From assembly GCF_024623785.1 (NCBI RefSeq), contig NZ_JANKBZ010000050.1, positions 1 through 59,265 of the forward strand: a stretch of 59,265 nucleotides of DNA. Reading direction: 5' to 3'. Shown here in pieces: positions 1 through 59,265 of this stretch. Each line of letters starts with the position of its first letter. The stretch's first letter is position 1. The notes under the pieces are model-generated. The model was not told the origin of the DNA, did not search any database, and saw only the letters and a list, made by a program, of their open reading frames with translations. The stretch is from Archangium lipolyticum. Its GTDB lineage: Bacteria; Myxococcota; Myxococcia; Myxococcales; Myxococcaceae. Both the position numbers and the translations under genes were made by a program.

Positions 1-50
1 GGCGCGCTGTGCAAGGCGGTTGCCAGCGATGGCTCAGAGGGGAGCGGCCC

Positions 51-458
51 TCAGCGCATCACGTCGGTCGTCTCTCGTCGTGGACCGCCATCCGCCGAGG
101 GAAACCCACGGGTGCTACAGAAGAGCCCGAAGAACCACGACACGATGGGGTGGCCAGCGCTGTCAGCCCCTCCGTAATTGAAGAACCGGCAGCTGTCGCC
201 GAAGTGCCACGATGCCGGCACCGCGAGAAAGAGATCATAGGGCGGTGGACTGGAATTCCATGCCTCGACATGCCACCAGCACGTGCCTGCCGGGGGGCTT
301 GCACAGCTCGTCTGCGTCCGATTGAGCGGGGTGGCTTGGGAAGGCAGGCTCGGGTCCGTGAGCAGATAGCAGCGCTCCGCAGCGCCTGCGCGAACTGGGA
401 GGGAGGCCACAAGAATCGCGGCCATGACGAGTACGGCCTGTTTCATCGCGTTCTTCAC
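51..458 (-). CDS. small secreted protein, paralogue A (hypothetical)
   Basis: A 135-residue product starts with a Sec-type signal (MKNAMKQ followed by a hydrophobic stretch ending near AGAAE), so it is probably exported. The mature part is rich in Cys, Pro and Trp and contains a block, 'AVPASW' then a Cys about 6 residues on, that recurs in the protein encoded at 777-1424 ('AVPASW' followed by 'NGC'). The two are therefore paralogues, lying on either side of an IS630 relic. This copy ends soon after the shared block and lacks the roughly 90-residue C-terminal half of the other, so it may be truncated. I do not recognise a family and assign no function. Met5 is an alternative start. Confidence 0.6.
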   Translation of the reverse strand: MKNAMKQAVLVMAAILVASLPVRAGAAERCYLLTDPSLPSQATPLNRTQTSCASPPAGTCWWHVEAWNSSPPPYDLFLAVPASWHFGDSCRFFNYGGADSAGHPIVSWFFGLFCSTRGFPSADGGPRRETTDVMR

Positions 459-541
459 GGTTGACTTCCCGGACAGTAGGTTGTGAGGCAGGAACGTATT
501 TCACCGAGAGTGGAAGACGGACCCTTACATACCCGGAAAAG

Positions 542-672
542 GTGTCAAAGGAATCGTTCGACACCTTGTCTCCTACGAATCGTCTGAGAGCCGGCGCAGT
601 TGGCGCGCGCGACTGACGTTCTACTACCTGCCGGCGTATGCACCTGAACTCAACGAGATGGAGGCGGTGTAG
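542..672 (+). mobile_element. IS630-family transposase relic (3' end, frame-broken)
   Basis: Reading from 619, the plus strand encodes F-Y-Y-L-P-A-Y-A-P-E-L-N-E-M-E-A-V then a stop at 670-672. This matches the conserved C-terminal DDE-region signature of IS630/IS-like transposases (LPxYxPELNxIE). Just upstream, in another frame from 542, the codons read V-S-K-E-S-F-D-T-L, resembling the 'HxSK' segment that precedes this motif in the same family. The two parts are out of frame and no start or intact catalytic core exists, so this is a dead fragment. It lies between the two paralogous secreted-protein genes. Confidence 0.65.
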
Positions 673-776
673 GGAGTACCCTCGCTAGAAGTTCCCCGCG
701 TCGCACTCCTCCCAGAGTTTCTTAACTGGTCGAAAGGCCTGGTCCTCCGCAGTCCAGCCGTCCTCTTTGAGCGGAA

Positions 777-1424
777 TTACTGGCAGAGATTGTAGCTCTG
801 GAATGCCTTGCAAGAGTATGAAAGCTGAACATCAACCCTGCGAAACGAGAACCCGACTCTCTGACACGCGCTGACCGTCCATGACCCGATACAAGGCCCA
901 AATGTTGGTCCCGGCCCGGGGCATGTACTGGAGGCCTGGGCGTTCACCTTGGCCCGTGCCTCGTATTCTGCGCCAATGCACGATGGCTCAACACCATACG
1001 CGTTCGCCACATAGGTGCTGGGGCTGGGGCAGTATGTGCTCTGGCGTTCCGAGTCTGGGGGCGTAACGTCCGGCTGCACATTGGGCGGTTGGGTGGAACA
1101 CCCCTCAATGCCGGAGTAGAACATCACGATGCGCGGCACGCCATTGGCGTCCCTGAACATGAAGTCCACGTAGGTGCAACCGTTCCACGTCCACGACGCT
1201 GGTACCGCAATGTGCAAGTTAGGAGACTCGTTCTGGCTCAGATTTCGCGGCTTGATCCATGCGTACCCTGGGGGCGTCGACGTGCACGGCACCGAGACGA
1301 GGGCGAGGTAGCCTCCTCCTGGTGTGGTACCGGTACCATCGGATTGGTAGCATTCACATGCCGCCTGAGCACTGCGAGACGTGAAAAGTACGGCAAGCAC
1401 TGTACTAAGCACTGCGAAGCGCAT
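777..1424 (-). CDS. secreted Cys-rich protein, paralogue B (hypothetical)
   Basis: I chose the ATG at 1424 because it begins a clear signal peptide (MRFAVLSTVLAVLF...AQA) directly followed by a Cys-rich mature domain; the open frame continues upstream but without signal-like sequence. The product is 215 aa with about a dozen Cys, suggesting an oxidised extracytoplasmic protein. Residues around 'HIAVPASWTWNGC' and 'GIEGCS' align with the shorter protein at 51-458. The C-terminal half (from 'PDVTPPDSERQ') is unique to this copy. No enzymatic motif is visible and no family name is assigned. There is no clear ribosome binding site. Confidence 0.6.
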   Translation of the reverse strand: MRFAVLSTVLAVLFTSRSAQAACECYQSDGTGTTPGGGYLALVSVPCTSTPPGYAWIKPRNLSQNESPNLHIAVPASWTWNGCTYVDFMFRDANGVPRIVMFYSGIEGCSTQPPNVQPDVTPPDSERQSTYCPSPSTYVANAYGVEPSCIGAEYEARAKVNAQASSTCPGPGPTFGPCIGSWTVSACQRVGFSFRRVDVQLSYSCKAFQSYNLCQ

Positions 1425-1629
1425 GGGTCGGCTTTCAGGAGGTAAAGGGAAACCCGGGGATGGTGTCATGGCCACGAGAGAAGTTGAAGCTGCGCGCCAG
1501 ATTACACCGCCAATCCTCGGGCGCATGGGCGGAGTAGACGCTCTTCTGCACGGTCCGTGGGTTGAAGAACAGGCTGGCCGGGCAGCAGAGCGTAAAAACG
1601 CTCGGCGCGTCCCCTCCATCGCAGCCTCT

Positions 1630-2388
1630 TCACGCCTCCGAGCGCCCACCGATCTCCGGGAAGCGCTCATAGCCTCGCTTGAGGGCGTTCAGGTGCTCGG
1701 GCTTGTCCAAGTCGAGGGGCGCCGCGGTGAGGCTCACCACCCACCCACCCGACGCCGTCCGCCGGGCCCGCGCCAGCAACTCGGCATCGCGGGATGGGTC
1801 CGGGAAGCCGATGGCCTCCGCGGCCGCCGCGGACCAGTAGTTGATCCACCCGAGGTACTGGGGAACCTTGGGTGAGCGGATGTTCCACGGGAGCTTGAGC
1901 ATTGGAAGCCCGTGGGGAGGTGGTTGCGGCCCCCCCGACTTCGGGCCCGTCTGCGCAGCGATGACCAACCTCACGGGGCCGGGCGCCACGGTTCCCCACC
2001 TGGCGCGCACGCCCTCCGCGACGTTTTCCAGCATGTCCCCAGCAGCAGCGACAACGGGCTCGTCCTGCGGGAGCTTCGCATGGACGATAAGCAACGGCTC
2101 GCGCCCCGGACTCGCGATCGCGCTCTCTTGCTGCCCGTCCATCAGCACCGGGTAGCTCTCGTCCCCATTGCACAGCAACCCAAACTCGCCGTCTGCAGCG
2201 GACTTCGCCAGCCACGTCGCGCGCTGAGTAAGCGCGATGGGCCGCCCCGACTCCGAGACCCGCCACGCCAACCGCAAGCCAGGGAGTGACCGCTCCATCC
2301 CTTCAACAGCCGCGAGCGGGCGCCCGTCGTCGCTCGTGAGAGCTGGCGCGTAGACATGCAGATGGAGGCGAGCCCGAGTAGTCATCAT
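1630..2388 (-). CDS. DUF5953 family protein, putative immunity protein
   Basis: A soluble protein of 252 aa with the look of the myxobacterial DUF5953 family: 'VYAPAL' near the N-terminus, 'GMERSLPGLRLAWRVSE', 'LCNGDESYPV', and a highly conserved C-terminal region containing 'YLGWINYWS' and 'GFPDPSRDAELL'. There is no signal peptide or membrane segment, so it is cytoplasmic. The ATG at 2388 overlaps the TGA of the upstream lipoprotein gene (ATGA), which implies translational coupling; a GTG two codons upstream is possible. The family is recalled as occurring beside secreted or lipoprotein toxins in myxobacteria, so immunity to the 2385-3485 product is the best inference. No binding interface can be read from the sequence. 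Confidence 0.75.
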   Translation of the reverse strand: MMTTRARLHLHVYAPALTSDDGRPLAAVEGMERSLPGLRLAWRVSESGRPIALTQRATWLAKSAADGEFGLLCNGDESYPVLMDGQQESAIASPGREPLLIVHAKLPQDEPVVAAAGDMLENVAEGVRARWGTVAPGPVRLVIAAQTGPKSGGPQPPPHGLPMLKLPWNIRSPKVPQYLGWINYWSAAAAEAIGFPDPSRDAELLARARRTASGGWVVSLTAAPLDLDKPEHLNALKRGYERFPEIGGRSEA

Positions 2389-3485
2389 TTGCACCCTGTG
2401 ACGACGATATCAAAGCTGGCGTCTTCCTCCAGGAGAGCGGCCTTGTGGGCCTCGCTGATCACCCCGACCTTGAAGGCATACCCACAGGCCAGAGCTATCG
2501 CCCTGTACGCCCTGAACTCCTTAACCTCCTTCTTGACCGTGATCCCCTTGATGAAGTCGCTGTATCCGTCGAAGTACTCGACCTTGATTTCCCACAGGAC
2601 ACGCACTCCCACCTGGAGCGCGTCGAAGTCCCTGCCATCTACATGTGCATCCATCCCGGGCCAGCGGTTGGGCGGATACCAGTCGGCGCACCTGTTGTGG
2701 GCCTTGTTGCCGCCTGAGTGCGGCACCGGCGTGGCCTCGCACTTGCGGTCTCGCTCCCTGTCCGTGGGCTCGGGTGGCAGCGGGGGCGGCCTGCCCTCTC
2801 CCTCCGGCTGCGTCTTGGGCCGCCGCTTCTTCTGGGGCTCCTGTGAGACGGGCTTCGTCTCGGCCACCGGCTGCGCTTCTGGCACCGGCCGTGTCTCCGG
2901 CACGGGCCGCGTCGGAGGTGGACGCACCTGGGGACGCCCACGCTTCTCGTAGGCCTCCAGCGCCTCTGAAATGGCGTAACCCACCACCACCACGCCGGCG
3001 ACGACAACGGCCCCCACGACCAGCTCCGGGGCCGCGAGGACACAGAGCCCGATGCCCAAGGCCCCGGCGCCCGCGGAGGCGACCGAGCACCGCCCCGTGG
3101 CGTCCCTGAACCGCACCCGCTCGTGGTCGAGCGCGTAGAAGCACCGCTCTACCAGGTCGGCCCATGGCTGGCCCGACTCCTCGACGACGCACCGGCCCCC
3201 GTCCGTCCAGGGCAGCTTCGCCGCGCGCCGGAGGTTGCCGACCACCAGGTCCTCGCGCACTTCCTCGGCCGCCACCTGGGCACCACCCCCGCGCCGCCAG
3301 CTGCGCGCCGTGCCGGTGAGCGTTCCGCCCATGGGGTAGCTGGTCGCGCACGCGGCCTGCAGCCCGAGAACCACCAGCACCAAGACACGCGAGGCAAGCC
3401 AGGGCCGGCCGCGCGAGCTCCGCCGAGCTTCGAGCTGCGTACCGCCGCCCTCCCCCGCCTCAGGACTCCGGTACTCCTTCAACAT
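2385..3485 (-). CDS. lipoprotein with C-terminal DUF6310 domain, putative polymorphic toxin
   Basis: The ATG at 3485 is preferred to the longer frame because it has a purine-rich GGGGGGAAAGG upstream and leads into a hydrophobic segment ending in an A-A-C lipobox-like site (about residue 47; the -3 residue is atypical). The 366-aa product then has a Gly/Val-rich membrane-like stretch (about residues 140-170), a long Pro-rich linker (PPPTRPVPETRPVPE...), and a C-terminal globular domain with 'CADWYPPNRWPGMDAHVDG', 'FDALQVGVRVLWEIKVE' and 'ACGYAFKVGV'. That pattern is the DUF6310 family; the 'D...WEIK' spacing recalls nuclease-like toxin folds, which is inference. The layout of lipoprotein head, linker and variable tail with a coupled partner gene fits a contact- or exchange-delivered toxin. 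Confidence 0.7.
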   Translation of the reverse strand: MLKEYRSPEAGEGGGTQLEARRSSRGRPWLASRVLVLVVLGLQAACATSYPMGGTLTGTARSWRRGGGAQVAAEEVREDLVVGNLRRAAKLPWTDGGRCVVEESGQPWADLVERCFYALDHERVRFRDATGRCSVASAGAGALGIGLCVLAAPELVVGAVVVAGVVVVGYAISEALEAYEKRGRPQVRPPPTRPVPETRPVPEAQPVAETKPVSQEPQKKRRPKTQPEGEGRPPPLPPEPTDRERDRKCEATPVPHSGGNKAHNRCADWYPPNRWPGMDAHVDGRDFDALQVGVRVLWEIKVEYFDGYSDFIKGITVKKEVKEFRAYRAIALACGYAFKVGVISEAHKAALLEEDASFDIVVTGCK

Positions 3486-3857
3486 GGCGCTGGCCTTTCC
3501 CCCCAGAAGAAATAGCCCTGGAGGAAGAGGACGAGGAGAAACCAATCGCTCAGCAAGGGGCGCAGCCGAACGCCAAGTGGACGCGGGCCAAGAAGACGGG
3601 TGGACACGGTGCACCTCCAGAGGCGACGCGGTGTGCAAGCCGTCGCTTCGGAACTACATGAAAATGCGGGTACGCCCGTCAACTACCTGGTCGGGAGCCC
3701 TCCTCAGGATGCAGCAAGTCCTCTGAGGGCCCGGGCTCGGAAGCTACGGAAATGTCACGTTACCGAGGGTACCGGTGCGCTGACGCTCCGCAGGGAGGCG
3801 GCGCCTCACCCTGAGCCTGCCGCGCGCCGTCATGGTCTGGCGCCTCCCTCGCGTGGC
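3486..3857. other. intergenic region, no credible gene
   Basis: This 372-base gap between two minus-strand genes has only short frames with poor codon usage. One plus-strand frame just inside it reads an acidic run (E-E-I-A-L-E-E-E-D-E-E) to a stop near 3660 but has no start or ribosome binding site. It probably contains the promoter of the DUF6310/DUF5953 pair; no clear -35/-10 was recognised. Confidence 0.4.
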
Positions 3858-4766
3858 TCAAGGAATCGAGATGTTCCCGATGGTCAACGCCTGGCCCCCT
3901 TGTGTCGTCAGGACGAGCTCATGCAGGGCGCTGGGTTCGTCCATTTCCACTTCACATGTCAGCAGAAAATACAAGCCATCATTCGCGAGCGTGGGAGCTT
4001 GCCAGATTCTGGTATATCGCTGTTTCGTCATGCCACTGGCGGATAGCGTGAGATCGTTGATGCGCCAGGGCTGGGCACTCCGCGGAAGCGTCAGCTCCAC
4101 TTGAAGCAGCATGGACCCTTTGGTGCGCACGGCGCGGTAACTGATGAGCTTCAGGGCCAACACTGCTTTTTCATCCCAGGTGACGTCCTTGCTCAGATTC
4201 CGAACGATCAGCTTGCCTTCGTTCTCCATCTCCGACAAGGCGGCTCTCTCGAGGTTCCTCTCTTGAACCACACGTGCGCGTAGGTGCTCGAGTTCGAGCT
4301 GCAATTGCCTGGTTCTGACACTTACGACATCCAACTCGCGTCGACATGCTTCCAGGGCTCTCCGAGGACGGACCACCTCCACCTGTCGCTCTGCTCTCAG
4401 GGGGTCCACCACGAGGATGAAGGTCGCGCCAGCAGGCGCCTCACCATCCTCGAATTTCACGGATAGCCGTAGGCGTCTCCCCGCCTCCAGCCTGCTCGAG
4501 GGAACGAGCAAGAGGAGACGCCCACTGGCTTCCACCTCGGTGAAGTCCTCCATTGCTTCCAATTCAATCTGCTCTGCGTGAATGCGTGAATCGAAGAGCA
4601 GTGTGGTGACGAACCCCGCGCTGATGCACACCTCCTGGAAATCATGAGGGGAGGTCTGTGTCAGCTCGATGCGCCGCCTGTCCTGCTCACATGCTTGTGA
4701 GCTGGAAGGCGGAGCAGTACCCGTGAGGAGCCAGACAAGAAGGGGGGCAAGGGGGGCGGAGAGCAC
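3858..4766 (-). CDS. DUF2381 family secreted protein
   Basis: The 302-aa product begins at a GTG with a signal sequence (APLAPLLVWLLTG) and continues as a DUF2381 protein: a block of 'EVCISAGFVTTLLFD', a strand-rich region with 'LLLLVPSSRLEAGRRLRLSVKFEDGEAPAGA', then 'AERQVEVVRPRRA', a coiled-coil-like segment (about residues 135-175) rich in Leu/Glu/Arg, and a C-terminal beta-rich domain. In myxobacteria this family characteristically sits next to a Ser/Thr kinase gene, as here: the kinase stop at 4800 is only 33 bases upstream on the same strand. The protein is probably periplasmic or surface exposed. Its role with the kinase is unknown. The gene is visibly less GC-rich than the core genes of the window. 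Confidence 0.75.
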   Translation of the reverse strand: MLSAPLAPLLVWLLTGTAPPSSSQACEQDRRRIELTQTSPHDFQEVCISAGFVTTLLFDSRIHAEQIELEAMEDFTEVEASGRLLLLVPSSRLEAGRRLRLSVKFEDGEAPAGATFILVVDPLRAERQVEVVRPRRALEACRRELDVVSVRTRQLQLELEHLRARVVQERNLERAALSEMENEGKLIVRNLSKDVTWDEKAVLALKLISYRAVRTKGSMLLQVELTLPRSAQPWRINDLTLSASGMTKQRYTRIWQAPTLANDGLYFLLTCEVEMDEPSALHELVLTTQGGQALTIGNISIP

Positions 4767-4799
4767 GTAAGGACCGTTTCCCGGTGCGGGTGATGAAGT

Positions 4800-6863
4800 C
4801 TACCAGTGATCCACTGCCCGGAGCTGGATGCGGGCAAAGGTCCTGATCGTGTTCTTCCCCTTTCCCTTGCCAAGGTAGGGGACACCCGGCTCGCCATTGT
4901 GCCAGGCCTCCATGCATACGGGACCGAAGAAGTTCGCATCCTCCTTCGGGCCAACGAGCCCCTCATCGTAGTAGGTGTAGTTGACGAAACGGGCATGAAT
5001 GCGGTTCTCATGGATGACGAGTGGTCCCGTGAACGCCTGGGGCCTGGTACTGATGGGCAGGCTGCCAAAGGACTTGTTCTGTTCATGTCGGGTTCTGGCG
5101 AACGGTGCCGGCAGATCCACCTGTTCGTTCTCGGAGATCTGTTCCATGGGAATCTCCATTGGGACTCTCTCCGACCAGACACTGTCGTAGAATTTCCCGA
5201 TCTCGATGCCATGCTTCTTCATGTACTCGACCGCTTCGCGAGGGCACTTCATCGTCATCGCGAACTCCTCCCTGTTGAGCTTCTCCGGGGTGTCGAAGGT
5301 CCTGGCGAAGTTCTGGGTGAGGGCGGACGGCGCGGTGCAGGCGGAACTGGTGATGGCCAGTACCCCGGCGGCGCACATCGCGCTGAGTCGGTTGTAGTTC
5401 TCCACGTGCTTCTTCTCCTCCTGGGCGGGGGAGACGTTCTTCTTGCTCTTCGCGCGCATGTTTTTCTCTCCGTGTCTGACGTTGACGACGGGCGCGGGGA
5501 GGACCTTCCCGTTGGGCGCCGCGTCCCCACCAACATCCGGCGACTTCCACGGCGGCGCGACAACTTGGAAAAAAGTGTCTCCTTGTATGGGATAGGGCTC
5601 GGGGGACATGAAAGGTAGGGTCGCGTGTACTACCGCAGAGGGCGGCTGCGCATGTGGCGAGGTGCCTGGCCATGAGTCCGAGGCCAGGGTGAAGCCCCCC
5701 AGCCCCAACGCCATCCCGGCCCATGCGGCGCCACGGATGAGGGACGGGAAAACCGCCAGCCAGCCGGCTCCCGATGGCGCCGGCACCTGCTTCACTGCTT
5801 CTCCTCGGCGCGGTGGCTGCCGTGCGAGTCTCACCATCCGAGCCAGGGGGTCCTGCCCGTCCGCCAGTGCTGGCGCGGAGCTTGTGGTGGCGTTGTGTGG
5901 GCTCCGGGGCTCGAACAGGGGGAGTTGCCACGACTTGTTCGCTCGCGCCTTCAGGGCCAGCAGCGCCGCGCGCACCTCCCACGCGTTCGCGTACCGGGCC
6001 TCGCGTCGCTTCTCCAGCATGCGCAGGCACACGTGGCTCAGGGCCTTCGGGACGCGGCCGTTGTGGACGTGGGGCGGCACGGGCGCCTGCGTGAGGACGG
6101 CCCTGCCCACCGCGAGGACATCCCTACCGGTGAAGGGCAGGCGATCCGCCAGCAGCCAGTAGAGCACGATGCCCACCGCCCACAGGTCGTCCGCGGGACT
6201 GGGTGAGTAGCGTGCCTCTTTCTCGCCCACGTGATTGCGGAAGAAGTCCCAGACCTCGGGACCGCGATACTCCGCGGTGCCCGGTGGCAGCGTGGACGTG
6301 AGCTGCGGTGCCCCCGTGTAGGAGCCCGCGCCGAAGTCCACCAGCATCGGTTGTCCATCCGAGGCGCGCACCAGGATGTTGGAGACCTTCACGTCCCGGT
6401 GCACCACGCCCGAGCCGTGCACCGCCTCCAGTGCCTCCAGCAGCGGCAGCAGCAGCGACACCACCTCGAGTGCCGACGGGTTGAACCCGCGTGCCCACTC
6501 GTCCAGGGGCGAGCCTTCCACGAGATCCATGACGAGGACGCGGTAGTAGGGAGCGTTCTCCGGCCAGTCGAAGTACCCCAGCAGCCGCACCACGTGGGGG
6601 TGCTTCAGCCGGCGGAGCACGTCCACCTCCCGCTCCTCCCAGCCCCCGGAGGTCTCCAACGGGAGGATCTTCAGCGCGACGGCGCTCTCCCCGCAGCGCG
6701 CGCTGTACACGGTGCCATAGCCTCCCGTCCCCAGCTGATCCTCCAACGAGTAGCCGCCCACCCGGGTGCCTCGGGTCAGTGGGGGCGGTGGGGGCTGGCG
6801 GGGGCCTGGGAGGCCGGGTTCGGAGGAGCGGGTCTCGGAAGGCTTCTTCAGATCTTCTGTCAT
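4800..6863 (-). CDS. Ser/Thr protein kinase with C-terminal extracytoplasmic domain
   Basis: The ATG at 6863 is preceded by GGAGGT at good spacing. The 687-aa product has a complete Hanks kinase domain: Gly loop LGTGGYGTVY (residues 44-53), ALK Lys65, HRD Asp157, DFG Asp177 and a PE at 202-203. A membrane segment follows (about 377-394), then a linker and a 220-residue C-terminal region. That region starts at an internal Met469 with its own GGAGAG six bases upstream and a hydrophobic stretch ending T-S-S-A-C509, i.e. a lipoprotein-like N-terminus. Its tail ('VCMEAWHNGE...') resembles regions that often follow DUF2381-linked kinases. Either the protein is a fusion with the tail outside the cytoplasm, or a separate lipoprotein is also translated from the internal start. 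Confidence 0.85.
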   Translation of the reverse strand: MTEDLKKPSETRSSEPGLPGPRQPPPPPLTRGTRVGGYSLEDQLGTGGYGTVYSARCGESAVALKILPLETSGGWEEREVDVLRRLKHPHVVRLLGYFDWPENAPYYRVLVMDLVEGSPLDEWARGFNPSALEVVSLLLPLLEALEAVHGSGVVHRDVKVSNILVRASDGQPMLVDFGAGSYTGAPQLTSTLPPGTAEYRGPEVWDFFRNHVGEKEARYSPSPADDLWAVGIVLYWLLADRLPFTGRDVLAVGRAVLTQAPVPPHVHNGRVPKALSHVCLRMLEKRREARYANAWEVRAALLALKARANKSWQLPLFEPRSPHNATTSSAPALADGQDPLARMVRLARQPPRRGEAVKQVPAPSGAGWLAVFPSLIRGAAWAGMALGLGGFTLASDSWPGTSPHAQPPSAVVHATLPFMSPEPYPIQGDTFFQVVAPPWKSPDVGGDAAPNGKVLPAPVVNVRHGEKNMRAKSKKNVSPAQEEKKHVENYNRLSAMCAAGVLAITSSACTAPSALTQNFARTFDTPEKLNREEFAMTMKCPREAVEYMKKHGIEIGKFYDSVWSERVPMEIPMEQISENEQVDLPAPFARTRHEQNKSFGSLPISTRPQAFTGPLVIHENRIHARFVNYTYYDEGLVGPKEDANFFGPVCMEAWHNGEPGVPYLGKGKGKNTIRTFARIQLRAVDHW

Positions 6864-7107
6864 GTGTGGGACCTCCAGGGTAGGGCGGGCCACGCACCTT
6901 CCGGAATCGCTCCCTTCGCGGGGAGGCCGCGGGACGCGTGCGGCGGACGGGCCCTGAACGTGAACCGACAAGTCACGCTCCGGGACACTACTCACGGAAT
7001 CACCCCGCAGGCTACTGCTCAGGTCATGTGAGCTTCCAGTTTCGAGCGTGTCCCTGACTCAGCAGACGAGGCGCGGCCGATGGACGTCGGTTGCGCGAGC
7101 GGGGACA

Positions 7108-7454
7108 ATGGGTGCCATGGCCGCTCGGAACCCAGGTTCACTTTCGCGAGGAATCGGGTGGTGGCGTCTCTACGTGCTCGGCTCGGTAGCGCTGCTTCTG
7201 GCCGGGTGTGCCGCGCACGCTCCGTTCACCGGGTCGCTGAGCTCCCTGGAAACATCTTCTTGTGGGGGAAGTTTCGGAAGGCTCGTCCCAATCCGACAGC
7301 TGATGATGTGAGACGCGCAGCCGAAATCATCGATGGGCGGTTCGCGTCCTGGTACCACCACGCCGAAGAGCCGCCGGGGTTGTTGAAGACCACAGAAGAG
7401 GCCAGGGACGCTGCATTGCGCGAGTTGCGGAGCCGATTCCCTGGGCTCGAGTAG
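7108..7454 (+). pseudogene. broken lipoprotein gene (N- and C-parts in different frames)
   Basis: From the ATG at 7108 (or 7117) one frame encodes a lipoprotein signal (GWWRLYVLGSVALLLAGC) and a short mature N-terminus, then runs into junk after about 7250. From about 7226 a different frame encodes a well-behaved C-terminal segment, 'NIFLWGKFRKARPNPTADD ... RFASWYHHAEEPPGLLKTTEE', ending at the TAG at 7452-7454, 27 bases before the next gene. The simplest reading is one lipoprotein gene with a frameshift or small deletion near 7225-7255. The position just upstream of an SMI1/KNR4-like gene suggests a decayed toxin-type partner. I do not recognise the C-terminal family. Confidence 0.45.
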
Positions 7455-7480
7455 AATCATTGAGAACGGTAGAGGAGTTC

Positions 7481-8130
7481 ATGGAACTGCCTGGTCTGGA
7501 TAGGCTCTTGGATGCATGCCAGCGGTTGAACCTGGGGTTGAAAACCTCCCCCCCGCCCGTGAGCCATTGAAGGCTGGGAGCTTGCTGGCGGGCCTGCCCC
7601 TCGATCCGGTACTGGCGAGCGTCTATGCACGTCTGGGACATGCCGCGTTCGCTACCAAGGTCAGCAGCTGGGTGCTCACCCAGTTCGATGACGAGGTGAA
7701 CAGGTTGGAGGAGAACAACAAGTGGTGGCAGGCGAATTACTGGGAAGATCTGGGTGAGCCCGTGATTGTTTTCGGTGGCGACGTCTACACCTACGCCACC
7801 GTGCCTGGTCTCATGGATGCGCGCGGAATGCAGCCCGTGGTGGAAGTGAACACCTACGATCTCGATGGGCCCAAGGTCATGCCCGTGGCCTCGAACGTGG
7901 ACCGGTTCTTCGACAGCTATTCGCGCTACCTGGAAGCCCTGGTCGCACACCCGGGCTATCAGGAGTCCGGCGAGAAGGAACTCACCTTTCCCTGGGACGC
8001 GACCGGGATCCTCTCGCGGGACGAGCGGCTGGTGGAATTGATGCGCGCGGGGCGCTTCGACGCGCTGATGAAGCACGTGGATGACTCGACGCGCCGCTGG
8101 GCGGCGAAGGTGATGGGAACCCGGACGTGA
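7481..8130 (+). pseudogene. SMI1/KNR4 (SUKH)-like immunity-type gene, frameshifted at a C7 run
   Basis: The true start appears to be the ATG at 7481, with GAGGAG seven bases upstream. It encodes M-E-L-P-G-L-D-R-L-L-D-A-C-Q-R-L and continues to K-T-S-P-P, but the frame then reaches a stop at 7568. The rest of the protein (A-R-E-P-L-K-A-G ... to 8130) is in the -1 frame, and the switch point is a run of seven Cs at 7548-7554. Eight Cs would give one continuous protein of about 216 aa. The long part has the SMI1/KNR4-like features 'ANYWEDLGEPVIVFGGD', 'PVVEVNTYDLDGPKVMPVASNVDRFF' and a terminal 'LVELMRAGRFD'. It could be a real disrupted gene, a slippage-controlled gene or a sequencing error. 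Confidence 0.6.
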
Positions 8131-8267
8131 CCGGCTGCTTCCTCTCCCTCCCAGTCCAGGCGAGCCTCCTCCCCCGCTCGTCCGGAATGGCCAACGGTGT
8201 GGGTTGAACAACTCCGTCTTGTCCCCAACCTTGACGGAGACGTTCTTGCCACCGTTGACCGTGCGAT

Positions 8268-9692
8268 ATGCCCCTGACCGACCCGCGACGCTTCCGCCGC
8301 CTGCTGCTGCGCGCCATCCTGGTGCCGGTGGGGTTGTTGCTCCTGCTCGCGGCCCTCCTCCTGTGGGAGGTGAGAGACCTGCTCCAGACCCAGGAGGCGG
8401 CGCGCCGCTCCCAGGTGACCCTCGTCCGGGTGGAGCGCGTGCGCCAGCTCTTCATCGACCGGGAGACCGGCCTGCGCGGCTTCCTCCTCGCGGGCGATCG
8501 CATCTTCCTGGAGCCCTACCATGCCGCCGAGCAGGCGCTCCCCAAGGCGCTCGATGAGCTGGAGCGGGACCTGGAGGGCAAACCCACGGAGCAGGTCCGG
8601 ATGGTGGAGCTTCGAGAAGGCTGGAAGAGCTGGGAGCAGGTGGCCACGCGGATGCTCGCCCTCTATGACGAGGGGGGCGACTGGCTCGGCCTCGTGCGCT
8701 CGGGAGTCGGTAAGGAACGCATGGATGCGCTGCGCGCCATCCTGGACACCCTCGTCGCCGAGGAGCGCCAGCGCGCCGAGCTCCAGGGCGCCGAGGCCGA
8801 GCAGGGGGCCCGCACCGTGCTCATCCTCGGGCTGTTGTGGGCGCTCACCGTGGGGGTGCTGCTCGCCTGGCTCAGCCGGCGTCAGTTGCTCACCCTGGCC
8901 CGGGATTACGAGGCCAGTCTGGCCCGGGTGCAGGCCCAGGCCGACGCCCTGCGCGCCAGTGAGGCCCGCCTGGAGTCGCGCGTGGCCCAGCGCACCGCCG
9001 AGCTGACCGCCGCCAACCAGGAGCTGGAGTCCTTCAGCTACTCCGTCTCCCATGACCTGCGCGCGCCCCTGCGCGCCATCGACGGCTTCGCCCAGGCGCT
9101 GCGCGAGGACGAGGCCGAGCGTCTGTCGTCCGGCAGCCGTCAGCTCCTCGAGCGTCTACAGGCGGCCGCCATGCGCATGGGCCAGCTCATCGACGACCTG
9201 CTGCAGCTCTCCCGTGTCACCCGTGCCGAGCTGCGCCGCGAGCCGGTGGACCTCAGCGCGCTCGCCAGCTCCGTGGCCACCGAGCTCCGCCAGCGTGAGC
9301 CCGGGCGCGAAGTGAACCTCGCCATCCAGCCCGGTCTCTCCACCCGGGGCGACCCCCGGTTGCTCCGCGTGTTGATGGAGAACCTCCTGGGCAACGCCTG
9401 GAAGTTCACCAGCAAGCGTCCCGGGGCCCGCATCGAATTCTTCTCGGAGACGGCCGGCGGCGTGACTCACTACGCTGTCCGCGACGACGGCGTGGGGTTC
9501 GACATGGCGTACGCGGACAAGCTCTTCACTCCCTTCCAGAGGATGCACAAGGCCACCGACTTCCCTGGCACGGGGATTGGTCTGGCCACGGTGCAACGTA
9601 TCGTCCATCGTCATGGTGGACACATCGAGGCCCAGGCCACCGTGGGTGGCGGCGCCATCTTCCGCTTTACCTTGCAGGAGTCGCTCGCATGA
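8268..9692 (+). CDS. CHASE3-domain sensor histidine kinase
   Basis: The 474-aa membrane kinase opens with a transmembrane helix (residues 12-34), an extracytoplasmic CHASE3-like helical sensor domain (about 40-180, with the typical 'RQLFIDRETGLRGFLLAGD'), a second membrane helix (about 183-203), a coiled linker, and a HisKA domain whose phospho-acceptor is His262 in SVSHDLRAPLRAIDGF. The HATPase domain has N box 'MENLLGNAWKFT', G1 'DDGVGFD' and G2 'GTGIGLATV'. The core resembles phytochrome-type kinases that pair with small Rcp1-like regulators, and exactly such a regulator follows with a 4-nt ATGA overlap. The ligand is unknown. No convincing ribosome binding site precedes the chosen ATG. 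Confidence 0.9.
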   Translation: MPLTDPRRFRRLLLRAILVPVGLLLLLAALLLWEVRDLLQTQEAARRSQVTLVRVERVRQLFIDRETGLRGFLLAGDRIFLEPYHAAEQALPKALDELERDLEGKPTEQVRMVELREGWKSWEQVATRMLALYDEGGDWLGLVRSGVGKERMDALRAILDTLVAEERQRAELQGAEAEQGARTVLILGLLWALTVGVLLAWLSRRQLLTLARDYEASLARVQAQADALRASEARLESRVAQRTAELTAANQELESFSYSVSHDLRAPLRAIDGFAQALREDEAERLSSGSRQLLERLQAAAMRMGQLIDDLLQLSRVTRAELRREPVDLSALASSVATELRQREPGREVNLAIQPGLSTRGDPRLLRVLMENLLGNAWKFTSKRPGARIEFFSETAGGVTHYAVRDDGVGFDMAYADKLFTPFQRMHKATDFPGTGIGLATVQRIVHRHGGHIEAQATVGGGAIFRFTLQESLA

Positions 9693-10141
9693 GCTCCCAA
9701 CGCGCCATCCTCCTCGTGGAAGACAACCCGGACGATGTGGACCTCACCCGGCGTGCCTTCCAGCGTGCGGGCCACCCTCAACCGCTGGAGGTGGTGGAGG
9801 ATGGAGTGGAGGCACTCGACTATCTCTTCGCCCGGGGCTCGTACACGCACCGGGCCGGCGAGCCCCTTCCCGCCCTCGTGCTGCTGGACCTCAAGCTGCC
9901 GCGCCTGAGTGGGCACGAGGTGCTGCGGCAGATCCGGGCCAACGCCAGCACCCGCTTCCTCCCGGTGGTCATCCTCACCTCCTCGGACGAGGAGAAGGAC
10001 CTGGTGCAGAGCTACAGCCACGGCTGCAACAGCTACGTGCGCAAGCCGGTGAGCTACAACGAGTTCGTCGAGGCGGCGCGCCAGCTGGGCCTCTACTGGT
10101 TGGCGCTCAACCGCGTGCCGCAGCCGGGGGTTCATGAATGA
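9689..10141 (+). CDS. single-domain response regulator (Rcp1-like)
   Basis: A 150-aa stand-alone receiver with no output domain. The acidic pocket is E-D-N-P-D-D (residues 11-16), the phospho-acceptor is Asp67 in VLLDLKLPR, the switch Thr lies in ILTSSDEE and the conserved Lys in YVRKPV. The C-terminal extension with 'FVEAARQLGLYWL' is typical of Rcp1-type regulators that serve phytochrome-like kinases. It overlaps the upstream kinase stop and the downstream gene start by 4 nt each, so it is translationally coupled to both and probably passes phosphate between them. Confidence 0.9.
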   Translation: MSSQRAILLVEDNPDDVDLTRRAFQRAGHPQPLEVVEDGVEALDYLFARGSYTHRAGEPLPALVLLDLKLPRLSGHEVLRQIRANASTRFLPVVILTSSDEEKDLVQSYSHGCNSYVRKPVSYNEFVEAARQLGLYWLALNRVPQPGVHE

Positions 10142-11784
10142 CGCCCCTGCGCGTCCTGCAGGTCGAGGACAATCCCGACGACGTGCTGCTGGTGGAGCGC
10201 GAGCTGCGGCGGGGCGGCTTCGACGTCCAGAGCCACCGGGTGCAGACGGAGGAGGAGATGCGCGCGGCGCTGAATGCGGGGCCCTGGGACATCATCCTCT
10301 CCGACTACTGCATGCCCGGCTTCGACGCGCCGACGGCACTCCGCGTGCTGCACGACACCGGCAAGGACATTCCCCTCATCGTCGTCTCTGGCAGCGTGGG
10401 CGAGTTGGAGGGCGTGGAGGTGATGAAGGCCGGTGCCCGCGACTACTTTCCCAAGACGCTCCTCACCCGGCTGCCGGCCGCGGTGGCGCGCGAGCTGGAG
10501 GAGGCGCGCATCCGCCATGAACAGAGGCTGGCCGAGCGGGACCGGACCCTGCTGGCCCGCACCGGCGAGGTGCTGGCCCGCTCGCTGGATTTCCAGGAGA
10601 CGTTGAATCAGGTGGTGCACCTGTGCGTGCCGGAGCTGGCGGACTGGTGCGCCGTCTACTTCTCGGAGACGGGAGAGTCCCTCAAGGTGGTGGCGCTGGC
10701 GCACGAGGACCCCGCGCGGGTGGCACAAGGTTTCGAGACGGATCGCCTCTACCCCCTGGACCCGAACGCCACCTCGGGCCCCGTGCGGGTGTGGCGCACC
10801 GGCGAGCCGCAGCTGCTGACGGACGTGCCCTCGGCCCGGCTGGAGGTGCTGGCGCGCTCCCCGGAGCACCTGCGCCGGATGCTCGCCCTGGGGCTGCGCT
10901 CCGTCATCCACGTCCCGCTGCTGGGGCGTTCGGGGAGCCTGGGCGTGATGACGCTCGGCACCAGGGAGGGAGGGCGGCCGCGCTTCTCCTCGCGGGACAT
11001 GCCCGTGGTGCAGGAAGTGGGGCGTCGCGCCGCCCTGGCGCTGGACAACGCGCGCCTCTTCCACGAGTCCCAGGAAGCCATCCGCCTGCGTGACGAGTTC
11101 CTCGCCGTGGCCGCCCATGAGCTGCGCACCCCGCTCACCACGCTGGGGTTGCAGCTGGGCACCCTCGTGCAGCGGGCGCGGCGGGAGACCTCGTCGGACC
11201 TGGTGGAGCGGCTGGAGCGTGGCCTGCGCCAGGTGCGGCGCCTGGGCACGTTGGTGGAGACGCTGCTGGACGTGTCGCGCCTGTCCACCGACGGGCTGCC
11301 CCTGTCCCTCGAGCGGTTGGACCTGGGAGAGCTGATGGGCGAGGTGCTGGAGCGTTTCGAGGCGGAGGCCCAGGCCATGGGCTGCGCGCTGCGGTTGGAC
11401 GTGGCTCCGGGCGTCGTCGGCCAATGGGACCGGATGCGGGTGGAGCAGGTGGTGTCCAGCCTGCTGTCCAACGCCCTCAAGTTCGGTGCGCGCCAGCCGG
11501 TGGAGGTGCGGGTGGATCGCGACGGGACGGTGGCCCGGGTGGTGGTGGAGGACCGGGGCATCGGCATTCCGGAGGCCCAGCTCGAGCGCATCTTCGAGCG
11601 CTTCGGACGGGCGGTGTCCTCGCGCTCCTACGGGGGGTTGGGGTTGGGGCTGTACCTGGCGCGCCGGGCGGCCGAGGCGCATGGCGGCCGCGTGTGGGCC
11701 GAGCAGCGCCAGGAAGGTGGCGCCCGCTTCACGCTGGAGCTACCCCTGGGTGCTCTCGCGCAGTCCTCCAAGGAACTCTCATGA
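10138..11784 (+). CDS. REC-GAF-histidine kinase (soluble hybrid)
   Basis: The 548-aa cytoplasmic protein has an N-terminal receiver (residues 1-120, acceptor Asp56 in DIILSDYCMPG), a GAF domain (about 145-305), a HisKA domain with His327 in AAHELRTPL and a HATPase domain (N box 'SSLLSNALKFGA', 'EDRGIGIP', 'GGLGLGLYL'). An N-terminal receiver means its kinase activity is likely set by an upstream phosphodonor, plausibly the CHASE3 kinase at 8268. Its output is presumably the receiver at 11781, which overlaps its stop by 4 nt. Its HisKA-HATPase core is very similar to that of the MASE1 kinase at 36202 (both have 'RAVSSR.YGGLGLGL'). Confidence 0.9.
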   Translation: MTPLRVLQVEDNPDDVLLVERELRRGGFDVQSHRVQTEEEMRAALNAGPWDIILSDYCMPGFDAPTALRVLHDTGKDIPLIVVSGSVGELEGVEVMKAGARDYFPKTLLTRLPAAVARELEEARIRHEQRLAERDRTLLARTGEVLARSLDFQETLNQVVHLCVPELADWCAVYFSETGESLKVVALAHEDPARVAQGFETDRLYPLDPNATSGPVRVWRTGEPQLLTDVPSARLEVLARSPEHLRRMLALGLRSVIHVPLLGRSGSLGVMTLGTREGGRPRFSSRDMPVVQEVGRRAALALDNARLFHESQEAIRLRDEFLAVAAHELRTPLTTLGLQLGTLVQRARRETSSDLVERLERGLRQVRRLGTLVETLLDVSRLSTDGLPLSLERLDLGELMGEVLERFEAEAQAMGCALRLDVAPGVVGQWDRMRVEQVVSSLLSNALKFGARQPVEVRVDRDGTVARVVVEDRGIGIPEAQLERIFERFGRAVSSRSYGGLGLGLYLARRAAEAHGGRVWAEQRQEGGARFTLELPLGALAQSSKELS

Positions 11785-12152
11785 CGCGCCCCCTGCTGGT
11801 GGTGGATGACGACACGGATCTGCGCGAGGCGCTCGAGGAGGTGCTTCGCGACGCGGGCTTCACCGTGCTGGGGGCCGGCAACGGCCGGGAGGCGCTGGAC
11901 GTGCTCGCGCGCACCCGGCCCCTGCCCGGGCTGGTGCTGCTGGACATGATGATGCCGGTGCTGGACGGCCAGGGCTTCGCCCAGGAGATGCACACGGTCC
12001 CCGCGTGGAGGGACATCCCGGTGGTCATCTTCTCCGCCTCGGCCAGCAACGCGGCCGTGGCCCGGGAGGTGGGCGCGTGCGCCTACCTGCGCAAGCCCGT
12101 GGACGTGGAGGCGCTGGTGGAGACGGTGGGTCGGCACGTGCTGCGGGAGTGA
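11781..12152 (+). CDS. single-domain response regulator
   Basis: A 123-aa CheY-like receiver: acidic cluster D-D-D-T-D (residues 9-13), acceptor Asp55 in VLLDMMMPV, Ser in 'IFSASAS' and the conserved Lys in YLRKPV. It has no DNA-binding or enzymatic output, so it works by protein contact or as a phosphate shuttle. Its ATG overlaps the TGA of the REC-GAF kinase (ATGA). It is the last gene of a four-gene phosphorelay whose junctions are all 4-nt overlaps; the next gene converges on it five bases after its stop. Confidence 0.9.
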   Translation: MTRPLLVVDDDTDLREALEEVLRDAGFTVLGAGNGREALDVLARTRPLPGLVLLDMMMPVLDGQGFAQEMHTVPAWRDIPVVIFSASASNAAVAREVGACAYLRKPVDVEALVETVGRHVLRE

Positions 12153-12156
12153 GCCC

Positions 12157-12924
12157 TCAGCGGGCGTGGCGCACCCAGTTGGTCCACCCGCCCGCGTCGC
12201 GGTAGCCGAGCCGCTGGTACAGCCCGTATCCCATGTCGGAGGCCTGGAGGACGGCCACGGTGCGGCCCCGGGCGGCCGCGTCCGCGTGCAGACAGTGCAT
12301 CACCAGGGCGCCCAGGCCCCGGTTGCGCGCGGCCGGGTGGGTGGCCACGAGGTAGATGCCCGCGGTGTCGCCCCGCTCGAAGGAGACGGCACCCGCGAGG
12401 GGCCTGTCGCCCTCGCGCACCAGCACGGCATGGAGCTGGGAGGAGGGCCGCAGCTGGACGCGCCAGTCCTCGAAGTAGCCGGCGTTCTCCTGGCCGTAGC
12501 AGAGCGCATTGAGCGCGAGCACTTCGTCCATGCTCTCCGGGTGCTCCAGGATGAGGCCCCGAGGCAGATGGGGGGGCGGAGGGTGGCTCAGGGTGAGGCC
12601 CATGGCGGGGATGGCGTCCTCGGGCCGGTATCCGGCGCGGGCCAGGGGGCCCTCCGCGAGGGTCTCTCCCGGGTACACGGGCACACGCCAGACGGGCACG
12701 TCCTGCTCGCGGTACCAGGCCTCCAGCGGCGCGAGGGCCTCGGCGAGCGCGCGCGCGTCCTCGTACATCACCTGCTGCTGGAAGCGCATGTCCGGATGAT
12801 CCGGCAGGGCGAAGGCCCGCACCCCGGGAAGGTCGAGCATCCGCAGCGGACCGCCACGGGCCTGCAGGCTCTTGAAGTCCCAGAGGTTGGCCCGCAGGCG
12901 TGCGGTGAGTTCAGCGTCCGTCAT
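12157..12924 (-). CDS. GNAT-family N-acetyltransferase
   Basis: A soluble protein of 255 aa from the ATG at 12924 (a GTG six codons upstream is possible). The C-terminal half carries the GNAT fold signatures: 'GIYLVATHPAARNRGLGALVMHCL', where R-N-R-G-L-G is the acetyl-CoA pyrophosphate loop, then a helix and 'GYGLYQRLGYRDAG' near the end. The N-terminal half is a divergent GNAT-like or accessory region ('DHPDMRFQQQVMYEDA'). The substrate cannot be predicted. It is convergent with the preceding response regulator and transcribed away from the membrane-protein gene at 13024. Confidence 0.85.
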   Translation of the reverse strand: MTDAELTARLRANLWDFKSLQARGGPLRMLDLPGVRAFALPDHPDMRFQQQVMYEDARALAEALAPLEAWYREQDVPVWRVPVYPGETLAEGPLARAGYRPEDAIPAMGLTLSHPPPPHLPRGLILEHPESMDEVLALNALCYGQENAGYFEDWRVQLRPSSQLHAVLVREGDRPLAGAVSFERGDTAGIYLVATHPAARNRGLGALVMHCLHADAAARGRTVAVLQASDMGYGLYQRLGYRDAGGWTNWVRHAR

Positions 12925-13023
12925 GGGCGGCAGGGTAGGCACTTCCAGGCGCTCGCGGGTGGACAGCTCGCGGCAGGAAAATCCCCGGTGGGGCCTTGGG
13001 GAGGTTAGGGTTCAGATGCTCGC

Positions 13024-16061
<3,038 letters not shown>

Positions 16062-16369
16062 GGGAACTCCAGACCCCAAAAAGACCCGTGGGCCCGGTGC
16101 CAGTCTCGGCTCCGCGCCCACGTGCCTTTCCCGTCCTTGTTGAGCCGGGCCGCTACCCGCTGCGGCCCCCTTAGCCTTTACGGAAGGAACCTGATGTATT
16201 CCCGGGGACCCCTCAGTAGGTCCCTGTGCGACTCTATGGTACGCATCGCCTCCGGAGTGAGAACGGAAGCGCTTGTTGCCTGCCTGAGGAGTACGAAAGG
16301 GCTGGACGGAGGAGGCGCCTGGCGCCTGACCGCCCGCACGTCTTCACTAACCCGGGAGGTGTCTTCGGG
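16062..16369. other. intergenic region between convergent genes
   Basis: Between the ends of gyrB and the minus-strand kinase gene lie 308 bases without a gene. A 7-bp inverted repeat (CGTGGGC at 16087-16093, GCCCACG at 16116-16122) with a 22-base loop follows gyrB and could terminate it, but there is no T-run. A short GGCGCC repeat occurs near 16313. Nothing else was recognised. Confidence 0.35.
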
Positions 16370-18949
16370 TCAACGAGATGCGCCGCGCAGCGCCGCCGCC
16401 CTGTCCCGCCGGGACATGACCGTGACATCGACGATGTCCACCTCGAGGGCCCCGGCGTTGTCCTCCACCTGGGTGTCCGGGAAGGTGCAGCGCAGCGTAT
16501 CCGCCCCCGTCAGCTGGTAGCGCTTACCCGACTCCAGGAGTCGGTGTGTGCGCCGGGCGGACTGCTGGCTGCTCTCCACGCACAGCACCCGACGTGTCCG
16601 CCCACCAGCGCCGGATCGCAGCTCCGGGACGTCATCGCGCACGGTGAGCAGGTAGAGGGCGTCCGGGTTGAGACCGCGCAGCACGAGCTGGTGCAGGGGC
16701 TCGAGCACCAGCGCGTCCTGCGCCGCGTTGAACGTGAGCTGGCGGGGCGCCATCCACTTGGACTGGCGCAGGTGCACCCGCACCGTGCCGCTGTTGTCCG
16801 AGACATCGTCATCCAGCAGGAAGACGTGCATCCGGCGCGCGCCCTTGATGGTGCGCGAGGATGGGCCGATCAACCCGAAGGACTCGTCCGCGGACAGGTT
16901 GTCGCCCTCGAGGAAGTAGGCCAGCGTGCCGGACCCGCCCCCGCGTCCCTCGTCCAGCGAGGCACTTCCCTCCGTGTTGGCGGAGTAGCTCGCCGACGGG
17001 CTGAGGTCGATCGACGCGGTGGTGTACTTCGTCACCGGGAAGGCGTTGTGCCTCGGGCGGAGGACGAACAGCCGCGCCGGGTAGTCCACCTCGTTGTAGG
17101 GCTTGGGCTTCGGTGCCTCGGGGGCCGTGTCCGTCACGGCCTCGACGCCCGCGTCCCCGGGTGTGGCCGTGGACGCGGCGACGGCCTCGGTGGGCTGGGG
17201 CTTCTCCTTCTCCGGGGCGGCGGGCTCCGCCTGGACGCGCTCGAGCTCCGCGTGGATGGGCGGATCCGCCTCGCTGCTCAGGGTGAAGCGCTTCGTCCAC
17301 GGCCGGTAGCCGGGCAGGGTGAGCACGAGGGTGTTGGCCTCGTCGAGAAGAACGCCCTCGACGACGAGCGGCGTGACGCCGGGCACGTCCTTGCCGTTGA
17401 GCTTCACCGTGGCACCGATCGGCGTGGAGGTGAGCCACAGCGAGCCCGTCGGCGGTCCCGCGCTCCTCGAGAGGAAGTAGTTGATGGCTCCCAGGAACAG
17501 CGCGAGTCCGATGAGGGGCAGGCTGATGAGCATCACCAGCCGCTGGCGGCGATCGGCGCGCTCCTGGGAGTCACGCTCCTGCGCCTCGCGGTACGTGCTC
17601 AGGGGATCCAGCCTGGCCGGCACGGTGACGGCCGGCATGTCGACAGGGGTGTCGTGCGGTCCCTCGACGGAGTCCCTCGTCGCGGTGACCGGCTCCGACA
17701 CGGCCGTGGAGGGCTCGGCCGCCAGGCCTGGCGGTGCCGCCAGGGTGGCGGGGGCCGGAGTGCGTGGCACGGCACCCGACGTCACCCGGCGCACCGAGGC
17801 CGAACTGACGCTCCGCCCGCTGGCGTTGCTGGAGGGACGTCCACCGGAGCCGTTGGAGGGAGGCCTCTGCGCGCCTGGCCGGCCACCGCCCGTGCCCGGC
17901 TGCCGCGGCTGGATGCCCGTGGGCTCACCCGTGGGCTGCGCCTGCGCCTGCCATGCGGCGAGCTGCTCCAGGAAGCCGGGTGGCACCTCCACCCGGCGCC
18001 CCTCGGCGGCGAGCTCCTCGGAGAAGAGGTGGCCCATCAGCTGCGACAGCATCGCGGGCGAGAAGCGCGCGTTGGCCGAGTAGAGCTGCTCGCGCAGCGC
18101 CTCGGAGAAGGCCTGCGCGGTGGGGTAGCGCGTGTCCCGGTCCAGCGCCATCGCGGTGGCCATCACCGACTCGAGCTCCGGGGTGATGGCCGGGTTGAGG
18201 GCGGAGGGCGGCGCGTAGTCTCCCGAGAGGATGCGCGGCAGCACGGCGACGAGCTCCCCCTCGTAGGGTCGCCGGCCGCACACCATCTCGTAGAGCACCA
18301 CGCCCACGGCGAAGATGTCCGAGCGCGCGTCCAGGTCATGCTGGCCCCGGGCCTGCTCGGTGGAGAAGTACGGGTACTTGCCCTTGAGCGTGCCGGGCGA
18401 GGTGCGCGCCTCCACCACGCTCGTCGCCTTGGCGATGCCGAAGTCGATGACCTTGACCTGGCCCTCGTAGGAGATGAGCACGTTGTCCGGGGACACGTCG
18501 CGGTGGACCAGCCCCATGGGCTGTCCATCCTCGCCCACGTGCCGGTGCGCGTAGTCCAGCCCGTCGCACATCTGGATGGCGATGTGCAGCGCCAGCGGCA
18601 GCGGCAGGCTCGGCAGCCCCGTGCGCTGCGCACGGCGAATCAACTTGGACAGCGGCTGGCCGTGCACGAACTCCATGGCCAGGAAGAACTGGCCGTCGAT
18701 CTCCCCGAAGTCGAAGACCTGGGCGATGTTGCCGTGGGTGAGGCCCGCCGCCACACGCGCCTCGCTGACGAACATCTCCACGAACCCGGGGTCGTCGGCG
18801 AAGTGGGGGAGGATCTGCTTGATGACGACCGGCTTGGTCACCCCCGCCGCACCATTCATCCGTGCACGGTAGGTGACCGCCATCCCGCCCGCGGCGAGCT
18901 TGGATACCAGTTCGTATCTGCCAAACTGCCCGGCTTCGTTGGCGGCCAC
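16370..18949 (-). CDS. membrane Ser/Thr protein kinase with PEGA domain
   Basis: An 859-aa receptor-type kinase beginning at a GTG. The kinase domain (about residues 10-280) has AAGGMAVTY, VVIKQIL, H-R-D-V-S-P-D-N, I-D-F-G-I-A-K and the activation segment 'GKYPYFSTEQARG'. A long Pro/Ser/Gly-rich juxtamembrane linker leads to one transmembrane helix (LISLPLIGLALFLGAI, about 490-507). Outside lie a PEGA domain ('TSTPIGATVKLNGKDVPGVTPLVV'), a linker of charged and Pro-rich sequence, and a beta-rich C-terminal domain of about 220 residues that I do not recognise. It probably senses an envelope signal; the target is unknown. It is divergent from the gene at 19144. Confidence 0.9.
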   Translation of the reverse strand: MAANEAGQFGRYELVSKLAAGGMAVTYRARMNGAAGVTKPVVIKQILPHFADDPGFVEMFVSEARVAAGLTHGNIAQVFDFGEIDGQFFLAMEFVHGQPLSKLIRRAQRTGLPSLPLPLALHIAIQMCDGLDYAHRHVGEDGQPMGLVHRDVSPDNVLISYEGQVKVIDFGIAKATSVVEARTSPGTLKGKYPYFSTEQARGQHDLDARSDIFAVGVVLYEMVCGRRPYEGELVAVLPRILSGDYAPPSALNPAITPELESVMATAMALDRDTRYPTAQAFSEALREQLYSANARFSPAMLSQLMGHLFSEELAAEGRRVEVPPGFLEQLAAWQAQAQPTGEPTGIQPRQPGTGGGRPGAQRPPSNGSGGRPSSNASGRSVSSASVRRVTSGAVPRTPAPATLAAPPGLAAEPSTAVSEPVTATRDSVEGPHDTPVDMPAVTVPARLDPLSTYREAQERDSQERADRRQRLVMLISLPLIGLALFLGAINYFLSRSAGPPTGSLWLTSTPIGATVKLNGKDVPGVTPLVVEGVLLDEANTLVLTLPGYRPWTKRFTLSSEADPPIHAELERVQAEPAAPEKEKPQPTEAVAASTATPGDAGVEAVTDTAPEAPKPKPYNEVDYPARLFVLRPRHNAFPVTKYTTASIDLSPSASYSANTEGSASLDEGRGGGSGTLAYFLEGDNLSADESFGLIGPSSRTIKGARRMHVFLLDDDVSDNSGTVRVHLRQSKWMAPRQLTFNAAQDALVLEPLHQLVLRGLNPDALYLLTVRDDVPELRSGAGGRTRRVLCVESSQQSARRTHRLLESGKRYQLTGADTLRCTFPDTQVEDNAGALEVDIVDVTVMSRRDRAAALRGASR

Positions 18950-19143
18950 GGATGCGCGTCGAGGTGAAGAGGGGGAAGTTGAGCATACCCCGCTCCTCCA
19001 AAAATCCCGAAGAGGGGCTGGGTGGCCTTCTTCCCTACCTATAACGGTGGGCCTGCGAATCCACCAGCCAACGCTTTATCCTGGATCCACGCCCGGTGGG
19101 AGCCCCGGGCCGGGCGGAAGGCCGGATCCGCCCGCTAGAATGG

Positions 19144-20313
19144 ATGGAAATGATGGTGCGACAGCGTAGGGACCCGTCCGTGCTGGTCGGGCTGATGGTG
19201 CTTGCCCTGGTGGTGCCGCCGGGTGGAGCCTGGGGACAGACCTCGGATGTGCCCACCCTGGCCGGACCCGCTCCCCTGGAGGTGACGCCCGCCCCCGTCG
19301 CGGTGGAGGCCGGGGTGAGCGAGCGGCCCCCCTTCCGCGTGCTGCCCGCTGTCGTGTCAGTGGTCCCCGGCCTGTTCCTGCATGGACTGGGACCGCTCGT
19401 CGCGGGGGACACCGGGACGGCGAAGCGGCTCTTCCTCCTGGAGGGCGCGGGCTTCGGGCTGCTGGCCGCGAGCGGGGTGCCCATCGCCATGTCCGGAGCG
19501 TCGCGCCGGGTCATCGGCCCGCTGTACGCGGTGGCGCTGACGGGAGCGGGCCTCATCTCCATCTCCACGCTGGCCAACCTCTACGCGGCGCTGTCACCCG
19601 CCTTCTCTCCGGGCATGGTCCCCCAGAAGCTGCCCCCGCTCGAGCTGGAGCTGGGCTACCAGTACGCGGACGACCCCGCCTTCAGCTACCGGCACTTCGT
19701 CTCGCTGGGGGCCGTGGCCCGGCTGGAGCGCGTGCGCCTGGAGGCCGGGGCCCGCCTGTCGCCGGATGACGGCAACCTGCGCGTGCGCCTGGGCGGCGCG
19801 TACCGGTTGCTGGGCGCGCCCGACGGCGAGCGGCGCGGCGCGGACGGCTCGTCGCTGGACCTGGAGCTCGGCGCGCTCGCGCACCGCTACTCCATCGAGC
19901 GCTTCACCCTGGCCGGTGGCGAGGTCTTCCTGCGGGGCCGCTACGACATGGCGCGCTTCAGCCCGCGCATGGCCGGCTCCTTCGCGGAGATGGGTGTGGG
20001 GATGACGGTGCAGCGCTACGTCTACGCGGGCCCCACGGACGACATGCTCTTCGAGCAGCTCCTCTTCTCCTTCGGCTATGGCGTGTACCTGGGGCGCGGC
20101 GGGCCCTTCCGGGGCGAGGCGATGCTCTACTACGACCACCGCAAGGACGACTTCCCGGGCGGCATCAAGGCTGGGGGCGGTGTGCCAGGGTTCGTCGGGC
20201 TGCGCGGGCGCGTGCTCCTCACCGAGCGGTGGGGCATGGCCGCGGATCTGCAGGCGGGCTCGGCCCTGGTGGGCCGGCTGTCACTCGTCTACGCGTTGGG
20301 AGGTGAGCCGTGA
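19144..20313 (+). CDS. putative outer-membrane protein (hypothetical)
   Basis: The 389-aa product starts with a signal peptide (VLVGLMVLALVVPPGGAWGQ). After a Pro-rich spacer there is a Gly-rich hydrophobic block ('VVPGLFLHGLGPLVAGDTGTAKRLFLLEGAGFG', two or three membrane-like helices). The second half alternates polar and aromatic/hydrophobic residues ('LELELGYQYADD', 'VRLEAGARLS', 'GGEVFLRGRYDM', 'GMTVQRYVYAG', 'GEAMLYYDHR') as in an outer-membrane beta barrel. Its TGA overlaps the GTG start of the metallophosphoesterase gene (GTGA), so the two are coupled and may work together. Met start alternatives are at 19150 and 19153. No family name is assigned. Confidence 0.7.
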   Translation: MEMMVRQRRDPSVLVGLMVLALVVPPGGAWGQTSDVPTLAGPAPLEVTPAPVAVEAGVSERPPFRVLPAVVSVVPGLFLHGLGPLVAGDTGTAKRLFLLEGAGFGLLAASGVPIAMSGASRRVIGPLYAVALTGAGLISISTLANLYAALSPAFSPGMVPQKLPPLELELGYQYADDPAFSYRHFVSLGAVARLERVRLEAGARLSPDDGNLRVRLGGAYRLLGAPDGERRGADGSSLDLELGALAHRYSIERFTLAGGEVFLRGRYDMARFSPRMAGSFAEMGVGMTVQRYVYAGPTDDMLFEQLLFSFGYGVYLGRGGPFRGEAMLYYDHRKDDFPGGIKAGGGVPGFVGLRGRVLLTERWGMAADLQAGSALVGRLSLVYALGGEP

Positions 20314-21410
20314 GGCAGGTGCGCCTGGGTATCATCGCGCTCGCGCTGGGGGCCGGAGGCTGCACCCGGCCGGCCGAGGAGCGTGCGCTGAAGGAGCAGG
20401 AGATCGGCCGGGTGCAGATCGCCGGCGTCGCCTTCACCGTGGAGGACGGGCTCGCGGTGGTGCGCCAGATGGAGCCAGGGGCGCTGACGCTGTGGGGCTC
20501 GGCGCCGGCCTTCCACGTGCGCGCGGTGGCCTCGGCTGGGGCCGCCGAGTCCTGGACGATCCGGGTGCGCAACGCCATGCCGGACGCGGAGCTCTCGGCC
20601 CTGAAGGGGGACGAGCCCCTGGAGGTGGAGTCCCTGCCCGGACCCCTGCCCACGGAGAAGGTGTGGCGGGTGCGCGTGCCCGCGGGCTCGGAGGTCCGGC
20701 TCACGGTGGCGCCTCCGATGTGGGATCAGCCGATGCCCTTCCGCTTCGTGGCGCTGGCGGACGTGCAGGAGGCCCTGCCGCGCGTGGGCGACATCTACAG
20801 GCGCATCAACGCGGACCCCTCGCTGCGCTTCATCTTCTTCTCGGGGGACCTGACGCAGCGGGGCACCGTGGAGCAACTGGAGGAGTTCCAGTCCCGCCTC
20901 CAGGAGTCGCGCATTCCCCTTTTCGCCACGCTGGGCAACCACGAGCTCATCACCCCCGACCCGCGCTACCACGAGTACTTCGGACGCGGGAACCTGCACT
21001 TCACCTTCCATGGCGCGCACTTCACGATGATCGACTCGGGCAACGGAACGTTGGATCCGAAGGCCGAGGAGTTCCTGGACGGGTGGTTGGAGGCGGGGCG
21101 CGACGCGGTGCACATCCTGGGCACGCACATCCCGCTGGTGGACCCCATCGGCGTGCGCAACGGCGCCTTCGCCAGCCGCAACGAGGCCGCGTCCCTGCTG
21201 GGCAAGCTGACGCGCGCCAACCTGGACCTCACGCTCTACGGCCACGTGCACTCGTACTACTCGTTCTCCAACGCGGGGATTCCGGCCTTCATCTCAGGGG
21301 GCGGCGGGGCCATCCCCGAACAGTTCGACGGTATCGGGCGGCACTTCCTGTCCGTGGAGGTGGACCCGGCCTCGGGCATTCGCAACGTGTCCCTGGTGCG
21401 CGTGGACTGA
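20310..21410 (+). CDS. metallophosphoesterase lipoprotein
   Basis: A 366-aa calcineurin-like phosphoesterase anchored as a lipoprotein (signal ALALGAGGC, Cys18). After an N-terminal beta-rich domain of about 140 residues come the metal-binding motifs: F-S-G-D-L-T, L-G-N-H-E, G-T-H-I-P and G-H-V-H-S-Y. The first motif, normally D-x-H, reads A-D-V-Q around residue 150, so one metal-ligand His appears replaced by Gln. The enzyme may bind metal differently or have altered activity. The gene begins at a GTG overlapping the previous stop by 4 nt. The substrate is unknown; the periplasm or outer membrane is the likely site. Confidence 0.85.
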   Translation: MRQVRLGIIALALGAGGCTRPAEERALKEQEIGRVQIAGVAFTVEDGLAVVRQMEPGALTLWGSAPAFHVRAVASAGAAESWTIRVRNAMPDAELSALKGDEPLEVESLPGPLPTEKVWRVRVPAGSEVRLTVAPPMWDQPMPFRFVALADVQEALPRVGDIYRRINADPSLRFIFFSGDLTQRGTVEQLEEFQSRLQESRIPLFATLGNHELITPDPRYHEYFGRGNLHFTFHGAHFTMIDSGNGTLDPKAEEFLDGWLEAGRDAVHILGTHIPLVDPIGVRNGAFASRNEAASLLGKLTRANLDLTLYGHVHSYYSFSNAGIPAFISGGGGAIPEQFDGIGRHFLSVEVDPASGIRNVSLVRVD

Positions 21411-21610
21411 CCGGAAATGTAGGGTCCTACGCCCACATGTGGGGGGTCATCCGGGCCCCTCGCCGCTGGCGGGCGGGAACCTGAACGCGGCGCGAGGCCG
21501 ATAAATCGGCTCCGGAGCGGACCCCCTTGAATTGGCACTGAACATCTGTGCACATGGGGGCCCCACGTTGCCCGGCACCACGCCGCACGTTGGAGGGGAG
21601 GCCCAGGCCC

Positions 21611-22129
21611 ATGTTCGACGCGACCGAAAACGATCCCATCTCGCCCGCCATGCGGGCGCTGCTCGAGGTGTTCTCCACGGAGCTGTCCGAGGTGAAGTTC
21701 CCGGACGTGGACGCGGAGGTGTTGGACGAGGCGGCGGAGCGGGTGAGGGCGCAGGCCGAGGCGGTGGCGAAGGCGCAGGCGGCGCTGGAGGCGGCGCGCC
21801 AGGCGCTGGCCGAGAGCCAGGAGGCGCTGCTGCAGAAGGGCCAGCGGGCGCTGTCGTACGCGCGGGTGTTCGCCGAGGAGGACGCGGCGCTGAGCACGAA
21901 GCTGGAGGCCATCAGCCTGCCGAGGCCGGCGCGCAAGGTGGTGCGTCCGGACGGGACGGTGACCGCCGAGGCTCCCGCGCAGAGCGACGAGTCCGCGCCG
22001 AAGCGCCGGGGCCGTCCGCCGAAGTCCCGCCCGAGCGCTCCGCTGTTCGCCGACGGCAGCTCGCCTGAGGCCGTCGTCGCCGCGGAGGCCGCCGAGGCGC
22101 CCGTGGCCGCCCGCCCCGCGGCGGCTTGA
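21611..22129 (+). CDS. coiled-coil protein with AT-hook-like tail
   Basis: A 172-aa protein starting at ATG 21611 with GGAGGGGAGG upstream; the longer frame from 21548 lacks such a site. Residues 30-95 form a Leu/Ala/Glu/Gln-rich coiled coil ('AQAEAVAKAQAALEAARQALAESQEALLQKG'). The C-terminal third is unstructured and contains K-R-R-G-R-P-P-K-S, a good AT-hook core (R-G-R-P), followed by an Ala/Pro/Glu-rich tail. It may be a small DNA-associated architectural protein, as AT-hook proteins are known in myxobacteria. It is a single gene closed by a strong hairpin terminator at 22160. Confidence 0.65.
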   Translation: MFDATENDPISPAMRALLEVFSTELSEVKFPDVDAEVLDEAAERVRAQAEAVAKAQAALEAARQALAESQEALLQKGQRALSYARVFAEEDAALSTKLEAISLPRPARKVVRPDGTVTAEAPAQSDESAPKRRGRPPKSRPSAPLFADGSSPEAVVAAEAAEAPVAARPAAA

Positions 22130-22159
22130 GCCCCAGGCATCCGGTTGCAGTGGCTCCGT

Positions 22160-22202
22160 CCGGCCTGGAACTCCTCGGGGGCTCCGGGCCGGCTTTATTT
22201 TT
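22160..22202 (+). terminator. rho-independent terminator
   Basis: A 10-bp stem (CCGGCCTGGA pairing with TCCGGGCCGG, one G-U) is followed directly by CTTTATTTTT. It lies 30 bases after the AT-hook gene and separates it from the ATPase/HNH module. Confidence 0.8.
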
Positions 22203-22268
22203 GATGGGCGCGCGGGAACTCACATAAGAGGAGTCGCTTGCTGGCCTCGCGAGGAGGAGAGAACCCGG

Positions 22269-23525
22269 ATGCTCGGTGAGCTGAAGCTGGAGGAGGTCGG
22301 GCCGAGCCCCCGGCTTTCGTTCTCGTTCGGACCACGCCTGAACCTGCTGACTGGCGACAATGGGTTGGGAAAGACCTTCGTGCTCGACCTGGCGTGGTGG
22401 GCGCTGACCCATAACGTCGACCCGGTGCCCGCGTTGCCCAGACCTGGCCGGAAGGGGTGGGTATCCGCTTCGATCGTGACGGAGATGGGGCACAAGCTCG
22501 AGTTCTCGAGCGCCGTTCGCTGGGACAGGCGCATGCGGGACAGCGACGAGGATGGCGAGCTGTTGTCGGTTCCGAACTCCGGGTTGACGCTCTACGCGCG
22601 CATCGATGGGGGATTCCGGGTCTGGGACCCGATGCGGAACAGCCAGGGACGCGTGCATTACGAGGCGGGCGGCCCGAAGTCCTACGACTTTTCTCACGAT
22701 GCGCTCTGGGATGGGTTGGTGGAGGGAGGGCAGGTCCTGTGCAATGGGCTCATCCGGGATTGGGTCTACTGGCAGTTGAGGAACTCGGAGTCCTTCGAGC
22801 GCTTGCGCAAGGTGTTGGCGGTGCTCTCGCCGGATGCCAGGGAGCCGTTGAGACCCGGTGAGCCCACCCGCATGGGGCTCACGGACGCCCGGGAGATTCC
22901 AACGCTGGAGATGCCGTATGGCATCGTCCCTCTCACCCATGCATCCGCCGGAATCCGGCGCATCGTCGGTCTTGCGTATCTGCTCGTCTGGGCCTGGGAG
23001 GAGCACCTGCGGGCCGCCGAGTTGCTCGGGGAGAAGACCGCCAGTCACATCGTGTTCCTCATCGACGAGGTGGAGGCCCACCTTCATCCCCGTTGGCAGC
23101 GGCTCATCCTTCCCTCGGTGCTGGCCGTGGTCCGCGAGCTCCGCCCGGACGTGAAGGTCCAGGTGATCGCCGTCACCCATGCGCCCCTGGTCCTCGCCTC
23201 GGTGGAGCCCTTGTTCGACCCGGCCCAGGACGCCCTCTTCATGTTCGACCTCGTGGGCCATGAGGTGAAGGTCTCCAAGGCGGACTGGCGGCCTCGTGGC
23301 GATGCCAACGCGTGGCTCACCTCCGAGGTCTTCGACCTCAAGGAGCCCCGCTCCAAGGAGGCCGAGGAGGCCATCACCCGCGCCAGGGCCGCGCTCAAGG
23401 ACCCCCACCTCCCCATCGACGAGGTGAAGCGGATCCACAACGACCTGTACCGACTCCTCAAGGATACGGACCCGTTCTGGCCACGCTGGCTCGCGCGTGC
23501 CGAGGCCGCGGGGATCGATCCTTGA
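22269..23525 (+). CDS. AAA/ABC-type ATPase of a Septu-like defence module (PtuA-like)
   Basis: A 418-aa ATPase. Walker A is G-D-N-G-L-G-K-T (residues 29-36). The ABC-type signature region is 'THASAGIRRIVGLAYLLVWAW', Walker B is 'IVFLIDEVEAHLHPRW' (around residues 262-275, with catalytic Glu) and the switch His lies in 'VIAVTHAPLVLASV'. This is the OLD/PtuA-type single-chain ATPase layout without a fused nuclease. The stop TGA overlaps the TTG start of an HNH endonuclease gene. In Septu systems the ATPase and HNH protein assemble and degrade or nick DNA during phage infection, so an anti-phage role is inferred. AGGAGG lies upstream, and a terminator isolates the module from the previous gene. 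Confidence 0.8.
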   Translation: MLGELKLEEVGPSPRLSFSFGPRLNLLTGDNGLGKTFVLDLAWWALTHNVDPVPALPRPGRKGWVSASIVTEMGHKLEFSSAVRWDRRMRDSDEDGELLSVPNSGLTLYARIDGGFRVWDPMRNSQGRVHYEAGGPKSYDFSHDALWDGLVEGGQVLCNGLIRDWVYWQLRNSESFERLRKVLAVLSPDAREPLRPGEPTRMGLTDAREIPTLEMPYGIVPLTHASAGIRRIVGLAYLLVWAWEEHLRAAELLGEKTASHIVFLIDEVEAHLHPRWQRLILPSVLAVVRELRPDVKVQVIAVTHAPLVLASVEPLFDPAQDALFMFDLVGHEVKVSKADWRPRGDANAWLTSEVFDLKEPRSKEAEEAITRARAALKDPHLPIDEVKRIHNDLYRLLKDTDPFWPRWLARAEAAGIDP

Positions 23526-24103
23526 TTCACGTCGAGCCCCAACCCGAGCCCCCGGACTTCGACGCCAAGGTGCGTCAGCCGGGCCACGCCGACCTGGCCT
23601 CACTGGCGGGCGAGCTGAGGCCTCTCTGGCGTCACTGCGCCATGCAGCTCTGGGAGGCCTACAAGGGCGTCTGTGCCTACTCCTCCCTCCACATCCCTCG
23701 TGGCACGGGGGCGCTCTCCGTCGACCATCTGCTTCCCAAGTCGAAGCGGCGGGAACTGGCCTATGAGTGGTCCAACTACCGGCTTGCCTGCGTCCGGATG
23801 AACGCGCGCAAGAACGACCTCGAGGATGTGCTGGACCCCTTCGAGGTGCGGGACGGCTGGTTCGCGCTCGAACTCTCCACGCTCGAGGTCATCCCAGGAG
23901 ATGGGCTGCCCGAGCAACTGCGTGCACAGGTCCAGAAGACCATCGACCGGCTGGACCTGAACGATGACGAGTTCGTCCGGGCCCGGGAGGCCTATTTCCT
24001 GGCCTGGAAGGAGGGCGAGATGCGGTTCCGCTATCTTCTCAAGCACTGCCCCTTCCTGGCGAAGGAGCTGCTCCGCCAGGGCCTCGTCCAGGACGAGGGG
24101 TGA
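23522..24103 (+). CDS. HNH endonuclease (PtuB-like)
   Basis: The chosen TTG at 23522 overlaps the ATPase stop (TTGA); it begins M-I-H-V-E-P-Q-P-E-P-P, which I recognise as the normal N-terminus of this family, whereas the longer frame runs inside the ATPase. The 193-aa protein has the HNH core: Asp68-His69 in 'SVDHLLPKSK', Asn85 in 'WSNYRLAC', and Asn94/Asn98 in 'MNARKND'. Cys51 ('GVCAY') precedes the core; the second Cys usual a few positions later is a Ser here. The C-terminal region ('TIDRLDLND...LLKHCPFLAKELLRQGL') is helical. It is the predicted nuclease of the two-gene system. Confidence 0.82.
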   Translation: MIHVEPQPEPPDFDAKVRQPGHADLASLAGELRPLWRHCAMQLWEAYKGVCAYSSLHIPRGTGALSVDHLLPKSKRRELAYEWSNYRLACVRMNARKNDLEDVLDPFEVRDGWFALELSTLEVIPGDGLPEQLRAQVQKTIDRLDLNDDEFVRAREAYFLAWKEGEMRFRYLLKHCPFLAKELLRQGLVQDEG

Positions 24104-24235
24104 CGAAAAATCACCGCCCGGAGGCACGTCTTCTCCCGGAGCCCCCTCCGTCGGAAGAACGTACCCCCGGGCGATGGAGCCGCCCCCCGCGGACAGTTCA
24201 GGGGGCGGCGTATCAACGTCGTGTTCTGGTGACGG

Positions 24236-25609
24236 CTACCGCTCCGGGTAGGCCGTCCAGCCCTTGGTCCAATCCTCGGTGCCGATGGCGCCGACGAACC
24301 GGGCGTTGGTGTCGAAGAAGCCCTTGCTCTCCGGAGCCGCGGCGTAGTCCGAGACGAGCGCCGGCGACCCGGCCTGCGGCTTGAAGTCCGGCTTGAGCAG
24401 GTCGAGCGCTCCGGCCAGCTTCGGATCATTGTTGAGGAGGGCGCGGTTGGCGGTTCCCGCCAGGGCCGACTCGTCGTACTTCGTCTTGTCCGGATCCGTC
24501 ACGTTGCCGCTGGCGTCCTTCACCACCTGCGGCGCGTGCGGGACGGTGTCGCTCACGTTCTTGTTGTCCCAGTACAGGATGTTCTGGAGGGACAGCGTGT
24601 CGGTGGTGCCGCTCATGCGCGCGACGGTGGTCGTGCCGTCGATGTCCACCGCGATGTCCGTGAAGTGGGCGACGATGATGTTGCGCAGCGTGCCGGCGGT
24701 GCCGTTCTTCAGGTGCATTCCGCCCTGGAGCTTGCCCGCCTTGCCCGGCTCCTGGTTGGAGCCGATGAGCGTCGCGTTCCAGATCTCCGGCATGGAGACC
24801 GGGGTGGCCGTGCCCGGGCCGTTCGGGCTGTTGTCACCCTCGAAGGCGAAGTTACCCACGTCCGGGTTCTGCTGGACGATGAGGTACTGCACCTTGCCCC
24901 GGTAGCCGATGTCCCAGTCCAGGCCGTCGTCGTCCGGCTGGGTGATGACGATGTGCTTGAGGTTGGCGGTGCCGCCGAACATCTCCACGCCGTCATCCGC
25001 GCCCTTGTGGACCTGGATGTAGTCGAGCTCCGTCTTGTTGCCGCAGCCGCCCACCGTCAGGCCGTTGAGCTCGTTGTTCGCGGTGAGCTTGAAGCCGGCG
25101 AACTCGATGCGCACGTACTTCAGCTTGCCGCAGTCGTGCGCCTCGTCGGTGCCGCCGTAGTTGATGCCCGGCTGGGTGGCGGGGAAGCCCTCGATGAGGG
25201 TCGTGCCACCCTGCACGTTGATGGGCGCCTTGCCCAGCAGCACCACGCCGCCCCAGTTGCCCGGCTCCCGCGCGCCCTCCGCCTTGGTGCTGGTGAAGAC
25301 GATGGGCTTCTCCTGGGTGCCCACCGCGTCGATGCGGCCGCCCGTGGTGACCACCAGCGAGCTGAGTCCCTCACCCTCGATCCGGGTACCCGCCTCGATC
25401 TTCAGCGTGCCGCTCTCCACGAAGACGTGGCTCTTGAGGACATAGACGTTCTCGGCCTTCCACGTGGTGTCGGTGGTGATCTTCTCGGTCACCTCGATGC
25501 GCTGGCCCGTCGGCTTCTCGTCCGGCTTGGGCTTCTCCTCCTCGCCGCAGGCCAGGAGGTTGGCGGCCACCAGGCCACCAAGGAGGGAGGTCTTCCAGGA
25601 CAACTTCAT
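24236..25609 (-). CDS. lipoprotein with right-handed beta-helix-like repeats, TonB-operon associated
   Basis: The ATG at 25609 has AAAGGAAG upstream and begins a lipoprotein signal ([13 protein letters not shown], Cys21). After a charged linker comes a domain typical of parallel beta-helix proteins: '[39 protein letters not shown]', '[15 protein letters not shown]', '[10 protein letters not shown]', '[19 protein letters not shown]', '[22 protein letters not shown]', ending '[14 protein letters not shown]'. The 457-aa product lies 34 bases downstream of the TonB-dependent receptor gene, so it is likely the surface or periplasmic partner of that receptor. The ligand is unknown; Asp-rich turns could bind calcium. 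Confidence 0.8.
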
Positions 25610-25643
25610 GGTGGGACTTCCTTTCGAAGGAAACTGCAAGGAC

Positions 25644-28589
25644 CTACAGGCTCCAGCCGAGCGACGCGGAGAACGCCACGCCGGGCCGGTACTTCAGAAC
25701 GTCGACGTCGCCCTGCCGGAACACCACGGGCTGGTTGAGGATGTTGGTGGCGGCGAGCTTTAGCTGGAGGCTGTCGCTCAGCTTCTGCCCCACCGTCAGG
25801 TCGACGCGGTGGAACGGCTGCTCGTACACGTCGGGGAGCCCCTCGATGCCGACCTCGGAGATGCGGGCGCCGACCACGTTGTAGAGCAGGGAGATCTCCG
25901 TCCCGCTCTCCGTCCGCGCGTAGCCGAGGTTGAGGTTGACCACGTAGGGGGACTGGCCCTGCAGCGGACGCTGCTGATTGGTCTGCAGGGGCGCGGAGTC
26001 TCCGAGGTCGATCTCCGAGCGGGTGAGGGTCAGGTTGGCTCCCACGCGCAGCGGCGCCAGGGTGGGCGTGAGGCGCCCGAGCGAGGTGCGAGCCTCCAGC
26101 TCCACGCCATAGCTGGTGGCGCCCGGGGCGTTGTCGAAGCTGACGTCCTGCTGGAAGGACGAGACGATGATGCGCTCGATGGGCTGCTGGAAGCGCTTGT
26201 AGAAGACGCTCGCGGCGAGCACGTCGTTCTCACCCGGGAACCACTCGGCGCGCGCGTCCAGGTTGTGGATGCGCGTCTGCACCAGCGACGGATCGCCCGA
26301 CACGGAGCGGTTGCGGACGAAGTCGTAATAGAGGACGGGCGCCAGCTCGCGGAAGGTGGGGCGGGCCAGCGTGTAGCTGTAGCCGGCGCGCAGGTTGAGC
26401 TGGGGGTTGAGCGCGTAGATGACGTTGAGCGTCGGCAGGAAGTCCTTGTAGTCCTGGTTGGCTTCCTTGGACTGCGCGCGTCCGCCGAAGTCGCTGCCGC
26501 TGGTGAGCCGCTGGACGCTGGCCTCGTAGCGCAGGCCCGCCACCAGGCGCAGCGGCTCCCAGAGGGACACGTCGGCGGTGGCGTAGCCGGCGAACAGGCC
26601 GAGCGTGGCGTCATAGGCATCGTCCGACAGGGTGTTCTCCAGCACGCGGATGCCGTTGCCGATGTTGTCCGAGGCGAAGATGTCCTCCGGGCCCTGGTTC
26701 AACACGGGGAGGTTGCCCCCCACGTACTGGTAGCGGAAGCGGCGCATGTCGAGCGCGCGCATCGAGCCCTGGGCCATGCCGCCCACGCGCAGGCGCACGC
26801 CGGACAGCGGCAGGGTGGCGTTGGCGCTGCCGCCGAAGGAGCTCTCCCCGAGCTCGCTGTACCAGCGCTCGGCGCCCGGGTCGTTGTTGTACCGGGGCGT
26901 GCCCTCCTCGGTGTACCCGTAGGGCAGGCTGCGCGTGTCCGGCTCGGAGCGGTCGACGTAGGAGTAGTTGGCCTGCCAGTCGACCTCCATGTCCCCGAGC
27001 ACGTTCAGCCGGTGGAAGCCGCGGAGCTGGTTGAAGGTGAGGGCGCGGCTGGTGAACTCGGAGGCGGTCTTGCTGAACTGCTGGCCCTGGGCGTCGGCGC
27101 CGGCGATGGAGCGCGCCCGGCTCTCACCCGTGCGGGTGAAGAGCGAGAAGACGGACAGCTCGAAGTCGCGGCTCGGCTGGAAGCCCGCGCTGACGAGTCC
27201 GCTGATGCTGGCGCTCTCGGTGCCCAGCACGTTGCGGGAGGTGTCCTCGATGGTGACGCCACCCCCCTGCGCGGCCTGGGTGCCCGTGACGTCCGTGAGC
27301 TGGACGCTCTCCTTGTGGCCGTAGTTCACCATGGCCAGGTAGCCCAGGCGCTTGTTGTCGAAGCGCAGCGTGTCGCCAATGGACGCGCCGATGCCCATGT
27401 TGGGAAGGGCGCGCGCGGTCTCCAGGGTCCAGATGTTGGGGAAGTCCCGGCCCACCCGGTTCACGTCCTCCACCGTCATGCCGTTCTGGCCGGGGAGCAG
27501 CGGGCCCGTGCGTGGCACGGAGTCCGGCAGCTTGCGCGTGCCATCGTCGAAGCCCAGCCAGTTCAGCCCGCCACCGTTGTAGGTGAAGCGGTTGCGGAAC
27601 GTGCTCGCCGTGTCGCCCGAGAAGTTGATGCGCGGCTTGAACTCGAATTGGGACGGATAGTTGTTGGTCTCGATGAGCAGCACGCCGCCCGCGAAGGTGC
27701 CCGGCAGGTCCGCGGTGTAGCTCTTCAGGATGTTGAGGTTGGCCAGGAGGCTCGTCGGGAAGATGTCGAGCGGGACGGCCTGCTCGTCCGGCTCGGGGCT
27801 GGGGAGGATGGCGCCGTTGAGCAGCGTGGTGGAGTAGCGGCCACCCAGACCGCGCAGCAGCACGTAGCGACCGCCCACCACCGTGGCGCTCACCACGCGC
27901 TTCACCGCGTCCGAGGCGCTCGAGTCCGGCGTGCGCGCCATCTCCTGGGAGCTGATGGCGTCGGACACCGCGGCGGCCTTCTTGCGCTCCTGCAGCAGCG
28001 CGCCCTCGGCGCGGCGGTCCGCGCGGGCCTCGACCACCACTTCCTGCACGGCGCCCGCGTCGGCGCTCAGCTGCACGTCCAGCTTCGTGGCCTTGCCCTC
28101 CTCCACGATGACGCCGGTGATGCGGCGGCCCTCATAGACGTCATAGAAGACGCGCAGGTCGTACTTCCCGGGAGGCAGCGCCAGCTGGTAGTTGCCATCC
28201 ACGTCGGTGAGGACGCTCTTCTGCGCGCCGGTGACGACCTTCACCGTGGCCTCGATGAGCGTCTCCTTCGTCTGGGCGTCGGAGACCTGGCCATAGACGC
28301 CGGTGAAGCCCGGAGGAGGCGTGGCGGAATCCGCCATCATCTCGTCCTCGGTGCCCATGTCCGCCGCTCCCTCTCCCTCTGGGAGAGGGCTGGGGTGAGG
28401 GTCTTCCGCGGGAGCAGGGGCCTCCACGGGAGCGGTGGGCTCAGCGGGAGCAGCGGCCTCGGTGGGAGCCGCCGCGGGGGCGGTCCCCTCGACGGGGGTC
28501 TGCGCCATCACGGGGGCGGCGAGCAGTGCGAGCGCCGCGAGCGCGGCGCGGATGGAATGGAGACGAAGAGACAACACGGGACTCCTCAC
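25644..28589 (-). CDS. TonB-dependent outer-membrane receptor with CarboxypepD_reg-like N-domain
   Basis: A 981-aa receptor. A signal peptide ends near M-A-Q30, followed by an Ala/Pro linker containing P-H-P-S-P-L-P-E-G-E-G (residues 64-74), which is the translation of a mobile palindromic repeat. Next comes a carboxypeptidase-regulatory-like beta domain ('GVYGQVSDAQTKETLIEATVKVV ... VDGNYQLALPPGKYDLRV'). The plug has 'RTPDSSASDAVKRV...GGRYVLLRGLGGRYSTTLLNGA', and the 22-strand-type barrel contains 'RAGYSYTLARPTFRELAP' before the C-terminal 'FSASLGWSL'. It imports a ligand using the energising complex encoded upstream. The start is a GTG; another GTG four codons on, preceded by AGGAG, is equally plausible. 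Confidence 0.9.
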   Translation of the reverse strand: MRSPVLSLRLHSIRAALAALALLAAPVMAQTPVEGTAPAAAPTEAAAPAEPTAPVEAPAPAEDPHPSPLPEGEGAADMGTEDEMMADSATPPPGFTGVYGQVSDAQTKETLIEATVKVVTGAQKSVLTDVDGNYQLALPPGKYDLRVFYDVYEGRRITGVIVEEGKATKLDVQLSADAGAVQEVVVEARADRRAEGALLQERKKAAAVSDAISSQEMARTPDSSASDAVKRVVSATVVGGRYVLLRGLGGRYSTTLLNGAILPSPEPDEQAVPLDIFPTSLLANLNILKSYTADLPGTFAGGVLLIETNNYPSQFEFKPRINFSGDTASTFRNRFTYNGGGLNWLGFDDGTRKLPDSVPRTGPLLPGQNGMTVEDVNRVGRDFPNIWTLETARALPNMGIGASIGDTLRFDNKRLGYLAMVNYGHKESVQLTDVTGTQAAQGGGVTIEDTSRNVLGTESASISGLVSAGFQPSRDFELSVFSLFTRTGESRARSIAGADAQGQQFSKTASEFTSRALTFNQLRGFHRLNVLGDMEVDWQANYSYVDRSEPDTRSLPYGYTEEGTPRYNNDPGAERWYSELGESSFGGSANATLPLSGVRLRVGGMAQGSMRALDMRRFRYQYVGGNLPVLNQGPEDIFASDNIGNGIRVLENTLSDDAYDATLGLFAGYATADVSLWEPLRLVAGLRYEASVQRLTSGSDFGGRAQSKEANQDYKDFLPTLNVIYALNPQLNLRAGYSYTLARPTFRELAPVLYYDFVRNRSVSGDPSLVQTRIHNLDARAEWFPGENDVLAASVFYKRFQQPIERIIVSSFQQDVSFDNAPGATSYGVELEARTSLGRLTPTLAPLRVGANLTLTRSEIDLGDSAPLQTNQQRPLQGQSPYVVNLNLGYARTESGTEISLLYNVVGARISEVGIEGLPDVYEQPFHRVDLTVGQKLSDSLQLKLAATNILNQPVVFRQGDVDVLKYRPGVAFSASLGWSL
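28368..28402 (-). repeat. REP-like palindromic repeat inside the receptor gene (copy 1)
   Basis: A 35-base element reading, on the minus strand, ACCCTCACCCC, two variable bases, then CCCTCTCCCAGAGGGAGAGGGA. It contains the near-palindrome CCCTCTCCC-AGA-GGGAGAGGG and matches 40315-40349 except at the two variable bases. Here it is translated in frame as P-H-P-S-P-L-P-E-G-E-G in the linker of the TonB-dependent receptor. Confidence 0.85.
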
Positions 28590-28675
28590 CGACGGGCGCG
28601 CGAACGAAACGCGAGGCCCGTGGCAACGAAATGGATGGAATGTGAAGAGTTGGAGACCGACAGGAAGACTTCAGG

Positions 28676-29116
28676 TCACGGAGCCGCGGGCTCGGCGACG
28701 GCGTCCGGAACCACCGCGACGGTGATGTTTCCACCGCGTGCGAGGTCCAGCACCTCCATCGCGCTGCCGTACGGCACGTCGTTCTCCGCGTCGAAGAAGA
28801 CAATCTTGTCCGGACGCGCGTTGATCATCCGCTGCAGCCGGGCCACGAGCTGGTCTCGCGGTACGTCCTCGCGGTTGATCTGCACCGCGCCGGACTTCGT
28901 GACGGTGAGCACCACGGGAGGCAGCGCTCCCGGAGGAGGAGGAGAGATCTCCGCCTGCTCGTCCGCCTTGCCCGGCACGTCCTGCCACATCTGCTTCGTC
29001 ATCAACGGAGTGACGACCATGAAGATGATGAGGAGGACGAGCACCACGTCCACGAGCGGCGTCACGTTCATCGCCGGGCGGATTCCGCCCTTGCCACCAC
29101 CGAGATCGAAAGCCAT
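28676..29116 (-). CDS. exbD: ExbD/TolR family biopolymer transport protein (second copy)
   Basis: A 146-aa single-span protein: a short cytoplasmic N-terminus (GGGKGGIRPAMN), then the transmembrane helix with its essential acidic residue in 'VTPLVDVVLVLLIIFMV', and a periplasmic domain ('VLTVTKSGAVQINREDVPRDQLVARLQ', 'VFFDAENDVPYGSAMEVLDLAR'). ExbD uses proton flow with ExbB to drive TonB. It is the second of two tandem exbD genes, 12 bases after the first. A Pro-rich insertion (SPPPPGALPP) and an extended C-terminus distinguish it. It is followed by the receptor gene. Confidence 0.92.
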   Translation of the reverse strand: MAFDLGGGKGGIRPAMNVTPLVDVVLVLLIIFMVVTPLMTKQMWQDVPGKADEQAEISPPPPGALPPVVLTVTKSGAVQINREDVPRDQLVARLQRMINARPDKIVFFDAENDVPYGSAMEVLDLARGGNITVAVVPDAVAEPAAP

Positions 29117-29128
29117 GGCCGCGAGCTC

Positions 29129-29542
29129 CTAGTTCTTCTTCAGGTCGACGACCTGCAGCGAGATGCCCGGAAAGCCGATGTCCTGCAGCGTCTTGAAGAC
29201 ACCGCGCACCTCGGCGTAGCGCACGGCCCGGTCGGCCTTGAGCACCACGCGCGCCTCGGGGTCCTTCTCGTGGGCGGCGCGGAGCTGCTCGACGAGCTGG
29301 GCCCGGGGCAGCTCCTTGCGATCCAGGAACAGCGCGCCCTGGGTGGTGAGGCTCACGGTGATGGGGGTGAGCGAGTTCTCCTCGCCCTTGTCCGGATTCA
29401 TCACCGCGGGCAGCTCCACCGCGGCACCGGCCTCGAGCTGGGGCGTGACGACCATGAAGATGATGAGGAGGACGAGCACCACGTCCACCAGCGGCGTCAC
29501 GTTCATCTCGGGCGTGAGCGGGCTACGCCGGGCGGACATCAT
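29129..29542 (-). CDS. exbD: ExbD/TolR family biopolymer transport protein (first copy)
   Basis: A 137-aa protein with the same core helix 'VTPLVDVVLVLLIIFMVVTP' as its neighbour and a canonical periplasmic domain ('ITVSLTTQGALFLDRKELPRAQLVEQLRA', 'VVLKADRAVRYAEVRGVFKTLQDIGFPGISLQVV'). The start lies inside exbB (20-base overlap), which implies coupled translation. Two different ExbD subunits in one operon is a recurrent feature of TonB systems in delta-proteobacteria and Bacteroidota; the ExbD dimer may therefore be mixed. Confidence 0.92.
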   Translation of the reverse strand: MMSARRSPLTPEMNVTPLVDVVLVLLIIFMVVTPQLEAGAAVELPAVMNPDKGEENSLTPITVSLTTQGALFLDRKELPRAQLVEQLRAAHEKDPEARVVLKADRAVRYAEVRGVFKTLQDIGFPGISLQVVDLKKN

Positions 29543-30278
29543 GCCCCTCCTTGCGAGTGGCCCGCTCCACGTCCAGGGCCACCGCGCCCTCGCCGCGCAC
29601 CGCCGGGGCGACGACGCCGTGCACGTCCTCCAGGTGGTCCATGAACTCCTTGCGCGCCAGGTCCAGCGACAGCAGCAGCGCGTCCGCGCGGGTGGAGAGC
29701 AGGTTGAACATCATCACCGCGGGGATGGCCACCAGCAGGCCGAGCGCCGTGACGACGAGCGCCTCGGAGATACCCGCGGACACGGCGCCCAGGCCGCCCG
29801 AGCCCGTCTTCGCGATGCCGGCGAAGGACTCGATGATGCCCACCACCGTGCCCAGCAGTCCGACGAAGGGGGCCACCGAGCCCACGGTCGCCAGCACGCT
29901 CATGCCCCGGCGCACGTCGGCGGTGACGCGCTCGTAGATGCGCTCCAGGTCGCGCCGCGTGAGCTCCACCGCGCCCAGCTTGCCTTGCGGCGCCGCCTTC
30001 TTGGCCAGGTACGTCTTCACTCCACCGCCCAGCAGCTTCGCCAGGCTGCTCCCCTTGGCGGCCGTGGCCTCGGAGACGAACTGCTCGTGCTGCTGCGACT
30101 CCAGCATCCGGCCGGCGCGCGAGGCGAACTTCCGGTCCGCCGCCTTCGAGCGGAAGACGAAGAGGAGCCGCTCGAAGAAGACGATCAGCGACGCCAACGC
30201 GAAGGCGATCAGCGTGTAGGCGATGCACCGGGCGAAGAAGCCCATGTGCGCGTAGATTTCCAACAGGTTGAAGTTCAT
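29523..30278 (-). CDS. exbB: MotA/TolQ/ExbB proton channel family protein
   Basis: A 251-aa inner-membrane protein with three transmembrane helices: one near residues 15-37 ('CIAYTLIAFALASLIVFFERL'), then a long cytoplasmic loop, then two C-terminal helices ('VLATVGSVAPFVGLLGTVVGIIESF' and 'EALVVTALGLLVAIPAVMMFNLL') with the family's conserved Gly-Leu-Leu-Gly-Thr-Val. It forms the pentameric channel that energises TonB. It lies 49 bases after tonB and overlaps exbD. Confidence 0.93.
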   Translation of the reverse strand: MNFNLLEIYAHMGFFARCIAYTLIAFALASLIVFFERLLFVFRSKAADRKFASRAGRMLESQQHEQFVSEATAAKGSSLAKLLGGGVKTYLAKKAAPQGKLGAVELTRRDLERIYERVTADVRRGMSVLATVGSVAPFVGLLGTVVGIIESFAGIAKTGSGGLGAVSAGISEALVVTALGLLVAIPAVMMFNLLSTRADALLLSLDLARKEFMDHLEDVHGVVAPAVRGEGAVALDVERATRKEGHDVRPA

Positions 30279-30327
30279 CTCGGGGGGCTCCGGGACGGTG
30301 GGAGAGGCGGTACGACGCGGGACTGCA

Positions 30328-31071
30328 CTACTTGAGACGGAACGGGACCTTCACGATGCGGAACACGGCGGTGGGCTGGCCCTCGACGAGCGCGGGCTCG
30401 TAGCGCCACGTCTTCACCGCGGCGACGGCGGCGCTGACGAAGGGCTCCTCGCCGCGCATCACCTTGACGGCGCCCACGCGGCCATCCACCTCGACGACGA
30501 CCTTGAGGATGACAAGGCCCTCCTGCCCCTTGGCGCGCATGTCGGCGGGGAAGTCGGGCAGGACGTTGGAAGCCAGCTCCTTGGGAGGCGTGGCGGCCTC
30601 GGGGAGGTTGATGGGGGCGGTGCGGCGGATGCCACCGGCCACGCCCGGGCTGTCCACTCCCGTGACGATGGCGCCCGCCACCAGCTGGCCCGTACCGCCC
30701 ACGGCGATGGGGGCCGCGGCCACGGCGTTGGCGGCATCGGCCTCGGGCGGCTTCTCCACCGGAATCTCCTTGGGTGCCACCATGGCCGCGGGCGCGGCGA
30801 CGGTGGGGGCCGGAGGAGGCGGCTTCGCCTTGGGCTTGGGCGGCGGGGGAGGGGGCGGAGGCGGCGGCTTCACCTCGACCACCGGGGCGGGCGGAGGCGG
30901 CGGACGGAACACCACGTCCACCCGCTTCTCCTTGATGACCTCCTTCACCTGACTGCCCACCACCACCGCCGTGACGCCGATCAGCGCGCAGACGCCGAGG
31001 GAGGCCACGGTGGAGATCGCGAACCTGCGGGCCGTCTGGACATCGGTGGCGCTGTCGAAGGTCTCGAACAT
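30328..31071 (-). CDS. tonB: TonB energy transducer
   Basis: The ATG at 31071 is chosen (GGGGGT upstream); the frame is open for 100 more codons but without TonB features. The 247-aa protein has an N-terminal membrane anchor ('FAISTVASLGVCALIGVTAVVVG'), a Pro-rich periplasmic span ('RPPPPPAPVVEVKPPPPPPPPP', then Lys-Pro-rich sequence) and the C-terminal TonB fold ('LPDFPADMRAKGQEGLVILKVVVEVDGRVGAVKV ... AAVKTWRYEPALVEGQPTAVFRIVKVPF'). It transfers energy to the receptor encoded downstream. It is the first gene of a six-gene minus-strand operon ending at 24236. Confidence 0.93.
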   Translation of the reverse strand: MFETFDSATDVQTARRFAISTVASLGVCALIGVTAVVVGSQVKEVIKEKRVDVVFRPPPPPAPVVEVKPPPPPPPPPPKPKAKPPPPAPTVAAPAAMVAPKEIPVEKPPEADAANAVAAAPIAVGGTGQLVAGAIVTGVDSPGVAGGIRRTAPINLPEAATPPKELASNVLPDFPADMRAKGQEGLVILKVVVEVDGRVGAVKVMRGEEPFVSAAVAAVKTWRYEPALVEGQPTAVFRIVKVPFRLK

Positions 31072-31139
31072 GACCCCCGCCGTATAGCGAGGCCATGTTT
31101 CGGTCATGTCCAGCCCCCGCAACACTTCATCACGCGGCG

Positions 31140-31236
31140 TGTCACCGTTTCCTCGCGGCTCCCTGACGGATGTGTCACGAGGTGACGGCCGGTGACAGCC
31201 GGATGACCCCCAGGTTCCATGTAACGGAGCTGTCAC
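31140..31236. promoter_or_regulatory. cluster of TGTCAC half-sites upstream of tonB
   Basis: In the region between tonB and the divergent kinase gene, TGTCAC occurs at 31140-31145, 31173-31178 and 31231-31236, and its complement GTGACA at 31192-31197. The second and a GTGAC at 31182-31186 form an inverted pair with a short spacer. The clustering suggests an operator for tonB or the divergent gene; the regulator is unknown. Confidence 0.35.
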
Positions 31237-31369
31237 GGCGGGCCGGGGGACCCGACCCGCGAAGTCGCCTGATCCATCTCGTTTTCCGAGCGGGCGAGCA
31301 GCCGTTCTCACCTCTCGGGAGGCCCGGACTTGGAGGGGGGCATCGAACCGTGCGAGTCTGGTGCCCACC

Positions 31370-34300
31370 ATGTCGGCCGCGGAGCTCCTCGAGGAGGAGC
31401 TGGGAAGGATCGGTCCCTACCGCCTCCTGGGGAAGCTGAGCTCAGGGGGAATGGGAGTCGTGTACCGGGCCCGTCACGCGGAGACTGGGGAACTGGTCGC
31501 CCTCAAGACGGTGCGTGTGCCGGAAGCGGTCATGCTGCGCGGCATCCGCCGGGAGATCCACGCCCTGCGGCGCATCCACCACCCGGGGGTGGTGCGGGTG
31601 CTCGCCGAGGGCGTCCAGGACGGCCTGCCCTGGTACGCGATGGAGCTGCTCGAGGGACATACCCTGCGGCGCTACATCGACGACCTGTGGATGAGGGATC
31701 CGCGCTCCGCGCAGGAGACGTTGACCCAGGTCGTCTCCGTGCCCGAGGCCCAGAAGGTGGACGGCCCGAGCTCCGCGTCCCCGCGTCCGATCGCCCCTCC
31801 CCCCGAGGAGCTGCGGCGCCTCGCCGCCATGGAGCGGCTGCACGAGGTGCTCACCCTCGTGCGCCGCCTGTGCTCCACGCTGGCCTTCCTCCACGGCGAG
31901 GGCATCGTCCACCGCGACCTCAAGCCGGAGAACGTCTTCGTCCGCCCCGATGGTACGCCGGTGCTGGTGGACTTCGGGTTGGCCTCCATCTTCGGCGGGC
32001 CGCTGGGCCGCGAGTCGCTCGAGGTCTCCGGCAGCATGGAGGGCTCCTTCGTCTACATGGCCCCCGAGCAGATCAAGGGCGGGCTCGTGGACGCGCGCGC
32101 CGACCTCTACGCGCTGGGCTGCATGCTCCATGAGATGGTGGTGGGGCAGCCGCCCTTTCCCGGCTCGGGCTGGGAGGTGCTCCGGCGGCACCTGCAGGAC
32201 ACGCCCTATCCGCTCTCGCGGTGGGTGCTCGGCGTCCCCCCGGATCTGGACGCGCTGGTGCTGCGAATGCTGGCCAAGGGGGCTCGCGAACGCATCGGAT
32301 ACGCCGCCGACGTGGGCGCCGTGCTCGCCGAGCTGGGGGCGGAGGACCTGCCCCATTCCCACCCGCCGCCGCGGCCCTACCTCTACCGGCCCGGGTTCGT
32401 CGGGCGCCACCAGCTCCTGGTGGAGATGGAGCAGCGGCTGGCGCTCGCCCGGGATGGACGTGGTGGGTGCCTGCTCATCGGCGGGGAGAGTGGCGCGGGC
32501 AAGACGCGCCTGGTGATGGAGTGCACGGTGTCCGCCGTGCGCACCGCCTTCCAGGTCGTCACCGGCGGCTGCATGCCGTTGTCCGGTGGGAGCGTGGGTG
32601 ATCCGGCGCACGGCGAGCCACTGCACGCCTTCAAGCCGCTGCTACAGGCCATCGCCGACGAGTGCCGGCAGAAGGGACTGGAGGAGACGGAGCGGCTGCT
32701 GGGAGGACGCGGGCGGGTGCTGGCCCTCTACGAGCCCTCGCTGGCGGATCTGCCGGGGCAGGAGCACTGGCCCGAGCCGCCCCGGCTCCCTCCGCAGGCC
32801 GCGCGCGAGCGCGTCATGCTCTGCCTCGTGGAGACGCTCGCCGCCTACTCCGCCCAGGAGCCCGTGCTGCTGGTGCTGGATGACCTGCAATGGGCCGACG
32901 AGCTGTCCCTGGGCGTGCTGGACTACCTGCAGGCCGAGTTCCTCCAGGGCTCGAACGTGCTGGTGGTGGGCACCTACCGCACCGAGGAGCTGGACGCGGC
33001 GCTGCGCCTGCTGCTCGCCGCGCCGGGGGTGACGCACCGGGTGCTGGGGCAGCTCGACGAGTCGATGGTGGCGCGGATGGTGGAGGACATGCTCGCGCTG
33101 CCCCTGCCGCCGGAGTCCTTCGTGCGCTTCCTCACCACGCGCTCGGCGGGCAACCCCTTCTTCGTGGCGGAGTACCTGCGCACGGCCATCGACGAGCGGT
33201 TGCTCTTCAGGGACCTCTCCGGCCGGTGGCAGGTGTCCGCGGGCGACGCCGCGCTGGAGCGTCTGCACGAGGCGCTCCCGCTGCCCGGGGCGCTGCACGA
33301 CCTGGTGGGCCGCCGGCTGGAGGGGCTGAGCGCACAGGCGCGCGGCCTGCTCGAGGTGGCGGCGGTGTTGGGCCGCGAGGTGGATGCCGACGTGCTGGCG
33401 AGCGCCGCCGGGCTGGGAGACATCCAGGAGTTGGAGGCCCTGGAGGAGCTGCGCGCGCGCCACGTGCTGGAGGACGCGGGCGGCGGGCGGCTGCGCTTCG
33501 TCCACGACAAGCTGAGGGAGAGCTCCTACGAGGGCATCCTCCCCGAGCGGCGCCTCGAGCTGCACCGCGCGGCGGCCATGGCCCTGGAGGGCCGCTACCT
33601 CGAGACCGAGGTGCCACCCGCGCTCTACCCCATCCTGGCGCACCACTGGGAGCTGGCCCAGGACGACGTGTGGACCTTCGAGTACCTGGAGAAGGCGGGC
33701 CGGCACGCGCTGAAGGCGGGCTCGAACGTGGAGGCCTCGGGGTACCTGCGCCGGGCCCTGGAGATGGAGGAGCGGCGCGGGCGTGACACGGGCGTGCGCC
33801 TGGATGCGAGCCGGCGCGCGCGCTGGGAGCGGCTGCTGGGCGAGGCCATGCACGGCCTGGCCGACTTCGAGGCCTGCATCTCGCACTGTCTCCGGGCGAT
33901 GGAGGAGCTGGGGCGGCCGTTGCCCGACACCGAGGGCGGTTGGGGCCGCTTCATCCTGATGCAGGCGGTGCGGCAGCTGCTGCACCTGGTGCTGCCCCGG
34001 CGCTGGGTGAGGGTGGAGGACCGGCAGGCGCGTGAGTCGCTGGGGGCGTCGGCGCTCGCGGCCGTGCGGCTGGCCGAGTGTTACTACTGGCGCTACGACC
34101 CGCTGCGCATGGTGGGCACCGCCCTGCTGGCGGCGAACCTGGCCGAGCGCGCGGGCCGCGACGCGGAGGTGCTGCGGCTGTACGGGCAGCTCGGCTCCAT
34201 CACCGGCTTCGGACGCCTGGACCCGCTGGCGCGCTCCTACTTCCGCCGGGCCCAGGGCGAGGGTCAGGCGGTGGAGGACCCGAGCGCGACGGCCTTCGGG

Positions 34301-35206
34301 CTCATCGTGGAGTCCATGTACCACGCGGGTTTCGCGCGCTGGGCACCGGCCACGAACAAGGCGAGCGAGGCCCAGCGGGTGTTGCTGCGGCTCGGGGACC
34401 GGGGCGAGCTCGAGCTGGCGCAGGTGCTGCGGGGGCACGTGGAGTACTACACGGGCGGCTTCCAGGCGGCGCTGGAGCGCTTCGCCGAGGTGCGCGAGTC
34501 GGCCCGGCGGCGCGGCCACTTCCAGCACGAGGTGTGGAGCGCGTACACCATGGCGCGCAGCCTCCTGGCGCTCGGGCGACTGGACGAGGCCATGCCGCTG
34601 CTGCGCGAGTCGAGCCAGCTGCTCCAGGGCAAGCACGACCCGTTGTCGTTCATCATCACGGGCGGGCTGCTGGCGGTGGCGCACCTGCGACGCGGTGAGT
34701 GGGAGCAGGCGCGCGCCCAGGCGGATGGAGTGATGGTGCTGGCGCGGCGCTACCCGCCCATGCTCTTCACCGAGTGCCACGGCTACGAGGGCGCCGCTCG
34801 GGTGTACCTGGCGCTGTGGGAGCGCGAGCGTTCCCCCGGCCAGCCGCCTCCGCCCGTGGCCAACGAGGCCCGGAGCGCGTGCGCCCGGTTGTCGTCGTTC
34901 GCCACCCGCTTTCCCCTGGCCCGGCCCATGGCGCTGCGCTGCACCGGGCGGAGGCTCTGGCTGGAGGGGCGGACGTGGCGGGCGCGCCGGGCGTGGAAGC
35001 GCAGCGCGCGGGTCGCCCGTGAGCTGCACATGCCCTACGACGAGGCGTTGGCCTGGTTCGAGCTGGCGCGTACGGCGGAGCCGGGGAGTCCGGAGCGCGA
35101 GGAGGCCCTGCGGCACGCGGTGGAGGGCTTCACGCTCCTGGGCTGCGCGGGCCACCTGCTCGAGGCCGAGGCGCTCCGGGCCCGCCAGGCCCTCGCGGGC
35201 TCATAG
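31370..35206 (+). CDS. Ser/Thr kinase - AAA ATPase - TPR regulator (PknK-like)
   Basis: A 1278-aa cytoplasmic signalling protein. The kinase domain has SSGGMGVVY, Lys46 in VALK, H181-R-D183, and D201-F-G, with a roughly 45-residue insert (about residues 105-152) between the hinge and the catalytic helix. Next comes a STAND/AAA-type ATPase: 'FVGRHQLLVEM', Walker A G-G-E-S-G-A-G-K-T near residue 375, Walker B 'VLLVLDDLQWAD', 'GNPFFVAEYLR'. The C-terminal half (about 750-1278) is helical TPR-like repeats. This order is that of PknK-type multidomain regulators common in myxobacteria. GTG at 31361 is an alternative start. Its stop overlaps the convergent truB stop by 6 bases. Confidence 0.9.
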   Translation: MSAAELLEEELGRIGPYRLLGKLSSGGMGVVYRARHAETGELVALKTVRVPEAVMLRGIRREIHALRRIHHPGVVRVLAEGVQDGLPWYAMELLEGHTLRRYIDDLWMRDPRSAQETLTQVVSVPEAQKVDGPSSASPRPIAPPPEELRRLAAMERLHEVLTLVRRLCSTLAFLHGEGIVHRDLKPENVFVRPDGTPVLVDFGLASIFGGPLGRESLEVSGSMEGSFVYMAPEQIKGGLVDARADLYALGCMLHEMVVGQPPFPGSGWEVLRRHLQDTPYPLSRWVLGVPPDLDALVLRMLAKGARERIGYAADVGAVLAELGAEDLPHSHPPPRPYLYRPGFVGRHQLLVEMEQRLALARDGRGGCLLIGGESGAGKTRLVMECTVSAVRTAFQVVTGGCMPLSGGSVGDPAHGEPLHAFKPLLQAIADECRQKGLEETERLLGGRGRVLALYEPSLADLPGQEHWPEPPRLPPQAARERVMLCLVETLAAYSAQEPVLLVLDDLQWADELSLGVLDYLQAEFLQGSNVLVVGTYRTEELDAALRLLLAAPGVTHRVLGQLDESMVARMVEDMLALPLPPESFVRFLTTRSAGNPFFVAEYLRTAIDERLLFRDLSGRWQVSAGDAALERLHEALPLPGALHDLVGRRLEGLSAQARGLLEVAAVLGREVDADVLASAAGLGDIQELEALEELRARHVLEDAGGGRLRFVHDKLRESSYEGILPERRLELHRAAAMALEGRYLETEVPPALYPILAHHWELAQDDVWTFEYLEKAGRHALKAGSNVEASGYLRRALEMEERRGRDTGVRLDASRRARWERLLGEAMHGLADFEACISHCLRAMEELGRPLPDTEGGWGRFILMQAVRQLLHLVLPRRWVRVEDRQARESLGASALAAVRLAECYYWRYDPLRMVGTALLAANLAERAGRDAEVLRLYGQLGSITGFGRLDPLARSYFRRAQGEGQAVEDPSATAFGLIVESMYHAGFARWAPATNKASEAQRVLLRLGDRGELELAQVLRGHVEYYTGGFQAALERFAEVRESARRRGHFQHEVWSAYTMARSLLALGRLDEAMPLLRESSQLLQGKHDPLSFIITGGLLAVAHLRRGEWEQARAQADGVMVLARRYPPMLFTECHGYEGAARVYLALWERERSPGQPPPPVANEARSACARLSSFATRFPLARPMALRCTGRRLWLEGRTWRARRAWKRSARVARELHMPYDEALAWFELARTAEPGSPEREEALRHAVEGFTLLGCAGHLLEAEALRARQALAGS

Positions 35207-36100
35207 CCCGGACCACAGGTGGGTGACGGCGCGCAGTCTCCCGTCCTGCTCGCGCAGCAGGGCCACCAGCCGGCCGCGCTGCAGGGCGCGCACGGGAGCC
35301 TGGGGGTCCGGGAAGCCCTCGGGCAGGCGCCACTCTGGAGGCCGCAGGTCCCCGGGAAGAATGCCGCGCCCGTGCTTGAGATCGTTCACCTCGTCACCCG
35401 CGATGGCGCGCGAGGGGCACCAGGGCAGCAGCTCGGAGCCGTGCAGCCAGACGCGCTGGCCCGGGCCCGGATCCCCCCAGGGGCCGATGGCGGTGCGGTG
35501 CAACCGGGAGAGGTGGGCCCCGCACCCGAGCGCCCGGCCCAGGTCCCTGGCCAGGGCCCGCACGTAGTAGCCACCCCGGCAGGTGATGCGCAGGCGACTG
35601 CGCGCGGGCAGCTCATGGGAGAGCCAGCGGGCCTCGTGGAGGTAGACGCGCGACGGGGGCAGCTCCACCGTTTCGCCCCGGTGGGCCTTCTTGTAGGCGG
35701 GCTCGCCGTCCACCTTCTTCGCGCTGGTGGCGGGGGGCACCTGCTCCGTCCAGCCGAGGAAGGGGACGAGTGCCGCGTCCAGCGCCTCCGGCGTGAGGGC
35801 CGTGGCATCACCCTCATGGACGACCCGGCCGAGCAGATCTCCGTTGTCCGTCTCCCTTCCCCAGACGACCTCGGCGTCGTACGTCTTGGGCACGGCGTGC
35901 AGCAACTCCATGAGGTGCGTGGCGGGGCCCGCCAGCAGCAACAGCAGGCCCTCGGCGAAGGGGTCGAGCGTGCCGCCGTGACACACGGGGAGCTGTTTGC
36001 GCGACAGGCCCGCCGCGTCCACCTCTTCCATGAAGGCGCGAACCAGGGAAAAGCTCGTTCCTCCCGCTGGTTTGTGTTCCAGATAGATGCCGGGCTTCAT
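35201..36100 (-). CDS. truB: tRNA pseudouridine(55) synthase family protein
   Basis: The ATG at 36100 has GAGGAG upstream and starts 'MKPGIYLEHKPAGGTSFSLVRAF', the normal TruB N-terminus. The 299-aa protein has the catalytic motif G-G-T-L-D-P-F-A-E-G (nucleophile Asp), 'KTYDAEVVWGRETDNGDLLG', 'QVPPATSAKKVDGEPAYKKAHRGE' and 'CRGGYYVRALARDLGRALG'. It would isomerise U55 in the tRNA T-loop. No PUA domain is clear; the C-terminus is an unusual 70-residue extension. It stands alone rather than in the usual nusA-infB-rbfA cluster, so it could be a second paralogue with another RNA target. Confidence 0.88.
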   Translation of the reverse strand: MKPGIYLEHKPAGGTSFSLVRAFMEEVDAAGLSRKQLPVCHGGTLDPFAEGLLLLLAGPATHLMELLHAVPKTYDAEVVWGRETDNGDLLGRVVHEGDATALTPEALDAALVPFLGWTEQVPPATSAKKVDGEPAYKKAHRGETVELPPSRVYLHEARWLSHELPARSRLRITCRGGYYVRALARDLGRALGCGAHLSRLHRTAIGPWGDPGPGQRVWLHGSELLPWCPSRAIAGDEVNDLKHGRGILPGDLRPPEWRLPEGFPDPQAPVRALQRGRLVALLREQDGRLRAVTHLWSGL

Positions 36101-36201
36101 GCGTCGGGTCTCCTCGTGCCGACTCCGACCCCCACCCGCCGGTGCGCGGGTTCCGTGAGCCGCTGGACGCCCAGGCATACCTTTATTTTCGAGGGTCCTG
36201 G

Positions 36202-38313
36202 ATGGCTTCCATCAATCAGAGCGGGCCGCGCGGGCGGTGGGAGGTGCTGGGGCGGGCCGTCCTGCTCAGCGGAGCCTTCTGCGGACTGACGGTGCTCAGC
36301 TCCCTGTTCGTCTTCCCGCCCCAGGAGAACGCCGCGGTATGGCTTCCCAGCGGACTGACGCTCGCCGTCTTCCTGTGCGCGGAGAAGCGCCGCTGGCCCG
36401 TGTACCTGGTCACCGTCTTCCTCACGCAATACGTCCTGGTGCTCCTCTATGGGGACTCTTGGAAGCTGGCCCTCTCCTGGTCGCTGGGCAACTGCCTGCG
36501 GACGGTGGTGGGCGCGGGGCTGATGCGGCGTTGGTTGAACGCGCAGGTGGCCTTCTCCCGGCCCCGGGACGTGCTCGCGCTCATCCTCGCGGGAGGACTG
36601 CTCAGCCCCCTGCCCAGCGCCACGCTGGGGGTGGGAGCGGTGACGCTGTTCTCGCTGCCCCTGAGCCCCCCGGAGCTCTGGACGGGGTGGCTGAACTGGT
36701 ACCTCGCCGATGGGCTGGGCGCGGTGCTGGTCGCCCCCCTGCTCCTCACCTGGGCGGGCGAGCGGTCCCTTCCCCGGCGCCGCTGGGAGCGGGTGGAACT
36801 GGTGGGGGCCCTGGCCCTGCTGGGGCTCGTGGCCCACGTCACCTTCGGAATGCTCTCGCCCTGGGGCATCCTCCTGTCCCTGCCCTACGCGTGCCTGCCC
36901 TTCGTCCTCTGGGCGGCGCTGCGGCTGGGTCCCCGAGGCGCGGCCACCGCCATCGGGGTGCTGGGTTCCATCGCCGTCTGGCATACCTCCCTGGGGCGTG
37001 GGCCCTTCGGGGTGCTCCCCGCCACCGTCCCGGAGCGCGTGCTCTCGGTCCAGGTCTTCCTGGCGGTGGCGAGCCTGTCCTCGCTCTTCCTGGCGGCGAT
37101 GGCGAGGGATCGCTGGCGGGTGGAGCGCAGTCAGCGGGTGCTGGCGGAGGCCGGCGCGGTGTTCGCCTCGTCGTTGGAGCCGCGCAACACCCTGCCGCGC
37201 GTGGCGAGGCTGCTCGTGCCGGAGCTGGTCTCTGGCTTCGCCGTGTGGTTGGAGGACGAGGAGGGGCGGCTGGTGCCCTCGGTGTGCGAGGGGATGACGC
37301 CGGAGCAGGAGGCGGGCCTGCGCGAGCAGGTGCGTCAGCTGTCCGAGCCCTCGAGGCGCTGCCTCCTCCCGGAGGGGTCGGCGGTGCTGGCGCGCATCCA
37401 ACACCAGGGACGGGTGCTGGGCGGCATGGCCTTGATGCGGCTCGGCTCCTCGCGCCTGCCACGCCCGCGGTCAGCCGCGTTCGCCGAGGACCTGGCCCAC
37501 CACTGCGCGCTCGCGTTGGAGAACGCCCGGCTCCTGGCGGACTACCAGGCCGCCATCCACGTCCGCGACGAGTTCATCACCGTCGCCGCCCACGAGCTGC
37601 GCACCCCGCTCACCTCGCTCAAGCTCCAGATGCGGAGCTTCGCGCGCCTGCTGCAGCAGCCCTCCGCCGTCACGCCCGAGGCGGTGCGCCCGCGCTTCCT
37701 CTCCATGTCCCGCCAGGTGGAGCGCCTGGGGCGGCTGGTGGAGGGGCTCCTGGACGTGGGGCGCATCAACACCGGCCGGCTGAACCTGGAGCGCGAGCTG
37801 CTGGACCTGGGCGAGCTGGTGCACGACGTGGTGGACCAGCTCTCCGGCGAGCTGGAGCGCGCCGGGTGCGAGGTGTCCCTCGTCCTCCAGCCGCGCGTCT
37901 GCGGCCTGTGGGACCGGACCCGGCTGGAGCAGGCCCTCAACCACCTGCTGGGCAACGCGGCGAAGTTCGGCGCCGGACACCCCATCGAGCTCCGGGTGGA
38001 GCAGCGGGAGGACCGGGCGTACCTCACCGTGAGGGACCAGGGCATCGGCCTGGCCCCCGAGGCGCTGGAGCGCGTCTTCGGCCGCTTCGAGCGGGCGGTG
38101 TCCTCCCGGGAGTACGGGGGCCTCGGGCTGGGCCTCTTCCTCACCCGGCGCATCGCCGAGGCCCATGGGGGCCACATCCGCGTCTCCAGCCAGCCGGGGC
38201 AGGGGGCCTCCTTCGTCCTGGAGCTGCCCGCCTCGTCCCTCTCCTCCGCCTACGTCCCCGGGCCCCCCCTCTCTCCGTGGCCCACCTCGCCCGCGGGCTC
38301 CCATCCAACGTAA
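36202..38313 (+). CDS. MASE1-domain sensor histidine kinase
   Basis: From ATG 36202 (GAGGG seven bases upstream) the product is 703 aa. An N-terminal MASE1-like membrane domain of about eight helices ('FPPQENAAVWLPSGLTLAVFL', 'GLMRRWL', 'NWYLADGLGAVLVAPLLLTW') precedes a GAF-like domain (about 315-445), HisKA with His464 in AAHELRTPL, and HATPase ('LNHLLGNAAKFGAG', 'RDQGIGLA', 'GGLGLGLFLTRRIAEAHGG'). The last 20 residues are Pro/Ser rich. No response regulator is adjacent, so it is an orphan kinase. The catalytic core is a close paralogue of the kinase at 10138. It is divergent from truB with about 100 bases between starts. Confidence 0.9.
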   Translation: MASINQSGPRGRWEVLGRAVLLSGAFCGLTVLSSLFVFPPQENAAVWLPSGLTLAVFLCAEKRRWPVYLVTVFLTQYVLVLLYGDSWKLALSWSLGNCLRTVVGAGLMRRWLNAQVAFSRPRDVLALILAGGLLSPLPSATLGVGAVTLFSLPLSPPELWTGWLNWYLADGLGAVLVAPLLLTWAGERSLPRRRWERVELVGALALLGLVAHVTFGMLSPWGILLSLPYACLPFVLWAALRLGPRGAATAIGVLGSIAVWHTSLGRGPFGVLPATVPERVLSVQVFLAVASLSSLFLAAMARDRWRVERSQRVLAEAGAVFASSLEPRNTLPRVARLLVPELVSGFAVWLEDEEGRLVPSVCEGMTPEQEAGLREQVRQLSEPSRRCLLPEGSAVLARIQHQGRVLGGMALMRLGSSRLPRPRSAAFAEDLAHHCALALENARLLADYQAAIHVRDEFITVAAHELRTPLTSLKLQMRSFARLLQQPSAVTPEAVRPRFLSMSRQVERLGRLVEGLLDVGRINTGRLNLERELLDLGELVHDVVDQLSGELERAGCEVSLVLQPRVCGLWDRTRLEQALNHLLGNAAKFGAGHPIELRVEQREDRAYLTVRDQGIGLAPEALERVFGRFERAVSSREYGGLGLGLFLTRRIAEAHGGHIRVSSQPGQGASFVLELPASSLSSAYVPGPPLSPWPTSPAGSHPT

Positions 38314-38443
38314 GGGGCGGGTCGGCGGGCACCTACCTGCCAGCTCTCCCCGATGTCGACCAGCCGACCTCTGTACGTAAATGTTTCCGTGCCCCTCTGG
38401 ATGGCATACACTCTGGGAGCAAGCCGTAGCCGTGCGACCTTGC

Positions 38444-38517
38444 TGGGGCGTCGTCTAATGGCAGGACGTCAGACTTTGAATCTGATTATCAAGGTTCGAA
38501 TCCTTGCGCCCCAGCCA
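38444..38517 (+). tRNA. tRNA-Gln (UUG anticodon)
   Basis: A complete 74-base cloverleaf with encoded CCA. The acceptor stem is TGGGGCG (38444-38450) with CGCCCCA (38507-38513), discriminator G, then CCA at 38515-38517. The anticodon stem TCAGA/TCTGA encloses the loop CTTTGAA, giving anticodon TTG, which reads CAA (Gln). The T arm is CAAGG-TTCGAAT-CCTTG. Confidence 0.97.
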
Positions 38518-38586
38518 CCCTTCTTCTTCTCTCGCCGGGTGGCGCGAGCCCTTGCGCGCCCGTGATGCACTAAGGACGGTGGGCCC

Positions 38587-39120
38587 ATGCCGCAGCCGCA
38601 GAAGGTGCTCCTTCTCGTGTCCCTGGGTAATCCGCCTCCGGTGCTCCTCCGGGAAGTGGAGGAACCCATTTCGCTGCAACTGGGCATCGCCACGGTGGTG
38701 AGCAAGACCGCCCTGCCGACGCCCACCTACGCCTTCAACAAGGACCGTGGCCAGTACCACTGCAACGCCATCATGCGCCGGCTGGTGACCCTGCTGGAGC
38801 CGGGGCACTCCATGGTGCTGGGCGTCACGGACGTGGACCTCTTCGTGCCGGATTCGCCCTTCGTGCTGGGCGAGGCGGACCGGGAGTCGAAGAGCGCCGT
38901 GCTGAGCCTGGCCCGGCTGCGCCAGGGCGCCGATGGCGAGCTGCTCCGCCGCCGCCTCCAGGTGGAGGCCGTCCACCAGGCGGGGCACCTGCTCGGGCTC
39001 TCCTACTGCGAGGACCCCCGGTGCGTGATGTTCTTCGCCCAGACCCAACAGGACTGCGACCGCAAGCAGCAGTCGCTGTGCAACAACTGCCGTAACGAAC
39101 TGAACAAGCTCAACCGGTAG
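38587..39120 (+). CDS. archaemetzincin-like protein with altered active site
   Basis: A 177-aa protein matching the archaemetzincin metalloprotease family in length and in its Cys signature. The family motif is HExxHxxGxxHCx4CxM followed by CxxC. Here it reads H130-Q-A-G-H134-L-L-G-L-S-Y140-C141-E-D-P-R-C146-V-M, and C165-N-N-C168 follows. The structural Cys and Met are kept, but the catalytic Glu is Gln131 and the third zinc His is Tyr140. Peptidase activity is therefore unlikely; a binding or regulatory role is the inference. No signal peptide is present. It directly follows tRNA-Gln and is monocistronic. GGACGG upstream serves as a weak ribosome binding site. Confidence 0.8.
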   Translation: MPQPQKVLLLVSLGNPPPVLLREVEEPISLQLGIATVVSKTALPTPTYAFNKDRGQYHCNAIMRRLVTLLEPGHSMVLGVTDVDLFVPDSPFVLGEADRESKSAVLSLARLRQGADGELLRRRLQVEAVHQAGHLLGLSYCEDPRCVMFFAQTQQDCDRKQQSLCNNCRNELNKLNR

Positions 39121-39250
39121 GCGCGCCCGTCCCGGGTGCGCGCCCTCCACCCACTCGTGCTTGAATGCCGCGCGCGCAGGGTCGTCTCCATGCGCGACGA
39201 CCCCGGTCACCCGGGGTCCCTCTTTCGGGGCCGGACAGGAGCACGAGCGT

Positions 39251-40228
39251 ATGAAGTCGTTGTGGAGGATGTTGGGACTGGCGGTAGCGGCCGTGGGGCT
39301 GTCGGCGTGCGAGCCGTTCGATGACATCGACCTGGGTGGTGGCGCCGGCGGCGGTACGGCCTTCAGCCGCGGTTTCGTCTTCGTGCGCGACGGCAGCGGT
39401 GGCCGCAACCTGTACGCTGTGGACGATTCCGGGGACCCGAACTACCCGCTGCAGCTGACGAACCAGGGCGGGGCGTCCTTCCCCGCGGTGTCGCGCAACG
39501 GCCGGGTGGTGGCCTTCGTGCAGAGGGTGGGCTCCACCTTCGAGCTGCGCACGGTGCCCACCACCGGCACGGGTCAGCCTTCCACCGTGTTCTCCAGCAC
39601 GAACACCAGCTGCGTCGGCTGCGGCAACTTCCGCTACCCCACCTTCAGCCCCGACGGGCAGACCATCGTCTTCACCCTGGACAAGGGCGGCTACTCGCAC
39701 CTGGCCCGCGTGAGCACCGACGGCCGCGTCTTCCAGCAGCTCACCAACGGCGGCGGCTTCTTCTACGGCCCGTCCTCCTTCATGACCGATGGCAAGAGCG
39801 TGATCGCCGCCCGCGGCTCCGCCCTCAACCAGTACAGGGACCTCGTCCAGGTCAACCTGCAGACCGGTCTCGCCAACATCGTCTCCAGCGGTTTGGGCAA
39901 CGCCGGCGCTCAGCTGGTCATGTCCCGCGTCACCGTGTCCCCCGATGGGACCAAGGTCGCCTTCGATGCCAGCACCAGCAGCGGCTCGCGCATCTTCGTC
40001 GGCCAGCTCGATGCGCAGTCCCAGGTCTATGACGTCACCCAGGTCACCGAGAAGCTCGGCTCCGAGGACACCTACCCCAGCTGGCGCGGCATCGCGGAGA
40101 TCGCCTTCCTCTCCGACGCCGGCGGTAACGACAACATCTACCGCGTGAGCGCTACCTCCGTGCGCGGCTCCGGCGCCCTCCAGCTCGTCGTTCCCGTGGC
40201 CCTCGAGCCCGCCTACGGCGGTCTGTAG
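39251..40228 (+). CDS. TolB-like beta-propeller (PD40) lipoprotein
   Basis: The ATG at 39251 follows AGGAG and begins a lipoprotein signal (LGLAVAAVGLSAC, Cys20). The 325-aa product is a chain of WD40-like/PD40 blades: 'GRNLYAVDDSGDPNYPLQLTN', 'PAVSRNGRVVAFVQR', 'YPTFSPDGQTIVFTLDKGGYSHLARVSTDGR', 'RVTVSPDGTKVAFDA', 'YPSWRGIAEIAFLSDAGGNDNIYRVS'. The 'FSPDGxxIxF' repeats are those of TolB-type propellers. It is probably periplasm-facing or surface anchored; no enzymatic residues are evident. A strong terminator follows the stop. Confidence 0.85.
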   Translation: MKSLWRMLGLAVAAVGLSACEPFDDIDLGGGAGGGTAFSRGFVFVRDGSGGRNLYAVDDSGDPNYPLQLTNQGGASFPAVSRNGRVVAFVQRVGSTFELRTVPTTGTGQPSTVFSSTNTSCVGCGNFRYPTFSPDGQTIVFTLDKGGYSHLARVSTDGRVFQQLTNGGGFFYGPSSFMTDGKSVIAARGSALNQYRDLVQVNLQTGLANIVSSGLGNAGAQLVMSRVTVSPDGTKVAFDASTSSGSRIFVGQLDAQSQVYDVTQVTEKLGSEDTYPSWRGIAEIAFLSDAGGNDNIYRVSATSVRGSGALQLVVPVALEPAYGGL

Positions 40229-40244
40229 CCCTCTTGGATGTACG

Positions 40245-40284
40245 AAGGCCCGGGACCCTGACTTCGGGTCTCCGGGCCTTTTTA
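40245..40284 (+). terminator. rho-independent terminator
   Basis: A GC-rich stem (AAGGCCCGGGA at 40245-40255 pairing with TCTCCGGGCCTT at 40269-40280) is followed by TTTTT. It ends the propeller lipoprotein gene and could also act on the convergent Fe-S oxidoreductase gene because the opposite strand has AA before its stem. Confidence 0.85.
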
Positions 40285-40314
40285 CATCACGGAGGGGAAT
40301 CCGGTTGGCGGGAT

Positions 40315-40349
40315 ACCCTCACCCCGACCCTCTCCCAGAGGGAGAGGGA
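40315..40349 (+). repeat. REP-like palindromic repeat (copy 2, intergenic)
   Basis: The 35-base element ACCCTCACCCC, GA, CCCTCTCCCAGAGGGAGAGGGA, identical to the copy at 28368-28402 (other strand) except for the two bases after ACCCTCACCCC. It lies 12 bases beyond the stop of the minus-strand oxidoreductase gene, between convergent genes. Confidence 0.85.
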
Positions 40350-40360
40350 CTGACTCCGGG

Positions 40361-42559
40361 TTACTCGGGCTTGGCGTTCACCGCGACGCTCGGGGCCACC
40401 GTGCCGGTCCCCGTCTTCACTTCCATCGCGTCCGCCACCAGCTCGGTGATGTCCTTCACCTTGATGAGCTCCTCGCGGCCCGTGTCGTTCACCGCGTCCT
40501 TCAGCATCGTCGAGCAGAACGGGCACGCCACCGCCACCACGCCCTTGCCCCCCGGCTCCTTGTAGTCGCCCACCAGGCCCGGCTTGTGCTTGTCCGTCGC
40601 CGACGGGTACGGCGTGTTCGGATCCTCCGCGTGCTTCAGTGTCAGCGCCGCCTCGTTCAACCGGTTGTGGTTGATGCGCGTGCCGATGTGCTCCTCCATC
40701 CACATCCGCCCGCCTCCCGCACCGCAGCAGAAGCCCTCGCGCTTGCTGCGCTGCATCTCCACCACCTCGAGGCCTGGAATCGCCTTCAGCACCTCGCGCG
40801 GCGCGTCGTACACCCCGTTGTGCCGGCCCAGGTAGCACGGGTCGTGGTACGTCAGCTTCTCGTTCATCACCTGCGAGAGCTTGATGCGCTTCTCCTTCAG
40901 CAGGTCATTGATGAGCTGCGTGTGGTTGATGACCCGGTACTCGCCTCCGAACTCCGGGTACTCGTTCTTGATGGTGTTGAAGCAGTGCGGGCACTGGGTG
41001 ATGACCGCCTTCACCCCCATCGAGTTCCACGTCTCCACGTTCGTCTTCGCCAGCGTCTGGTACAGGTACTCGTTGCCCATGCGCCGCGCCGAGTCCCCGT
41101 TGCACATCTCCTGCTTGCTCAGCGTGGCGAAGCTCACCCCCGCCTCCCGGAGGATCTTCACCAGCGCCCGGCTCACCTTCTTCTGCTTGTCGTCGTAGCT
41201 GCCCGCGCAGCCCACGAAGAAGAGGTACTCGTACGGGCCACCGCCATCACCCCAGGTCGGCAGCGCCAGGTCCGCCGCCCAGTCGTCCCGCTTGTCCTGG
41301 CCCAGGCCCCAGGGGTTGCCCTGGCGCTCCATGCCCTCGAACACGCGCTGGATTTCCGGCGGGAACTCCGCCTTCACCTGCACCTGGTAGCGCCGCATGT
41401 CGATGAGGCGCGGCACGTTCTCGATGAACACCGGGCACGCCGTCTCGCACCAGCCGCAGCTCGTGCACGCCCACACCGTCTCCGCCTTCAGCGCGCTCCC
41501 CACGATTTCCGGCAGCGGCTCGGTGGTGCCGGACGGGCCACGGCCCTCCTCCACCCACATCTGGTGCTCCCAGACCCAGTGCTTCAGGTCCTGGTTCACG
41601 CCCTTGTGCGTGAGCGGCTTGCCCGTGATGTACGTGGGGCAGTGCGTCTGGCAGCGGCCGCACTCGGTGCACGAGTACAGGTCCAGGCCCTGCTTCCAGG
41701 TCAGGTCCCTCACCGTCGCGGTGCCGAACTCCTCCTTCTCCAGGTTCGGCGTGGGCAGCTTCGCGCTCTGCGTGTTGCGCTGATCCGGCGAGATGCGCTG
41801 GAAGAACACGTTGGGCAGGCCGGTAATGACGTGGAAGTGCTTGCCCCAGGGCAGGAAGTTGAGGAACGCCAGGATGATGGCCAGGTGGATCCAGAAGCCC
41901 GCCACGCCCAGCACGTGCGCCGCCGTGTAGCCGAGCGGCTTCATCGCCATGCCCACCACGCTCGTGGCCGGCTCCCACCACACGAAGTTGCTCGTGGCCA
42001 GCGGCATCGTCTGCTCGCGGGGCACCATGTGGCTGCCACCGAAGAGGAACTCGGTGATCATCAGCCCGCTGATGAAGCCGAGGATGAGGTAGGCCTCCCA
42101 CGAGGGGCTCATGCGGTCCGGCTTCACGCTGGCGCGCAGGTAGGCGAAGTAGAGGGCGCCCATCAGCGCGCCCACCGCCACCACGTCCTTGGCCAGCAGG
42201 TACAGCTTGTAGACCGTGAGCAGGCCCTGCTTGTCCGCCCAGAACGGGTCGGTCAGGTCGGTGAGCACCAGCAGGGCCGTCTCGGAGAAGCCCATCACGA
42301 ACATCATGATGGTGCGCAGCGCCAGCACCACGAACGCCGCGAAGATGAGCACGTGCATCAGGCCCGGCGTGAACTCCTCCGGGTCCACCATGCGCTTCTG
42401 CCCGAAGCCGAAGCGCAGGAGCGCCGAGACGCGCTGGGGGATGTGATCCAACCGGCTCTCCTTCTTCATCGCCAGCAGGGCGCCGATGCGCCCTCCCATG
42501 GTCATGACGAAGACGGAGAGTCCGATGGTGAGGAGGAGGCCTGTGATGATGGGACTCAT
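40361..42559 (-). CDS. membrane Fe-S oxidoreductase, HdrD/EtfD-like
   Basis: A 732-aa inner-membrane protein. The first 270 residues hold about six transmembrane helices of the NarI/cytochrome-b type with His ligands. Two 4Fe-4S clusters follow (C-T-E-C-G-R-C-Q-T-H-C-P at about 295-306 and C-T-S-C-G-W-C-E-T-A-C-P at about 364-375), then two CCG domains ('FFVGCAGSYDDKQKK', 'ITQCPHCFNTIK', 'YHDPCYLGRHNGVYDAPREVL', 'GFCCGAGGGRMWMEE', 'VACPFCSTML'). This is the architecture of EtfD-type ETF:menaquinone oxidoreductases, linking fatty-acid or amino-acid oxidation to the quinone pool. No etfAB genes are adjacent, so the donor is inferred. Confidence 0.88.
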   Translation of the reverse strand: MSPIITGLLLTIGLSVFVMTMGGRIGALLAMKKESRLDHIPQRVSALLRFGFGQKRMVDPEEFTPGLMHVLIFAAFVVLALRTIMMFVMGFSETALLVLTDLTDPFWADKQGLLTVYKLYLLAKDVVAVGALMGALYFAYLRASVKPDRMSPSWEAYLILGFISGLMITEFLFGGSHMVPREQTMPLATSNFVWWEPATSVVGMAMKPLGYTAAHVLGVAGFWIHLAIILAFLNFLPWGKHFHVITGLPNVFFQRISPDQRNTQSAKLPTPNLEKEEFGTATVRDLTWKQGLDLYSCTECGRCQTHCPTYITGKPLTHKGVNQDLKHWVWEHQMWVEEGRGPSGTTEPLPEIVGSALKAETVWACTSCGWCETACPVFIENVPRLIDMRRYQVQVKAEFPPEIQRVFEGMERQGNPWGLGQDKRDDWAADLALPTWGDGGGPYEYLFFVGCAGSYDDKQKKVSRALVKILREAGVSFATLSKQEMCNGDSARRMGNEYLYQTLAKTNVETWNSMGVKAVITQCPHCFNTIKNEYPEFGGEYRVINHTQLINDLLKEKRIKLSQVMNEKLTYHDPCYLGRHNGVYDAPREVLKAIPGLEVVEMQRSKREGFCCGAGGGRMWMEEHIGTRINHNRLNEAALTLKHAEDPNTPYPSATDKHKPGLVGDYKEPGGKGVVAVACPFCSTMLKDAVNDTGREELIKVKDITELVADAMEVKTGTGTVAPSVAVNAKPE

Positions 42560-42810
42560 GGCGGTTCGGTGAACCTCGCGAAGGCCCGCGCGGCCGGGGC
42601 CGGATGCCGCGCTGCGGCAATGCTGTAATGCTGCAACCCTAACAAGGTTGATTTACGAATCAAGCGCCCTTCCAGGGTGAGAATCCGGGAGTTTCTACCT
42701 CAGTTGGTGCCTGCATGTAGCCCAAGCACGGAAACGTTGACGGTCCAACCCTGTTCACGCACGGTGTGAGCCCCGTGGGACCCGGATGCGGTGCGCCTCC
42801 AAGGGAGGAG

Positions 42811-42900
42811 GCCGTCCGGCGCCGGGGGGGAACCGAGACAGATGCGAATCATTCGAGGGGCAGTGGGCTGCCTGGCCCTGGGGCTGGCGGCGATGGGCTG
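42811..42900 (+). repeat. duplicated leader and signal-peptide region (second copy at about 44402-44486)
   Basis: The segment from GCCGTCCG at 42811 through the first 20 codons of the gene at 42842 is repeated at about 44402-44486, before and inside the gene at 44429. Both copies contain GGGGGAAC, then CAGACAGATG, and encode R-G-A-V-G-C-L then G-L-A-A-M-G. The tandem genes thus arose by a duplication that included the ribosome binding region. Confidence 0.75.
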
Positions 42901-44284
42901 TGGGGACTCGGGTCAGGCTCGTGAGGAGCGGAGCGCGCGCCACGAGGGGCGGTTGTCAGGGGAGACGGGGAGCGCCCCCCGGGAGTTCACCTGGGCGGGC
43001 GGCAAGCTCTTCTTCACCGCGGAGGACTCCCTCCATGGGCGCGAGCTGTGGGTGAGCGATGGGACGGGCGGGGGCACCCGGCTCGTCGAGGACCTCGTTA
43101 CTGGCGGCCATGGCTACTTCCCCGAGAAGCTCACGGCGGCGAACGGGGTTCTGTTCTTCGTCCTCGGCAATGGCAGCTACACGGACTCCACACTCTGGCG
43201 CAGCGATGGGACGGCCGGGGGGACCTGGCCCCTCCACTCCGCGAGCACGGCACCGTCCAGGAACTTCGCGGTGAAGGAGTTCGTCTCCGCTGGGGGGACG
43301 CTCTTCCTCTCCGCGAGGACCGAGAGCTTCGGCGACTTCGAGGTGTGGAAGAGCGACGGGACGCCCGAGGGCACCGTGCTGGTGAAGGACATCCTCCCGT
43401 GGGATAACGCCGACATCCAGCTGGTGGATGCCGTGAACGGGACGCTCTTCTTCATCGCGAACGATGGCGAGGGGGGGCGCGCGCTGTGGAAGAGCGACGG
43501 GACGGCCGAGGGCACCGTGCTGCTGAAGCGCATCTCCGAGTACCTGGACAGCCCCCTCTACGACAAGGCGGCCGTTGGCGGGTTGCTCTACTTCATCACC
43601 AACGGCTCGGACAGCTCCACGCGCGCTCTCTGGAAGACGGATGGGACACCCGAGGGCACCGTGCATGTCACGGAAGTCTTGAGCAGCCCCTTCTCCTGGT
43701 CCGAGGACCACTTCCAGCTGACGGCCATGGGCGACGCGCTCTTCTTCGCCAGCTATACGGGCGACCCCGGCATCGAGCTGTGGAAGAGCGATGGGACGGC
43801 CGAGGGCACCGGGATGCTGACGGACATCTACCCCTCGGGCTGGTCCGAGCCCCAAGGTCTGCGGGCCGCCAACGGCGTCCTCTACTTCACCGCGTGGAGC
43901 CACGAGACGGGGCGCGAGATGTGGAAGAGCGACGGGACGGCCGAGGGCACCGTGCGCATCACGGACTTCCCGGGGGACTCGCTGGGTCCCCAGTGCTTCA
44001 TGGTGGGGGTCGACGCTCGCCGGGCATACTTCGGCGTGTTCAATCTCGGGTCCTCGCAGGTGCAGTTGTGGAGGACGGACGGGACGGCGGAAGGCACGGT
44101 GCTGCTGCGGTCCTTCCCGTTGGGAGGGGTGGATGCTGGCCTGCAGGGCTCGTCCGCCTTCCGCGGTGACACCTTCTTCTTCCATGCGGATGACGGAACC
44201 GGGCTGCAGACGTGGAAGACGGATGGGACGCCCGAGGGCACCGTGCCCCTCCGGGACGTGACGTCCGGGACGACGCTCCGCTGA
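42842..44284 (+). CDS. ELWxxDGT-repeat lipoprotein (short paralogue)
   Basis: From ATG 42842 (GGGGGGAA upstream) the product is 480 aa, with a lipoprotein signal (GAVGCLALGLAAMGC). The mature protein is nine tandem blades of about 48 residues, each ending in the ELWxxDGTxxGT motif (for example ELWVSDGTGGGT, VWKSDGTPEGT, LWKSDGTAEGT, MWKSDGTAEGT). Such repeats probably form a beta propeller; the protein is likely on the cell surface. It ends straight after the last repeat ('TWKTDGTPEGTVPLRDVTSGTTLR'), with no HYR domains or sorting tail. The larger paralogue follows 144 bases downstream. A TTGACGG at 42737 may belong to its promoter. Confidence 0.85.
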   Translation: MRIIRGAVGCLALGLAAMGCGDSGQAREERSARHEGRLSGETGSAPREFTWAGGKLFFTAEDSLHGRELWVSDGTGGGTRLVEDLVTGGHGYFPEKLTAANGVLFFVLGNGSYTDSTLWRSDGTAGGTWPLHSASTAPSRNFAVKEFVSAGGTLFLSARTESFGDFEVWKSDGTPEGTVLVKDILPWDNADIQLVDAVNGTLFFIANDGEGGRALWKSDGTAEGTVLLKRISEYLDSPLYDKAAVGGLLYFITNGSDSSTRALWKTDGTPEGTVHVTEVLSSPFSWSEDHFQLTAMGDALFFASYTGDPGIELWKSDGTAEGTGMLTDIYPSGWSEPQGLRAANGVLYFTAWSHETGREMWKSDGTAEGTVRITDFPGDSLGPQCFMVGVDARRAYFGVFNLGSSQVQLWRTDGTAEGTVLLRSFPLGGVDAGLQGSSAFRGDTFFFHADDGTGLQTWKTDGTPEGTVPLRDVTSGTTLR

Positions 44285-44428
44285 GCGGGCTTCGCTGACG
44301 GTCCGGGTTGTCGATGCCCGGGGTGACATTGACAGTCCGGACCGCCCTCCCCGACTGTGCTCTCTCGAAGGACCCGCGCGACGCGCTCTCAAAAGGGGGA
44401 TGCCGTCCGCGCGGGGGAACCCAGACAG

Positions 44429-47400
44429 ATGAGACGCATTCGAGGAGCAGTGGGCTGCCTGATCATGGGACTGGCGGCCATGGGGGGTTGTGCGGACTCG
44501 AACCCGAGGGCCCCCGGGGCCGCTCCGGAGGCCTCCGGCCAGCGGCGGAGTGCGCTCTCCCCGAGCACGCCCGCGCTGGTGAAGGACCTGCGGCCCACCC
44601 CCGCCCCGTCGTCGGTGGGGAGTGACCCCAGGGACTTCATGCAGGTGGGCAACACCCTCTTCTTCACCGCGACGGACTCCCTCCACGGACGCGAGCTGTG
44701 GGCCAGCGACGGGACACCCGGGAGCGCCCGGCTCGTCCAGGACATCCGCACCGGCTCGTCGGAGTCCCAGCCGCGCGACTTCGCGGACGTGAACGGGGTG
44801 CTCTACTTCATCGCGGACGACAACTCGCCCTCCAACAAGCTCTGGCGCAGCGATGGGACGCCCGAGGGCACCCGGGCCGTCCCGAGTGGCGGCCAGTACG
44901 GCTTCATCTTCATCACGGAGCTGGAGGTCATCGGCGGCACGCTCTTCTTCTCCGCGGTCGCCGGCCCGGAGAGCTTCCAGTTGTGGAAGACGGATGGGAC
45001 GCCCGAGGGCACCCGGCTCGTGACTCCGTCCAACCCGTGGGGCGGGCGCGCTCCCGGGCAGCTGCGCAACGTGAACGGAACGCTCTACTTCACCGTGGAC
45101 GATGGGCTGTCCGGGTCCGAGCTGTGGAAGAGTGACGGCACGGACGCGGGCACCGTGCGCGTGAAGGACCTCTCCCCGGGAACCGCGGGCACCACCTTCC
45201 ACGAGCTCGTAGCGGTGGGGGACACGCTCTACTTCACCGCGACGAGTGCGGGGGCCTCGGCGCGCGAGCTGTGGAAGAGCAATGGGACGGACGAGGGCAC
45301 CGTGCGTCTCACGAACGTTCCGCCGGGCCTCGCGGTCTCCGAGCCCACGGGGCTGGCGGGCGTGGGGCACACGCTCTTCTTCTCCGCTTCCGACCCCCAG
45401 GCCGGGCGCGAGCTGTGGAGGAGCGATGGGACGCCCCAGGGCACCGCGCGGGTGAAGGACCTCATCCCCGGCAGCGGCTCCTCCTATCTGTCCAGCCTGC
45501 GCAACGTCGGTGGTGTCCTCTTCTTCTGCGCCTCGGGCGAGCTGTGGAAGAGCGATGGGACGGACCAGGGCACCGTGCGCCTCCGGGACCTCCAGCCGAT
45601 GCTCGGCTCCGTGTACGGCCCCCTGGCCGTGGCGGGCCCGCGCGCGTACTTCCTCGCGCCCACCAGCGCGGGTGCACAGGCGCTCTGGGCGAGTGATGGG
45701 ACCGCGGACGGAACGATGCCCCTGAGCTACTCCCTCCGGGGCTCCTGGATCGAGGGGTACATGGAATCCATGCGCTCCTACGGCGCGGCCGGAAACACCC
45801 TCTTCTTCGGGGCGGAGGATGGCTCGCGCGGCCTCGAGCCGTGGATGACGGATGGGACGCCCGGGGGCACCGTGCCGCTGGGCGACCTCGACGTGGGGCT
45901 GCATGGCGGTACCCCCCGGGCCCTGATGGAGCTGGGCGGGGGCAGGTTCCTCTTCTCGGCCAGGAGCGACACGGGCAGGGCGCTGTGGGTGAGCGATGGA
46001 ACCGAGGCGGGCACCCGCCTGGTGCGGGACGGCTTCCAGAGCATCGACCGGTGGAGCGTGCGCGTGGGGGACGCGGTTTTCCTCAAGGTATCCACCACCA
46101 CCTCCAGCTCCCAGCTCTGGCGGACCAACGGGACGCCGGAGGGCACCTGGCTCGTCAAGGACATCAACCTCCACACCTACAACACGTTCCTGCCGCTCGG
46201 GGTGGAGCTCGGAGGCAAGCTCGTCTTCACCGCCATCACCGCCGCCGAGGGATGGGAGCCATGGGTGAGTGATGGGACGCCCGAGGGCACCCGGCTCTTG
46301 AAGGACGTCCGCCCGGGCAAGACGTCGTCGGAGCCCTCGTACCTGGTGACGGTGGGCGACACCGTCTACTTCGCCGCGAATGACGGCGTGAACGGTTATG
46401 AGCTGTGGCGGACCGATGGGACCACCGAGGGCACGGTCATCAAGGACATCATCCCGGGCCCGGCGTACTCCCAACCCAGACACCTGGTGGAGCTCAACGG
46501 GCGCCTGGTCTTCAGCGGCAGGAACGACGTCCCCGAGGAGGGGGCGGTGCTCTGGGAGGTGGACGCGCAGGGGCGGCAGCGGAAGATTTCCGTCACCGCT
46601 CCCGGGGCGGTGGGGAGCGCGGTGTACGAGACGGTCGTCTCCGAGGGCACGCTCTTCTTCTTCGCCAACCAGAACTCGAAGCTCGAGCTGTGGTCGTATG
46701 ACGGGACGTCCGCGAACGCGACCCTGGTTGCCAGGGACTTGTTCAGGAGCTCCTTCACCGCGGTGGCCGTGGGCGGGGCCATCTACTTCGGCGCCGACAC
46801 CTTCGCCGATGGCATGGAGCTGTGGCGCTCCGATGGGACTCCCGAGGGGACGCGCATGGTGAAGCAGATTCGCGGGGCCTTCACGGCCGGAATGGGCGAC
46901 GTGTTCACCCCCCAGGGAATCGCTGACCGGGGCGTGGTGCTCTTCAGCGCCTCGGATGGGGTGCGCGGCCTGGAGCTGTGGATGTCGGATGGCACCGACG
47001 AGGGGACGCGGCCCATCGGGGACCTCAATCCTGGGCCTCGTTCCAGCAATCCCGCCGACTACGTGCGCATCGGGGACGGGGATTATGTGTACTTCGGCGC
47101 CGACGATGGGACGCACGGCTCCGAGCTGTGGCGTTGGAAGCTGCCGCCCCCCGACACCACCGCGCCCGTGCTGACGTGCCCGGCGGCGGTGACGGTCGAG
47201 GCCACCTCTTCCTCTGGAGCCCTCGCGTCCTGGCCGGGCGCCGCGGCGCGAGATGACGTCACCTCCCCGCCCTGGGTGACGTACAGCCACCGCTCGGGGA
47301 CCCGGTTTCCCCTGGGGACGACGCCGGTGACGGTGAAGGCGAAGGACGCGACGGGCAACACGGCCACGTGCTCCTTCGGCGTGTCGGTGGTGGACTCCAC

Positions 47401-48250
47401 CGCGCCGGGTGTGACGTGCCCCTCGGATGTCGAGGTGGAGGCCGTGGGTCCCGACGGTTCCGCGGTCACCTTCGCGGCGGCCACGGTGAGCGATGCGGTG
47501 ACGGCCAGCCCGGAGGTGACGTACAGCCACGCCTCGGGCAGCACCTTCGCCCTGGGCGAGACGGGGGTGACGGTGAGCGCGAAGGACTCGGCCGGCAACA
47601 CCGGGACGTGCTCCTTCCGCGTTACCGTGAAGGACAGCACCCGCCCCACGTTGATGTGCCCGGCGCCCGTCGTGGCGGAGGCCTCCTCGTCCTCGGGGGC
47701 CCGCGTGACGTATGGCGCGGCGGAAGCCTCGGACTCCGCGTCCCCGGTGACGATGAGTTACAGCCAGGTCTCGGGGTCGGAGTTCCCGTTGGGGACGACC
47801 TCGGTGACGGTGAGCGCGAAGGACTCGGCGGACAACGAGGGCTCCTGCGCCTTCTCCGTGACGGTGCGCGACACCACCGCCCCGGCCATCACCTGCCCGG
47901 CGGACCTGGAGGTGGAGACGCGCGACGCCCAGGGGCTCGCGGTCGAGTACCCGTCCGCCACCGCGAGTGACGCCGTGACGGCCGCGCCCCGGTTGGCCTA
48001 CAGCCACGCCTCGGGTGGCCTCTTCCCCGTGGGCACCACCCCCGTTGAGGCCACCGCCACGGACGCGGCGGGCAACTCGGCCTCGTGCTCCTTCCGGGTC
48101 ACCGTGAAGCCCCAGCCGGAGTACTCGGTGAAGGTGGATGAGGGCCTGGGCTGCGGCGCGGCTGGGGGCTCTCCATCGGCCGGACTCGGGGGCGCCCTGG
48201 CGCTGCTCTCCTGGCTGGCCCTCGGGCGGGCTCGGGCACGGCGCGACTGA
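44429..48250 (+). CDS. ELWxxDGT-repeat lipoprotein with HYR domains and MYXO-CTERM-like tail
   Basis: From ATG 44429 the product is 1273 aa. It has a lipoprotein-type signal (GAVGCLIMGLAAMGGC), about sixteen ELWxxDGT-type blades (to about residue 900), then four HYR-like beta domains (about 908-1230). Each HYR domain has 'D-T/S-T-A-P-x-x-x-C-P', 'V-T-Y-S-H-x-S-G-S-x-F-x-x-G' and 'A-K-D-x-x-G-N-x-x-x-C-S-F'. The C-terminus is a Gly/Cys motif (GCGAAGG), one hydrophobic helix (LGGALALLSWLALG) and R-A-R-A-R-R-D, matching the MYXO-CTERM sorting pattern. It is therefore a large surface protein with both an N-terminal lipid-type signal and a C-terminal anchor. A role in adhesion or matrix is plausible. 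Confidence 0.87.
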   Translation: MRRIRGAVGCLIMGLAAMGGCADSNPRAPGAAPEASGQRRSALSPSTPALVKDLRPTPAPSSVGSDPRDFMQVGNTLFFTATDSLHGRELWASDGTPGSARLVQDIRTGSSESQPRDFADVNGVLYFIADDNSPSNKLWRSDGTPEGTRAVPSGGQYGFIFITELEVIGGTLFFSAVAGPESFQLWKTDGTPEGTRLVTPSNPWGGRAPGQLRNVNGTLYFTVDDGLSGSELWKSDGTDAGTVRVKDLSPGTAGTTFHELVAVGDTLYFTATSAGASARELWKSNGTDEGTVRLTNVPPGLAVSEPTGLAGVGHTLFFSASDPQAGRELWRSDGTPQGTARVKDLIPGSGSSYLSSLRNVGGVLFFCASGELWKSDGTDQGTVRLRDLQPMLGSVYGPLAVAGPRAYFLAPTSAGAQALWASDGTADGTMPLSYSLRGSWIEGYMESMRSYGAAGNTLFFGAEDGSRGLEPWMTDGTPGGTVPLGDLDVGLHGGTPRALMELGGGRFLFSARSDTGRALWVSDGTEAGTRLVRDGFQSIDRWSVRVGDAVFLKVSTTTSSSQLWRTNGTPEGTWLVKDINLHTYNTFLPLGVELGGKLVFTAITAAEGWEPWVSDGTPEGTRLLKDVRPGKTSSEPSYLVTVGDTVYFAANDGVNGYELWRTDGTTEGTVIKDIIPGPAYSQPRHLVELNGRLVFSGRNDVPEEGAVLWEVDAQGRQRKISVTAPGAVGSAVYETVVSEGTLFFFANQNSKLELWSYDGTSANATLVARDLFRSSFTAVAVGGAIYFGADTFADGMELWRSDGTPEGTRMVKQIRGAFTAGMGDVFTPQGIADRGVVLFSASDGVRGLELWMSDGTDEGTRPIGDLNPGPRSSNPADYVRIGDGDYVYFGADDGTHGSELWRWKLPPPDTTAPVLTCPAAVTVEATSSSGALASWPGAAARDDVTSPPWVTYSHRSGTRFPLGTTPVTVKAKDATGNTATCSFGVSVVDSTAPGVTCPSDVEVEAVGPDGSAVTFAAATVSDAVTASPEVTYSHASGSTFALGETGVTVSAKDSAGNTGTCSFRVTVKDSTRPTLMCPAPVVAEASSSSGARVTYGAAEASDSASPVTMSYSQVSGSEFPLGTTSVTVSAKDSADNEGSCAFSVTVRDTTAPAITCPADLEVETRDAQGLAVEYPSATASDAVTAAPRLAYSHASGGLFPVGTTPVEATATDAAGNSASCSFRVTVKPQPEYSVKVDEGLGCGAAGGSPSAGLGGALALLSWLALGRARARRD

Positions 48251-48537
48251 GTGCGGGCATTGCCCGGGATGCCAGGAGCGTGTTCCGGGCGGGCTTCCAC
48301 AAAATTCTGTGTAAAAGCAAGCAGGCGTGCACTACGCGACGTAGCCGGCTGGTTCGTGCCCCAAGGGCTTTACAGGGCGGCCCACAATGGTCACCCTGTT
48401 CGGTAAATCGGTCAAAGGCGTTCGGAGGGGCACCACATGGGGTGGGCTCCAAGAGACCGATGGGGGGCGCCCTCGCGGGGCGGCGAGCCGGAGACGGCCG
48501 AAGACCCGAGGTAGCCGAGGCGCGTCCAGGAGAAGCC

Positions 48538-48699
48538 ATGGTGCACGACGAGACGACCTACATGGATGACGAGGGGATGGAGTACGTCGAGCTGGGTGGC
48601 CAGGACGAGGAGTCCGGCTACATCGTGCCAGTGCGAGTCACCACCGGTGGCCGTCTCTGGGGCGCTGACGAGGCCTACGGCGGTTACGACGCCGAGTAG
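48538..48699 (+). CDS. small acidic protein, 53 aa (hypothetical)
   Basis: The ATG at 48538 has a textbook AGGAG seven bases upstream, and the frame ends just before a perfect hairpin. The product is 53 aa, strongly acidic, with 'YMDDEGMEYVELGGQDEESGYIVPVRV' split by Gly and ending G-A-D-E-A-Y-G-G-Y-D-A-E. It has no signal peptide. Codon third positions are GC rich as in real genes here. I do not recognise a family. It could be a small regulator or a peptide substrate; no modifying enzyme is obvious nearby. Confidence 0.6.
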   Translation: MVHDETTYMDDEGMEYVELGGQDEESGYIVPVRVTTGGRLWGADEAYGGYDAE

Positions 48700-48706
48700 C
48701 ACCACG

Positions 48707-48734
48707 GCCCCCGCGTCGGGCATGACGCGGGGGC
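48707..48734 (+). terminator. perfect 11-bp hairpin, probable terminator
   Basis: GCCCCCGCGTC (48707-48717) and GACGCGGGGGC (48724-48734) form a perfect stem with a 6-base loop, six bases after the 53-aa gene's stop. No T-run follows, so it is an atypical terminator or an RNA-stabilising structure. Confidence 0.6.
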
Positions 48735-48795
48735 GCGAAGTCACACGGAAGGACGCAGCGCCCTGTCGAGCCGGTGCCTGGCACCCGTTCCGGGG

Positions 48796-50469
48796 ATGGA
48801 ATCCGCGGCTCCGTGTATCCTCCCGCACCGCGTGGAGTCCCCGAGCGAATCGAACACCCCTGGAGCGACGCCGGAAGGACGGCTCGTCACGGACATCCTC
48901 CTGTCCTGCCGGCGGCATGGCGCGTGGCCCTCGGTGGAAGCGCTCCGCCTCGAGCACGGGGAGGCGCGGGAGGCGCTCGACGCGCTCCTGGAAGCGGGCC
49001 TGCTGCGGGTGCACTCCGAACACTGCCGGCCCTCGCTCGGCGCGCTCCTGCGCTTCGGTCCCGAGGCGGAGCTCGCGGGCTTCGACCGGTTGCTGCCCGC
49101 GTTGAAGGAGGCCTGGCGGCGCAACCGCGCCAAGGCCTGGAGCGCCGAGGAGCTCGGGGTGCTGTCCGGCCTTCCGGCGGCCGAGGTGGCCCAGGTCCTG
49201 GAGCTGTTCGCCTCGGAGCTGGACATCGCGGACGCGCTCTTCGGAGACGACGTGGGCCTCGTCGGCGCCATCCAGCTCTCGCCCGCGGTGGGGGAGCTGG
49301 AGCCCTTCGCGGCCGTCCGCGCGCGGCTCGTCGCCCAGGGCCCGCTGGAGCCGCCCCTCCGCCTCACCGGGTTGCGGGTGGATGGATACCGGGCCCTGGA
49401 GGGCTTCGAGGCGCGGTTCGGTGCGCTCACCGTCCTCACCGGCGCACAGGGCTCGGGCAAGTCCTCGCTCCTCGACTGTCTGGCCCTGCTCTCCTTCGCC
49501 GCGGAGCACCCGCTCCCGTCCGGGTTGGAGCCTCGCGGCGCCGGCCAGCGGCTGTTCCACTCGGGGGCTCCCGAGCGCATTCACGTGACCTTGTGCGTCA
49601 CGAGTGGCACCGGCAGGGCCCTGCGCTACACGGTGAGTTTTGGCGGGCCCCTGGTTGCGCCCCGCGTCATCTCGGAGCGGCTCGCCCCGGTGGAGCCTGA
49701 CGCGAGTGGCCAGGAGCCGTTCGCGTTCCTCGACTTCAAGGGCGGCAAGGGAACGGTCCGCACCGTGATGTGGGAGCCGCCCCGGCCCCGGGTGCTCCCG
49801 GTGCCCCGCACGGTGCCTCCGGACGAGCTCGCGCTGCGCGGGGAGCTCGAGCCCGCCCTGGGCGTCGTGGCCAGCTTCCGGGAGTTCCTCTCCGGCTGGC
49901 GCTGCCATGCGGGCTTCGAGGTCGGAAGGGGCTCGGCGATGCGCCGGCCCGTGCCCTCGGAGCCGGAGCCCCTGCTGGCGGTGGATGGCTCCAACCTGAG
50001 CGCCGTGCTCTTCCACTTGATGGTGGAGCACCCCGAGCGCTGGCGCGAGCTCGAGGCACACCTGCGCTCGGCCATTCCCTCCTTCCAATCACTCTCGGTC
50101 AAACCCCGGGGCGGGCCGGGCACGGTCATCGGCGTCTGGCGCGAGGCGGGTGTGAGGGACGAGCTGACACTGGCGGACCTCTCGGACGGGACGCTCCGCT
50201 TCCTCTGTCTGGCGGCGCTGTGCCTGTCACCCCGGAAGCCGCCGCTCCTGGGCCTCGACGGTCCCGACGTGGGCCTCCACCCTCGCGTGCTGCCAGTGCT
50301 CGCGGGGCTGCTGCGGCGGGCCTCCACCGAGACCCAGGTGCTCGTCACCACCGGGTCTTCCGCGCTGCTCTCGGAATTCTCGCGTGACGAGATGGCCCTA
50401 CTGGAAAAGGTGGATGGGCGCGTGGTGTTCGGTGGGGTGGACGGGGCTGTGCCTGCGCGGGCCATGTAG
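48796..50469 (+). CDS. predicted RecF/SMC-type ATPase (COG4637-like) with altered catalytic motifs
   Basis: A 557-aa soluble protein. The N-terminal 190 residues are helical, with a winged-helix look ('TDILLSCRRHGAWPSVEALRLEHGEAREALDALLEAGLLRVHS'). The ATPase part has Walker A G-A-Q-G-S-G-K-S-S (about 216-224) and signature 'LADLSDGTLRFLCLAAL'. The region that in relatives reads 'IEEPENGLHP' is 'LDGPDVGLHP' here, and the switch normally 'TTHSPxLL' is 'TTGSSALL'. Both the catalytic Glu and the switch His are therefore missing, and hydrolysis may be weak. The N-terminal fusion is unusual for the family. A VWA-protein gene follows after 53 bases and may be co-transcribed. Confidence 0.75.
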   Translation: MESAAPCILPHRVESPSESNTPGATPEGRLVTDILLSCRRHGAWPSVEALRLEHGEAREALDALLEAGLLRVHSEHCRPSLGALLRFGPEAELAGFDRLLPALKEAWRRNRAKAWSAEELGVLSGLPAAEVAQVLELFASELDIADALFGDDVGLVGAIQLSPAVGELEPFAAVRARLVAQGPLEPPLRLTGLRVDGYRALEGFEARFGALTVLTGAQGSGKSSLLDCLALLSFAAEHPLPSGLEPRGAGQRLFHSGAPERIHVTLCVTSGTGRALRYTVSFGGPLVAPRVISERLAPVEPDASGQEPFAFLDFKGGKGTVRTVMWEPPRPRVLPVPRTVPPDELALRGELEPALGVVASFREFLSGWRCHAGFEVGRGSAMRRPVPSEPEPLLAVDGSNLSAVLFHLMVEHPERWRELEAHLRSAIPSFQSLSVKPRGGPGTVIGVWREAGVRDELTLADLSDGTLRFLCLAALCLSPRKPPLLGLDGPDVGLHPRVLPVLAGLLRRASTETQVLVTTGSSALLSEFSRDEMALLEKVDGRVVFGGVDGAVPARAM

Positions 50470-50522
50470 GCGATACTGAGGCGACGCGGCACCATCGGGG
50501 CGCTCGCGCGGAGGTTGAGGCA

Positions 50523-51764
50523 ATGAAGTTGACGGCCTGGGCGGTCGAGCGCGACGGTGAGCGCGGTAGGGATGTTCATCTGCTCGTCACCGTGGAGGCC
50601 GAGTCGGACGCGCCCCGTGCGCCCGTGGCGATGAACCTCGTGCTGGACCGGAGCGCCTCGATGCGTGGCGCGCCACTGGGGGCCGCGGTGGAGGCCGCGC
50701 AACTGCTCGTCGAGCGCGCGGGGCCGAAGGACTACCTCGGGCTGCTCGCCTTCGACGGAGTCCCCGAGCAGCTCGTCCCCCTCAAGCTCATGGACGCCGA
50801 GGCGCGCGCGGAGCTCTCCGAGAGCCTTTCCGCGCTGGACGCGGGCGAGGGCACCGCGCTGCACGAGGCGGTGGAGTCCGGCGCCGCGGCGGTGCGCCGG
50901 CTGTTCATCCCCGGGGCGCGCCCGAAGATGCTGGTGCTCACGGATGGAGAGCCGTCGGTGGGCCGGCGCTCGCTGGCGGACTTCCGCGCGCTGGGCAGCA
51001 AGGTGGCCGAGTCCGGCATCACGCTGCACGCGATGGGACTGGGGCGGCACTACCTGCCGGAGATTCTCGAGGCGCTCACCACGCCGGCGGGCACGGGCTT
51101 CACGCACGTGGACGACGCCGAGGGCCTGCCGGTGGCCACCGCGGCGTTGGTGGCCGAGCTCTTCGGCGAGGTGGGCACCGAGGCGCGCCTGCACGTGCGG
51201 CCCATTGGCTTCACCGAGCTGCTCTGCCGCCACCGCTACCCGGCGCGCGCGGAGGGGGACGCGCTGAGCGTGGGGTTGGGAGCGCTCTCGAACGCGTTCC
51301 CTCGCCGGGCGCTCTTCACGGGGCAGCTGGAGCTGGCCGAGTGGTCGCTGCAGGTGACGACGTCCTGGACGGAGCGGGGCGACACGCGGCGCGTGACGGT
51401 GCCGGTGCAGCGCGTGCTGCCGGACAGCCCCGAGGGCCGCTTCGTGCGCGCGGTGGGCGCGGAGCTGGACCTGGTGGCGGCGGAGGCCTCGGCGTGGAAG
51501 GCGCTGCTGCGGCGCAACCCGACGGCGGCCGAGCATGCGCTGGCACATGCCGAGGAGTTCCTGCGCGAGCTGGTGCGGCTGTCGGTGGAGCAGGTGCCGG
51601 CGAAGCGCCACGTGGATCGGCTGGCGGACCTGCGGCTGGCGGTGGAGCGCCGGTCCGGGGACGTGTCGGCGCTCGGGGTGCGCCGGGCCCGGGCCGCGGA
51701 CGCACACACCGGGTTGAGCATCGTCCAGCCCGCGCTCCCGGTCGTGCGCAAGGCGAGGAACTGA
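50523..51764 (+). CDS. von Willebrand factor A (VWA) domain protein
   Basis: A 413-aa protein with a VWA domain at about residues 35-200. The MIDAS metal site is visible as L-D-R-S-A-S-M (DxSxS), the Thr in 'AGEGTALHEA' and the Asp in 'MLVLTDGEPSVG'. The C-terminal half is beta-rich ('ARLHVRPIGFTELLCRHRYPAR', 'LELAEWSLQVTTSW') followed by a helical region with 'HALAHAEEFLRELVRLSVEQVPAK'. There is no signal peptide, so it is probably cytoplasmic, where such proteins act in metal-dependent complex assembly. It follows the altered ATPase, an arrangement reminiscent of ATPase-VWA pairs, though this ATPase is not of the MoxR type. Confidence 0.8.
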   Translation: MKLTAWAVERDGERGRDVHLLVTVEAESDAPRAPVAMNLVLDRSASMRGAPLGAAVEAAQLLVERAGPKDYLGLLAFDGVPEQLVPLKLMDAEARAELSESLSALDAGEGTALHEAVESGAAAVRRLFIPGARPKMLVLTDGEPSVGRRSLADFRALGSKVAESGITLHAMGLGRHYLPEILEALTTPAGTGFTHVDDAEGLPVATAALVAELFGEVGTEARLHVRPIGFTELLCRHRYPARAEGDALSVGLGALSNAFPRRALFTGQLELAEWSLQVTTSWTERGDTRRVTVPVQRVLPDSPEGRFVRAVGAELDLVAAEASAWKALLRRNPTAAEHALAHAEEFLRELVRLSVEQVPAKRHVDRLADLRLAVERRSGDVSALGVRRARAADAHTGLSIVQPALPVVRKARN

Positions 51765-51932
51765 GCATCCGGCCGTCCTCCCAGAAGCTGTAACCGGCGG
51801 ACCGCCTTCCGCGTACCTGTTGCACCACCGGGGTTTCCGCCCGGGAATGGCCGCCTGTCTGGAGGGTTGATGGGCGCCACTCCGGAGGCATGAGGCTGGC
51901 GGTCGGCGAGCCGGTGGGTTAACGGGAGGCGC

Positions 51933-54203
51933 ATGACGCAGCATCGGGTACGACGTTCGAGCTGGGGTGGTCTTCTCTTCGCGGCGCTGGGGCTCGTCCT
52001 CGGCGCGGGCGTGGCACGGGCGGAGCTGCCGGCCACCGCGGTGTCGACGGGCGCTCCGGATCAGGGCAACCCTCGCGTGGAGGCGGCCCTCCTGACGGAT
52101 GTCACCCAGGTGAAGCCGGGTGACTCCTTCCGCGTGGGTGTGCGCTTCCGCATGGACCCGGGCTGGCACATCTACTGGAAGAATCCAGGAGAGTCGGGGC
52201 TGGCCTCGGAGATCGTCTGGGACACGCCGGGCACCACCGTGGGCGAGCTGCAGTGGCCGCTGCCCATCACCTTCCGCAGCCCGGACGGCTTCATCACCTC
52301 CTATGGCTACGGGGAGGAGGTGCTCCTCTTCGCCGAGGCCCGCGTGTCCGAGCAGATGACGGGCTCGCTGCAGCTGTCGGCCGCGTCGGACATCCTGGTG
52401 TGCGAGCAGCGCTGCCTGCCCGCGCAGCTCATGCTCACCCGCAACGTGCCGGTGGGCCCCGAGACACTGAAGGACTCCGAGTTCGCCCCCGCCTTCGACG
52501 CGGCGCGCGCGAGCGTGCCGGTGACGCCCGAGAGCGCCGGCCACGTGGTGTCGCTCGCGCTCGACACGAAGCCGCTCACCGCCGGCCAGCCCTTCACGGG
52601 CACCTTCACCGTGACGGCGCCCCAGGGACAGCCGGCGCCCATGGTGGAGAAGGACTTCTTCATTCCCGAGCGCATCAAGGGCATCGCGCGCGTGGAGCTC
52701 TCGCCCGTGGCGGGCAAGCCCGGCACCTTCAAGGTGGAAGGCACGGCCGCCGCGGACGTGCCCGCGCAGGAGCCCCGGCTGGCGGGCGTGCTTCGGCTGG
52801 GCACGGCGGCCTCGGGCTACCGCGCGCTGACGCTGGACCTGGCGCTCGCGCCCGTGGTGGCCGCCCCGCCCGGGACCGTTGCGGCCGCGCCGGTGGTGAA
52901 GGCCCCGCCCGTGGTGGTGCCGCCTCCCTCGATGGGTACGGCCGTGGCGTCCGAGTCCTCGCTGTCGCTGGGGCTGGTGCTCCTCTTCGCCTTCCTCGGG
53001 GGCGCGCTGCTCAACCTCATGCCGTGCGTCTTCCCGGTGCTGGCCCTCAAGGCGTACGGCTTCACCCGCACGGTGCACGCCGAGCGCGGCAAGGTGGCGC
53101 TGCACGCGCTGGCGTACGCGGGGGGAATCATCGGCTCGCTGCTGGTGCTGGCGCTGGTGGTGCTGGCCCTGCGCGCCGGTGGGAGCAGCGTGGGCTGGGG
53201 CTTCCAGTTCCAGGAGCCGCTCTTCGTCGCGGCGGTGGCCGCGGTACTGGTGGCCTTCGCCCTCAACCTCTTCGGCGTCTTCACGGTGGGCACGGACGGC
53301 ACCGCGCTGGTGGAGAAGGTGGACTCGAGCCATGGCCTGGCGCGCAGCGCGGGCGAGGGCGTGCTGGCGGTGGTGCTGGCCACGCCCTGCTCGGCGCCGC
53401 TGTTGGGCACCGCGGTGGGCTTCGCGCTCGCGGCGGGCCCGATCACGGTGCTGGCCACCTTCTTCATGCTGGGCCTCGGCCTGGCGCTGCCCTTCTGCCT
53501 GCTGGTGCTGGTGCCCGGGCTGACGAAGCTGCTGCCCAAGCCGGGCGCGTGGATGGAGCGCGGCAAGCAGCTGCTGGGCTTCGCGCTGCTGGGCACCACG
53601 GTGTGGCTGGTGTGGGTGATGGGCGGCCTCACGGGCGTGGACGGCATGGCGCGGCTGCTGGCCTTCCTCGCGGTGGTGGGTCTGGGCGCGTGGATGTACG
53701 GGCTGGCGCAGGGAGCCGAGGGCGGGCGCAAGGTGGCGGGCGTGGTGGCGGTGGTGGCCGTGGTGGCGGTGGGAGGACTCTTCTCCCTGCGCTTCGAGGA
53801 GACGGGTCCGGCCCTGCGCAAGGCGTCGGCGGTGGCCGAGGCGCAGCCGTGGGACGATGCGGCGGTGACGGCGGCGCTGAAGGCGGGCCAGCCCGTGTTC
53901 GTCGACTTCACGGCGGACTGGTGCCTCACGTGCAAGTTCAACGAGCGCACGGTGCTGACGCGCGAGGACGTGCGGACCGCGTTCGCGCAGCACAAGGTGG
54001 CCTTCTTCGTGGCGGACTGGACGCGGCGGGACGAGCGCATCAGCGCGAAGCTGGCCGAGTTCGGCCGGGCCGGCGTGCCCATGTACCTGGTGGTGAGCCC
54101 CGCGGCGCCCGACAAGCCCGAGGTGCTGCCCGAGCTGCTCACCCCCGACACCGTCATCGAGGCCGTGCGCCGCGCGGCGGAGCGCGTAGCGGACGCGACG
54201 TAG
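51933..54203 (+). CDS. dsbD: DsbD-family thiol:disulfide interchange protein
   Basis: A 756-aa membrane protein with GGGAGG before the ATG and a cleavable signal peptide (to A-R-A30). The N-terminal periplasmic domain (about 35-300) has a Cys pair 'CEQRC' and the fold of DsbD/ScsB-type domains ('MDPGWHIYWKNPGESG'). The central part has eight membrane helices with the redox Cys in 'LMPCVFPVLALK' and 'ATPCSAPLLG'. The C-terminal thioredoxin-like domain has W-C-L-T-C-K near residue 665. Electrons pass from cytoplasmic thioredoxin through the membrane to periplasmic partners; the redoxin encoded 43 bases downstream is a likely acceptor. Confidence 0.92.
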   Translation: MTQHRVRRSSWGGLLFAALGLVLGAGVARAELPATAVSTGAPDQGNPRVEAALLTDVTQVKPGDSFRVGVRFRMDPGWHIYWKNPGESGLASEIVWDTPGTTVGELQWPLPITFRSPDGFITSYGYGEEVLLFAEARVSEQMTGSLQLSAASDILVCEQRCLPAQLMLTRNVPVGPETLKDSEFAPAFDAARASVPVTPESAGHVVSLALDTKPLTAGQPFTGTFTVTAPQGQPAPMVEKDFFIPERIKGIARVELSPVAGKPGTFKVEGTAAADVPAQEPRLAGVLRLGTAASGYRALTLDLALAPVVAAPPGTVAAAPVVKAPPVVVPPPSMGTAVASESSLSLGLVLLFAFLGGALLNLMPCVFPVLALKAYGFTRTVHAERGKVALHALAYAGGIIGSLLVLALVVLALRAGGSSVGWGFQFQEPLFVAAVAAVLVAFALNLFGVFTVGTDGTALVEKVDSSHGLARSAGEGVLAVVLATPCSAPLLGTAVGFALAAGPITVLATFFMLGLGLALPFCLLVLVPGLTKLLPKPGAWMERGKQLLGFALLGTTVWLVWVMGGLTGVDGMARLLAFLAVVGLGAWMYGLAQGAEGGRKVAGVVAVVAVVAVGGLFSLRFEETGPALRKASAVAEAQPWDDAAVTAALKAGQPVFVDFTADWCLTCKFNERTVLTREDVRTAFAQHKVAFFVADWTRRDERISAKLAEFGRAGVPMYLVVSPAAPDKPEVLPELLTPDTVIEAVRRAAERVADAT

Positions 54204-54246
54204 CGAGATTACTTCCGCTGTACCCTCACCCAGGAGAGCTGACCGG

Positions 54247-54834
54247 ATGAAGACGTTCATCAGTGCAGTCGCCCTCGCCGTGATGATGCCCGTGGTGGCG
54301 TTCGCCGCCGAGACCGCCCAGGTGGGCAAGCCCGCCCCGGCCTTCACCCTCAAGGACGAGTCCGGCAAGGAGCACTCGCTCGCGCAGTACAAGGGGAAGA
54401 TCGTGGTCCTGGAGTGGACGAACTCGGACTGCCCCTTCGTGCAGCGCCACTACACGGCGAACACCATGCAGAAGACGCTGGCGGGCTTCGACGCCAAGAA
54501 GGTGGTGTGGCTGGCGGTGGACTCCACGGCGAGCCACACGCCGGACAAGGTCGCGGCCTGGAAGAAGGAGAAGGGCTTCACCTACCCCGTGCTGCAGGAT
54601 GCGAGCGGCACGGTGGGCAAGTCCTACGGCGCCAAGACGACGCCGCACATGTACGTCATCGATGAGCAGGGCGTGGTGCGCTACGCGGGCGCCATCGACG
54701 ACGACCCGCGCGGCAACAAGAAGGAGGGCACCACCAACTACGTGAAGACGGCGGTGGATGCGCTCCTCTCCGGCAAGCCGGTGCCGACCTCCAGCAGCGA
54801 GCCGTACGGCTGCTCGGTGAAGTACAAGAGCTGA
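54247..54834 (+). CDS. periplasmic redoxin (AhpC/TSA-like)
   Basis: A 195-aa secreted thioredoxin-fold protein with a signal peptide (FISAVALAVMMPVVAFA). The core is 'VGKPAPAFTLKDESGKEHSLAQYKGKIVVLEWTNSDCPFVQRHY', where a single Cys replaces the CxxC motif, then 'WLAVDST', 'YPVLQDASGTVGKSYGAKTTPHMYVIDEQGVVRYAGAIDDDP' with the cis-Pro. A C-terminal Cys in 'YGCSVKYKS' could be the resolving residue. It is typical of one- or two-Cys redoxins that rely on a DsbD-like reductant, which is encoded immediately upstream. Confidence 0.9.
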   Translation: MKTFISAVALAVMMPVVAFAAETAQVGKPAPAFTLKDESGKEHSLAQYKGKIVVLEWTNSDCPFVQRHYTANTMQKTLAGFDAKKVVWLAVDSTASHTPDKVAAWKKEKGFTYPVLQDASGTVGKSYGAKTTPHMYVIDEQGVVRYAGAIDDDPRGNKKEGTTNYVKTAVDALLSGKPVPTSSSEPYGCSVKYKS

Positions 54835-55155
54835 GTCCCCACCGTGGCTATGAGGCCCTCGCGTCCCGAGTCGGGCGCGGGGGCCTTCGTGTATCAGGGG
54901 CCTGGGGGCCGCCTCATGATCCTGCCCCGACAGTGGCCGTACAGTTGGCTGCCTGGGACAGGGAATTGGGGCGGCATTGGCATAAGGCCTCCCCCACCAG
55001 CCCCACCCCATCGCGAGTCCATCCTCAACTCAACCGCGCCTGGTCACGGCTCGGGGGCGGCGGGTTCGAATCCCGCCGATTCCAATAGAGGTTGCCCGCC
55101 GCCTCGAGTCGACCCCACTCCTAACAAGGAGGCGCGGTGCTGCTCGGGCTTGAGG
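54835..55155. other. intergenic region with hairpin and tRNA-like fragment
   Basis: In these 321 bases I see no gene. A long GC-rich inverted repeat at 54854-54869/54871-54885 (GGCCCTCGCG and CGCGGGGGCC arms with small mismatches) can terminate the dsbD-redoxin operon. The tRNA-like 3' end at 55056-55084 is described separately. The sequence character changes after about 55100 toward lower GC. Confidence 0.5.
55056..55084 (+). repeat. tRNA-like 3' end fragment (copy 1), putative attachment-site remnant
   Basis: The 29 bases comprise a complete T arm (GCGGG-TTCGAAT-CCCGC) and the 3' acceptor strand CGATTCC plus A. No matching 5' acceptor (GGAATCG) or anticodon arm lies upstream, so it is not an intact tRNA. 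It is 27/29 identical to 56701-56729 in the same orientation. Such orphan 3' ends are typical scars of integrases that use tRNA or tmRNA genes. Confidence 0.65.
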
Positions 55156-55596
55156 CTACGAAATCAACCCCAGCAGGTGGAAGAACACCAACCCGGGGCC
55201 CACGTGTGGCTCATCGGGCAAGTCCGGATCCGGAAACAAGCGACGAGCTTCCTCCGCCACGTCTCCTTCATAGAGCTGTGTTGCCAGGGTCACCCAGTCC
55301 AAACCCGCGACGCTTGGCTTCAACTCAAGTGCTTTGCGCTGCGCCCACGCGAACAGTTCATCTTCCCGTGCATCATCACCTGACGACCACTTGATTCGCC
55401 AGAACTCGTGCCCGGAATCTGGCGCTGGGGAGCCGAGGTTCATGAGTTCAGCGGAAAGGTCGTTGAAGTCTCGGCGTTCCGCCCACGCTTTCGTACAGTA
55501 GAGAGCGACCTTGCATCCTACGCAGTCGTCCCATCTGGCGAAAGCCTCCTCTTCCTCGGGAGTCATCGGTGATCGAGGATCAGGGGGTTCATTCAT
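55156..55596 (-). CDS. small soluble protein coupled to a lipoprotein, putative immunity-type partner
   Basis: The ATG at 55596 overlaps the TGA of the upstream lipoprotein gene (ATGA). The 146-aa product is acidic, has no signal or membrane segment, and includes 'WDDCVGCKVALYC' near its N-terminus and a helical middle ('FAWAQRKALELKPSVAGLDWVTLATQLYEGDVAEEARRLF'). I do not recognise the family. A small acidic cytoplasmic protein coupled behind a lipoprotein matches the two recognisable toxin/immunity pairs in this window, so an immunity-like function is inferred. Base composition is visibly lower in GC than the core genes. Confidence 0.6.
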   Translation of the reverse strand: MNEPPDPRSPMTPEEEEAFARWDDCVGCKVALYCTKAWAERRDFNDLSAELMNLGSPAPDSGHEFWRIKWSSGDDAREDELFAWAQRKALELKPSVAGLDWVTLATQLYEGDVAEEARRLFPDPDLPDEPHVGPGLVFFHLLGLIS

Positions 55597-56300
55597 GGTT
55601 CTTCCTTCACCATACGGTTCTGTTTGGCCCACTCATCGGCTGCTTTGTTGTACATATCCGCCGCCTCGCGTGGATATGTCTGCTCGTTGCAGGTGCGCCG
55701 AGCAAACAAGACGGCAACGCCTACAGCCGCCTCGCGTCGTTCCAAAGCGCGGGAAGATTCGGCCCCCGCCTCCATGATTTTTTTGTGTAGATTGAATGCT
55801 CGACGGATGGCGCAATACTCGAACAAGCGGGCAGCGACACATGCTCGAACGTCCGGATGAAGTCGGGCCATGGCTTCGTGAAGTCGCGCTCCCCAAAGAG
55901 CGTTGTTCATGGTTTCAGCGCAACGGCGCGTGGCCTCTGTGCTCTCATCCTTCGGTGAAGGAAGTCGGACACCCGCGATCATGGCGGGCATCTCGTCGTA
56001 TTTTGGCCGCTTGACCGCTTCCACTTCATCCGCAGCCCAGAGACCCGGCCCTGGCGTTGAAGGAAGAATCCGCCGGTTCGGTGAACGCTCCACCGGTGCG
56101 TCCGGTGGTCGCCAAGGCTGTCCAGGCGCCGATGCGCCAGCGCCTGGCGGGGTGTATCCGGGATGGGGGAATTGGGGGACGGGAGCCGGCGCAGGAGAGG
56201 GAAGCCTGGCGGCCTGATGCAGGTGGGCGGACCCAATGCCGCCGGTGGCGCATCCGGTCAGGAGCAAGGCGAGAACCTGGTGTTTCAGGCCTGGGCGCAT
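55593..56300 (-). CDS. lipoprotein of unknown family, putative toxin-type gene
   Basis: From the ATG at 56300 the product is 235 aa with a lipoprotein signal (KHQVLALLLTGC, Cys16; a perfect L-T-G-C box). A Pro/Gly/Ala-rich linker (about residues 30-75, 'PSPAPAPVPQFPHPG...') precedes a C-terminal helical domain of about 130 residues with four Cys: 'TRRCAETMNNALWGARLHEAMARLHPDVRACVAARLFEYCAIRRAF' and 'LFARRTCNEQTYPREAADMYNKAADEWAKQ'. No catalytic motif is recognised. The head-linker-tail organisation and the coupled downstream partner resemble polymorphic lipoprotein toxins, but toxicity is unproven. Confidence 0.65.
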   Translation of the reverse strand: MRPGLKHQVLALLLTGCATGGIGSAHLHQAARLPSPAPAPVPQFPHPGYTPPGAGASAPGQPWRPPDAPVERSPNRRILPSTPGPGLWAADEVEAVKRPKYDEMPAMIAGVRLPSPKDESTEATRRCAETMNNALWGARLHEAMARLHPDVRACVAARLFEYCAIRRAFNLHKKIMEAGAESSRALERREAAVGVAVLFARRTCNEQTYPREAADMYNKAADEWAKQNRMVKEEP

Positions 56301-56940
56301 GGACACATTCCCGGGGCTTCCCGGTGTACACGAGCCCCGAGAACTCTCCCTGCACCAGATGACCCCTTCGCTCCAGGAGTCACGGGGTTGGTGAGAGGCC
56401 ACCTACTCCCCAAGGGGGAACGAACCCGGCCCTTCCGCAGACGGGAGCCGCCCGAGGTGTACGCCCTGTCTCTTCATGCCACCCGGTGAATTCCTCTTGC
56501 GCCACCTTCCGGAGGAGCCCGCTTGGCGGATGCTGGAGAAGCCGCTCGCGTATGCCCAGTCCCGCTCTCCTCTCCGTCCCGCCACCCAGAAGCCTCGGAC
56601 CGAGCACCCGGCGGGGGACAAGCAGGACCCGCCCCCAGGCTTCTTCCTCATTACCGCCAGGCTCCCACGAAACTTCTCCAAGCCCGCTCTGGGAGTTCCA
56701 GGCGGCGGGTTCGATTCCCGCCGCTTCCACTGTCTTACTCGGTAGTGACAGATGGTTCGAAGCTGGCTCCATCCATGTTGCACGTATGTCGCACGATGGA
56801 GCAGTCAGGGTGGAGGACGATGAGCAGCCGCACGAGGCACAGGGGTCCGCGAGCTCCCGTGATTGACAGGCATATCATGGCTCCCCTGTAATCTCCTGTT
56901 GTGCTCCCGGCGCGCGGGAGCCCTGGTCAGGAGGCTCCAT
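56301..56940. other. intergenic region with tRNA-like fragment
   Basis: These 640 bases separate the divergent lipoprotein and Tox-REase-5 genes. Short frames on both strands near 56700 translate parts of the tRNA-like fragment, a known source of spurious predictions. Apart from that fragment at 56701-56729 I see no gene and no intact tRNA. Promoters for both flanking operons should lie here. Confidence 0.5.
56701..56729 (+). repeat. tRNA-like 3' end fragment (copy 2), putative attachment-site remnant
   Basis: The T arm GCGGG-TTCGATT-CCCGC and acceptor strand CGCTTCC plus A form a tRNA/tmRNA-like 3' end. The partner GGAAGCG and an anticodon arm are absent upstream. Two mismatches separate it from 55056-55084; together they bracket the 55156-56300 gene pair as direct repeats. 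Confidence 0.65.
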
Positions 56941-58392
56941 ATGCCGCGCTCGGGGGCGGTGCTGCTGTTCGTGTTGCTCTCCGGGTGCAGCGCCTCAACG
57001 AGGGTCGTCGTCCGCTTGGACACTGGCCAGGGCGAGCCCATTGTCCACACTCCGCGCCGCGATGTGGGGCCGGTGGCGGTGAGCGAAAAGGAGTTCAAGA
57101 AGGCCGTCGCGCAATATACCCCCGCTGTGCCTTCAGTCGAGTGGCCCCTGGAGCACGCCCGGCAGGTATTCGGACTTCCCGAGCGAAGCGGCTGGTACCG
57201 GTACGAGGGCGGGCGCCAGCGCCTCATGGCCTCGGAGCCGGGGAGCACCAGGAACCTGCGCCTGTTGCCCGAGGACGAGGAGATCGAGCGCCGCTACCTG
57301 CTGTGGTGTGAGCACACGTGGGGTGGCGGAGATTGCCTGCGCCTGCTGGTGGACAGGCCCTTCTTGGATGGGGATGCCAGGTACGCGCTGGCCATGGCGA
57401 TTGCTCACAGCAAGGTACTGGGGGCCATGAAGGAGGAACTGGCCAGTCTGGTGAGTCCCCAGGGAGTGGTGGCCACAGTTGTGGGCGGCCTGACCATGTA
57501 CGCCATCTTGCTCGCGCTGCCCGAGCCGGTGAGCAAGGGCATCGCCGCGCTGATGACGCTGGGGGCCATCGCCTACCTGGGCTGGGACACGGTGTGGCGG
57601 CTGATCGACGGGTGGCTGGTGCTGATGAAGGAAGTGGATCAAGCCACCACTTTCGATGCCATCTCCGCATCCGGAGAGAAGTTCGGGAATGTGATGGGGG
57701 AGAAGGCGGCCCGAGCGTTCGTCATGCTGGCGATGGTGGCGATGGGGAACACGGCTTCGGGGATGGCGGCGACGCTGCCGAAGTTGCCAGGAGCCGGGCA
57801 GGCGGCGGTGGTGGCCGAGACGCAGCTGGGCATCCGCTTCACGTCTCCGGCTCTGGCTCAGGTGGAGTCTGTCGCCCTCAGCGCCGAGGGCGTCACCTTC
57901 GCGCTGGCCCCCAACGCCTTGGCCATGGCAGCGCGGGGTAACGGAGGCAGCAATGCTGGCGCGCAGGTTCAGCCGCCCCGCTCCGGTGGCCCGGGTCAAT
58001 GGGTCCAGACGGACGAGTACATGTCCGAGAGCGCCCGGAACTATCAAGCCCAGGTGACGGGGGCACCCAAGGGCTACGCCTATCGCGTCAAATTGGGTGA
58101 CAAGGAAGTGGATTTCGATGGCTTCGACCAGGGGGTTCTCCTCGAGGCCAAGGGCCCCGGCTACACGCAGTGGATCAATAAGAAGCTGGAATTTTTCGGG
58201 AACTTCCAAGGGCGCGACCAGCTGCTTGATCAGGCGATGCGCCAGTTCAAAGCCGCCAATGGAACACCCATCCGGTGGATCGTCGCTGAAGAGAAACTCG
58301 CGGGTGCACTCAGACTGCTCTTCGAGAAAGAAGGTCTCCCGATTGAGGTCATCCATATTTCTCCGGCTCTACGAGGAGTAGCCGTTCAATGA
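56941..58392 (+). CDS. lipoprotein toxin with C-terminal Tox-REase-5 nuclease domain (SitA-like)
   Basis: The ATG at 56941 has AGGAGG seven bases upstream and starts a lipoprotein signal (GAVLLFVLLSGC, Cys16). The 483-aa protein has a conserved N-terminal region ('EEIERRYLLWCEHTWGGGDCLRLLVD'), a hydrophobic central segment ('VSPQGVVATVVGGLTMYAILLALPEPVSKGIAALMTLGAIAYLGWDTVWRLIDGW'), a Gly/Gln-rich linker, and a C-terminal domain with 'ARNYQAQVTGAPKGYAYRV', 'EVDFDGFDQGVLLEAKG' and 'FQGRDQLLDQAMRQF'. In the last, D...E-A-K is the restriction-endonuclease catalytic core of Tox-REase-5. The layout matches SitA-type toxins exchanged between myxobacterial outer membranes. The immunity gene overlaps its stop. 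Confidence 0.85.
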   Translation: MPRSGAVLLFVLLSGCSASTRVVVRLDTGQGEPIVHTPRRDVGPVAVSEKEFKKAVAQYTPAVPSVEWPLEHARQVFGLPERSGWYRYEGGRQRLMASEPGSTRNLRLLPEDEEIERRYLLWCEHTWGGGDCLRLLVDRPFLDGDARYALAMAIAHSKVLGAMKEELASLVSPQGVVATVVGGLTMYAILLALPEPVSKGIAALMTLGAIAYLGWDTVWRLIDGWLVLMKEVDQATTFDAISASGEKFGNVMGEKAARAFVMLAMVAMGNTASGMAATLPKLPGAGQAAVVAETQLGIRFTSPALAQVESVALSAEGVTFALAPNALAMAARGNGGSNAGAQVQPPRSGGPGQWVQTDEYMSESARNYQAQVTGAPKGYAYRVKLGDKEVDFDGFDQGVLLEAKGPGYTQWINKKLEFFGNFQGRDQLLDQAMRQFKAANGTPIRWIVAEEKLAGALRLLFEKEGLPIEVIHISPALRGVAVQ

Positions 58393-59111
58393 TAGAAACC
58401 TATTACGCGGGCTCCTACTGGCTCGCCCGGTCCGAATCGGTCGAGGTTTGCGCACGACGCGCAGAGCATTTCTTCCACCTCCTGTATCAATGCGATCCGG
58501 CGTGGAAACACTGGTATCAGCCGGATGACTCCTTCGAGGAGGCACGCAAACGCCAGTTCACGCCGAACGCCGCGAGATTCCAGGAGCTGTTCGCACAAGA
58601 GGAGCACCAGCGCGGTGATGGCTTCAGGTTCCGGCTGTGGACGGGCGACAGCCAGGAGGAAACCTCCTCCGCTGGAGCGGCGTGTGGTTCAGCTGAAACC
58701 CTACTTCCATCCAACTGCTTGCTCGAGCCCTTCGATGAAGGTCCTGTCGGGGAGCGGATCCTGACTGCTTCCGTGATGACCGAGGTGTTGCGTGCCATGG
58801 CCCTGGCCTGGGAGCCGGAATGGGGGACCGCTACGTCCAACGCGCACCGTCAGATGGCGGTGAAGGGATTCCCACACCCAGGCACCTTCGTGGGGTGGGT
58901 GATGTACTTCTCGCGGCTGCGAGGCACAGTGCCCCCGCTGCCTGCCCCCGTGCGCATCGAGCCTGTGGAGGACAAGGGCACCCTCGTCATCCTCACTCCC
59001 GAGCGGTTCACCGCCTCCAACCCGGAGCACGTCACGCTGGCCGCTCGCGTCCACGAGTTGCTGGACCGGGCCGGGTTGCTGCGGCCATTGCAGCCCTGGC
59101 CGGCAGGTTGA
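58389..59111 (+). CDS. Imm52-family immunity protein
   Basis: A 240-aa cytoplasmic protein whose ATG overlaps the toxin TGA (ATGA). It begins 'MIETYYAGSYWLARSESVEVCARRAEHFFHLL' and carries 'WYQPDDSFEEA', 'FRLWTGD', 'WEPEWGTATSNAH' and 'GTFVGWVMYFSR', features I associate with the Imm52 family, the usual partner of Tox-REase-5. It should bind and neutralise the nuclease domain. An insertion around residues 88-110 (Ser/Gly/Ala-rich) may be strain-specific. It is convergent with a partial gene at the window edge. Confidence 0.85.
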   Translation: MIETYYAGSYWLARSESVEVCARRAEHFFHLLYQCDPAWKHWYQPDDSFEEARKRQFTPNAARFQELFAQEEHQRGDGFRFRLWTGDSQEETSSAGAACGSAETLLPSNCLLEPFDEGPVGERILTASVMTEVLRAMALAWEPEWGTATSNAHRQMAVKGFPHPGTFVGWVMYFSRLRGTVPPLPAPVRIEPVEDKGTLVILTPERFTASNPEHVTLAARVHELLDRAGLLRPLQPWPAG

Positions 59112-59153
59112 CTGCATGGCCGTAGGTTGCTCCCTGGTACCTGAGCCATCCCC

Positions 59154-59265
59154 TCATATTGGACCGAAAACTTCCCGGAAAACGGGTTGTTCGGCCAGCA
59201 ATTCAACGAATCGAGCCATCAAGGGCAGAAGCGTGTCTTCGGGCATCATGGGAATGGCCTGGTAG
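59154..59265 (-). CDS. C-terminal end of an unidentified gene (partial, runs off the window)
   Basis: On the minus strand, from the window edge, 36 codons read Y-Q-A-I-P-M-M-P-E-D-T-L-L-P-L-M-A-R-F-V then E-L-L-A-E-Q-P-V-F-R-E-V-F-G-P-I and a TGA at 59156-59154. The smooth amphipathic sequence and GC-rich third positions suggest a true C-terminus. Too little is present to name a family. It converges on the Imm52 gene. Confidence 0.5.
   Translation of the reverse strand, partial: YQAIPMMPEDTLLPLMARFVELLAEQPVFREVFGPI

Follow-up and report, generated by a model that had tools for sequence, protein, structure and literature searches.

A probable reverse-transcriptase-free Septu module at a variably occupied chromosomal site of Archangium lipolyticum

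A coupled gene pair between two convergent genes

The window, that is the whole stretch of DNA analysed here (59,265 nucleotides), is an entire contig (C50) of the Archangium lipolyticum genome (G000; 12.6 Mb in 75 contigs). Other G numbers designate genomes of the Myxococcaceae family, and L numbers the loci of relatives. The window carries two adjacent genes on the same strand, ptuA and ptuB, which overlap by 4 bases. The features of the locus are as follows.

22153..22204, + strand: hairpin and T-run resembling an intrinsic terminator, closing the upstream gene and insulating the cassette (from folding; also present in the empty G031 site)
22205..22268, + strand: ptuA leader with an AGGAGG stretch of ribosome-binding-site type, near-identical in G006
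22269..23525, + strand: ptuA, ATG start, 418 residues, OLD/ABC-type ATPase (PADLOC PDLC00307, 529.8 bits)
22389..23093, + strand: ptuA codons 41-275, the block most different between close relatives (from sequence comparison)
23522..23525, + strand: TTGA, the ptuB start over the ptuA stop, an overlap conserved in relatives
23522..24103, + strand: ptuB, TTG start, 193 residues, HNH nuclease (PADLOC PDLC00348, 237.9 bits)
23672..23812, + strand: HNH core of PtuB, from C51 to K97 and including D68, H69, N85, N94 and K97 (from conservation)
24104..24235, + strand: host-site hairpins (fold z -3.55; same sequence type in the empty G005 site)

The frame of ptuB is also open further upstream, up to a GTG at 23312 that would give a protein of 263 residues, and the TTG start was therefore chosen by conservation. 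The 4-base stop/start overlap is found in all nine members of the window clade, with TTG as the ptuB start codon in G000 and G006, GTG in G033, G002 and G003, and ATG in G067, G019, G027 and G029. It recurs in 24 of 32 other family loci, a count that includes the eight other clade members; in seven of the 32, ptuB starts 35-59 bases upstream of the last base of the ptuA stop, and one is interrupted. In the genome_contigs collection, 282 stretches from many phyla encode PtuAB relatives, and the best 80 were kept. Among these best 80 of 282, ptuA precedes ptuB in every case, the 4-base overlap is present in 74, and ptuB starts with ATG (56), GTG (16) or TTG (8). Since the overlap recurs in both the family loci and these relatives, translational coupling is a family trait, by which the nuclease would be made together with its regulator.

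The flanking genes are convergent, with 21548-22129 (+) upstream and 24236-25639 (-) downstream. The hairpin at 22153-22204 folds with -26.2 kcal/mol (z -2.88) and is followed by TTTATTTTT; the consensus terminator/promoter scanner did not list it, nor did it detect a promoter for ptuAB, which presumably sits in the ptuA leader (22205-22268). The hairpins at 24104-24235 are probably a shared terminator of the host site. The initial annotation had described this pair at the same gene coordinates (22269-23525 and 23522-24103), with ptuB starting at TTG inside the ptuA stop and the two genes lying alone behind a terminator between unrelated genes: the coordinates are right, the start is borne out by the conservation of the overlap across the clade and the relatives, and the terminator corresponds to the hairpin found at 22153-22204.

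The product of the downstream neighbour, 24236-25639 (-), has no Pfam match. It is 91% identical in G006, 65-68% in G067, G003 and G073, and 46-61% in the other listed genomes, hinting that this gene may have been exchanged too.

Family, fold and catalytic residues of PtuA and PtuB

Both proteins are matched by Septu models over nearly their full length, PtuA by PDLC00307 (residues 1-415 of 418) and PtuB by PDLC00348 (residues 1-190 of 193). The best PADLOC models outside Septu are AriA for PtuA (70.9 bits) and HNH_I-A, the retron PtuB model, for PtuB (35.1 bits). Pfam assigns AAA_21 and AAA_15 to PtuA and matches HNH in PtuB below the cut-off. Against PDB sequences, the top match of PtuA is PtuA 8ee4 (E 1.6e-7). 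The single PtuB sequence retrieves a weak match to retron PtuB (E 0.005), and a profile of 31 PtuB sequences places E. coli Septu PtuB 8ee7_C first (E 9.9e-6).

AlphaFold2 models were built as single chains only, with a mean pLDDT of 83.6 for PtuA and 87.3 for PtuB, residues 62-66 of the latter falling below 50. The PtuA model is closest to 8eea_D, also a PtuA (Foldseek E 5.2e-16, TMq 0.57). The PtuB model superimposes on retron PtuB 9u9y_H (VIA Z 15.2, rmsd 3.1, 169 aligned) and on E. coli Septu PtuB 8eea_G (VIA Z 14.7, rmsd 3.2, 185 aligned), the top row other than a PtuB in the same search having a Z of 4.4.

PtuA contains what we take to be a Walker A motif (G29-T36), a signature serine (S226) and a Walker B motif (D266-E267), as well as H304. 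Across 31 aligned homologues, residues G29, G34, K35, S226, D266, E267 and H304 do not vary. In the 31-sequence PtuB alignment, C51, Y53, H69, N85, R87, N94 and K97 are invariant, and position 54, a serine in the window protein, is S, T, L or A. A larger ptuB alignment has 111 rows, two of which are gapped at the catalytic positions and five of whose loci are counted twice (L152-L155 and L179, i.e. G067, G003, G029, G019 and G004). There, all 109 comparable rows keep H69, N85, N94 and K97, position 68 is D in 99 rows and E in 10, and C51 is kept in 110 of 110. Cys54 and Cys93 each occur in one row (of 109 for Cys54), and no row has all four cysteines. The second cysteine pair of the window protein (C90, M93) likewise has no second Cys. 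By comparison, 18 retron-type (TIGR02646) stretches score above cut-off in the same bacterial family, and a CxxC precedes D/E-H in all 16 for which a locus is available, a motif that window PtuB does not have. The solved E. coli Septu PtuB aligns C-C-Y-S at the first cysteine pair, so that in 8ee7, as in the window protein, the second Cys of the first CxxC is absent at the same place. Because the substitution is branch-wide and the solved Septu PtuB is alike at that place, the missing cysteine is a trait of this PtuB branch, not a lesion or a sign of decay, and the branch may be zinc-free.

Three points of the initial annotation concern the proteins. The Walker motifs said to be intact are confirmed, their key residues being invariant; the cysteine said to be missing from the CAYxxC region is indeed a serine; and in the profile comparison that had been suggested, Septu models outscore the other listed families by 529.8 to 70.9 bits for PtuA and by 237.9 to 35.1 bits for PtuB.

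The window PtuAB is an ordinary member of the known Septu kind. It resembles E. coli Septu PtuAB (8ee4, 8ee7, 8eea) in its gene pair, ATPase motifs and fold, although identity in the structural alignments is about 16-18% and the E. coli PtuB chain has 243 residues versus 193. The H69-N85 spacing equals that of H75-N91 in the PtuB of Septu EcB88 (PMC13096335). The effectors PtuA and PtuB of type I-A retrons (Ec78/Eco7 and Ec83/Eco4; Septu type II in PADLOC) share the same fold and pairing, the type I and type II naming being that given in PMC8565338. The window pair adds one well-resolved Septu, from a whole PtuB branch that keeps its HNH residues and has no retron-type cysteine pairs.

Occupancy of the site and divergence of its alleles

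A search for both flanking genes (21548-22129 and 24236-25639) covered 96 family genomes. They lie on one contig in 54 and are convergent neighbours in 52. Seven of these 52 syntenic sites hold window-type PtuAB (G000, G006, G033, G067, G019, G027 and G029), 25 hold only other cargo and 20 are empty, the gap measuring 91-219 bp at the empty sites and 0.7-8.1 kb at the 32 others. In G067, PtuAB is accompanied by an alcohol dehydrogenase gene. Moreover, G002 and G003 carry window-type PtuAB at another location, with surroundings common to both. Sequence was inspected for 14 of the 20 empty sites: in G005 and the Corallococcus-type sites read, the upstream stop runs straight into the downstream hairpin, while G031 still has the left-hand terminator and some of the leader and reads as a deletion scar.

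Within the 96 genomes, PtuA is detected in 25 (E<=1e-30) and PtuB in 34 (E<=1e-3). The PtuA tree has 102 rows; it excludes five loci present in duplicate and four whose ptuA is absent or too short to use (<300 aa). All nine window-type copies group in a single clade (SH-aLRT 99), in which G033, from another genus, nests among the Archangium copies. G062 (split ptuA) and G004:C75 (a ptuB frame of 70 aa) were kept out of the alignments. The ptuA relative of G062 (C1:835869-838577) lies in two pieces about 1.5 kb apart and was probably interrupted by an insertion.

The initial annotation had regarded the pair as a mobile defence cassette and had proposed a synteny comparison. Occupancy varies, with the pair at the site in 7 of 52 syntenic genomes, and mobility is supported to the extent of gain, loss and a second location; there is no tRNA gene at 15000-32000, no clear terminal repeat (only weak repeats inside 22080-24300) and, according to Pfam, no integrase among the three nearest neighbours. 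GC3 is 0.87 in both ptuA and ptuB versus 0.92-0.96 in the three genes that precede the pair and the two that follow it, a composition weakly in keeping with import. Transport on phages or plasmids was not upheld: viral contigs gave 17 pattern matches, none of them a relative, phage records gave none, and the five matches among 72,556 plasmid records are all <60% identical, none being myxobacterial.

The other cargo is mixed and includes alcohol dehydrogenase, histidine kinase, subtilase, trypsin-like, GST, ThiF, Kelch and Imm11 genes, among others. ORFs were viewed at all 32 occupied sites, and 17 cargo ORFs were compared with Pfam and 17 with PADLOC. The defence genes listed by PADLOC at the site are PtuAB at seven genomes, SoFic at three and one SoFic remnant; matches to 'subtilase' (G055) and 'E1-E2' (G079) were judged to reflect general folds. 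The possibility of a defence hotspot was not upheld, and the site is a tolerant landing place. The SoFic-type Fic genes lie in three Myxococcus-group genomes, G070, G059 and G066 (L127, L129 and L130), and the 104-aa remnant in G054 (L125).

At this one locus, close relatives differ far more in the cassette, chiefly in the central part of ptuA, than in its surroundings. Between G000 and G006, in windows of 200 columns, identity is 89-98% for the flanks, reaches 100% over the leader, falls to 68% in ptuA and is 68-82% in ptuB. The synonymous p-distance over codons 41-275, block limits that were set after viewing the divergence profile so that the Fisher p-values are post hoc, reaches 0.46 for G000-G006 and 0.64, 0.69 and 0.59 for three Corallococcus-type pairs. 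In the same four pairs it is 0.17-0.29 in the rest of ptuA, 0.29-0.53 in ptuB and 0.03-0.12 in the flanking genes, no 40-codon window of which exceeds 0.19. The excess is mild in G000-G033 (0.53 in the block versus 0.38 for the remaining ptuA codons, and 0.21 and 0.36 for the two genes on either side), and G002-G003 shows no synonymous excess in the block (0.21 versus 0.25). Misalignment is not the cause, since codons 156-275 align well and still show the divergence.

Separate trees for the ptuA block, the C-terminal part of ptuA and ptuB gave no supported conflict that would point to recombination; they are alike except for how the three Corallococcus-type rows are ordered in the C-terminus tree (support 44), and their lengths differ. 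The trees are thus compatible both with exchange involving unsampled alleles and with a simply faster rate of change, exchange with unsampled relatives being the likeliest explanation. Among the natural alleles of this site, the greatest difference is in the ATPase middle, which points to where recognition may lie. We suggest, tentatively and as a conjecture more apt to fail than to hold, that the PtuA middle (41-275, chiefly about 41-155) could be a phage-recognition part, diversifying or block-exchanged at a fixed locus, while the leader, the ATPase C-terminus and the neighbours stay alike. If so, this natural allele series would make the Septu trigger testable by block swaps.

Proposed action and neighbouring defence genes

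Intact genes of Septu family and fold, with conserved catalytic residues, conserved coupling and variable presence, make it very probable that the window pair is a complete and intact RT-free Septu anti-phage module (PADLOC type I). Points that weigh against this reading are NCBIfam scores below cut-off for the PtuA/PtuB (retron Ec78) and TIGR02646 models, the negative promoter scan, the lack of any relative in viral contigs or phage records, and a site that is no defence hotspot. To our knowledge, no member of its subfamily has been tested against phage. The PtuA-PtuB oligomer has reportedly been described in a structural paper. The pair forms an insulated unit, with a convergent host gene on either side. 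Antiphage activity, trigger, target, oligomer and expression are proposed here by analogy with relatives. PtuA, an OLD/ABC-type ATPase, would bind ATP, oligomerise, and both carry and restrain PtuB. A phage-related trigger would lift this restraint, and the freed HNH site of PtuB would cut nucleic acid, either DNA or host tRNA, so that phage production might be stopped, perhaps at the cell's cost. In Septu EcB88, immunity is abolished by mutation of K43 or D316 in PtuA or of H75 or N91 in PtuB, and the system cuts the variable loop of tRNA-Tyr (PMC13096335). The PtuAB of retron-Eco7 depletes tRNA-Tyr and that of Eco4 does not, and nicked DNA is the cited target of the Septu from E. coli ATCC 25922 (PMC11555353). 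As PtuAB targets vary, that of the window pair cannot be named.

The solved structures closest in fold include the PtuAB of retrons Ec78 and Ec83, and three RVT_1 (reverse transcriptase) matches above cut-off lie elsewhere in the genome, all on other contigs; the window pair might accordingly be a retron I-A effector pair restrained by msDNA/RT, whose RT and ncRNA were lost or are encoded elsewhere in the genome. However, RVT_1 has no match on the window contig, no Rfam family is found at 19000-28000, the retron Ec78 NCBIfam models score far under cut-off (46.8 of 500 bits for PtuA, 30.2 of 150 for PtuB), and the CxxC common to the 16 retron-type stretches is absent. The lack of RVT_1 on the contig and the retron scores mark the pair as RT-free Septu, and a retron effector is very improbable. 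Still less probable is a decaying module with an inactive nuclease, a reading that Ser54 and Met93 could have suggested, since both frames are full length, the catalytic residues are intact, Cys54 occurs in one of 109 comparable rows, no row has all four cysteines, and the solved E. coli Septu PtuB has a serine in place of the first of the two lost cysteines.

A chromosomal ATPase-nuclease pair with an internal job, such as kin or allele recognition, instead of an antiphage one would fit the three full-length paralogues in G000 and the strong difference of the PtuA middle between close relatives at one site, as in a self-recognition gene. This too is improbable, if slightly less so than a retron effector: presence is patchy within genera, and subfamily members stand beside BREX genes in other phyla, a CBASS cyclase (L176) and GmrSD (L204), surroundings that speak for the antiphage Septu module. 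Further PtuAB pairs in G000 lie at C33:22826-24774 and C2:445566-447457, their PtuA being 51% and 49% identical to that of the window, and more distant matches are found on C16, C35 and C5.

BREX PglX and/or PglZ occur in the flanks of 13 of the best 80 of 282 relatives, and both in eight (tblastn E<=1e-6), a tally with no matched control. The reference PglX and PglZ proteins were those named by PADLOC at L162, L164, L190, L198 and L204. In L166 (19-6936), L164 (20-7227), L225, L204, L190 and L175, pglX stands before PtuAB and pglZ after it, the hosts being Marinobacter, Chromatiaceae, Magnetococcales and Verrucomicrobia records; in L162 the pglZ ORF starts at the end of ptuB. The BREX-side PtuAB of L166 (Marinobacter) and L164 (Thiocapsa) belong to the same subfamily, with PtuB 48-49% and 43% identical over the best segment, whereas the window pair stands alone. 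The PADLOC flank scan of relatives comprised 96 of 123 listed flank ORFs, the list covering 62 of 75 loci; its tallies are descriptive, with no matched control, and methyltransferase matches may partly be PglX. In several phyla relatives adjoin BREX pglX and pglZ or lie between them, and there Septu may serve as a second line of defence built into the locus. A literature search at listing level noted no Septu inside BREX, and no claim to a first report is made. The value for follow-up lies in the allele series and in these relatives beside BREX genes.

In the window itself, 30 ORFs were scanned with PADLOC, and no BREX family was named (E<=1e-20). Besides PDC-M17, the scan matched PD-T4-6, mad6, C3a189 and MkoA, which we take to be kinase-type models; as they match neighbours in the window, such models match ordinary myxobacterial genes. 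Two overlapping genes at 56941-59108 (+) match PDC-M17, a candidate defence system (PDC-M17A, E 1.7e-48; PDC-M17B, E 1.1e-99), and a second PDC-M17AB pair adjoins the ptuAB paralogue on contig C2 (L075:5055-7303).
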